A stretch of DNA of 32,985 nucleotides, taken from positions 1-32,985 of the forward strand of contig JAHOYU010000047.1 in the NCBI GenBank assembly GCA_019038625.1. The letters are read 5' to 3'. Positions 1 to 32,985 of the stretch are shown here, in pieces. Position 1 is the stretch's first letter. Every line of letters starts with the position of its first letter. A program made the position numbers and the translations under genes. Origin of the DNA: Candidatus Latescibacterota bacterium (GTDB taxonomy: Bacteria > Krumholzibacteriota > Krumholzibacteriia > Krumholzibacteriales > Krumholzibacteriaceae). The notes below the pieces were generated by a model. The model did not search any database. It was not told the DNA's origin and was given only the letters and a program-made list of their open reading frames with translations.

Positions 1-1802
1 AAGTGATATCCTACTTATGCAACTTCGTTGTGCAGGGTAATTATGTGATCGGTCTGGTGATATTTCTGATCATCATCGTGATCCAGTTCATTGTGATCAC
101 CAAGGGCGCCGGCAGGATCGCTGAGGTGGCTGCGAGATTCACTCTTGACGCCATGCCGGGGAAGCAGATGAGCATCGACGCGGATCTCAATTCGGGGCTG
201 ATCAACGAAGACGAAGCCAGGGATCGAAGAGACAAGATCTCCAGGGAAGCAGATTTTTACGGCGCGATGGACGGTTCGAGCAAGTTTGTGCGGGGAGACG
301 CTATCGCCGGTATCATCATCACCCTGATCAATATTATCGGTGGGTTGATCATAGGTATAGCTCAACGCAAGCTGAGCCTGGGAGATGCTGCGATGACATA
401 TACGATGTTGACGGTGGGAGATGGCCTCGTGACCCAGATTCCCGCGCTTATTGTTTCCACCGGAGCCGGCATGATCGTTACCAGGGCAGCCAGCAAGAGG
501 GATTTCGGGGAGGATATCTCCAACCAGGTATTCAGTTATCCCAGGGTCATGATGATCGTATCGATAACGCTTCTTGGCATGGGAATGGTCCCGGGACTTC
601 CCAAATTACCATTTCTTCTGCTTGGCAGCCTGTTTTTTGTGATCTTCATTACCATGCGTCGCCGCGCCGCCGCAAAGGCGAAAGAAGTGGTCGAGGAGCC
701 TGTGGTCGAGGATGATGTGGATCCTGTCGAACAGGACAACCTCTACTATGTGGACAGGCTGGAGATCGAGATAGGATATGGTCTTATTCCCCTCGTAAAC
801 GAGGATATGGGCGGGGATTTCCTGAAGCGAGTCACGAATATCAGAAAACAGGCTGCGGTCGATCTTGGATTGCATGTCTCCCCGATAAGGATCAGGGACA
901 ATCTTCAGCTCAAGCAGAACCAGTACAGGATCAAACTGAAGGGCGTCGATATTGCCGATGGCATAATTCAGATTGAAAGGTGTCTCGCAATCCGGTCGGG
1001 TCCGCTCGATGGGAGTATCGAAGGTATAGAGACCAGGGAGCCTGCGTTCAATATGCCTGCTCTCTGGATAAGGAAAGAGGATGTCGACAAGGCGGAGGTC
1101 AACGGATATACCGTCGTAGAGCCCAGCGCTGTGATAGCGACACATCTGAACGAGATAATACACAAGTATGCTGATGAAATAATGACACGTCAGGATGTGA
1201 GGGACCTGGTCGAAAAGGTCAGGACCTATGCTCCGGCGGTCGTGGAAGACCTGTTCCCGGACCAGTTGACATACGCTTTTCTCCAGCAGGTCCTCTCCAA
1301 CCTGCTGAGGGAAAGAGTCTCGATCAAGGATATGATCACCATACTGGAATCGATCGCCTACTACCTGCCGCAGACCAGGGATATCGATTATATATCGGAG
1401 CGGATAAGAGAAGCCCTGGGACGTTCGATCATCAGTAACTATCTGGACGGAGAGGGTGCTCTTCCAGTCGTAGTGATTCATCCGGAAGTAGAAGAAATCA
1501 TGGGCAGGGCCGTCGAGGCCTCGTCCGAGTCAAGGATACTCAGTCTCGATCCCGGGTTTACAAAGAGCGTGCTCTCTTCAGTCCGTGAGGAAGTCGATCG
1601 TGTAAGCGCTATGGGACTCCAGCCGGTCATCCTCTGTTCGTCGATGATCCGGCTTGCTTTTCACAGGTTCATCGAACCGACGTTTCCCTTCCTCGTGACG
1701 CTGTCGTATGCGGAAATATCGAGGGATGTCAACGTAAGATCCGTAGGGATGGTGAAGATCAATGAAACAGAAAGAATGCAGGGTAGTGGACAGGTCGCCT
1801 GA
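1..1802 (+). CDS. flhA: Flagellar biosynthesis protein FlhA (5' end cut by window edge)
   Basis: FlhA is the large inner-membrane component of the flagellar type III export gate; its cytosolic domain docks chaperone-substrate complexes. The visible reading frame (599 codons from base 3) has a membrane helix at about residues 12-33, then a match to the FHIPEP-family signature at about residues 38-59 (EVAARFTLDAMPGKQM), further membrane segments near 100-118 and 182-218, an acidic linker near 220-245 and the cytosolic domain to the end. Full-length FlhA is usually close to 690 residues, so roughly the first 100 are missing to the left, and the GTG at base 3 is almost certainly an internal valine. 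The last 41 bases overlap flhF, indicating translational coupling. No frameshift or internal stop is seen. Identification is very secure. Confidence 0.97.
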   Translation, partial: VISYLCNFVVQGNYVIGLVIFLIIIVIQFIVITKGAGRIAEVAARFTLDAMPGKQMSIDADLNSGLINEDEARDRRDKISREADFYGAMDGSSKFVRGDAIAGIIITLINIIGGLIIGIAQRKLSLGDAAMTYTMLTVGDGLVTQIPALIVSTGAGMIVTRAASKRDFGEDISNQVFSYPRVMMIVSITLLGMGMVPGLPKLPFLLLGSLFFVIFITMRRRAAAKAKEVVEEPVVEDDVDPVEQDNLYYVDRLEIEIGYGLIPLVNEDMGGDFLKRVTNIRKQAAVDLGLHVSPIRIRDNLQLKQNQYRIKLKGVDIADGIIQIERCLAIRSGPLDGSIEGIETREPAFNMPALWIRKEDVDKAEVNGYTVVEPSAVIATHLNEIIHKYADEIMTRQDVRDLVEKVRTYAPAVVEDLFPDQLTYAFLQQVLSNLLRERVSIKDMITILESIAYYLPQTRDIDYISERIREALGRSIISNYLDGEGALPVVVIHPEVEEIMGRAVEASSESRILSLDPGFTKSVLSSVREEVDRVSAMGLQPVILCSSMIRLAFHRFIEPTFPFLVTLSYAEISRDVNVRSVGMVKINETERMQGSGQVA

Positions 1803-3018
1803 AGCGGCTATGAAGAAGGCGATTGAAAGATTCGGGGAAGATGCTCTTATTCTGGAGACCAGAGAAGTCAGAAGAAAAAAAGAGCATGGCCTCGGATTTG
1901 AGACTATGTACGAGTTGATAATTGAGGGTGACGATACCGGACAAGCCGGAGTACGAACTTCCGTGGAGACCCTGAACCACACCGGCAGTCTGTCGAGTCC
2001 TGTCAGTTCGAAGCCAGACGGTATCGAATCACTCGAAAGACAGATTGAGAGGATGGGACGTCTCGACAAAACGATGATGATGCTCGAGGAGAGATTGTCG
2101 ATGCTGGTTTCCGGTGATTCGACTTATCCTCTCCATACGGCACTCATCAATGGTGGGGCCTCGCGGGACACCGTGAGAATAATCGGCGAGTCGTTTATCA
2201 ATACAGGCCGGAGATTCAGTGGTGACGGTGTGGATGCTGCCCTCGAACATCTCGGACAGCATCTCAAGGTAGCGGATGTGTCTACGTGGGATGAAATATC
2301 GGGTGTCCATATCTTTTATGGAGCAGGTGGAACGGGAAAGACCAGTCTCATTATCAAGCTGGCCGGAATGCTGACGGGTTCGGGAAGGAAAGTCACTATC
2401 ATCAACCTTTTTCCGAGACATTCCGGAGAGGCTGAGCGATTGAAGGTCGTTTCCAATACTCTTGGAGTGGGTGCCATAGCTGTTTACAACCTCATGGAAC
2501 TCAAGAACATAATCGATTCCAGGACAGGAAGCGATACTGTGCTGATCGATACTCCATGTGCTCACACGGTCAGAGAACTTGCCACGGACAGGTTCCAGTC
2601 CCTGATATCGAAGATGGATCCCATCACATCCCACTTCGTGTTTGATATGGGAGTATCGAATATCAGGATCAGGAAAGAGCTCGAGTTGTTCGAGGCTTTA
2701 TCATGCGATTTTTGTATTTTGACGAAACTTGACCTCCAGGGTGACAGTGTAGCTTTCCTTGATCTTCTGGCGGAGAGACTCCTTTCGTTTTCCCTGATCA
2801 ACGAAATGCCCGATCTGGACAGTGGGCTGAGTATAGCCACGAAAAGCAGGCTGTTGTCTCTGATCGAAAGTTGTGTGGATGCCGCCCGGGCGATCGAAAG
2901 AAGAAAAACTCTCAATAATGCGACTCAAATATCCGAAAACAATAATGAAGAGGACCGGGAATGGACCCGGGAGTCCCGGCAAGAGAATATTCCGGAGATG
3001 GAAACCATTGGCTCCTGA
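1762..3018 (+). CDS. flhF: Flagellar SRP-like GTPase FlhF, with divergent nucleotide motifs
   Basis: FlhF is an SRP-family GTPase that sets flagellar number and position at the membrane. This 418-residue protein has the short FlhF-type N-terminal region (residues 1-55), a variable linker and a C-terminal NG domain. The P-loop is GAGGTGKT (187-194) and the base-specificity motif TKLD is present near residue 331. Two other motifs are eroded: the DTYR-type motif of family members is replaced by NLFPR (about 215-219), and the DTAGR-type G3 motif reads DTPCA (about 263-267). An acidic, polar tail follows residue 390. It starts inside the end of flhA (ATG at 1762), the common flhA-flhF order. The family is secure from position and domain order; GTP binding is plausible, but efficient hydrolysis is doubtful. 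Confidence 0.92.
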   Translation: MKQKECRVVDRSPEAAMKKAIERFGEDALILETREVRRKKEHGLGFETMYELIIEGDDTGQAGVRTSVETLNHTGSLSSPVSSKPDGIESLERQIERMGRLDKTMMMLEERLSMLVSGDSTYPLHTALINGGASRDTVRIIGESFINTGRRFSGDGVDAALEHLGQHLKVADVSTWDEISGVHIFYGAGGTGKTSLIIKLAGMLTGSGRKVTIINLFPRHSGEAERLKVVSNTLGVGAIAVYNLMELKNIIDSRTGSDTVLIDTPCAHTVRELATDRFQSLISKMDPITSHFVFDMGVSNIRIRKELELFEALSCDFCILTKLDLQGDSVAFLDLLAERLLSFSLINEMPDLDSGLSIATKSRLLSLIESCVDAARAIERRKTLNNATQISENNNEEDREWTRESRQENIPEMETIGS

Positions 3019-3034
3019 CCAGGCTTGAAAGATA

Positions 3035-3268
3035 ATGAAATCTTTTTTCAACATGATAGCTTTCGGCGCCACGTTGACAACGGGGATCGTAAGCGTCTTT
3101 CAGAATGTTCCTCTTATGGAATTCATCAAGAGGACCAGTGTGACATTTATCGTATTCTATTTTATGGGAGCTGCTCTTGCGGCCCTGTGGAATACGGCTG
3201 CCGTATATATGCCTTCATCTACCAAAAATGTCGTCAAGGAGAGTAGTGATGAGCAAGAGGATGGTTGA
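3035..3268 (+). CDS. Small membrane protein in flagellar operon, unknown function
   Basis: I do not recognise this 77-residue protein. It has hydrophobic stretches at about residues 6-22 and 35-60 (for example TFIVFYFMGAALAALW), which may be one or two membrane helices, and a short polar, acidic tail (SSDEQEDG). It begins 16 bases after the flhF stop and is probably co-transcribed with it. The ribosome-binding site is weak (an AGG about 11 bases upstream), so translation may depend on coupling. It lies where a MinD-like flhG is commonly found, but has no P-loop and is far too short to be FlhG. A role in flagellar assembly is inferred only from position. Confidence 0.6.
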   Translation: MKSFFNMIAFGATLTTGIVSVFQNVPLMEFIKRTSVTFIVFYFMGAALAALWNTAAVYMPSSTKNVVKESSDEQEDG

Positions 3269-3303
3269 CGTGATCGGCCTGGTCACAGCGGGAGAGTCAG
3301 GAG

Positions 3304-3477
3304 ATGACTGAGAAGATACATCCGGCCGACAGCCTGTACCCGGCCCATCATACTGTCCCATCAAATAAAGAGGACAGGGAGAAAAAGAGAAAGAAAAAAC
3401 GTGATGATGAAGGTGAGAAGAATAAAAAACACCTTCCTGATCCCGACGATGATCATCTTGTCGACAGGAGAGCCTGA
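3304..3477 (+). CDS. 57-residue highly charged protein in flagellar operon
   Basis: This short open frame lies in the otherwise empty stretch between the small membrane protein and the DUF2802-like gene. It starts MTEKIHPADSLYP, continues into a strongly basic and acidic centre (KRKKKRDDEGEKNKK) and ends DDDHLVDRRA. A GGGAGAG ribosome-binding site at 3290-3296 sits 7 bases before the ATG. Nothing hydrophobic is present, so it is presumably cytosolic and perhaps disordered outside a folded or binding terminus. Small charged proteins of unknown role do occur in flagellar operons, so I favour a real gene. No function can be read from the sequence. Confidence 0.55.
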   Translation: MTEKIHPADSLYPAHHTVPSNKEDREKKRKKKRDDEGEKNKKHLPDPDDDHLVDRRA

Positions 3478-3536
3478 GCAATGACTGCTCAAGATATGAG
3501 GGATTCTGCCGAAAACTGTCGAAACGGAGTGTGGTT

Positions 3537-4010
3537 ATGGATTTTATAGAATCATTGTCTTTTACCTACGCGTTGATCATATCCGCAGGGGCAGCCTTTC
3601 TGATATCTATCTGGCCCGGATATCTGGTTTTCAGGAAGCGGAGGGCCGGCAGGAAGAAGGATAAGATAAGAACTGATTATACGCCTCAGCCAGCCGTCGT
3701 CAGCAGTTACATGTCGACCGCGGTGACAGTACCGGACGAGTTTCCTGAAATGGCTCAACGTATGGGGACTGTCCTGGACAGGATCGAATCATCCGTTGGG
3801 TCGTGCGTGGAGCTCTGTGGGAGACTTCTCGAACAGGAAGTATCTATTTCAATGGGGTCGGGGGGCAGGTCCGGACCCATACACGATCTCTCCGGGAGGA
3901 TAAGGGAGATGATGGCTCAGGGCGATGACGAAGAAACAATAGCCGGTGTACTCAGTATTGACAGGGAGATGTTGAAGCTCTATCTGCATGCCGGGGGTAA
4001 CAGAAACTGA
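3537..4010 (+). CDS. DUF2802-like membrane-anchored protein in flagellar cluster
   Basis: The 157-residue product has one N-terminal membrane helix (about residues 8-30), a basic stop-transfer stretch (RKRRAGRKK), a variable linker, a helical segment with two cysteines and a C-terminal region (IREMMAQGDDEETIAGVLSI) resembling the helix-turn-helix-like end of DUF2802 proteins, which are frequent in flagellar and chemotaxis clusters. The start is taken at ATG 3537 because GGAG at 3526-3529 is 7 bases away; the GTG at 3531 would leave only one base. A perfect hairpin begins at its last stop-codon base. Function is unknown. The DUF2802 assignment rests on architecture and position, not on a search. 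Confidence 0.65.
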   Translation: MDFIESLSFTYALIISAGAAFLISIWPGYLVFRKRRAGRKKDKIRTDYTPQPAVVSSYMSTAVTVPDEFPEMAQRMGTVLDRIESSVGSCVELCGRLLEQEVSISMGSGGRSGPIHDLSGRIREMMAQGDDEETIAGVLSIDREMLKLYLHAGGNRN

Positions 4011-4030
4011 CCGTACCCGCCAGGTACGGT
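4010..4030 (+). other. Perfect 8-bp RNA hairpin between DUF2802-like and HDOD genes
   Basis: ACCGTACC (4010-4017) and GGTACGGT (4023-4030) form a perfect stem with a 5-base loop directly at the stop codon. No T-run follows, so it is not a classical intrinsic terminator. It could be a processing or stability element, or a weak attenuator, separating expression of the upstream flagellar genes from the HDOD genes. It also argues against the ATG at 3988 as the start of the next gene. Confidence 0.55.
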
Positions 4031-4050
4031 CCTGGAAGTTGCAGGACTAT

Positions 4051-4911
4051 ATGGTACAGAAAGTATCGATAGATAAACTGATAATGCTGACGGGAGATCT
4101 CCCGCCGATGCCATACGTGGCCAGACGGGTGATGGATGTAGTGAATGATTCATCCACCGACGCTCATATACTTCAGGAGATCATTTCCAAGGATCAGGGC
4201 CTTGCTGGCCAGATCATGAAAATTGCGAACTCTGCTCTCTACGCGTGCAGCCGAAGGATCGAGACCCTGACAGACGCGATCGTGATGCTCGGGTTCAACT
4301 CCATCAGGAGCCTTTCGATCATGGCCGCTACAAAGAATCTTTACGAATTCACAAGAAGAGGAAAGATCCTCGGGTTGAAGGACAAGTTGATGTGGGAGCA
4401 TTCCGTCGCTGCGGCGATGACGGCGCGGATAGTCGCCCAGAAGGTACGGCCGGCTATGATCGAGAAGGCTTTTATGGGAGGGTTACTCCATGATATCGGC
4501 AAGCTCGTGATCCTTCAGAAGCTACCCGATGTCTTCGACAGTATAGTCGAGGAAGTATACAACACAGGCCGACATTTTGCCGAGGTAGAGATGGAATTAC
4601 TCGAGTTCACCCATGCTGAGGTCGGAGCGATGTTGATGAAAAAGTGGAAACTGCCCGAGGAGTTCGAGAATGCTGTGCGTTATCATCATGAGGTGACGGC
4701 TGAGACGAATCTCGACAGCCAGCTGATATATTTCATCGATTTGGCCAACATGATATGCCATAAGCTGGGGCTTGGTTTTATCAAGGAACCCGGGCTGGAA
4801 CTCTCATCCGAGATCTCGACCATGAGACTGGGTGTAGCGGAAGATGATCTGGAGAAGATGATCGAGATGACCAACAGTGCTCTGGATCAGGAATTGACCA
4901 CCTTTATGTAG
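4051..4911 (+). CDS. HDOD domain regulatory protein 1
   Basis: The 286-residue product is almost entirely an HDOD domain, a relative of HD phosphohydrolases found in signalling and motility regulators. It keeps an HD-like residue set: EHS near residue 117, LLHDIGK near 147, a later HAE and YHHE pair, and an aspartate in FIDLAN. Most HDOD proteins have no demonstrated hydrolase activity, so catalysis is not implied. I chose the start ATG 4051 (GCAGGA just upstream; the product then begins right at the domain). An upstream in-frame ATG at 3988 would add 21 residues encoded across the hairpin and the end of the preceding gene. It is followed after 15 bases by a second HDOD gene, suggesting paired regulators co-expressed with flagellar genes. 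Confidence 0.85.
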   Translation: MVQKVSIDKLIMLTGDLPPMPYVARRVMDVVNDSSTDAHILQEIISKDQGLAGQIMKIANSALYACSRRIETLTDAIVMLGFNSIRSLSIMAATKNLYEFTRRGKILGLKDKLMWEHSVAAAMTARIVAQKVRPAMIEKAFMGGLLHDIGKLVILQKLPDVFDSIVEEVYNTGRHFAEVEMELLEFTHAEVGAMLMKKWKLPEEFENAVRYHHEVTAETNLDSQLIYFIDLANMICHKLGLGFIKEPGLELSSEISTMRLGVAEDDLEKMIEMTNSALDQELTTFM

Positions 4912-4926
4912 GGTTGGAGCTGCAGA

Positions 4927-5853
4927 TTGACAACCAGTGTAAAAAACGGGATCACTACTGAAGAAGTAAGTGATTTACAAGCAAGCGAGGATGAGGATCT
5001 TCGCTTCGAAGAGATGATAACCAGGATTTCCGATCTGCCCACTCTTCCGAGTACTATGATGAAGATATGGACGATCCTGGAATCGCCGGATAGTTCATCC
5101 TCTGATATCGAAAAAGTGATAGCCCTGGATCAAACGCTTGCTGCCAAGGTCATCAGGCTCGCAAATTCTCCTTTTTATCACACTCCTTCAGAAATCGGGA
5201 GTGTCAAGAGCGCTATTGTGAACGTCGGATTCGATGCGGTCAGAAATCTTGTGATCGCTGTATCGGTCACGTCGATGCTTAAAAAACTCGATAGCACGAA
5301 TAAATATTTCCCCCTCAAGGAGTTCTGGAGACATAGTGTGGGGACGGGAGTGGCCGCAAGGGAGTTCGCTGGAAAAGTGCAGGGCGTCGACAGGGAGCTG
5401 TGTTTCTGTGCAGGCATTCTCCACGATATCGGGAAATTTGCGATGAATCTCCTGTTGCCCGAGAAATACGCTGAAGTACTTTCGTTGGCTGCCAGGGCTG
5501 ACCTGTTCATCAGAGAGGCGGAAGAACGTGTGACCGGCACCGATCACACGATGGTCGGGGAATTGTTTGCCAGGCACTGGTCATTTTCGAGACCCCTGAC
5601 AAGGATAATAGGGGATCACCACAAGACGCCGGATGACATCGATGATGCGTTCCTTCTTGAAGTCGCTGTCATTCAACTCGCCGATGGAGTAGTGCGGGAT
5701 ATCGAATACGGTTTCCCCGGAGATTTTAAAAAGGGCGACGCTTCGAAGCGTCTCTTTGACCTGTTCGATATCGACGATCAATTTATCGAACAATTTCAGA
5801 ATTCCATTTTTGAAAAAATAGAGATGGCGGGAGAGATCCTGAATCTGGTCTGA
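4927..5853 (+). CDS. HDOD domain regulatory protein 2 (TTG start)
   Basis: A 308-residue HDOD protein with an acidic N-terminal extension of about 25 residues, then the domain. RHS, ILHDIGK, TDHT, DHHK and IQLAD mark the same HD-type residues as in the preceding gene. The start is a TTG preceded at good spacing by GGAG (about 4915-4918); the next in-frame ATG (about 5014) would cut into the domain. It lies 15 bases after the first HDOD gene, so both are probably one transcript. The two are clearly related but diverged, consistent with an old tandem duplication. A role in chemotaxis, motility or second-messenger signalling is inferred from family and context. No intrinsic terminator follows in the next 180 bases. 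Confidence 0.85.
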   Translation: MTTSVKNGITTEEVSDLQASEDEDLRFEEMITRISDLPTLPSTMMKIWTILESPDSSSSDIEKVIALDQTLAAKVIRLANSPFYHTPSEIGSVKSAIVNVGFDAVRNLVIAVSVTSMLKKLDSTNKYFPLKEFWRHSVGTGVAAREFAGKVQGVDRELCFCAGILHDIGKFAMNLLLPEKYAEVLSLAARADLFIREAEERVTGTDHTMVGELFARHWSFSRPLTRIIGDHHKTPDDIDDAFLLEVAVIQLADGVVRDIEYGFPGDFKKGDASKRLFDLFDIDDQFIEQFQNSIFEKIEMAGEILNLV

Positions 5854-5938
5854 AGTCTCAGGCCGTACCGGGTCAGCCGCATGACAGGGGATACGCTGAA
5901 GTCCCTTATGTTTCGCAGATATCTCATTCACATACAAT

Positions 5939-5967
5939 TTGACACGATCGGTTTCTCAATGTAGTCT
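5939..5967 (+). promoter_or_regulatory. Candidate sigma-70 promoter upstream of the DUF62 gene
   Basis: A perfect -35 TTGACA (5939-5944) is separated by 17 bases from a weak -10 TAGTCT (5962-5967). It would start a transcript near 5974, about 63 bases before the DUF62 start codon. The rest of the 183-base gap shows no gene. The -10 matches only three consensus positions. Confidence 0.35.
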
Positions 5968-6036
5968 TGGTCTGTAAACTTTTTCCCGCTTAGTCTCCGG
6001 GGTCTTTTCTGTGGATGATTCGAGGGTAGGTCGTTC

Positions 6037-6864
6037 ATGAATCCTTCTTCTATTATAGTCCTTCTTACGGATTTCGGCAGTTCGAGCTGGTATATCGGCG
6101 TGATGAAAGGCGTTATTCTGTCTATTGCGCCCCAGGCGAGGATCGTGGACCTCTGCCATAACGTCTCGTCCCAGGACGTGCGTGAAGGATCTTTCATTCT
6201 TGGAAACAGTTACAGATATTTCCCTGTGGGTTCTGTTTTCGTATGTGTCATCGATCCCGGGGTGGGAGGGGAGAGGAAGAATCTCATTATAGAGACGGAT
6301 AAACATTATTTCGTCGGCCCCGATAATGGAATATTTACTCCGGTTTTCGAGGACAACAGATCACTCCATGTTCATCAGGTCACCTCGGATGAATATACGC
6401 TGGCCGGGAAAGGCAGCACATTTCTCGGCCGGGACCTGTTCGCGCCTGTAGCCGCCCACATCTCGCTTGGAGTGGATCCGTCATCCATAGGTCCCGGGCT
6501 TTCGACCATCACCACCATGCCTCGATCCGAACCTGTCATAAAGGATGGTTTAGAGATAAGAGGCAGGATAGCCTATATAGATTCGTTTGGAAATATCATC
6601 ACCGATATCAGCAGGGAAGCCCTTGATTCGGTCTTTGCCGATTCCACTGGAGCCAGGTTGAAAGTAGTCATTGGCGGGAGGACCGTCGAAGGGATAAAGG
6701 AATATTACGGTCAGGAGGTTTCCGGAAGATTGATGGCGGTAATCAATAGTTGGGGTTATCTCGAACTTGCTGTCAATATGGGAAGCGCGTGGGAATATCT
6801 CGGATTGAGAGAAAAAAGATCCGTTTCGATAGTTGTGACTCGCCGTGGGAATGGAAATCCGTGA
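6037..6864 (+). CDS. SAM hydroxide adenosyltransferase (DUF62) family protein, catalytic His replaced
   Basis: The family (DUF62; relatives include SAM chlorinases and fluorinases) splits S-adenosylmethionine to adenosine plus methionine with water, or uses a halide in the halogenase branch. The 275-residue protein shows LTDFG (10-14), DPGVGGER (73-80), GPDNG (94-98), a TFxGRD motif (128-133) and DSFGNIITDI (182-191), covering both the catalytic N-domain and the beta-barrel C-domain at normal length. Asp73 and Arg80 of the expected Asp-Arg-His triad are present. The motif usually written TFHGRD reads TFLGRD, so Leu130 replaces the histidine. It stands alone, with its own likely promoter, before the DUF4097 gene. 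The family is secure; the exact reaction is not. Confidence 0.9.
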   Translation: MNPSSIIVLLTDFGSSSWYIGVMKGVILSIAPQARIVDLCHNVSSQDVREGSFILGNSYRYFPVGSVFVCVIDPGVGGERKNLIIETDKHYFVGPDNGIFTPVFEDNRSLHVHQVTSDEYTLAGKGSTFLGRDLFAPVAAHISLGVDPSSIGPGLSTITTMPRSEPVIKDGLEIRGRIAYIDSFGNIITDISREALDSVFADSTGARLKVVIGGRTVEGIKEYYGQEVSGRLMAVINSWGYLELAVNMGSAWEYLGLREKRSVSIVVTRRGNGNP

Positions 6865-6937
6865 AACAAACAGATGCCAGGATACGTTTATCAGATATGC
6901 GGTGTATTACTGGTTTTCGAACTCTGGGGGTACGGTC

Positions 6938-7735
6938 ATGAACAGGTCGGCAATATTTCTGGGATTTATTCTCATTCTCGCGGTAATCGTTCCTCAACAG
7001 GTTTTCGCGTACAAGCTGGAAACAGAGTGGGAAAGATCTTTCGATATAGGCAAGGATCCCGAATTCATCCTGAAGAATGTAAACGGTCGAATCGAAGTCG
7101 AAGGCTGGGACAGGGACGAAATATGGGTGATGGCCGAGATAACGATCAGAGCGTCCAGCAGGACGAAGGCCGAAAGGATATTCAAGAAGATAGATTTCGA
7201 AGTGGATGCGGACCGGCATGAGGTCTTTGTAAGGGCGGACCTGCCGAAGATGAACTCTGGCAGTTTTTTCGGCTTGCTGGGTGGAAACAGGGAGTCGATC
7301 AATATCAGCTATCATGTAAAAGTTCCGTACCGGACTCACTTCGAACTGGAATCGGTCAACGGAAGGATCACCGTAGAAGATGTCGAGGGGATCTTCCTGG
7401 TCAAGACGGTAAATGGGGGAATCGATCTGGACCTGGAGGGAGGAGCGGGTGATATTTCGACCGTCAACGGGGGGATCGATTGTGATCTGAAGAGATTTCC
7501 TATCGGAGGCGAATTGAATGTAAAGACGGTTAACGGGAGTGTAGATCTGAATCTGCCGGACGATACGGGAGCTGTGCTGGATGCCCGTACAATGAACGGG
7601 AGAGTCAGACTCGATTTCAGACTCAAGGATGTGTCGTACAGAAAAAAGAGAAAGCTCAAAGGAGTGATCGGTGACGGTGATGGCTATATCAACGTGCGTA
7701 CGACAAATGGAGGTATCGACATAGACCGTCTCTGA
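6938..7735 (+). CDS. Secreted DUF4097-type beta-repeat protein
   Basis: The 265-residue protein has a clear signal peptide (residues 1-24, ending QVFA). Seven short repeats follow, built on an NG turn followed by beta-strand residues (at about 49, 141, 159, 177, 199, 220 and 257; VNGRI, VNGGI, VNGSV, TNGGI). This is the pattern of DUF4097 (sometimes called putative adhesin), which folds as a right-handed beta-solenoid. Export to the periplasm or cell surface is predicted. ATG 6938 is preferred to a longer frame from 6845 because it gives the signal peptide and has GGGGG 7 bases upstream. DUF4097 proteins are often found beside ECF sigma/anti-sigma pairs, as here, though a terminator separates them. 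Function is unknown. Confidence 0.85.
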   Translation: MNRSAIFLGFILILAVIVPQQVFAYKLETEWERSFDIGKDPEFILKNVNGRIEVEGWDRDEIWVMAEITIRASSRTKAERIFKKIDFEVDADRHEVFVRADLPKMNSGSFFGLLGGNRESINISYHVKVPYRTHFELESVNGRITVEDVEGIFLVKTVNGGIDLDLEGGAGDISTVNGGIDCDLKRFPIGGELNVKTVNGSVDLNLPDDTGAVLDARTMNGRVRLDFRLKDVSYRKKRKLKGVIGDGDGYINVRTTNGGIDIDRL

Positions 7736-7796
7736 GACTTTGAAGGCATTGAGTAGAGATTTTTCTTTAATTCAGCGACAATTTAACGCTATATTT

Positions 7797-7824
7797 AAAA
7801 CACCCTTTTCAGGGTGTTTTATTT
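7797..7824 (+). terminator. Intrinsic terminator after the DUF4097 gene
   Basis: AAAACACCCT (7797-7806), loop TTTC and AGGGTGTTTT (7811-7820) form a perfect 10-bp stem, with a T-rich stretch inside and after the right arm. It ends the transcript of the DUF62/DUF4097 region before the sigma-factor operon. The A-rich left arm means it may also work in the other direction. Confidence 0.85.
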
Positions 7825-7864
7825 TGAATAAATCGGGATTCTTGAATGTATCAGGGGTGAGACC

Positions 7865-8443
7865 ATGTCGAATGTTTCGACAGACATAAAAAAAGAGACT
7901 CTACTGGCTTGGAAGAATGGTAGTTCCGATGCATTTGAGGAGATTGTGAATATTACTATGACTCGCGCGTATTCGGTCGCACTGAGCCTTGTCGGAAACG
8001 CGGAGGACGCAAAAGACCTTTCGCAGGAAGCCTTCATAGCCGCTCACAGGGCGAAGAAGAGTTTTGACGATGAAAGGCCGTTTTTCCCCTGGTTCTACAG
8101 GATCCTTCGTAACAGATGTCTGAACTTTATCCGAAGCAGGTCAAAGCGCGGAGAGATATCGATGGATGTGCTGATCGAGAAGGACAGTGGTATCGAATCG
8201 CCGGAAAGAGCGATGATCCGAAAAGAGGATTCCGAAGCGCTATGGAATGCTCTTTTCACACTTTCTCCGGAACATCGTGAAATAATAGTTTTGAGGAATT
8301 TTCAGGATCTGGCCTATCGGGAGATATCCGAAGTACTTGGTATCTCCCAGGGAACCGTGATGTCCAGACTCTTTTATGCCAGGAAGGCTCTCTATGATGT
8401 TTTAAAGGACCGTCTCCGCGTCGAAGGGGATGATGCGCGATGA
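7865..8443 (+). CDS. ECF-type RNA polymerase sigma factor
   Basis: A 192-residue extracytoplasmic-function sigma factor. Region 2 (about 15-90) contains DAKDLSQEAFI and a PWFYRILRNRCLNFIR stretch for core and -10 binding. Region 4 (about 125-180) contains LSPEHREIIVLR and the helix-turn-helix YREISEVLGISQGTVMSRL that reads the -35. There is no region 1 or 3, as expected for ECF factors. It starts 40 bases after the terminator and overlaps the following anti-sigma gene by four bases (ATGA), the standard arrangement for a sigma factor held inactive by its partner. Its regulon cannot be read from the sequence, but envelope genes nearby are natural candidates. Confidence 0.95.
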   Translation: MSNVSTDIKKETLLAWKNGSSDAFEEIVNITMTRAYSVALSLVGNAEDAKDLSQEAFIAAHRAKKSFDDERPFFPWFYRILRNRCLNFIRSRSKRGEISMDVLIEKDSGIESPERAMIRKEDSEALWNALFTLSPEHREIIVLRNFQDLAYREISEVLGISQGTVMSRLFYARKALYDVLKDRLRVEGDDAR

Positions 8444-8874
8444 GCTGTAACAGGATGGAATCCGATGGAATGCGTTATCTCGACCATGAGATGACGGCCG
8501 ATGAGATAGCCGAATTCGAGAAACATCTGACTGAATGTGGCACCTGTCGCACGATGATGGAAGAAATGGGAAGGCTCGATGCCTTTACCGGCCGGATGAA
8601 GATCAAGGACCCGGTCGACTCTTTCATGGAAGGATACTGGAAGTCGATCTACAGGAGATTCGAGAGAAAGACAGCCTGGATCGTGATCATAGCAGGGGCG
8701 TCAGTCGCTGTGCTGTACTTATTAATAATGATGTTCAGAGAAATCGGAAAGCTCACGTTTGGGACTGGCGTCATGTTAGTTCTCCTGGCAGGGCTGATAA
8801 CTCTGTTGATATCTGTGATAAGGGAAAGGTTTCACCAGAAGAAATCGGACAGATACAAGGATATAGTCCGTTAA
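8440..8874 (+). CDS. Membrane anti-sigma factor with zinc-finger (zf-HC2) domain
   Basis: The 144-residue protein begins with an anti-sigma ZAS/zf-HC2 module: Cys3, then HLTECGTC at about 29-36, giving the H-x3-C-x2-C zinc ligands, with the helical sigma-binding segment around residues 10-30. Two membrane helices follow (about 79-97 and 106-127), with a basic cytosolic end. It overlaps the sigma-factor gene by four bases and so very probably binds that sigma factor. Release by redox change or proteolysis is known for the family but not shown here. No extracytoplasmic sensor domain is visible beyond the short loop between helices. Confidence 0.9.
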   Translation: MSCNRMESDGMRYLDHEMTADEIAEFEKHLTECGTCRTMMEEMGRLDAFTGRMKIKDPVDSFMEGYWKSIYRRFERKTAWIVIIAGASVAVLYLLIMMFREIGKLTFGTGVMLVLLAGLITLLISVIRERFHQKKSDRYKDIVR

Positions 8875-8914
8875 CACCCGCTGAATCCGAGCGGGGTATC
8901 CTGAGAGGTGTAAT

Positions 8915-9235
8915 ATGTTGATAGTGACTACGGATGAGATTGACGGTAAGAAGATAGTCAAGGTGATTGGCCTTGTTAAAGGGAACACGATCAGAGCCAG
9001 AAACATCGGGAAAGACATCATGGCGGCTCTCCGCAATATAGCGGGGGGTGAGATCGTCGAGTATACGAAGATGATCGCCGAATCACGGGAACAGGCCCTG
9101 GACAGACTCACTGAAGAGGCCGAGTCGTTTGGCGCTAACGCGGTACTGGCCACGAGGTTCACCACTTCCGCAATGATGGATGGAGCGGCTGAACTGCTTG
9201 TATACGGGACGGCAGTCGTAGTGGAGGATGAATGA
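8915..9235 (+). CDS. YbjQ/UPF0145-like protein
   Basis: A 106-residue protein matching the YbjQ/UPF0145 family: early strands (MLIVTTDEIDGKKIVKVIG), the conserved VxGNTIRARNIGKDIMAALRN region, the helix with REQALDRLTEEAESFGANAV and a final strand pair (LLVYGTAVVV). The fold forms small oligomeric rings; the biological role is unknown, though it has been described as a heavy-metal-binding-type domain. A GAGAGG ribosome-binding site lies about 8 bases before ATG 8915. A short stem (8877-8895) lies in the 40-base gap after the anti-sigma gene, and its stop overlaps the next start by four bases, so it sits within the sigma-factor operon. Confidence 0.85.
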   Translation: MLIVTTDEIDGKKIVKVIGLVKGNTIRARNIGKDIMAALRNIAGGEIVEYTKMIAESREQALDRLTEEAESFGANAVLATRFTTSAMMDGAAELLVYGTAVVVEDE

Positions 9236-10077
9236 TCAAGCTGGGGGGATTCGAGCTGAGGGCGATTGAGGCTGGGAAGTTTCGTCTCGATGGGGGAGCG
9301 ATGTTCGGTGTGGTCCCGAAGGTGCTCTGGCAGAAGACTGATCCTGCCGATGAGAACAATCGGATATCGATGCACATGAGGCTGCTGTACGGAGAATCGA
9401 ATGGCAGGAGATTTGTCATAGACAGTGGCGCGGGGACGAAGCTGGGGGATAAGATGCTCAGCAACTATGAGATCGAAAGTCGGGGGCTCAGGGAGTCATT
9501 CCTTTCCGAAAGGATAGATCCGGATTCGGTCACCGACGCGATCGCCACGCATCTTCATTTCGATCATGCCGGGGGCTATACCTTCTACGGCGAGGATGAG
9601 AAGATAAGGCTGACTTTTCCCGGCGCAATCCATCATGTCCAGAAAAGACAGTGGGATGCCGCACTCGAGCCAAACGAGAAGGACAGGGCGAGCTTCTTTC
9701 TGGAAAACTTTGTCGGGATAGAAGAAGCGGGAATGCTTGACCTCGTAGAGGGTGAGAAGGTCATCTTTCCGGGAGTGAGAGTGGTTCCGACTGACGGGCA
9801 TACACCCGGACACCAGGTCGTTCTGATCGAGACCTCCGATGGAACGGTGATGTACTGCGGTGACCTTATACCCTTAGCCTCACATGTCAATCTGCCATAC
9901 ATCATGGCCTACGACCATTTCCCTCTGTCGACACTGGCCGAGAAGAAGAGATTGCTGGCAAGGGCTGCTGATGAAGACTGGATCCTCTTTTTCGAACATG
10001 ATCCGGTCATTTCCGGATGCAGAGTCAGAAGAAACGACAAGGGACGGTATGAGATCAGTGAGACTGTCGATTTCTAA
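9232..10077 (+). CDS. Metallo-beta-lactamase-fold hydrolase
   Basis: A 281-residue MBL-fold enzyme with a complete two-metal site: HLHFDH (107-112), a histidine in DGHTPGHQ (194), the bridging aspartate in CGDLIP (211) and a final histidine in FEHDP near 258. This pattern is shared by lactonases, glyoxalase II-like enzymes and other hydrolases; the long N-terminal part before the first motif and the GHTPGH form resemble N-acyl-homoserine-lactonase-like or general MBL hydrolases. The substrate cannot be told. It begins in a four-base overlap with the YbjQ-like gene (GGAGG 4 bases upstream) and ends the sigma-factor operon, 6 bases from the convergent permease gene. Confidence 0.92.
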   Translation: MIKLGGFELRAIEAGKFRLDGGAMFGVVPKVLWQKTDPADENNRISMHMRLLYGESNGRRFVIDSGAGTKLGDKMLSNYEIESRGLRESFLSERIDPDSVTDAIATHLHFDHAGGYTFYGEDEKIRLTFPGAIHHVQKRQWDAALEPNEKDRASFFLENFVGIEEAGMLDLVEGEKVIFPGVRVVPTDGHTPGHQVVLIETSDGTVMYCGDLIPLASHVNLPYIMAYDHFPLSTLAEKKRLLARAADEDWILFFEHDPVISGCRVRRNDKGRYEISETVDF

Positions 10078-10083
10078 TCTGCC

Positions 10084-11403
10084 TCAAAGATATCTGACGA
10101 CGATATATATTGCTGAGATTATCACTGACACGAGCATAAGCGGGAATCCATATCTGAAGTAGTTCCGGAAATTCAGCGGGCTCCTGGTCTTTTCGCTGAA
10201 TCCGGCAATAACGACATTAGCCGAGGCTCCCACTATTGTTCCGTTCCCACCCAGGCATGCTCCAAGAGCGAGGCTCCACCACAGGGGCATTGATTGATTC
10301 ATGAGATAGATGTGGTAGGCGGCCTCGTCCAGGCCTACCGTGTTCGGGTAGAGCGACATGCTGATCCTCGTCAGAAGCGGGATCATTGCTGCGACGAAAG
10401 GTATGTTGTCGAGAAACGCTGACGCGATCGCTGAGATGACCAGTATCGATAAACAGAGTACGGCGGGGTTATCGCTGAGAGACAGCACTCCGCTGGCCAT
10501 CCACTCGAGGACTCCGACCTTGTCAAGTCCTCCCACCATGACAAAAAGACCCATGAAAAAGAAGATAGTCGTCCACTCGATCTCCTCAAGCCTTTTCTCG
10601 ATATCGGTCCCACTCCATATCAGCAGGATCCCACCGCCGGCAAGGGCCACAGTCGCCGGTTTCAGGCCGAGGAAGTCATGGAGGATAAAGCCGACCATTG
10701 TCAGCCCGAGAACGATCAGGCTGCGTCGCAGAAGAGTATGATCCTTTATGACTTTTGTCTCATCCATCCCCTCGATCACTTTTTCCATATCGGAGAAATT
10801 GGTCTTGAGTTGTTTGCGAAATATTATTTTCAAAATAGCGAGGGTCACTACGAGGACGATAAGTGATACGGGTCCCAGATGGATGAGGAAATCCATGAAA
10901 GAATAATCTGTAGCGCTTCCTATCAGGATATTGGGGGGATCACCGATCAGCGTGGCTGTCCCTCCGATATTCGCGGCAAGGATCTCGGCGACGAGGAAGG
11001 GGAAAGGAGATATATCGAGCATCTCGGCGATCAGTATAGTGATCGGCGCAATGAGAAGGACTGTCGTGACATTGTCAAGCAGGGCGGAAGCTATTGCCGT
11101 AAAAAGTGAAAACCACAGTAGTATCTTCCATCCGTCTCCGCCTGTCTTTTTTGTGATCACGATCGCTATATAGGTGAATACGCCTGTTTCCTTGACCACG
11201 CTTATCAGAAGCATCATGCCTGTAAGCAGTCCCAGCGTATTGAAGTCGATCGCATCGAAGGCCTCCGACTGGGGCAGTATATGTAGAAGGACTATCAGCA
11301 CTCCTCCCATGAGGGCGATCTTTGTCCTGTGTATCTTTTCTGAAATGATAAGGATATAAGCGAGTATGAAAACGAGGAGCGCTGTGATCGTGTGAGCTGT
11401 CAA
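10084..11403 (-). CDS. ArsB/NhaD/SLC13-type ion transporter permease (TTG start)
   Basis: The 439-residue protein is hydrophobic throughout, with about 10-12 membrane helices in two related halves. Each half carries a family motif: ALLDNVTTVLL and a GDPPNI segment in the first, AFLDNIPFVAAM and GGNGTIVGASANV in the second. This is the ion-transporter superfamily containing ArsB arsenite pumps, NhaD sodium/proton antiporters and the P protein. The ion is not determined; Na+/H+ exchange is a fair guess. Translation starts at TTG, overlapping the stop of the CBS gene (TTGA), with GGAAGG 6 bases upstream. Being third in an EIIA-CBS-permease operon suggests control by phosphorylation state and by nucleotide binding. 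Confidence 0.9.
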   Translation of the reverse strand: MTAHTITALLVFILAYILIISEKIHRTKIALMGGVLIVLLHILPQSEAFDAIDFNTLGLLTGMMLLISVVKETGVFTYIAIVITKKTGGDGWKILLWFSLFTAIASALLDNVTTVLLIAPITILIAEMLDISPFPFLVAEILAANIGGTATLIGDPPNILIGSATDYSFMDFLIHLGPVSLIVLVVTLAILKIIFRKQLKTNFSDMEKVIEGMDETKVIKDHTLLRRSLIVLGLTMVGFILHDFLGLKPATVALAGGGILLIWSGTDIEKRLEEIEWTTIFFFMGLFVMVGGLDKVGVLEWMASGVLSLSDNPAVLCLSILVISAIASAFLDNIPFVAAMIPLLTRISMSLYPNTVGLDEAAYHIYLMNQSMPLWWSLALGACLGGNGTIVGASANVVIAGFSEKTRSPLNFRNYFRYGFPLMLVSVIISAIYIVVRYL

Positions 11404-11882
11404 TCTTGACCTTCCATATCGTATATCGCCCGGCAGATCTCAGTCTGGCCTATCATTCCTGCGAGGCGTCCCTCATCGACTACCGGGATCCTCGGGATGC
11501 CCTGCCTGTGAAGGATCGCTCCAGCTTTCAGGACGCTGTCGTTTATCTCCATGACCTTGACGTCTTCCTGCATCAGGTCCTCTGCAACGAAGAGACTCTC
11601 TTCCAGGGAGAAGGAATTATTCTCCAGCGCGCCGAAATTCTGGATGAAGTCGATGTCGCGGACCAGGTCGAGATATTCGGGAAGGAAGATGAGGATAAAA
11701 TCGTCTATCGTGATGATTCCTCTTAGCTTGCCATCCTCATCGACAACGGGAAGGACCGGTTCCCGGGATTCGAAGAATAGTTTGGCCACCTCGCGCATGG
11801 GCGTCTCGGGGCGCACAGCCCTGAAATCCTTTTTCATGTATTTTCCGATTTTCAAAGTGCCCTCCAGACGGAACGGCTCCAC
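11400..11882 (-). CDS. Tandem CBS-domain regulatory protein (GTG start)
   Basis: A 160-residue protein made of two CBS domains. The first spans about 12-70 (YMKKDFRAVRPETPMREVAK ... LPVVDEDGKLRGIITIDD) and the second about 100-155 (LMQEDVKVM ... IPVVDEGRLAGMIGQTE). CBS pairs bind adenine nucleotides and regulate attached or neighbouring enzymes and transporters. The start codon is GTG two bases after the EIIA stop, and the end overlaps the permease start, so the three genes are translationally coupled. The likely role is a cytosolic regulatory subunit of the permease. No extra catalytic domain is seen. Confidence 0.88.
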   Translation of the reverse strand: MEPFRLEGTLKIGKYMKKDFRAVRPETPMREVAKLFFESREPVLPVVDEDGKLRGIITIDDFILIFLPEYLDLVRDIDFIQNFGALENNSFSLEESLFVAEDLMQEDVKVMEINDSVLKAGAILHRQGIPRIPVVDEGRLAGMIGQTEICRAIYDMEGQD

Positions 11883-11884
11883 CT

Positions 11885-12349
11885 CTACAGAAATTTTTCC
11901 TCGGCTTTTGATATCAATTCCATGAATTCCTTTTCACTTCTGCATTCGAGCAGAGAGTTCCGGACTTCCTCATGTTTTATCAGGCGGGATATCCCGGCAA
12001 GCGCTTTGATATGGGGACCCGATACATCGCGTGGCGATACAAGGATGAAAAAGAGGTTGGCGTCTTCTCCGTCGATCGACTCAAAATCGATTCCCTTACG
12101 TGACAGCCCAAAAGCGGTAAACAACTTTCCGACTGCCGGTGTCTTGGCATGAGGTACGGCGAGTCCCACTCCGATGCCGGTACTCTGCTTCTTTTCTCTC
12201 TCCCTGATCGCGTCGAGGATCGTATCCTTTTCCTTGAGCTTGTACGCGTCGCAGAGAAGGTCGACCATCTCGGCAAGGGCCTCCTGTTTGTCGGCGGCCT
12301 TCATATCGAGCAGGACAGCCGATTTTCTGATTTGTTTTGATATCCTCAT
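11885..12349 (-). CDS. PTS EIIA-Ntr/fructose-type phosphocarrier domain protein
   Basis: A 154-residue single-domain EIIA of the PtsN/fructose type. The phosphorylation site is His67 in GVGLAVPHAKT, and the family landmarks REREKKQSTGIG and FFILVSPRDVSGPHIKAL are present. Free-standing EIIA proteins act as regulators, passing or sensing phosphate from HPr-like proteins, rather than importing sugar. It is the first gene of a tight operon with a CBS protein and an ion permease, recalling EIIA-Ntr control of potassium transport, so control of ion transport is the inferred role. No HPr, EI or sugar EIIB/EIIC gene is in the window. A good promoter lies just upstream. Confidence 0.9.
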   Translation of the reverse strand: MRISKQIRKSAVLLDMKAADKQEALAEMVDLLCDAYKLKEKDTILDAIREREKKQSTGIGVGLAVPHAKTPAVGKLFTAFGLSRKGIDFESIDGEDANLFFILVSPRDVSGPHIKALAGISRLIKHEEVRNSLLECRSEKEFMELISKAEEKFL

Positions 12350-12381
12350 GTGTCAGCACCATCCTTTTCATCGAGGACGGT

Positions 12382-12410
12382 AAGTTAAGGTATTTACAAC
12401 TCTGTGTCAA
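12382..12410 (-). promoter_or_regulatory. Sigma-70 promoter of the EIIA-CBS-permease operon
   Basis: On the minus strand a perfect -35 TTGACA (12410-12405) is followed after 17 bases by -10 TAACTT (12387-12382). Transcription would begin near 12375, about 25 bases before the EIIA start codon. It lies directly after the end of the outer-membrane protein gene. Confidence 0.5.
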
Positions 12411-12414
12411 CACT

Positions 12415-13101
12415 CTACCAGATGCGTATCCCAGCAGTGAGGTAATAGTACATCCCACTGAAATCCATGACCACATCCTCATCACTATTGCTGAAGATCG
12501 CCGGATCGCCGAATTTGTCTTCGAAACCGTCGACTTTGAGGTGCCGGTATCCGAGCATGAACCCGATTTCTACCGGACGAAGGAAACTTGCGTTCACCTC
12601 TGCGAATATATCCCAGCCATACGAATTTTTCTTGTACTCATCGAGCCTGCTATCCTCCGTCAGTTCGTTTGTCTCGAACGTCGTCTTGGAGAATGAACCC
12701 CGGCCACCCATGTTGATGTCGAGCAGTTCGGGGAATCTGAAGATGTTTACAGCTCCTCCAAGCACCAGAACGTTAGCCGGCGATTTGTAGATCAGGTTGA
12801 AATCTCCGGCGTCCATAGTGGTATCCATCCAGTAATGCTCATATCCGATAATGGCCGCAAACTTGTCGAAGAACCAGACCCTGCCTTCGAGGTATACCTG
12901 GAAGCCATTATCCACCGATGTGAGATCGCCGTCATAAAACTGACGCAACTGTCCCATCTGGTCGTCGAGCTCGCCCATCGAGTAATAAGCTGATCCTATT
13001 CCGGCCTTGGCCGAGAAGCCTATCGGGGAAGAGTCGGCGAGGGCCTCTGCCGGAACCGCGAACGATATGGCAATGATCAGAAGTGTGAAAAATAATCTCA
13101 T
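12415..13101 (-). CDS. Outer-membrane beta-barrel protein
   Basis: A 228-residue protein with a signal peptide (residues 1-22, ending AEALA) followed by alternating aromatic and polar strands (GFQVYLEGRVWFF, FAAIIGYEHYW, YGWDIFAEVNASF, EIGFMLGYRHLKV). It ends in an aromatic strand, YYYLTAGIRIW, with a terminal tryptophan, typical of a BAM-inserted small barrel of about eight strands. The role is unknown; it could be a structural or small-molecule channel protein. It starts two bases after the aminotransferase stop with an AAGGAGAG ribosome-binding site inside that gene's end, so the two are co-transcribed, although their functions look unrelated. Confidence 0.8.
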   Translation of the reverse strand: MRLFFTLLIIAISFAVPAEALADSSPIGFSAKAGIGSAYYSMGELDDQMGQLRQFYDGDLTSVDNGFQVYLEGRVWFFDKFAAIIGYEHYWMDTTMDAGDFNLIYKSPANVLVLGGAVNIFRFPELLDINMGGRGSFSKTTFETNELTEDSRLDEYKKNSYGWDIFAEVNASFLRPVEIGFMLGYRHLKVDGFEDKFGDPAIFSNSDEDVVMDFSGMYYYLTAGIRIW

Positions 13102-13103
13102 CC

Positions 13104-14261
13104 TTACTCTCCTTTGTTAATTGTCCCACTAATATATTCTCCAAGACGTCTGATGCCTTCCCTGATATTATCGAGCGAATTCGCGTATGAGATCCGCAGG
13201 TGTCCCTCTCCGCGTTCGCCGAAATCTATTCCGGGGGTGAGTGCTACTCCCACCTTGTCGAGGATATCGAAAGCCAGCTTGTAGGAGTCCCTGCCCAGGT
13301 GGGAAGCGTTGACGAAGATATAGAATGCGCCCCTGGGTTCGATAGTGTATTCGAGTCCGAGGCCGGGCAGCGCTTCAAGGAGGTAGCGTCTCCTTTCGTC
13401 GTACATCTTGACCATAGCCGGAATCTCCGGATGGGTACCTCTCAATGCTTCGATACCGGCTGCCTGCACGAAAGAACCCGGGGATATAAAGAAGTTCTGC
13501 TGAAGTATCTGCAGTGAACGAAGGGCCTTTTCAGGAACTATCATGTATCCGAGGCGCCAGCCCGTCATCGCGAACAGCTTTGAAAAACCGTTCAGTACAT
13601 AGCTGTCGGGCGAAAACTCAAGAGCGGAACGTTCCTTCTCTCCATAGACCAGACCATGATATATCTCATCGCTTATCACAGGGGGGCCGATGCCGCAGAT
13701 CGATTCGAATTCCGCCGCGCCGATAAGTGTTCCTGTCGGATTGGCGGGTGAATTGACCATGATCCCTTTTGTCCTGGCACAGACCACTTTTTCAACATCT
13801 TCAGCGCGAAGTTGAAAACCATCTTCTTCCCGGGTGGTGACAAATCTCGGCACTCCTCCAAGATACCTGATGAAGTTGGGATAGCACGGATAACAGGGAT
13901 CGCCCAGGATGATCTCGTCACCCGGATGTTCGATGAATGTAGACATGACAAGCAGGAGTGCGGGAGAGACGCCCATGGTCACGAGTACCTGTCCGGGTGA
14001 TATATCTATGTCGTAGCCGTTTCCGTAATATGTTGCGATCGCCTCTCTCAATTCGAGGATCCCGCGGCTGTCAGTGTAATGAGTGTCTCCGGCATGGAGT
14101 GAGGATTCGGCTGCTCTGATGATTCCGGGAGGGGTCGGGAAATCCGGTTCGCCGATCTCCATATGAATAATGGACCGGCCTTCTTTTTCGAGTTCGATAG
14201 CCCTCTCCAGGACTTCCATCACCATGAATGGTCTGATCTCACCGTTTTCTATCTTTTCCAT
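13104..14261 (-). CDS. PLP-dependent aminotransferase, aspartate aminotransferase family (class I)
   Basis: A 385-residue fold-type I aminotransferase. Visible landmarks are IGEPDFPTP (about 36-44), YTDSRG (62-67), the substrate-carboxylate SPANPTG (171-177), SDEIYHGL with Asp198 and Tyr201 contacting PLP, and the PLP lysine Lys228 in NGFSKLFAMTGWRLGY. C-terminal RGAFYIF and HLRISYA are also typical. The family covers aspartate, alanine and aromatic aminotransferases, so the amino acid used is not certain. It is transcribed from a good promoter with an overlapping inverted repeat and is followed by the outer-membrane protein gene. It may supply amino-nitrogen transfer in the same region as threonine synthase, but no shared pathway is shown. 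Confidence 0.92.
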   Translation of the reverse strand: MEKIENGEIRPFMVMEVLERAIELEKEGRSIIHMEIGEPDFPTPPGIIRAAESSLHAGDTHYTDSRGILELREAIATYYGNGYDIDISPGQVLVTMGVSPALLLVMSTFIEHPGDEIILGDPCYPCYPNFIRYLGGVPRFVTTREEDGFQLRAEDVEKVVCARTKGIMVNSPANPTGTLIGAAEFESICGIGPPVISDEIYHGLVYGEKERSALEFSPDSYVLNGFSKLFAMTGWRLGYMIVPEKALRSLQILQQNFFISPGSFVQAAGIEALRGTHPEIPAMVKMYDERRRYLLEALPGLGLEYTIEPRGAFYIFVNASHLGRDSYKLAFDILDKVGVALTPGIDFGERGEGHLRISYANSLDNIREGIRRLGEYISGTINKGE

Positions 14262-14281
14262 CCCGCCCTTTCCCCTTAATG

Positions 14282-14307
14282 GCCACTATTCGAGAATAAT
14301 CAGTGGC
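14282..14307. promoter_or_regulatory. Inverted repeat overlapping the aminotransferase promoter -10
   Basis: GCCACT (14282-14287) and AGTGGC (14302-14307) are perfect inverted arms, with partly matching ATT/AAT next to them, forming a 26-bp dyad centred near 14294. It covers the -10 box at 14293-14298, the placement of a repressor operator. It could also fold as a hairpin downstream of pgeF, but no T-run follows. Confidence 0.4.
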
Positions 14308-14321
14308 TGCTCACAAGTCAA
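14293..14321 (-). promoter_or_regulatory. Sigma-70 promoter of the aminotransferase-OMP operon
   Basis: On the minus strand, -35 TTGACT (14321-14316) and -10 TATTCT (14298-14293) are separated by exactly 17 bases. Transcription would start near 14286, about 25 bases before the aminotransferase ATG. Confidence 0.6.
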
Positions 14322-14333
14322 TGCCCGTCCTGA

Positions 14334-15104
14334 TCATCCATGATCACGTATCATAGCTATCGTCCAGTGCCGTCCCGTAATCCCGCCATCACGCCTGTAT
14401 GAATAACATCGTTCGCTGTCGCAGCAGGTACAGACGTTCGAATGTATTATTGACTGTTTCCTTATCCCCGCGCCAGAGAGTTCCATCTCAAGGAAGGCTC
14501 GGAGATCGAGGTGCGGGGAGCCTTCGATAGATCTCACCGTTTCCTCGGGAAAGTCGCGGGCGATAGCTTCATCCACCTTGTAACATCTGCCACAGATACC
14601 CGGACCGGTCAATGCGACAGCGGCAGCCGGGTCAACTCCAAAACGGTCGGTCAGGATCTCGAAAGCCGATCCGATTATTCCTTTTCTTGCGCCTTCGCGT
14701 CCGGCATGGAGGGCCGCGAGTACTCTTTCTGGTGGTGAATAGATGATTATCGGGAAACAGTCTGCCGTATTGATCCCGAGTGCCACATCCGGCGATGTCG
14801 TTATCAGGCCGTCTGTGCGGGGAAAGAATCCACCATCGCTGGTAATGGCGATTTTGTCGCTATGGATCTGCCCACAGAGCGCGATTTTTTCCGGGGCGAT
14901 GCCGCAGTGATCCAGGAAGGCCTTTCTATTCGACAGGACGGCCTTTTCGTCATCACCAGTTCCCGATCCCAGATTCAGGGCGTCAAAAGGCGGATCGCTC
15001 GATCCACCGATGCGCGACGCGAACCGGACCATCAGTTCGGGAGCCATGATCTCGACAGCGGGAAACCCGCCTGTCACTATCCTGTTTTGTCTTTGCCAGT
15101 ACAT
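14334..15104 (-). CDS. pgeF: PgeF/YfiH-family (laccase-domain) protein, purine nucleoside phosphorylase-like
   Basis: The family (formerly polyphenol oxidase or laccase domain) includes peptidoglycan-editing factor and enzymes acting on purine nucleosides. The 256-residue frame shows the metal ligands of the family: the histidine of GQIHSDK, the cysteine of NTADCFPI and the histidine of LHAGREG. It also has TGPGICGRCYKVDEA and the C-terminal HSNVCTCCDSERCYSYRRDG. The usual HAGWRG reads HAGREG, so the tryptophan is lost while the histidine remains. The start is uncertain: ATG 15104 has no good ribosome-binding site, and an in-frame ATG at 15047 (237 residues) is possible and nearer the usual family length. 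It is divergent from threonine synthase. Confidence 0.87.
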   Translation of the reverse strand: MYWQRQNRIVTGGFPAVEIMAPELMVRFASRIGGSSDPPFDALNLGSGTGDDEKAVLSNRKAFLDHCGIAPEKIALCGQIHSDKIAITSDGGFFPRTDGLITTSPDVALGINTADCFPIIIYSPPERVLAALHAGREGARKGIIGSAFEILTDRFGVDPAAAVALTGPGICGRCYKVDEAIARDFPEETVRSIEGSPHLDLRAFLEMELSGAGIRKQSIIHSNVCTCCDSERCYSYRRDGGITGRHWTIAMIRDHG

Positions 15105-15122
15105 AACGGATTATCAGTTCAG

Positions 15123-15151
15123 TTGACATTACGACGCAGGTGCAGGATAAC
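15123..15151 (+). promoter_or_regulatory. Sigma-70 promoter of threonine synthase
   Basis: A perfect -35 TTGACA (15123-15128), a 17-base spacer and -10 GATAAC (15146-15151, four consensus positions). The start would be near 15158, giving a leader of about 30 bases to ATG 15189. It lies in the gap shared with the divergent pgeF. Confidence 0.55.
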
Positions 15152-15188
15152 TTATATCAGGTTCGATTTGAAAACAATTCGGAGGTCG

Positions 15189-16364
15189 ATGTTGAGATTT
15201 TTCGAAGGATACAGATGTGGAAATTGCGAGAGGGATATACCAGGTAATTCTATAGCGGGCGAATGTCCATCCTGCCATGGCCCGTTACTCGGCAGGTATG
15301 ACCTGCCGCTGATCGCATCGAGTATCACAAGGGATGAGTTTTATGCCTGCGGTCCGGGAATATGGAGGTTCAGGCCGCTTCTTCCACCATTCACAAGGGA
15401 ATTGTCGCTCGGTGAGGGAAATACGCCGTTACTTCGGGTGGAACGACTCGAGAAGGAGACAGGCATTGAGAGTCTCTTTATCAAGGATGAATCGGCGAAC
15501 CCGACAGGATCGTTCAAGGCCCGGGGGATGGCCGCCGCAGTCACCAGGGTCCTCGATCTAGGGGCGAAGGCAGCCTGTGTGCCGTCCGCAGGCAATGCGG
15601 GGCTTGCCCTTTCAGCTTACGGTGCGTGTGCCGGGATCGCGACGAAGATATATATCCCTTCTGTCACTCCTGACGGAGTCGCTGAAGAATGCAGGGCATA
15701 CGGGGCAGAAGTCGTCATTGTCGAGGGGATATTGCCTGATGCGGCGAAGAAGATGGAAGAAGATCTCGAAGGTTCAGACGGGATCGTCCTGAGTACTTTC
15801 AGGGAACCATGCAGGGTCGAGGGAAAGAAGACGATAGCCTATGAACTGGAAGCGCAGCTGGGTCATAAAAGTCCCGACTGGATAATCTTCCCTACAGGTG
15901 GAGGAACGGGTATCGTCGCTATCTGGAAAGCCTACCGGGAACTGGAACAGCTGGGTTGGCTCAAAGGCAAGAGGCCCGCGATGGTCGTCGTGCAGTCGAG
16001 CGGATGCGCCCCTGTAGTGAAAGCCTTCGAGAACGGGGAAGATATAGTGAAGCCATGGGGTTCTCCCGAGACTATAGCCGCAGGTATAAGGGTGCCGGGT
16101 TCGAGGGCGGACAGGCAGATATTGGAAGCCCTGCGGGATACTGCTGGGGTGGCGGTGGCGGTCGAGGATCAGGAGATTATGCGGGCGGCAGGGGAGATGA
16201 CCACATTGACCGGCCTGTTCCCCTCTCCGGAGGGAGCAGCCACCCTGGCAGGGCTCCGTTCTCTGATTCGAAGCGGGACTATCGATCGTTCCGAGAGTGT
16301 AGTGCTTGTAAATACTGCAGGATGGTCGAGATACCGGTTCATGATTGACCCATTCAGGGAATAA
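15189..16364 (+). CDS. thrC: Threonine synthase
   Basis: Threonine synthase converts O-phosphohomoserine to threonine using PLP, the last step of threonine synthesis. The 391-residue protein has an N-terminal zinc-ribbon-like segment (Cys10, Cys13, Cys26, Cys29), LGEGNTPLLRV (74-84), the PLP lysine Lys110 in NPTGSFKARGM, a phosphate loop SAGNAGLALSAY and a FPTGGGTGI segment. The zinc-ribbon form is common in the archaeal/bacterial short class. A much longer in-frame reading extends upstream to 14862, but that part lies opposite pgeF and is not coding; ATG 15189 has GGAGG at 15181-15185 and follows a promoter. Related PLP lyases are the main alternative, but the motif set favours ThrC. It ends at a terminator facing the DUF4384 gene. 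Confidence 0.92.
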   Translation: MLRFFEGYRCGNCERDIPGNSIAGECPSCHGPLLGRYDLPLIASSITRDEFYACGPGIWRFRPLLPPFTRELSLGEGNTPLLRVERLEKETGIESLFIKDESANPTGSFKARGMAAAVTRVLDLGAKAACVPSAGNAGLALSAYGACAGIATKIYIPSVTPDGVAEECRAYGAEVVIVEGILPDAAKKMEEDLEGSDGIVLSTFREPCRVEGKKTIAYELEAQLGHKSPDWIIFPTGGGTGIVAIWKAYRELEQLGWLKGKRPAMVVVQSSGCAPVVKAFENGEDIVKPWGSPETIAAGIRVPGSRADRQILEALRDTAGVAVAVEDQEIMRAAGEMTTLTGLFPSPEGAATLAGLRSLIRSGTIDRSESVVLVNTAGWSRYRFMIDPFRE

Positions 16365-16365
16365 A

Positions 16366-16391
16366 AAAGGGAGGACTTGAGTCCCCCCTTT
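16366..16391. terminator. Terminator between convergent thrC and DUF4384 gene
   Basis: AAAGGG-A-GGACT and AGTCC-C-CCCTTT form a 12-position stem with one A/C mismatch and a two-base TG turn (66-77 with 80-91 of the 16300s), so the tip will open slightly. The A-run on the left and T-run on the right suit termination of both the plus transcript of thrC and the minus transcript of the DUF4384 gene. Confidence 0.7.
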
Positions 16392-16459
16392 ATCTCATTA
16401 TCGTCTTCGGAATCAGTACCATCTGCGCGAACCCTGAGTCCGCGACTATTTCATAAAGC

Positions 16460-18376
16460 CTATCGTTTTTTGCCCCTGCTGGAGCTGCTTTTCGAACTCT
16501 TTCCGGACGAACGGCTGGAAGAACTCCGACTGCTCGACGAACTCGAAGTCGACCTCGAGGAAGAACTCTTCCGTACCGAACTGCTCGAAGGACTTTTTCT
16601 TGACGAGGAATTTTTTTTCACGGGAGAACTCTTCCTGGTCGTGGAGCTCTTTCGCGTCGTCGTTCTTTCCGATGCTTTCCTGTCGGAAGACGATCTCTCG
16701 CTTGTTCTGGAACGATTCACAGTCCTCGACTTTCTTTCAGTAGTGCCGCTCCGGCTCCCTGTCGACGACTCTCTTTCCGTAGATCGCTTGCTTCTCCACA
16801 CCTTGCTGCGCGTGGAACTGCCGGTAGAGCGTGTACCGGAACGGGTCCTGTCGATCGTCCTGGACCCCCTGTCGGAGGTCGGCCTGTCGATATCCCTGGT
16901 CCTGGTCGTGCCTGTCCTGGAATTGCCACCGTAAATCACTCTTGATGGAACACTCTGGCGGTCTTTGTACCTTGACCGTGACCCAGTCAACGAATTTCCG
17001 GATGCCGGTGTTGCGCCGCGGGAATAGTTTCCTCTGTCATTTCTGACCGTCCTGGCCGTTTTGGCGATTCTGGCGTTACGGCTTGCCAGCTTCGTCTCGC
17101 CGAGCCTGCTGTCCCTTATAGTCCTGTCTCTCGTCGTTCTGACCGAGGACGAAGTATAATTGATGGCGCGCTTGGTAAAAGACCTGTTGGCATATATCGA
17201 CCTTGAATTGCGGTAGAAATCCTGGTCGTGGTAGCCGTGGTACCAGGAGTGGTAACCTCCGGGATGGTGCCATGAGCTGTAATAATACGGATTGTAATAC
17301 CCGTAGACACATCCCCAATTGTACCTGTAGTAATCATGCGCATACCACGACTGGTAAGGCCAGTGGTGATAATAGTAGCTGTCCCAGTGGAAAGAGAATC
17401 CCGAATAGCCGATATCCCAGTACCACGGATCGTAGTTGGTGTAGTACCAGCTTCTGTATGCGGGATAGTTGAATCTGTAGGGGTAGTCGTAGTCCGTATA
17501 ATACACCGACAGATATACCTTCGAATCCGAGTCGTCGTAATAATCTTCATCGTCCCAGCCGCTGGTCACATTGTCGGCATAGTAGTTCGAAGAATAATAT
17601 TCCTCGTCCTCCGCCTCTTTATCGGCATCATCGACATGGTTTACGGCGTAAAGAGTTGGATAGGGGTAATGAAGGTCGTCTTCATCGTACATCATCTGCT
17701 CGATGTAGATCTCCGGGCACTCCATGGCGTACGGATCCGCTATATTCCCATCTCCATGACATTTGTCGCAGAGGTATCTCGGATAGTCCACCTTGCGGTT
17801 GATGTAGAAATATGTGTAATCGGTCGAAATGGGCACAGCGTCGGCGTCACGGATAATATTTTCGTCGAGGAGGTTGAAAGCTAGAAAGGGGTCCATATCC
17901 ACTCTCAGTTGATCATCCCTGAGCTGATGGCCGTTTTTGGCCAGGAACTTCAGCTCGTCAACGTTGATGCGGTCGCCATCAGTCACGGCGACGGCATGGA
18001 TATACTCTATACCCGTCTTGCCGGAGACCTCCCATTTTATTCCCTTGCCCTTTTCGGGAAGGAAATGGACTTTTCCCTTCCTTGTCCTGGTCAAAACGCC
18101 ATCAGCAGGATAAAGAAGTTGCACAAGTCCCTCGCTGTCGATGTTGTAGATCACGACATAGGCATCCCGTTCGGTCTGGAAAGTGAGGTTTATATCCCTG
18201 CCGGGCTGTAATACAGAACCCTTTCCACCTATGAGGCGCAGAGACAGTTCGATATCGCTCCGGGCGTATTGTGCCGGTTGCGAGACCGTCCTTGTTATTT
18301 CCACGGGTGATGCGTTTGAAACGCTGAACGGAATCAAAATGACAGCTAGAAGGAAGAGCATTAGCTTGCGTGTCAT
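16460..18376 (-). CDS. Secreted DUF4384 protein with aromatic-rich centre and Ser/Arg-rich tail
   Basis: The 638-residue protein has a signal peptide (residues 1-22, MTRKLMLFLLAVILIPFSVS then NA). A DUF4384-like domain follows at about 35-135 (LTFQTERDAYVVIYNID, GLVQLLYPADG). A cysteine site, CDKCHGDG (203-210), is followed by Cys220. Residues 225-400 are exceptionally rich in Tyr, Trp, His and Asp, and residues 400-638 form a strongly basic Ser/Arg/Thr/Lys tail of low complexity (SSSRSTSSSSSSRSSSSRSS). The start ATG 18376 has GGGAG 8 bases upstream; a longer reading to 18526 lacks a signal peptide and would cover the promoter. DUF4384 domains occur in envelope and lipoprotein-type proteins, but the function is unknown. 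It is transcribed away from tolQ. Confidence 0.8.
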   Translation of the reverse strand: MTRKLMLFLLAVILIPFSVSNASPVEITRTVSQPAQYARSDIELSLRLIGGKGSVLQPGRDINLTFQTERDAYVVIYNIDSEGLVQLLYPADGVLTRTRKGKVHFLPEKGKGIKWEVSGKTGIEYIHAVAVTDGDRINVDELKFLAKNGHQLRDDQLRVDMDPFLAFNLLDENIIRDADAVPISTDYTYFYINRKVDYPRYLCDKCHGDGNIADPYAMECPEIYIEQMMYDEDDLHYPYPTLYAVNHVDDADKEAEDEEYYSSNYYADNVTSGWDDEDYYDDSDSKVYLSVYYTDYDYPYRFNYPAYRSWYYTNYDPWYWDIGYSGFSFHWDSYYYHHWPYQSWYAHDYYRYNWGCVYGYYNPYYYSSWHHPGGYHSWYHGYHDQDFYRNSRSIYANRSFTKRAINYTSSSVRTTRDRTIRDSRLGETKLASRNARIAKTARTVRNDRGNYSRGATPASGNSLTGSRSRYKDRQSVPSRVIYGGNSRTGTTRTRDIDRPTSDRGSRTIDRTRSGTRSTGSSTRSKVWRSKRSTERESSTGSRSGTTERKSRTVNRSRTSERSSSDRKASERTTTRKSSTTRKSSPVKKNSSSRKSPSSSSVRKSSSSRSTSSSSSSRSSSSRSSGKSSKSSSSRGKKR

Positions 18377-18711
18377 GACACTCACTCCCTTCAGGGGTTG
18401 TTTTGAACGGGGCGTATTCTTGATCTTGGGTGACCGGGGCGCAAAACACCCGCAGCCACACAATAAGTATAGCGGCTTTCCGGCCTTTTTACAAGTTCTA
18501 CTCCCGTTTTTATGCATCCTTGACACCTTTCAATTGGTACGGTGGACGCTGGCGGTCACTGTCTCGCCTGTTCGGAGTCAGATGAGACGTCCGCCTCTCT
18601 ATTAATAGTACGTTTTGGGGCCCTTCCCGGTTTCAATCTGTTTGAAACTAACTTGACCCGCCGAGAGTACAATGATAGTGTGCCCGGTGACGTTGGAAAA
18701 GGAGGATGCAA
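18377..18711. other. Intergenic region between divergent DUF4384 and tolQ genes
   Basis: This 335-base stretch carries the start signals of both flanking genes and no convincing gene. The minus strand has a strong promoter at 18466-18494. On the plus side a TTGACC at 18653-18658 is followed 17 bases later by only TAGTGT, so the tolQ promoter is not clear. A TTGACA at 18520-18525 has no usable -10 at the right distance. No tRNA or stable hairpin was recognised. Confidence 0.6.
18466..18494 (-). promoter_or_regulatory. Sigma-70 promoter of the DUF4384 gene
   Basis: On the minus strand, -35 TTGTAA (18494-18489), a 17-base spacer and -10 TATACT (18471-18466; five of six consensus). The transcript would start near 18459, giving a leader of about 80 bases before ATG 18376. 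Confidence 0.65.
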
Positions 18712-19401
18712 ATGGGGTTCGACGGGATACCGGTATTTATGCTGATGTCTGGCAGCTTTTCGGAGCTGATCGCCAATACAGGGATGCTGGCAAAGACAGT
18801 CCTTGCTGTCCTGCTGGTCTTGTCGGTAGTTTCATGGACGATAATATTTGAAAAGGTGAGGTTTTTCAGGCGTGCCGGGAGACAGAGCGCAAAGTTCAAT
18901 AAAGTCTTTGAAGAGGGAAGGTCGCTCCGGGCCATTGCTGAGAAGGCTCAAAAACTGCAGGATTCTCCTGAAGCCTCGCTGGTGAAAGCCTTGAGTGGTG
19001 TGGTGGAAAGTGGAGAGGTAAGGGACCCCGCGAATCTCGATAGATATATCGATTCCGGGATCGAGACGCTGGTTGCAGAATGGGAATCGTATCTGATCTT
19101 TTTGTCCACTACAGCGACAATCTCTCCGTTTCTCGGTCTTCTGGGTACCGTCTGGGGTATCATGAGTTCTTTCCTCAGCATGGGGATGAGGGGTTCGGCA
19201 AATCTTTACGTGATCGGACCGGGCATCGCCGACGCGCTGATCACGACGATCTTCGGGTTGGGTGCTGCCATTCCAGCAGTGATCGGCTATAATTACATTC
19301 TCAGGATGGTAAGAAGGAAGGAAGACGATCTAACATCGTTCGCGGTCCGGTTCAGGGTGCGTATACTCGAACGTCGGTACCAGGAACTGGAGGAACGATG
19401 A
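18712..19401 (+). CDS. tolQ: Tol-Pal system proton-channel protein TolQ
   Basis: TolQ forms with TolR the proton-driven inner-membrane motor of the Tol-Pal system. The 229-residue protein has three membrane segments: about 25-45, 123-145 (FLSTTATISPFLGLLGTVWG, the conserved MotA/TolQ/ExbB pore segment) and about 160-180 (GPGIADALITTIFGLGAAIP). A cytosolic region lies between the first two. Length and motif spacing are normal. Start ATG 18712 is chosen because GGAGG at 18701-18705 is then 6 bases away; the in-frame ATG at 18706 would touch it. ExbB is nearly identical in fold, but the downstream tolB-pal order identifies TolQ. It leads a six-gene operon. Confidence 0.94.
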   Translation: MGFDGIPVFMLMSGSFSELIANTGMLAKTVLAVLLVLSVVSWTIIFEKVRFFRRAGRQSAKFNKVFEEGRSLRAIAEKAQKLQDSPEASLVKALSGVVESGEVRDPANLDRYIDSGIETLVAEWESYLIFLSTTATISPFLGLLGTVWGIMSSFLSMGMRGSANLYVIGPGIADALITTIFGLGAAIPAVIGYNYILRMVRRKEDDLTSFAVRFRVRILERRYQELEER

Positions 19402-19431
19402 TCAAAGGCCCGGTATTCGCGGGAGGACGAT

Positions 19432-19830
19432 ATGAAACGTAAACGCTACTCGGCGCTGGCCGAGATCAACATCACCAATCTCGTCGATGTGATGATGGTC
19501 CTTCTGATCGTGTTCATGCTTACCGCACCGTTCCTGCAGGCGGGGGTCCGTCTCAACCTTCCCAAGGCTGAAGCGAAAGTCATCGAAGAGCAGGAGGGCG
19601 TGACTATCTCGATCGACAGCCAAGGTGATATATTTATCGGTAAGGAAAGGGTCGCATGGCGCGATTTTGCCGCCGAACTCAGAAAGGCCCTGGATACCGA
19701 AGCGCCCCGTGTATTTCTCAGAGCAGACAAGGAAACGAAATACGGGGCGGTCATGAGAGTGATTGCTCGTGTCAAGATGATGGGAATAGAAGATCTGGGG
19801 CTCATAGCCGAACAGGAAGAAAGCGGTTGA
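19432..19830 (+). CDS. tolR: Tol-Pal system protein TolR (ExbD/TolR family)
   Basis: TolR is the single-pass partner of TolQ. The 132-residue protein has a short basic cytosolic start, one membrane helix (about 17-37) beginning with the proton-carrying aspartate Asp19 in NLVDVMMVLLIVFMLTAP, then a periplasmic domain (VTISIDSQGDIFIG, VFLRADKETKYGAVM) typical of ExbD/TolR. The length is usual. It begins 30 bases after tolQ with a GGGAGGA ribosome-binding site. Confidence 0.94.
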   Translation: MKRKRYSALAEINITNLVDVMMVLLIVFMLTAPFLQAGVRLNLPKAEAKVIEEQEGVTISIDSQGDIFIGKERVAWRDFAAELRKALDTEAPRVFLRADKETKYGAVMRVIARVKMMGIEDLGLIAEQEESG

Positions 19831-19849
19831 AAGACGGGGGTCCGGGAGG

Positions 19850-20488
19850 ATGAGGTTTTCACTTCTTATATCGGTATTAATCCATGTACTTATCATGGCA
19901 GCGCTGTTTTTCGTTGTCAGAGCTGTGCCCGACCTGAAACTTCCGAAAAAGATATATTCTGTAAAGATACTTCAGCCGATCCTGAGGAAGGCTGAACCGG
20001 AATCCCCGAAAAAAGTGGAAGTCAAGAGTGAAGTAAAGGTCAAAAAGCCGGAACTGTCTAAACCGAAGCCGAAAAAGAAAGAACAGAAGAAAAAACCCGA
20101 AGTGAAAAAAGAAGAACCGAAACAGGCCGAGGCTGAGAAACCGATGGACGTCTCGATGGAGAAGGATGTGACCTCCCTGACCTCCCTGGCGGTCGACGCA
20201 CCACGTTTTCCGTTTTCCTACTATCTTTCGGCGATCGAGAGAAAGGTCTCCGGCCACTGGTTCTCTTCCGAGTCAGGTCGGGGTGAGGGATTCAGTTGCG
20301 TTGTTTATTTCAGGCTTGCCCGCAGGGGGAGCGTCAGCGACGTGAGGATAGAGCAGAGTTCCGGAAACGCGTATTTCGACCGGTCGGCCAAGAGAGCCAT
20401 CAGGAGTTCTGCACCCTTTCCGCCCCTTCCGAAAGCATTTACCGAGCCATGGCTCGGAATACATTTCACCTTTATTCAGAAAGACTGA
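19850..20488 (+). CDS. tolA: TolA/TonB-type energy-transducing protein
   Basis: TolA spans from the inner membrane to the outer envelope, linking TolQR to Pal and TolB. The 212-residue protein has one N-terminal membrane helix (about 5-24) with the Ser8...His12 pair of the TolA/TonB anchor that contacts TolQ/ExbB. A Lys/Glu/Pro-rich spacer (about 45-100) follows, then a C-terminal TonB/TolA-type domain (ISAIERKVSGHW-like segment near 128, VVYFRLARRGSVSDVRIEQSSG and a final AIRSSAPFPPLP strand region). The spacer is short and not the long helical region of E. coli TolA, so the C-domain is closer to TonB form; position makes TolA the right label. GGAGG touches the ATG, so a GGGGG at about 19836-19840 may be the working ribosome-binding site. 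Confidence 0.88.
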   Translation: MRFSLLISVLIHVLIMAALFFVVRAVPDLKLPKKIYSVKILQPILRKAEPESPKKVEVKSEVKVKKPELSKPKPKKKEQKKKPEVKKEEPKQAEAEKPMDVSMEKDVTSLTSLAVDAPRFPFSYYLSAIERKVSGHWFSSESGRGEGFSCVVYFRLARRGSVSDVRIEQSSGNAYFDRSAKRAIRSSAPFPPLPKAFTEPWLGIHFTFIQKD

Positions 20489-20500
20489 CAGGTAGGGATA

Positions 20501-21769
20501 ATGACATCGCGAGTACAGATATTTTTTCTTCGCATGGTTCTGGCTGCAATGGCCCTGAGCGTTGTCCCTGGAGCCGGCAGGACTCAGACAGACATCCACC
20601 TCAGTACTGAAAAGGCCGGTGGCGGCCGGATACCGATCGTGGTCCGCGATATCGACGCAGGCACACCTGGAGAGATGGGAGTGGCAGGTTATGTCACGAA
20701 AGTCCTCAGGCAGGATCTGTTGTTCACCGATATCTTCGAGCCCCTCCGGTTCGAGGGCGTTTCCGACACACTTGCCGGTGGCAGGACCGCTATGGCTATA
20801 GTGGAAGGGGTTCTCTCGAAAGATGGGGACCACTACATACTCGACACGAGGCTCCTCGACTATTCGAGCAGAGAGGAGATCTTTAATAAGCGATACCGGT
20901 TCGGACGTGATGTCAGAAGGACGGTGGCACACCATATCTGCGACGAGATCCTGTTTTTCCTGGTGGGGGAGAAAGGAATCGCCACGACGCGTTTGCTGTT
21001 TGCCCGGAGAGAAAATGGCGTAAAGAACCTCTACATGGTCGATTATGACGGGTACGGGGAGCGACAGGTGACAAAAGACGAACTGATCGTGTCTCCCCTG
21101 TGGCTCGATGAAAGTAGATTCGTTTTTACCTCATACCGGCGGGATAATCCCGATTGTTATCTGATCGATCTGGAAAAGAACATCCGCAGGAACATATCCC
21201 ATCGCAAGGGGATGAATATCGCGGGAAGCTATAATCGGGAACTTGACGAGATCGCGATGACATTGAGCCTGAGGGGCAACAGCGAGATCTACAGGGTGAA
21301 AAGTGACGGCAGTATAGTCAAGCGACTGACGAACAACAGAGCTATCGAGATCTCGGCATCCTGGGCCCCGAACGGCAGGGAACTCGTTTTCGTTTCAGAC
21401 AGGACCCGTTCTCCACAGCTGTATGTGATGGACTATTACGGAGGCAATGTGAGACGTCTGACAAGGACGGGTTCGTACAATACTTCACCTTCGTGGTCCC
21501 CGGAGGGTGACTTGATAGCATTCGTCTCGAGGGAAGGGTGGCTGTATCGGCTCAGGCTGATCTCCCCGGACGGCCTGTGGGAAGAAACAGTATTCGACGA
21601 TTATTACAGTTATGAAGATCCGGTATGGGCTCCGGACGGAAGGCATATCGCGGTCAGCGTAAAATACGGAGAGACTTCGTGGATCGTCATAGTAGATATA
21701 GAGACAGGAAGAAGGAGAAAACTGGTCCGTGGGGAGTCGGCGGACTGGTCTCCGCTGGCAGGAGAATGA
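20501..21769 (+). CDS. tolB: Tol-Pal system periplasmic beta-propeller protein TolB
   Basis: TolB is the periplasmic switch that binds Pal or TolA. The 422-residue protein has a signal sequence (about 1-28), an N-terminal alpha/beta domain (about 30-165: IPIVVRDID, LRQDLLFTDIFEPL) and a six-bladed propeller (about 170-415) with repeated blade motifs SWAPNGRELVFVSDR, SWSPEGDLIAFVSR and VWAPDGRHIAV. Length and order of domains are normal. It follows tolA by 12 bases. Confidence 0.95.
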   Translation: MTSRVQIFFLRMVLAAMALSVVPGAGRTQTDIHLSTEKAGGGRIPIVVRDIDAGTPGEMGVAGYVTKVLRQDLLFTDIFEPLRFEGVSDTLAGGRTAMAIVEGVLSKDGDHYILDTRLLDYSSREEIFNKRYRFGRDVRRTVAHHICDEILFFLVGEKGIATTRLLFARRENGVKNLYMVDYDGYGERQVTKDELIVSPLWLDESRFVFTSYRRDNPDCYLIDLEKNIRRNISHRKGMNIAGSYNRELDEIAMTLSLRGNSEIYRVKSDGSIVKRLTNNRAIEISASWAPNGRELVFVSDRTRSPQLYVMDYYGGNVRRLTRTGSYNTSPSWSPEGDLIAFVSREGWLYRLRLISPDGLWEETVFDDYYSYEDPVWAPDGRHIAVSVKYGETSWIVIVDIETGRRRKLVRGESADWSPLAGE

Positions 21770-21923
21770 TCTGGCCGAAGACGAGTTAATATCTTTCCGG
21801 CGACTGAATTATTTTAAAATATCTGTTTTAATTATTTGGTTTTGCCTATACACTCTGCCCCGATGTATAAAGGAGAGACTGAGATATCAGTCGAACAGGG
21901 AATAAACATGGAGGTACCCTCGC

Positions 21924-22442
21924 ATGACCCGTTTCAACGTTCTGTTTCTCGTGCTGGTGCTGGCTCTGCTTATGATATTGCCCGCATGCGCCAAAAAAGA
22001 CACTGTCGAAGTCCAGGATATCGAGCCTGCCATAGAAGAGATCGTTCCGCCGCCGCCTCCGCTCCAGGAAGAGGTTGAGGAAGTACCTGTCATTGAGGAG
22101 GTCGAACCGGTAGTCCTTGAAGATATCTTTTTCGATTACGACAAGTTCAATATCAAGGACGAATACAAAAGCATCCTCACAGCCAACGCCGAGATGCTCC
22201 TGGACAATCCTGAAGTAACTCTTCTCGTTGAAGGACATTGCGATGAAAGAGGGACGAGCGAGTATAACCTGGCTCTCGGTGAGAAAAGGGCCAAGTCCGT
22301 TCTGGATTTCCTGGTTGCCTATGGAGTGGGCGCTGACAGGCTTTCCCTGGTGAGTTACGGCGAGGAAAAACCGTTCGACAGTGGCCATGACGAACACGCG
22401 TGGGGCATGAACCGCCGTGCCCACATGGCAGTGAAACAGTAA
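21924..22442 (+). CDS. pal: Peptidoglycan-associated lipoprotein Pal
   Basis: Pal anchors the outer membrane to peptidoglycan. The 172-residue precursor has a lipoprotein signal ending LPAC (lipidated Cys22), an acidic, proline-rich linker (about 30-65, including five prolines in a row) and an OmpA-like domain (about 68-172). That domain shows FDYDKFNI, VEGHCDERGTSEYNLALGEKRA and NRRAHMAV, the peptidoglycan (diaminopimelate) binding signature. GGAGG at 21911-21915 is 8 bases before the ATG. The 154-base AT-rich gap from tolB may hold an extra promoter, but no good pair of boxes was found. A 6-bp hairpin (21877-21892) lies in the leader. Confidence 0.95.
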   Translation: MTRFNVLFLVLVLALLMILPACAKKDTVEVQDIEPAIEEIVPPPPPLQEEVEEVPVIEEVEPVVLEDIFFDYDKFNIKDEYKSILTANAEMLLDNPEVTLLVEGHCDERGTSEYNLALGEKRAKSVLDFLVAYGVGADRLSLVSYGEEKPFDSGHDEHAWGMNRRAHMAVKQ

Positions 22443-22455
22443 AGAGACAGTTCTT

Positions 22456-23298
22456 ATGAATAGATACCGTGCATGGATGATCCTGATCGTTCTCGTTTTC
22501 GCCAGTCTCAATGTTGGGTGCTGGGGGCGCAAGTTTTTCAGGGCTCCCGGAGAGACTATCGAGATCTCTGCGAAAGTGGATTCTCTGCTCAAGGAGAACA
22601 TGGTCCTTCAGAGGAGGATGTATCAGGTCGAGAAGATGCTGGCCTCACAGCAGGATTATTCTCGCGGTGTCAATGCCCAGAACAAGATCGATCTTGAAGA
22701 GCTCAAGGACCAGATCAACGCTCTGACTCAGTCTGTCGGAGAAAGCGGATCACCTGTCCGGAGTTGGACTCCAGAAAGTTCCAGCGCCGGGACAAGAGTG
22801 TTTGAGGATACGGCTTCATCAGTGGATTCTCTCCCTGTATCCGGTGATGAAGCCGGAGTCCCTCCCGATCCAGGACTTGTGGCGGGCCGGCCGGTGGTTG
22901 AAGAAAATGATGCGATGCCGTCACCCGAGGAGATCCACAGGCAGATCTATCTGGATTTCAGCCGGATGGAGTATTCGGTGGCTCTCGATGAATCGGAGAT
23001 GTTTCTGGACCGTTACGGAAGCCACCCTCTCGGTGAAGAAGTCAGGTTTATCCGTGGGGAATGTTTCATGGAACTGGGCCAGTATTTTGACGCGTTAAAG
23101 GAGTTTTCCGCCATTCTCCAGCAATATCCAGGGGGGCGGAGAAAGCCTTCAGCGCTTCTGAGGATGGCCATATCCTATGAAGAGATCGGAGACAGGGACC
23201 TCGCTGTGGGTGTGGCAAGACGGTTGGTCAGGGAACATCCGGGCAGCGAAGAATCATCCGAGGCGAGAGAAAGATTCAGCGACCTGCTGGATGAATGA
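22456..23298 (+). CDS. cpoB: CpoB/YbgF-like Tol-Pal associated TPR protein
   Basis: CpoB (YbgF) coordinates peptidoglycan synthesis with Tol-Pal action. The 280-residue protein has an N-terminal signal segment ending VGC (Cys22; an imperfect lipobox, so lipidation is uncertain) and a coiled-coil trimerisation region (about 37-90, VDSLLKENMVLQRRMYQVEKML). A Ser/Pro/acidic linker (about 95-155) follows, then TPR-type repeats (about 160-275), including GEEVRFIRGECFMELGQYFDAL and PSALLRMAISYEEIGDRDLA. It is 14 bases after pal and closes the tol-pal operon. The linker is longer than in E. coli. Confidence 0.87.
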   Translation: MNRYRAWMILIVLVFASLNVGCWGRKFFRAPGETIEISAKVDSLLKENMVLQRRMYQVEKMLASQQDYSRGVNAQNKIDLEELKDQINALTQSVGESGSPVRSWTPESSSAGTRVFEDTASSVDSLPVSGDEAGVPPDPGLVAGRPVVEENDAMPSPEEIHRQIYLDFSRMEYSVALDESEMFLDRYGSHPLGEEVRFIRGECFMELGQYFDALKEFSAILQQYPGGRRKPSALLRMAISYEEIGDRDLAVGVARRLVREHPGSEESSEARERFSDLLDE

Positions 23299-23313
23299 TC
23301 GTCGGATTCGTGA

Positions 23314-23364
23314 TGGCTGCCTTCCCCGGTAAGACTCATCTTTAACGAAGCAGCCACTGGAAGG
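23314..23364 (+). promoter_or_regulatory. Leader with two competing hairpins before the CorC-like gene
   Basis: TGGCTGC (23314-23320) pairs with GCAGCCA (23350-23356). CCTTCC (23320-23325) can pair with GGAAGG (23359-23364), the likely ribosome-binding region of the next gene. The two pairings cross, so one structure would exclude or pseudoknot with the other. No T-run follows. This is a possible translation switch, unproven. Confidence 0.3.
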
Positions 23365-23377
23365 TCGTGACTGCAGA

Positions 23378-24652
23378 GTGGAATTGACTGGGAATCTGAT
23401 ACTGGCTGTATCCGTTATAATCCTCCTATTTCTTTCAGCGTTTTTCTCAGGATCAGAGACGGCACTCTTTTCTCTGTCCCGCTTGTCTGTTTCCGGGATG
23501 ATCGATGGTGGCGTACGCCGACGTCGAGTGTCGGAACTTCTTGAGAAGCCACGGATGCTTCTGGTGACTATCCTTTTCGGTAACCTTCTCGTCAATATAG
23601 CCAGTACAAGCGCCGTAACGGCTCTCGCGATAAAGCTGTTCGGTGAGAGGGGGCTGGGCTATTCGATGGTGCTCATGACCTTCCTGATTCTTATCTTTGG
23701 GGAGATTACACCGAAAAGCCTCGCTTTGAAGCATGGACCTGTTCTGGCACCGATGTTAGCCGGTCCCTTGAAACTGTTGATGTGGCTGTTCTGGCCGGTG
23801 AGGATCGTACTTGGATGGATCGCCGATTCCACGGTAAACAGAAGCAAGAAGCTGTTCGGTGAGAGTCACGAAAGATATGAATCGAGCGAGCTCGCTACTG
23901 CAGTAGAGATGGGCCATATCGATGGTGTATTTGACGAGTTCGAGAAGGATGTCCTGGTTAATTTTTTCCATTTCACAAAGAGGGGCCTGAGCGAGATATT
24001 GACTCCCAGAGTCGAAGTGTTTTCGCTGGATGCCGATACAGGGCTGCAGGACGCGATAATCCAGGTCAGGGCAAAAGGGTATTCGAGAATCCCGCTTTTT
24101 GAGGATTCGGCAGAAAATATTGTAGGGATACTCAACGCCCGGGATATGCTGGGGCATGATCGTGATGAGAAGATAATTGTCCGGGATCTGATGAAGCCGG
24201 TAACATTTGTTCCCGAGACAAAAAAGGTCCGTGATCTGTTGGGAGAACTCCTGTCGTTAAGGGAGCATGTCGCCATCGCCGTGGATGAGCATGGATCGTT
24301 TGAAGGGATTGTGACTCTTGAGGATATCCTGGAAGATATTTTCGGCGAGATCCGTGACAGGCTGGAGCCCAGAGTAGACGAGTTCAATCTCATCGACAAC
24401 GACAGGATAGTAGTCGAAGGCGCAATGAAACTGGAGGACCTCAACGACAGGTTCGGAACGATGCTCGATTCATTGGAAGTCGAGACGATAGGTGGATATC
24501 TGATCGAGCATGCCGGCAGGATACCCAGAGAAGGAGAGGTGTTCAGGGTAGGTGAACTGAGATTCCTGATCCTGTCGGCAGAACCGGTAAGGATCAACAA
24601 GGTGAAGATCGAGAGACAGAAGAATATGGAGGACCGTGATGAGCACGATTAA
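23378..24652 (+). CDS. CNNM/CorC-family membrane protein with CBS and CorC_HlyC domains
   Basis: The 424-residue protein has an N-terminal CNNM (DUF21) membrane domain (about 1-190; SAFFSGSETALF, FGEITPKSLALKHG), a CBS pair (about 200-325; ILTPRVEVFSLD, RIPLFEDS, VTLEDILEDIFGEI) and a C-terminal CorC_HlyC domain (about 335-420; ETIGGYLIEHAGRIPREGE). This is the full set seen in proteins linked to magnesium/cobalt handling and, misleadingly, to hemolysin. It is presumably an inner-membrane ion transporter or efflux regulator. The start is GTG 23378; the nearest Shine-Dalgarno-like GGAAGG is 13 bases away, and a TTG at 23384 is possible. It overlaps the following paralogue by 14 bases. Confidence 0.92.
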   Translation: MELTGNLILAVSVIILLFLSAFFSGSETALFSLSRLSVSGMIDGGVRRRRVSELLEKPRMLLVTILFGNLLVNIASTSAVTALAIKLFGERGLGYSMVLMTFLILIFGEITPKSLALKHGPVLAPMLAGPLKLLMWLFWPVRIVLGWIADSTVNRSKKLFGESHERYESSELATAVEMGHIDGVFDEFEKDVLVNFFHFTKRGLSEILTPRVEVFSLDADTGLQDAIIQVRAKGYSRIPLFEDSAENIVGILNARDMLGHDRDEKIIVRDLMKPVTFVPETKKVRDLLGELLSLREHVAIAVDEHGSFEGIVTLEDILEDIFGEIRDRLEPRVDEFNLIDNDRIVVEGAMKLEDLNDRFGTMLDSLEVETIGGYLIEHAGRIPREGEVFRVGELRFLILSAEPVRINKVKIERQKNMEDRDEHD

Positions 24653-25610
24653 TACAATCATCATCATAATCGTCACTATCCTTCTGTCGGCGTTTTTCTC
24701 AGGATCAGAGACGGCACTTATATCCTGCAGCAGGATCCGGATGCGAAATCTGGCGAAACATGGTTCCCGAAGGGCGCGTATGGTCGAACGCTTCCTCGAG
24801 TCCCCCGAACAGTTTTTCAGCATAGTACTCGTCGGTACAAACCTGGCTGTAATCATCTGTACAGCTACAGCGACCGCGCTTGCAATCGAGAATTTCGGGC
24901 AGGCGGGGGTCCTTATCGCCACACTGGTGATGACCCCTTTGCTTCTTGTCTTCGGAGAAGTCGTTCCCAAGGCCGTCTATCTATATCACGCGGATCGGAT
25001 CGCGATGGCTGTAGCTCCTCTGCTGAAAATCATGTTCTACATTCTGTGGCCGTTAGTGATCCCCGTGACATGGCTTGCCCGATTACTGACAGGAACCTCG
25101 GATGAAGAGGAGAGAAAACTCAATATCATCTCCACGCGGGAAGAACTCATATTTTTGTACAACAGGGGCAGAGATGAGGGTTCCCGGGAGAAGCTCGAGA
25201 CGAGGATGATCGACAGGATGTTCAAGTTCCGGATCGTCCGGGTCGGAGACCTGATGGTTCCGATGGCCGATGTAGTATCGTTTTCGGTGGAATCCTCGAT
25301 CGACGAGATAGTGGCTGGAGTGGACAACCATTCCTGGTCACGATTTCCGATCGTCTCGCCTGAAAATGGGAGAGTGGCAGGAATAATCTCGACATTCGAC
25401 CTTCTGGGACTGGATGGCGGCGAGATGCTGTCTTCGGTGATGCATAAGCCATTCGTTTCACGGGAGGATGAATTCGCAGAGAGGCTTCTGATAAGCATGA
25501 AGGAAGATCCTCTGCACCTGGCAGTAGTAGAGGATGATGACGGGAACCCCCTCGGCATAGTGACACTTGAGGATATTCTTGAAAATATCATCGGTGACAT
25601 AGCTACCTGA
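24639..25610 (+). CDS. CNNM/CorC-family membrane protein, short paralogue
   Basis: A 323-residue relative of the preceding gene. It has the CNNM domain (about 1-170; SAFFSGSETALISC, FGEVVPKAVYL) and a CBS pair (about 200-322; DLMVPMADVVSFS, RFPIVS, VTLEDILENIIGDI), but ends right after the second CBS domain and lacks the CorC_HlyC domain. The end is clean, so this is a shorter form rather than an evident truncation. ATG 24639 has GGAGG 6 bases upstream (24628-24632); a GTG at 24636 is closer to it. It overlaps the first paralogue by 14 bases, so the pair may act as a heteromeric complex. A 29-base stretch is identical in the two genes. Confidence 0.9.
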   Translation: MSTINTIIIIIVTILLSAFFSGSETALISCSRIRMRNLAKHGSRRARMVERFLESPEQFFSIVLVGTNLAVIICTATATALAIENFGQAGVLIATLVMTPLLLVFGEVVPKAVYLYHADRIAMAVAPLLKIMFYILWPLVIPVTWLARLLTGTSDEEERKLNIISTREELIFLYNRGRDEGSREKLETRMIDRMFKFRIVRVGDLMVPMADVVSFSVESSIDEIVAGVDNHSWSRFPIVSPENGRVAGIISTFDLLGLDGGEMLSSVMHKPFVSREDEFAERLLISMKEDPLHLAVVEDDDGNPLGIVTLEDILENIIGDIAT

Positions 25611-25707
25611 AAAAACTCATAAAGATATTGCCGGTAAATCCGAAATTAAGTGAGTAGGCCGGACGATTCGCTGTAGGATCATACTATTCTGATAAGGAGT
25701 CCATAAG

Positions 25708-26607
25708 ATGACTGTCATAGATCTGTCCAGAGTTATCGGCAGTATCAACCAGATACCTCCTCTGCCAGCTGCAGCTACCAGACTTATCAGTACGGTCTCC
25801 AATCCTGATCACGCACTGGGGGACGTAATCAGGATAGTCGAGAATGATTCGACCATCACTGCTTATGTCCTGAAAGTGGCGAATTCCGCGTTTTCGGCCC
25901 AGAGAGAGTATGTCTCCTCGGTGAAGGACGCTATATTGCTTCTCGGTGAAAATATGGTCATAAGCGCCGCTTTGCGGGTCTGCGCCTCCGGTTTGTTTGG
26001 GAAATCTCTTGATGGATATGAGGCAGACAGCTGGTCGATGTGGAAGCATAGTATGGGGACGGCGGTAGCCGCAAAATATATCAACGCTTTCATCAAGGAC
26101 GGGGATTATTCTGATGTCGTGTATACAGCAGGAATCATGCATGATATAGGGAAAGTAGTCATCTCGGATTTTTTATCCGGCAAGCCCGGAGAGATCAAGT
26201 TGATTCTTGAGGAGTCCGGCCAGAAAGATTTTCTGTACGGAGAGAGAGAGGTCCTGGGGACCGATCATTGTGAGGTCGGTGGCCTTCTGGGCGAGAAGTG
26301 GAATTTCCCTGAGTCGATAATATCGGTGTTGCGTTATCACCACCATCCTGCTGAATCACCGGAACAGTGGAAACCTCTGGTCCATATCGTCCAGCTTGCC
26401 GATGCGGTGGCGATGATGTGTGGGGCGTCGACGGGGAACGACTGCCTTCAGTACGAGATCGACAAGGGACACATGAACTATCTCGACATCTCCGAACAGG
26501 ACATGGAAAAGATCATGAGGACCACAGAAACCGAAGTGGAGACCCTCATGGGACTCATGTCCGACGACACAGAGTATAAACAGGATCAAAAGGACGATCC
26601 CAGCTGA
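25708..26607 (+). CDS. HDOD domain regulatory protein 3
   Basis: A 299-residue HDOD protein, the third in the window and separate from the flagellar pair. Residues marking the HD-like site are present: KHS near 114, IMHDIGK near 148, TDHCEVG near 190, RYHHHP and VQLAD. The C-terminal 25 residues are polar and acidic. AAGGAG at 25695-25700 gives a 7-base spacing to ATG 25708. It follows the CorC-like pair by 97 bases without a terminator and ends 13 bases from the convergent hutH-like gene. A signalling role is inferred from the family; no partner is evident beside it. Confidence 0.87.
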   Translation: MTVIDLSRVIGSINQIPPLPAAATRLISTVSNPDHALGDVIRIVENDSTITAYVLKVANSAFSAQREYVSSVKDAILLLGENMVISAALRVCASGLFGKSLDGYEADSWSMWKHSMGTAVAAKYINAFIKDGDYSDVVYTAGIMHDIGKVVISDFLSGKPGEIKLILEESGQKDFLYGEREVLGTDHCEVGGLLGEKWNFPESIISVLRYHHHPAESPEQWKPLVHIVQLADAVAMMCGASTGNDCLQYEIDKGHMNYLDISEQDMEKIMRTTETEVETLMGLMSDDTEYKQDQKDDPS

Positions 26608-26620
26608 CCTGCCTGTGATA

Positions 26621-28144
26621 TTACTCCAGCGTTCCGATCTCTTTTTCGACTTCCTCAAGGATCTCACAGGACTTTACAAGTTCTTTCATCGCTGTATGAT
26701 CGGGGTAGAGAGGCCTGTCGATATCGAGGAACTCGACGTGGCGGCGAACCACTTCTTTTGCCTTTGCCACACCCTTGCCGAAATTGAACTCTCGGAAATC
26801 AAGAGCCTGCGCCGCAGCCATGAACTCGATGCCCAGAACGCCGAATGCGTTGTCGAGGATCTGGAAGTTCTTGATGGCGGTGTTCATTCCCATCGAGACG
26901 AAATCTTCCTGGTCGGCGGCTGCCGGTATCGACTGTATTGATGCCGGGGCCGACAGGATCCGCTGCTCCACGATCTGCATGTCAGCCGTGTACTGGCTCA
27001 GCATAAGGCCGGAGAACATTCCTGCGCCTTTGGTAAGAAAAGCAGGAAGGCCTACGCTGAGAGCCGGATTGTTCAGCCTGTTCATTCTTCTTTCAGACAT
27101 GACACTGACCATCGTGATCGCTGCTCCGATCATATCCATAGGCAGGGAGACCGGAGTTCCCTGGAAGTTCGCGCCCGAAAGGTGGATATTTTCCTCGGGG
27201 AAGAATATCGGGTTGTCGCCAACGCCGTTCAGCTCGATCTCGACCTGTGACCTCGCATAGGCGAGGGCGTCGTGGACCGCGCCTATGACCTGTGGAGTCG
27301 ACCGCATCGAGTATGCGTCCTGGACCTTGCATTTGATCTTGCCTTCCACAAGGTCTCCGCCTGTGACCAGTTTTCTGATGGCGGCGGCCGATCTCTGGGC
27401 GCCCTTGAATCCACGGATCTTGTGAAGCTGCGGGCTGTACGGTTTCATGTTGGCCTTGAGAGCCTCCAGCGACATCGAGGCAGCTATTTCAGCCTGCTTC
27501 AGCCATCTGTTCGAGTCGTAAATCATGATTGCGCTCATCGCCGTCAACAGGTTTGAACCGTTGATCGTCGCAAGTCCGTCTCTTGCGAGGAGACCGGGGA
27601 TCGGTATTCCCGCCCTGTCCAGAGCTTCCTTGCCGGCAAGCAGTTCGCCCTTGTAAAAGGCTTTACCCTCGCCCATCATGAGCAGGGCGATCTGTGACAT
27701 CGGAGCCAGGTCCCCGGATGCACCGACCGAGCCTTTCTGGCATACAAAGGGAGTGACTCCCTTGTTCAGCATGTCGATCAAAGTCTGTGTTATCACCGGA
27801 CGGTTGCCGGAATTGCCGTGGGCGTGGACGTTGGCGCGGGATACCATCGCCCCGCGGACGTATTCTTCAGGGGCAGGATCGCCTATGCCTGCCGCGTGGT
27901 TGTATATGAGGTATTTCTGGAAATCCTTGATCTGGTCGTCGTCGAGGACGACTTCGGAGAACTCACCGATCCCGGTGTTGACACCGTACATGATCACGTT
28001 CGCTTCTATCTTCTCCTCAAGCATCGTCCGGCATTTTTTGATTCGCTCGACCGCTTCAGGCGCGAGCTCGACTTTCTCGTGATGCCTTGCTACTTTGACA
28101 AGCTTTTCAATCGTCAGTCCGGATCCGTCAAGGATGATCGCCAC
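26621..28144 (-). CDS. hutH: Histidine ammonia-lyase-like aromatic amino acid lyase (GTG start)
   Basis: Members of this family remove ammonia from histidine (to urocanate), phenylalanine or tyrosine, using a self-formed MIO group. The 507-residue length is typical for HutH. Visible are the catalytic Tyr53 in MYGVNTG, His83 in NHAAG, the MIO triad Ala142-Ser143-Gly144 in GASGDLAP, NGSNLL, YSMRSTPQVIG and ADQEDFVSMG. The glutamate in QED favours histidine over tyrosine or phenylalanine lyase, but the usual YSLRCxPQ has Ser in place of Cys and the HPGQ-type segment reads KGAQ, so the substrate is not certain. Translation starts at GTG 28144 after AGGGGG. No hutU, hutI or regulator is beside it. 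Confidence 0.85.
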   Translation of the reverse strand: MAIILDGSGLTIEKLVKVARHHEKVELAPEAVERIKKCRTMLEEKIEANVIMYGVNTGIGEFSEVVLDDDQIKDFQKYLIYNHAAGIGDPAPEEYVRGAMVSRANVHAHGNSGNRPVITQTLIDMLNKGVTPFVCQKGSVGASGDLAPMSQIALLMMGEGKAFYKGELLAGKEALDRAGIPIPGLLARDGLATINGSNLLTAMSAIMIYDSNRWLKQAEIAASMSLEALKANMKPYSPQLHKIRGFKGAQRSAAAIRKLVTGGDLVEGKIKCKVQDAYSMRSTPQVIGAVHDALAYARSQVEIELNGVGDNPIFFPEENIHLSGANFQGTPVSLPMDMIGAAITMVSVMSERRMNRLNNPALSVGLPAFLTKGAGMFSGLMLSQYTADMQIVEQRILSAPASIQSIPAAADQEDFVSMGMNTAIKNFQILDNAFGVLGIEFMAAAQALDFREFNFGKGVAKAKEVVRRHVEFLDIDRPLYPDHTAMKELVKSCEILEEVEKEIGTLE

Positions 28145-28344
28145 AGTGAACCCCCTGGTAAAGATATCATCTTTTCATGCCACACTTCAAATCAGCTTAT
28201 ACGGCCATGACCCTGCAGTCCCGGGCCTGTTTTGACAATGATCATGACCGACCCTTCGACTTTTCTATATATCATTTCATCATGATTAAGGCAAGACTCA
28301 AAACTGAGGTCGCCCAAGCCTGGCAGGGACACGAATCAAAACAT

Positions 28345-28647
28345 TCAGAAGGCCTTGATCAAAGAGAAGACCAGCAGGATAATCGCGAAGATGTTGATGA
28401 TAGTCGCTGTCCTGCATATAGACTCGGTCTTCCGCCCGGAAGGGTCGATGAGGTTGAGGATTCGGGGAGCCTTGAGGAAGTTGGAGAGGCCGAGGAGCAG
28501 GAATGACGTTGCCCAGAGGGGTATCCCGGCGATGACCAGCATCTTCCGGAACATCGCTATGATACCGAGGAGTGAAAAGACGATTCCCCAGAAGAAATAT
28601 CCTCCACTTTTTTCTGTCGGCTGGTCCTGTTTGTTTTCTGCGTCCAT
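28345..28647 (-). CDS. Small membrane protein, unknown function
   Basis: A 100-residue protein with three membrane helices (about 17-33, 36-58 and 82-99) and short polar ends. I do not recognise the family. It lies 68 bases after the Cas4/RecB-like gene on the same strand and may be the last gene of that unit; no terminator was found after it. The ribosome-binding site is weak. The frame on the opposite strand is longer but reads as non-natural sequence, while this one has clear membrane topology. Confidence 0.6.
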   Translation of the reverse strand: MDAENKQDQPTEKSGGYFFWGIVFSLLGIIAMFRKMLVIAGIPLWATSFLLLGLSNFLKAPRILNLIDPSGRKTESICRTATIINIFAIILLVFSLIKAF

Positions 28648-28715
28648 CCCACAAGATATTGTTTCAGGGCTGGCAAATCAATCGCATTCCGATTGCATCA
28701 CATTCCGGTTGCACC

Positions 28716-29717
28716 TTATTCAAGGCGCAGCGAGTTGCCAGGTTCCTCGCATATACGGTAGAAATTGCAGAATCGGCATCTGGATGACACACTCTTCGGA
28801 AATGTATCAATCCCTTTTGCCTCATTTCTCTGTATATCTTCATCCACGAGGACTTCCGAGAGTTTCTTTATTCCCGCACGGATATGGTCCCGGAAGATGT
28901 CGATATTGTCGTCGTCTATCCTGTGCAGGATCTCATGGCCTCCATCGAGGAGATTGACTTCGTGGAGCCGAATAGATTCCAGTGGTTCCCTCATGACAGC
29001 CGAGGCATAATATCCATATACGCCGAGTTGTACGCCTGTCCTTGCTTTATGGTCGTTGGTCGATCTGCCCACGGTGCTGAACGTTTTCCAGTCTACGATA
29101 TCGAAGGTGCCGTCGAGTCCCCTGTAGATAAAATCAGTCTTGGCGAACACCCGGGCGCCGTCGAAATCGAATACCTGGGCGAACTCCGCAAGATCGATGT
29201 TTTCGATTATCCAGTATCGCGAGTCGGTCTTTGCGATCTCCTGCAGGATCGGACTTTCCAGCAGTCCTCTGATTCCTTCCCGGCATTCCTCTATCGTCTT
29301 TTCGATCTTTTCGTCCGGGATGGGTCGGTCATACTCGTGCTCGAACAGTGCCAGCCAGTCTATGTTCAGATGATCGCCGCGTTTTTTAGGCTCTGTGAGA
29401 TAAGCCCTGGAGGATGAGAATCTCATCTGGCTGTGAAAACGCTTCTCAATATAATCAGTGACATCGCCGGACTCCGGGATCGTTCCCTTTTTCCTCAGTG
29501 AGGCGAGTACTTTTGTCGCTACATAGTGTACTAGCTGGCCACGCCATAGCGGGAGGGACATCAGCCGTTTCAGTTTGAATGCTTCGCGGCAGATAGAGGA
29601 AGAGGAGGCGTACCAGCCTCCCCAACTCAGATAATAATGAAAGTAATAACTCCGAAGACAGGTCTCGAAAAGCGATTCTCTCGATATCGACCAACCAAAC
29701 CTGTTATTTATAGCCAT
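28716..29717 (-). CDS. Cas4/RecB-like PD-(D/E)XK nuclease with four-cysteine cluster
   Basis: A 333-residue protein with the RecB-family nuclease pattern: His64 in RGQLVHYVA (motif I), Asp195 in AKTDFIYRG, Asp209-Trp-Lys211 in FDIVDWKT (the catalytic D...DxK), and QLGVYGYY with Gln230 (the QLxxY motif). One cysteine, Cys20, lies near the N-terminus and three, Cys314, Cys317 and Cys323, near the C-terminus in CRFCNFYRIC, as in Cas4 and AddB-type proteins carrying a 4Fe-4S cluster. A DNA exonuclease or DNA-processing role is likely. There is no CRISPR array or other cas gene in the window, so this is a stand-alone member. It follows the small nuclease-fold gene by 58 bases on the minus strand. 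Confidence 0.85.
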   Translation of the reverse strand: MAINNRFGWSISRESLFETCLRSYYFHYYLSWGGWYASSSSICREAFKLKRLMSLPLWRGQLVHYVATKVLASLRKKGTIPESGDVTDYIEKRFHSQMRFSSSRAYLTEPKKRGDHLNIDWLALFEHEYDRPIPDEKIEKTIEECREGIRGLLESPILQEIAKTDSRYWIIENIDLAEFAQVFDFDGARVFAKTDFIYRGLDGTFDIVDWKTFSTVGRSTNDHKARTGVQLGVYGYYASAVMREPLESIRLHEVNLLDGGHEILHRIDDDNIDIFRDHIRAGIKKLSEVLVDEDIQRNEAKGIDTFPKSVSSRCRFCNFYRICEEPGNSLRLE

Positions 29718-29775
29718 AATCTCTTAATGCTCCGGTCGATGCTGTCCAGAATCTGATCCAGGCAGGATCTGACCA

Positions 29776-30234
29776 TTACTTATCGAAGATTCCCCGGTAC
29801 AATCTGTTTTCGAGCCGGTAGCCTTCGAATTCGTAATCGAACTTCATGGTCTGCTTGCCTCGCAGTGCGACATCCCTGTTGGTATACATGTATAAATGAT
29901 ACTTGCCGCCGGCTTTCTGCTGAGCGAGTTTCTTGTATTCGTCCCATCTGAACAGCCAGATCCGAAGTGTGCTGATATCGACGCAGGCGATATAGTCGGC
30001 CGGGTTGTCGAGTGGTACCCACCAGTCCAGTGCCATCTTTCCCTTGCCTCCTGCCCTTTTTGGCTGAAGGTTTGTCGTGACCAGTATTTTCCAGAGGCGC
30101 CTGGGTCTGACCAGTTCCACTTCCAGGTCATAACCTTTTCCCGTTAATTCGCACGGAATCCCATGACTCAGCAGCATGGAGCTGACGAACAGCTTCCCAC
30201 TGACTCCGATCATGCTTTTCGGTATCTCTGCCAT
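29776..30234 (-). CDS. Small PD-(D/E)XK-like protein, degenerate active site
   Basis: A 152-residue protein whose layout resembles small PD-(D/E)XK endonuclease-like proteins: an N-terminal helix with GVSGKLFVSSMLLSHGIPCEL, then GKGYDLEVE with Asp36, a strand WKILVTT where the family usually has QVKT, and PADYIACVDISTLRIWLF as the closing strand pair. The helix position normally carrying Glu has Lys (GK not GE), and the catalytic Lys is Thr53 or displaced, so activity is doubtful. ATG 30234 has GGAGG just upstream; a longer reading to 30264 lies inside acpS. It begins one base after the acpS stop, followed by the Cas4/RecB-like nuclease. The family call is by eye and tentative; the gene itself is convincing. 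Confidence 0.6.
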   Translation of the reverse strand: MAEIPKSMIGVSGKLFVSSMLLSHGIPCELTGKGYDLEVELVRPRRLWKILVTTNLQPKRAGGKGKMALDWWVPLDNPADYIACVDISTLRIWLFRWDEYKKLAQQKAGGKYHLYMYTNRDVALRGKQTMKFDYEFEGYRLENRLYRGIFDK

Positions 30235-30235
30235 T

Positions 30236-30616
30236 TTATCCTCCTTCCAGGATGACGAGGGCATGTGCCATATCCCCGTCGTGTGTGAGGCTCAAGTGAC
30301 AGAAAGCGACATTCCGCTGCTTCAGGGCATCTTTCACCCTATCTGATAATAAAAAAGCGGGTTTGCCCTTATTCCCCCGGACAACGCCTACTTCTTTCAG
30401 GGAGAGACCTGTACCCCAGCCTGTACCAAGGGCCTTGAAAAAAGCCTCCCTGGCCGCGAATCTCGCAGCAAAGAAATGGGCACTATCCATGCGTTTCAAG
30501 CCTTCCTCGATTTCATCCCCCGTGAAGACCTTGTGCAGAAAGCGCTTTCCGTATTTATCGATCAATCCCGATATTCTCGGGATAAAAACCATATCTGTTC
30601 CAATTCCGAATATCAT
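30236..30616 (-). CDS. acpS: Holo-[acyl-carrier-protein] synthase
   Basis: AcpS transfers the phosphopantetheine arm of coenzyme A to acyl carrier protein for fatty acid synthesis. The 126-residue protein shows GIGTDMVFIPRI (4-14, with the magnesium ligand Asp8), FFAARFAAREAFFKALGTG (48-66, with Glu57 and Lys61) and LSLTHDGDMAHALVI near the end, all at the normal length. The ribosome-binding site of the start ATG 30616 is weak. Its stop is followed one base later by the nuclease-fold gene, so the two are coupled. Confidence 0.95.
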   Translation of the reverse strand: MIFGIGTDMVFIPRISGLIDKYGKRFLHKVFTGDEIEEGLKRMDSAHFFAARFAAREAFFKALGTGWGTGLSLKEVGVVRGNKGKPAFLLSDRVKDALKQRNVAFCHLSLTHDGDMAHALVILEGG

Positions 30617-30672
30617 AGGGTTCTGTTTTATTCCTTCCCATCGAGCAGGTTGGAGAGTCCGATCAATTCATA

Positions 30673-30701
30673 TTGCAGTCAGCGATATTTGCAGGTAGAA
30701 T
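30673..30701 (+). promoter_or_regulatory. Sigma-70 promoter of the radical SAM gene
   Basis: -35 TTGCAG (30673-30678), a 17-base spacer and -10 TAGAAT (30696-30701, five of six consensus). The transcript would start near 30708 with an AT-rich leader of about 60 bases. It lies in the gap shared with divergent acpS. Confidence 0.6.
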
Positions 30702-30767
30702 GACCATACCATTTTTATGAATTTAGTTAAATACAAATATGTAAATATTTTTTGACAGGAATCAGAT

Positions 30768-31643
30768 ATGCCGAAGTATGAATATCCTCTATACAGGCCT
30801 CCAAGTGAAGCTCAATCTCTTATTTTTCAAGTGGCATTGGGATGTTCGCATAACAGGTGCCTCTTCTGTTACATGTATAAGGAAAAGCAGTTCCGGGTGA
30901 GACCATGGAGTGAGTTAAGTGATGAGATCGACGATGCGGCTGTCAATTATCCCGGGACCAGGAAGGTTTTTCTGGCAGATGGCGACGCGTTCGCCCTTTC
31001 CAGCGATAAACTGGCGCAGATACTCGATCATATCAGAGACAGCTTTCCCATGCTTCAGAGAGTGACCGCCTATGCTAATCCAGCAAATCTTATCGCGAAA
31101 TCTGTTGAGGAAATGACAATGCTCAGGGAGAAGGGCTTGACGATCCTGTACTATGGTGTCGAATCTGGCGATCCAGAGGTGTTGGGGAAGATCGACAAGG
31201 GTGCTACGCCTGATGAGATGGCCGAAGGGTGTATCAAGGCGACGGAGGCAGGCCTGAAGCTTTCAGTCACTGTTATACTGGGACTTGCGGGACGATCCGG
31301 CAGCGAAAACCACGCGCGGAAGACAGCCACGCTGATCAACCGGATCCAGCCGAGATATCTCAGTGCCCTCACATTGATGCTCGGCCATCATGAAGATGAA
31401 TATCTTGCCGGAATGGGAGACGGGTTCGAATTCAACGATGCAATAGATGATATCAGGGAGCTGAGGATGTTTATCGAAGGCCTTGATAACGACAGGTGTA
31501 TTTTCAGGAGCAACCATGCTTCCAATTATCTGGCACTGGCGGGCAATCTCCAGAAGGACAAGAAAGCTCTTCTGGCTACGATAGACACGGCTCTCGACAA
31601 ACCTGAATCATATCTCCGGGATGAGTGGATGAGGGGGCTCTGA
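30768..31643 (+). CDS. Radical SAM protein with CX4CX2C cluster motif
   Basis: A 291-residue radical SAM enzyme. The iron-sulfur ligands are Cys26, Cys31 and Cys34 in GCSHNRCLFCYMYK, spaced C-x4-C-x2-C rather than the usual C-x3-C-x2-C. The SAM-binding region follows: LADGDAF, then YYGVESGDPEVLGKIDKG and VTVILGLAGRSG, typical of HemN/MiaB-like barrels. The C-terminal 100 residues are helical without another cysteine cluster. I recognise the GCSHNxC form as a recurring uncharacterised group, but cannot name its reaction. It has its own promoter and converges on the GNAT gene 14 bases away. Confidence 0.9.
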   Translation: MPKYEYPLYRPPSEAQSLIFQVALGCSHNRCLFCYMYKEKQFRVRPWSELSDEIDDAAVNYPGTRKVFLADGDAFALSSDKLAQILDHIRDSFPMLQRVTAYANPANLIAKSVEEMTMLREKGLTILYYGVESGDPEVLGKIDKGATPDEMAEGCIKATEAGLKLSVTVILGLAGRSGSENHARKTATLINRIQPRYLSALTLMLGHHEDEYLAGMGDGFEFNDAIDDIRELRMFIEGLDNDRCIFRSNHASNYLALAGNLQKDKKALLATIDTALDKPESYLRDEWMRGL

Positions 31644-31657
31644 GTTTCTGCGCGGTG

Positions 31658-32620
31658 TTATCTCGATGACAGGATCTTTCGGAACCACGAGTCGGAGATA
31701 TATGTGTCGTATTCGACTTTTTCCCCACCCCAGCTTTCTTTGTAGTCAATCAGGCTTTGTGCGTACCTGGGGGACGATCCGAGGTTTATCTTTTTTATTC
31801 CCGCTTTATTTCCCATCTGGATGCCATCGAACATCAGGACATGGTTGGGTTTGAGGTGTCTGTACTCGTAATCGGACACCACCTGCCAGCTGAACAGAGT
31901 GTCATGATAGATGAATTTGATGCTCGATCCGATCATCCGGTCTTTGTACACAAGGCTTTTCCAGTAAAGGATGTCCGTTCCACCGAGGTGCTTGAGAATG
32001 CTGTTGAAGAAATGCCTGCTGTACAGGGGCCTTATCGATCCGTGTCTTTTCTCGGTCATCTCGTAGATCTTGTAGAATTCCTTTACATGTTCCTTCGTTG
32101 AGATCTCGACCAGACTGGTGTCGGCTTTTAATCCAGAGCGTATATGCCGCCCGACACTCTTTCTGCTCGGAAAGTGGGGGCCGTTTCCGTTGAGTTTGAT
32201 GATATGAGTGAAAGATTCCGTGTGACTGAGGAAAGGTTCGCTCAATCTGGAAAAATTCCTGTTAAAATCAGTTATCGCTATTCTGGAGAATCGACCCTTC
32301 TTGAGATATATTACGAGGTGAACGTAGAATTCGTCTCTTTGAGTATCATCGGTCCCTTCAGCCATAACGACTTCTCCATATGTGCCGTATGGCATGGAGT
32401 AGAATGATCTCATGCCGAATTTTTTTGTGATCACTGCGGGCATTCCGGCCACCAGACGGTCGTTTTCATATCCGCAGAGGAATTCCGCATGAGCTCCTGG
32501 AGAGAGTCCGTCTACACATGTATCGATCCATTGGTGACTGTGGAAAAAGGAACTGGTGCAAGTCAACTTTTCCCACTCATCAATGTTGAGATTTTTTCGG
32601 TCGATTATCCTGAAATCCAT
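31658..32620 (-). CDS. GNAT/FemAB-like acyl- or aminoacyl-transferase
   Basis: A 320-residue protein that looks like a two-domain GNAT fold of the FemAB / BioF2-like type: an N-terminal half with SSFFHSHQWIDTC and FYSMPYGTYGEVV, a middle SVGRHIRSGLKADTSLVEIST, and a C-terminal half with IGSSIKFIYHDTLFSWQ, HLKPNHVLMFDGIQMGNKAG and INLGSSPRYAQSLIDYKESWGG. Such proteins modify peptidoglycan, polysaccharide or lipids; the substrate is unknown. Start ATG 32620 has GGAG about 5 bases upstream and starts at the domain. A longer reading to 32713 would add 31 residues without conserved look. It converges on the radical SAM gene. Confidence 0.75.
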   Translation of the reverse strand: MDFRIIDRKNLNIDEWEKLTCTSSFFHSHQWIDTCVDGLSPGAHAEFLCGYENDRLVAGMPAVITKKFGMRSFYSMPYGTYGEVVMAEGTDDTQRDEFYVHLVIYLKKGRFSRIAITDFNRNFSRLSEPFLSHTESFTHIIKLNGNGPHFPSRKSVGRHIRSGLKADTSLVEISTKEHVKEFYKIYEMTEKRHGSIRPLYSRHFFNSILKHLGGTDILYWKSLVYKDRMIGSSIKFIYHDTLFSWQVVSDYEYRHLKPNHVLMFDGIQMGNKAGIKKINLGSSPRYAQSLIDYKESWGGEKVEYDTYISDSWFRKILSSR

Positions 32621-32716
32621 TATATCTCCGGGAATGTCTTCGGGTGTACAAACCGGGCCGCGCTGAATTCTGCTATGATTATATGTAATCTTGCTGCGCC
32701 TGATTCCTGTCAAGCG

Positions 32717-32745
32717 AATCTAATATATAGGTGAATTATAGTCAA
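32717..32745 (-). promoter_or_regulatory. Candidate sigma-70 promoter upstream of the GNAT gene
   Basis: On the minus strand, -35 TTGACT (32745-32740), a 17-base spacer and -10 TAGATT (32722-32717, four of six consensus). It would start a transcript about 90 bases before the GNAT start codon. A TATAAT further downstream has no -35 at a good distance. Confidence 0.4.
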
Positions 32746-32985
32746 TACCTTAAGGTAATGTAGCTTTTATACATGCCACTGGGATCTGTATTCGGTCTGC
32801 TGGGGCTTGTTTTCAATCCATACCTTTGAGAAATACCTCCGAAACATGTCTTCATGACAGCCTTCCGGACATCTGCTTCGAACATTCCCTCCCCAATCAT
32901 CCCCTCTTCGAATGTTCCTTCTTCAAATGTCCATCTATTTTCTTTTTCCCAAAGTCTTTGACAGCCTTGTGCTGATTGTGACGTC
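32742..32985 (-). CDS. Possible gene fragment running off the right edge
   Basis: One minus-strand frame stays open from the right edge to a TGA at 32744-32742, giving 80 residues with no start in the window. It contains a short repetitive stretch (WTFEEGTFEEGMIGEGMFE) and then an unremarkable end (KTCFGGISQRYGLK). A second minus frame is open for 28 residues from the edge to 32897 and also looks protein-like, so the correct frame is not settled. No family is recognised. If neither is coding, the 365 bases from 32621 hold only the GNAT promoter and repeated TTCGAA-type motifs. Confidence 0.3.
   Translation of the reverse strand, partial: TSQSAQGCQRLWEKENRWTFEEGTFEEGMIGEGMFEADVRKAVMKTCFGGISQRYGLKTSPSRPNTDPSGMYKSYITLRY

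What the first reader, a model, noticed from the sequence alone, without database searches (positions are those of the whole stretch)
28345..30616. acpS-linked unit with two nuclease-fold proteins and a membrane protein
Seen: acpS is coupled by one base to a small PD-(D/E)XK-like protein, then a Cas4/RecB-like nuclease with a Cys20/Cys314/Cys317/Cys323 cluster, then a three-helix membrane protein, all on the minus strand. No CRISPR or cas gene is nearby. Inference: an uncharacterised DNA-repair or defence unit riding on a housekeeping gene, with an inactive nuclease-fold partner paired to an active one.
Basis: partly seen in the sequence, partly recalled or inferred. Interest (0 to 1): 0.55.

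Follow-up and report, generated by a model that had tools for sequence, protein, structure and literature searches.

The report
Dead nuclease paired with live nuclease
In one order of uncultured Krumholzibacteriota, a small DNA-cutting-type protein that has lost its cutting residues is kept under strong selection next to an intact iron-sulphur-type nuclease, behind a housekeeping gene; its closest relatives, which still look able to cut, are free-standing genes, some of them integron cassettes.

Summary
The four minus-strand genes are real: acpS, P1 (152 aa), P2 (333 aa), P3 (100 aa). P2 is a PDDEXK_1 nuclease with catalytic residues and four cysteines invariant in 27 of 27 aligned sequences; its best solved match is the Argonaute-associated Cas4-family protein ACE1 (Z 18.5). 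P1 folds as a PD-(D/E)XK nuclease (pLDDT 90.5; best match I-Ssp6803I, Z 13.4) but looks dead: 18 of 18 Krumholzibacteriota copies lack the Gln and Lys of the QxK motif, 17 of 18 the helix Glu. All 23 relatives examined elsewhere keep D and QxK; some lie in integron cassette arrays. P1 is under purifying selection (dN/dS 0.06-0.27), is basic, and in 5 of 18 genomes has a Lys/Arg-rich tail. P1 lies beside P2 in 18 of 18 genomes, across 12 genera and two families; P2 persists without P1 in four. acpS adjoins in 21 of 22; P3 is not core. The block is vertically inherited chromosome, not a defence island. Best reading: P1 is a DNA-binding accessory of the P2 nuclease, in DNA-end processing or restriction of foreign DNA. 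The physical partnership is inferred, not shown.

The parts
30236..30616 (-). acpS, holo-ACP synthase (126 aa), first gene of the run
   Evidence: NCBIfam TIGR00516 4.3e-26 over cut-off, Pfam ACPS 6.9e-15; adjacent to P1 or P2 in 21 of 22 order genomes with the junction visible
29776..30234 (-). P1: small PD-(D/E)XK-fold protein (152 aa), catalytic residues lost
   Evidence: AF2 pLDDT 90.5; I-Ssp6803I Z 13.4, NhoI 10.1, Hjc 9.9; K53/Q51 lost in 18 of 18, E14 in 17 of 18; purifying selection
28716..29717 (-). P2: Cas4/RecB-like PDDEXK_1 nuclease (333 aa) with predicted Fe-S cysteines C20, C314, C317, C323 and intact H64, D195, D209, K211, Q230, Y234
   Evidence: Pfam PF12705 1.5e-15; PADLOC Aga_Cas4-like_Nuc 1.1e-27; invariant residues in 27 of 27; ACE1 9iab Z 18.5, profile E 6e-9
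28345..28647 (-). P3: small membrane protein (100 aa); accessory, not part of the conserved core
   Evidence: hydrophobic stretches; phmmer relatives in 9 genomes only, between P2 and the aromatic amino acid lyase gene

Best explanation
acpS-P1-P2 is a vertically inherited chromosomal run in one order of Krumholzibacteriota. P2 is an active Fe-S-type Cas4/RecB-like exonuclease, related in fold to ACE1 and to AdnA/AddB nuclease domains. P1 belongs to a small stand-alone PD-(D/E)XK nuclease family (Hjc / I-Ssp6803I-like fold), some members of which travel as integron cassettes; in the ancestor of this order it lost its catalytic residues, most simply once, and was kept as a basic DNA-binding protein. 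Most likely P1 binds DNA (an end, a branched structure or a modified site) and recruits, positions or restrains P2, as the inactive nuclease-like domain of RecC serves active RecB (precedent recalled). The activity serves DNA-end processing in genome maintenance, or degradation of incoming DNA. Shown by computation: folds, residue losses, selection, synteny, tails. Inferred: DNA binding by P1, nuclease activity of P2, contact between them, and the cellular role. The link to acpS is read as operon hitch-hiking.
For: P1 nuclease fold at high confidence. Clean split in the P1 tree: 18 Krumholzibacteriota rows form one side of a branch with 100/100 support and all lack K53 and Q51, while 23 of 23 other rows have D36, Q51 and K53. 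P1 dN/dS 0.055-0.27 in the 8 of 9 pairs that could be computed, so it is not decaying. P1 cores have pI 9.1-10.2 (median 9.55) against a median of 8.58 in the 23 others; 5 of 18 P1 proteins carry C-terminal tails of 35-62 residues, 40-57% Lys+Arg. P1 is adjacent to P2 in 18 of 18, with a gap of 10 bases or less, or an overlap, in 11 of the 17 genomes measured. P2 catalytic and Cys residues invariant in 27 of 27; P2 fold ACE1, AdnA, AddB. Synteny (Tol-Pal-like genes, CNNM-like pair, P2, acpS, radical SAM) is shared across the order.
Against: P2 is kept without P1 in G005, G006, G021 and G023, three changes on the P2 tree, so P1 is not essential to P2. No complex was predicted. D36, N55, K59, K66 and D70 remain in all 18 P1 copies, so a relocated active site cannot be excluded. 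Adjacency could be inherited gene order rather than partnership, since the whole neighbourhood is syntenic.
Confidence: 0.5

Rival explanations
1. P1 and P2 have separate jobs and share only a transcript with acpS: P1 is a nucleoid- or structure-binding protein, P2 a stand-alone DNA-repair exonuclease.
For: P2 occurs without P1 in 4 of 22 visible junctions and in all 5 genomes of another family of the class that have a P2 relative, where its neighbours include lipoate-synthesis and metallo-beta-lactamase genes. The whole block is syntenic, so adjacency carries limited information. Lys/Arg-rich tails suit a nucleoid-type protein.
Against: P1 is never found without P2 in the order (18 of 18). 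In G012 the pair is kept although acpS is no longer the upstream neighbour.
Confidence: 0.28
2. Argonaute-independent interference: the main role of the pair is to degrade invading plasmid or phage DNA, as ACE1-type nucleases are thought to do with Argonaute (recalled).
For: P2 is closest in solved structures to ACE1 and matches PADLOC Aga_Cas4-like_Nuc at 1.1e-27. P1's fold neighbours include the SPARDA nuclease domain. In Synechococcus elongatus a Cas4-like nuclease and a PD-(D/E)XK protein hinder RSF1010 plasmids (PMC10653904, passages read); whether these are homologues of P1 or P2 was not tested.
Against: Vertical inheritance in a fixed housekeeping neighbourhood and low dN/dS, no defence genes next to it, no Piwi match in 58 genomes (sensitivity uncertain). 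P1 itself has no PADLOC match; 3 of 30 family rows weakly match a PADLOC Argonaute-associated nuclease.
Confidence: 0.15
3. P1 is still a nuclease, with a relocated lysine (K59 or K66) replacing K53.
For: D36, K59, K66 and D70 are invariant in all 18 copies; lysine migration is known in this superfamily (recalled).
Against: K59 and K66 are also present in most relatives that keep K53, so they probably serve another role; E14 (17 of 18) and Q51 (18 of 18) are gone as well.
Confidence: 0.07

Closest known systems
ACE1, Argonaute-associated Cas4 family protein 1 (PDB 9iab, 9iac)
   Same: Best structural match of P2 (Z 18.5, rmsd 3.6, 247 aligned) and best PDB profile match.
   Different: No Argonaute gene among P2's immediate neighbours and no Piwi match in 58 genomes (sensitivity uncertain); 16-20% identity; P2 is longer (333 against 266-269 residues in the solved chains) and has a pseudonuclease neighbour.
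Cas4-like proteins of pfam12705 (Hudaiberdiev et al. 2017, PMC5704561; abstract and section 8 read)
   Same: PF12705 match over cut-off, not CRISPR-linked; vertical inheritance, as the abstract reports for solo-cas4.
   Different: That section describes links to UvrD, COG1205 helicases and restriction systems; a link to acpS and a dead PD-(D/E)XK protein is not described there.
I-Ssp6803I, archaeal Hjc, NhoI/Eco15I, SPARDA nuclease domain
   Same: Fold of P1 (Z 13.4, 9.9, 10.1 and 10.5).
   Different: Those are active enzymes (recalled); P1 lacks the QxK residues. Sequence identity 10-17% in those rows.
RecBCD / AdnAB / AddAB
   Same: An active RecB-type nuclease; P2 aligns with AdnA (Z 14.6) and AddB (12.2), and weakly with RecC (5.5). 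RecC as an inactive nuclease-like partner is the recalled precedent.
   Different: No helicase among the adjacent genes, and P1 is a Hjc-like fold rather than a RecB-like one.

Membership tests
PDDEXK_1 / Cas4-RecB-like nuclease (P2) | Match to PF12705 over the gathering score | tested here: met
   58.3 bits against a cut-off of 22
PDDEXK_1 / Cas4-RecB-like nuclease (P2) | Catalytic residues H, D, D-x-K, Q-xxx-Y intact (motif recalled) | tested here: met
   H64, D195, D209, K211, Q230, Y234 invariant in 27 of 27
PDDEXK_1 / Cas4-RecB-like nuclease (P2) | Four Fe-S cysteines, one N-terminal and three C-terminal | tested here: met
   C20, C314, C317, C323 invariant in 27 of 27; presence of a real cluster not testable here
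ACE1 (Argonaute-associated Cas4) | ACE1 fold | tested here: met
   Z 18.5, 247 residues aligned
ACE1 (Argonaute-associated Cas4) | Encoded beside an Argonaute | tested here: not met
   Neighbours are acpS, aromatic amino acid lyase and radical SAM genes; PF02171 0 of 58 genomes, but of 14 control genomes only M. jannaschii rang, so a divergent Argonaute elsewhere in the genome may be missed
CRISPR adaptation Cas4 | cas1/cas2 or a CRISPR array nearby | tested here: not met
   No Cas1 in G000 and Cas1 in 1 of 20 family genomes; no repeats at 24000-32985; Cas4 model only E 0.022
Active PD-(D/E)XK nuclease (P1) | PD-(D/E)XK fold | tested here: met
   pLDDT 90.5, Z 13.4 to I-Ssp6803I
Active PD-(D/E)XK nuclease (P1) | E...D...QxK catalytic set | tested here: not met
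   K53 0 of 18, Q51 0 of 18, E14 1 of 18, D36 18 of 18
Integron cassette (P1 in the window) | attC site next to the gene | tested here: not met
   No RYYYAAC at 28300-30620; 1 attC-like pair in the whole window against 1.5 in shuffles
Defence island or known defence system | Defence neighbours or mobile, patchy occurrence | tested here: not met
   Shared synteny with housekeeping genes across two families; PADLOC finds only nuclease models in P2 and nothing in P1 or P3
Two-subunit nuclease complex | Physical contact between P1 and P2 | not testable with these tools
   No complex prediction available; only adjacency and co-occurrence

The most novel reading that the evidence does not exclude
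A stand-alone nuclease of a family that also travels as an integron cassette was captured by an ancestor of this order, lost catalysis once, and was rebuilt as the dedicated DNA-recognition or regulatory subunit of an ACE1-like Fe-S nuclease, giving an Argonaute-free, helicase-free two-subunit DNA-processing or DNA-interference enzyme.
Probability: 0.25. Interest if true: 0.7.

Novelty: new variant of a known kind. Interest (0 to 1): 0.5.

Why it matters
It is a clean natural case of a nuclease turned pseudonuclease: the catalytic-type residues are kept in 23 of 23 relatives, lost in 18 of 18 members of one clade, and the apparently dead protein is under strong purifying selection beside an intact nuclease. 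If the two work together, it would extend the RecC/RecB logic (dead nuclease domain guiding a live one; recalled) to a small two-gene system and would give solo Cas4-like nucleases, whose roles are open (PMC5704561), a tractable partner.

Tried and rejected
Considered and rejected. (1) CRISPR Cas4: no Cas1 in G000, no repeats. (2) P1 in the window as a present-day integron cassette: no attC-like site by the gene. (3) Argonaute partner: PF02171 0 of 58; weak as an absence, because among the 14 controls only M. jannaschii rang and the Synechococcus elongatus control, a species with a published Argonaute, did not. (4) P3 as core: 9 of 24. (5) Phage origin: no P1 or P2 match in 50,697 phage records. 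In IMG/VR there is one P1 relative (L110), which is in an integron array with its integrase on the same contig, and six distant P2 relatives at 23-31%. (6) Pseudogene: low dN/dS. (7) Co-occurrence of the QxK-bearing P1 relatives with P2-like nucleases: 1 of 19 genomes or records; none within the fetched flanks of L092-L110.

Led nowhere: no Pfam, NCBIfam or PADLOC family for P1 itself; weak Mrr_cat_2 matches in 15 of 30 family rows; nothing useful in NCBIfam; PHROG 5018, function unknown, in 19 of 30; no solved sequence relative of the P1 family; promoter and terminator scans no better than shuffles; paper searches on ACE1 found nothing held; the one paper holding acpS, Cas4 and nuclease together is on CRISPR delivery biomaterials (listing only). 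The ACE1 paper itself was not seen.

Full report
What is there. Four minus-strand genes lie at 28345-30616: acpS, P1 (152 aa), P2 (333 aa) and P3 (100 aa). The acpS stop and P1 start are one base apart. Upstream, divergent, is a radical SAM gene; downstream is an aromatic amino acid lyase gene. Close relatives found by name are mostly Candidatus Krumholzibacteriota MAGs.

P2. Pfam PDDEXK_1, 1.5e-15, over cut-off; PADLOC Aga_Cas4-like_Nuc 1.1e-27. In 27 aligned sequences H64, D195, D209, K211, Q230, Y234 and the four cysteines C20, C314, C317 and C323 are invariant. The AlphaFold2 model has pLDDT 90.7. Best PDB matches after re-alignment: ACE1 from Chroococcidiopsis (9iab, Z 18.5, rmsd 3.6, 247 aligned) and Microcystis (9iac, 18.1), then AdnA (14.6) and AddB (12.2). 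By sequence profile ACE1 is also first (6e-9 and 4.6e-7; 2.1e-11 and 1.4e-10 with alignment A4). So P2 is very probably an active Cas4/RecB-type nuclease of the ACE1 kind; activity itself was not tested.

P1. No Pfam, NCBIfam or PADLOC family. The AlphaFold2 model on alignment A3 has pLDDT 90.5, pTM 0.87. Foldseek gives E 2.4e-6 to the homing endonuclease I-Ssp6803I; re-alignment gives I-Ssp6803I Z 13.4, SPARDA 10.5, NhoI 10.1, Hjc 9.9.

P1 looks dead. A scan of one genome for each of 84,980 species with the P1 alignment gave 32 loci: 14 with the P1-P2 pair (L078-L091), and 18 at 38-47% identity (L092-L109), most in Pseudomonadota, one Phycisphaerales and one Gemmatimonadetes MAG; one more came from IMG/VR, and ten plasmid records from Variovorax, Mycolicibacterium, Curtobacterium and Microbacterium, of which four were fetched and used. 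In a tree of 41 rows the 18 P1 proteins of the window's order are one side of a branch (100/100). Residues at E14, D36, Q51, K53: in the 23 other rows E 22 of 22 (one row truncated there), D 23, Q 23, K 23; in the 18 rows of the window's order E 1, D 18, Q 0, K 0. The loss most simply happened once. It is not decay: dN/dS is 0.055-0.27 in the 8 of 9 pairs that could be computed, and for G000-G001 P1 (0.055) is below P2 (0.085) and acpS (0.23); in some other pairs P1 is above P2, for example G008-G017, 0.27 against 0.19.

P1 looks like a DNA binder. Core pI is 9.1-10.2, median 9.55, against a median of 8.58 (range 5.4-9.8) in the 23 other rows. Five of 18 (G004, G012, G013, G016, G018) have C-terminal tails of 35-62 residues that are 40-57% Lys+Arg with at most two acidic residues. 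N55, K59, K66 and D70 are kept in 18 of 18, and in most relatives that keep the catalytic set, though not in the Curtobacterium plasmid rows.

Co-occurrence. In 80 genomes of the phylum, P1 is in 18 and P2 in 29. P1 lies beside P2 in 18 of 18, across 12 genera and two families. Of 24 order genomes with P2, the P2 upstream junction is not visible in G002 and G019 because of contig ends; of the other 22, P1 is present in 18, and acpS directly precedes P2 in four (G005, G006, G021, G023); acpS adjoins in 21 of 22, the exception being G012. The P2 tree needs three changes of P1 presence. P2 relatives in a third family (5 genomes, 26-28% identity) lack P1; neighbours there include lipoate-synthesis and metallo-beta-lactamase genes. 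P3 is in 9 of 24.

Chromosomal setting. The Tol-Pal-like genes, a CNNM-like pair, P2, acpS, radical SAM and a GNAT-like gene recur in the same order in most of the longer contigs (the Tol-Pal, CNNM and GNAT names are my reading of the sequences, not from a family search). This is vertical inheritance, unlike a defence island.

Where the live-looking relatives are. L110 has 13 attC-like motif pairs against 0.6 in shuffles, and L097 has 15 against 0.34; the window has 1 against 1.5. Sites lie on both sides of P1 in L095, L103 and L110, and on one side in L094, L096 and L097; the other 13 of 19 loci show no such close flanking pair or only one that overlaps the gene, and counts per locus outside L097 and L110 are within the shuffle range. 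An integron integrase over the curated cut-off is in 11 of the 19 genomes or records that hold these relatives and, as a partial gene, in G000, against 0 of 14 controls. In L103 and L110 it lies on the same contig, with P1 the third ORF downstream in L103; for L097 the same contig is likely by contig number. So the family includes integron cassettes; that the Krumholzibacteriota copy arrived that way is conjecture. The QxK-bearing relatives do not travel with P2: 1 of 19 genomes or records has any P2-like gene.

Mechanism. Best supported: P1 is a DNA-binding accessory of the P2 nuclease (0.5). The RecC/RecB precedent is recalled. Alternatives are separate roles (0.28), interference with foreign DNA as the main role (0.15) and a hidden P1 activity (0.07). 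Published context: pfam12705 Cas4-like proteins lie outside CRISPR loci and solo-Cas4 roles are open (PMC5704561, abstract and section 8 read); in Synechococcus elongatus loss of ago, a cas4-like gene or a PD-(D/E)XK-like gene favours RSF1010 plasmids (PMC10653904, passages read). Whether those genes are homologous to P1 or P2 was not tested; the S. elongatus control did not ring with the Aga_Cas4-like model.

Limits. Most genomes are MAGs, some of low completeness. The Argonaute search has doubtful sensitivity. No complex could be predicted. Eighteen P1 sequences are too few for coevolution. Searches for a prior description cover open-licence papers only (listings).

Noticed in passing
L097, L103, L110 (also L094, L095, L096): Small Hjc/I-Ssp6803I-like nuclease genes with an intact E-D-QxK set sit in or near integron cassette arrays. 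The IMG/VR record of L110 carries an integron array with its integrase, so it may be misclassed as viral.
   Followed up: partly
G000:C99:29234-29839: A partial integron integrase over the curated cut-off in the window's own genome.
   Followed up: no
window 26621-28144: An aromatic amino acid lyase gene lies downstream of P3 with relatives in 8 other loci, the same genomes that carry P3.
   Followed up: no
L134 (Mycolicibacterium arabiense plasmid), 2502-6929: A P1 relative beside a dcm-type methyltransferase and an Eco57I-type methylase gene, a possible restriction setting.
   Followed up: no
G012:C47:718-1350: A Cas1 match about 28 kb from the P1-P2 pair in one relative, the only one of 20 family genomes with Cas1.
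   Followed up: no
G004, G012, G013, G016, G018 P1 proteins: Histone-H1-like Lys/Arg/Ala-rich tails on P1 in several lineages.
   Followed up: partly
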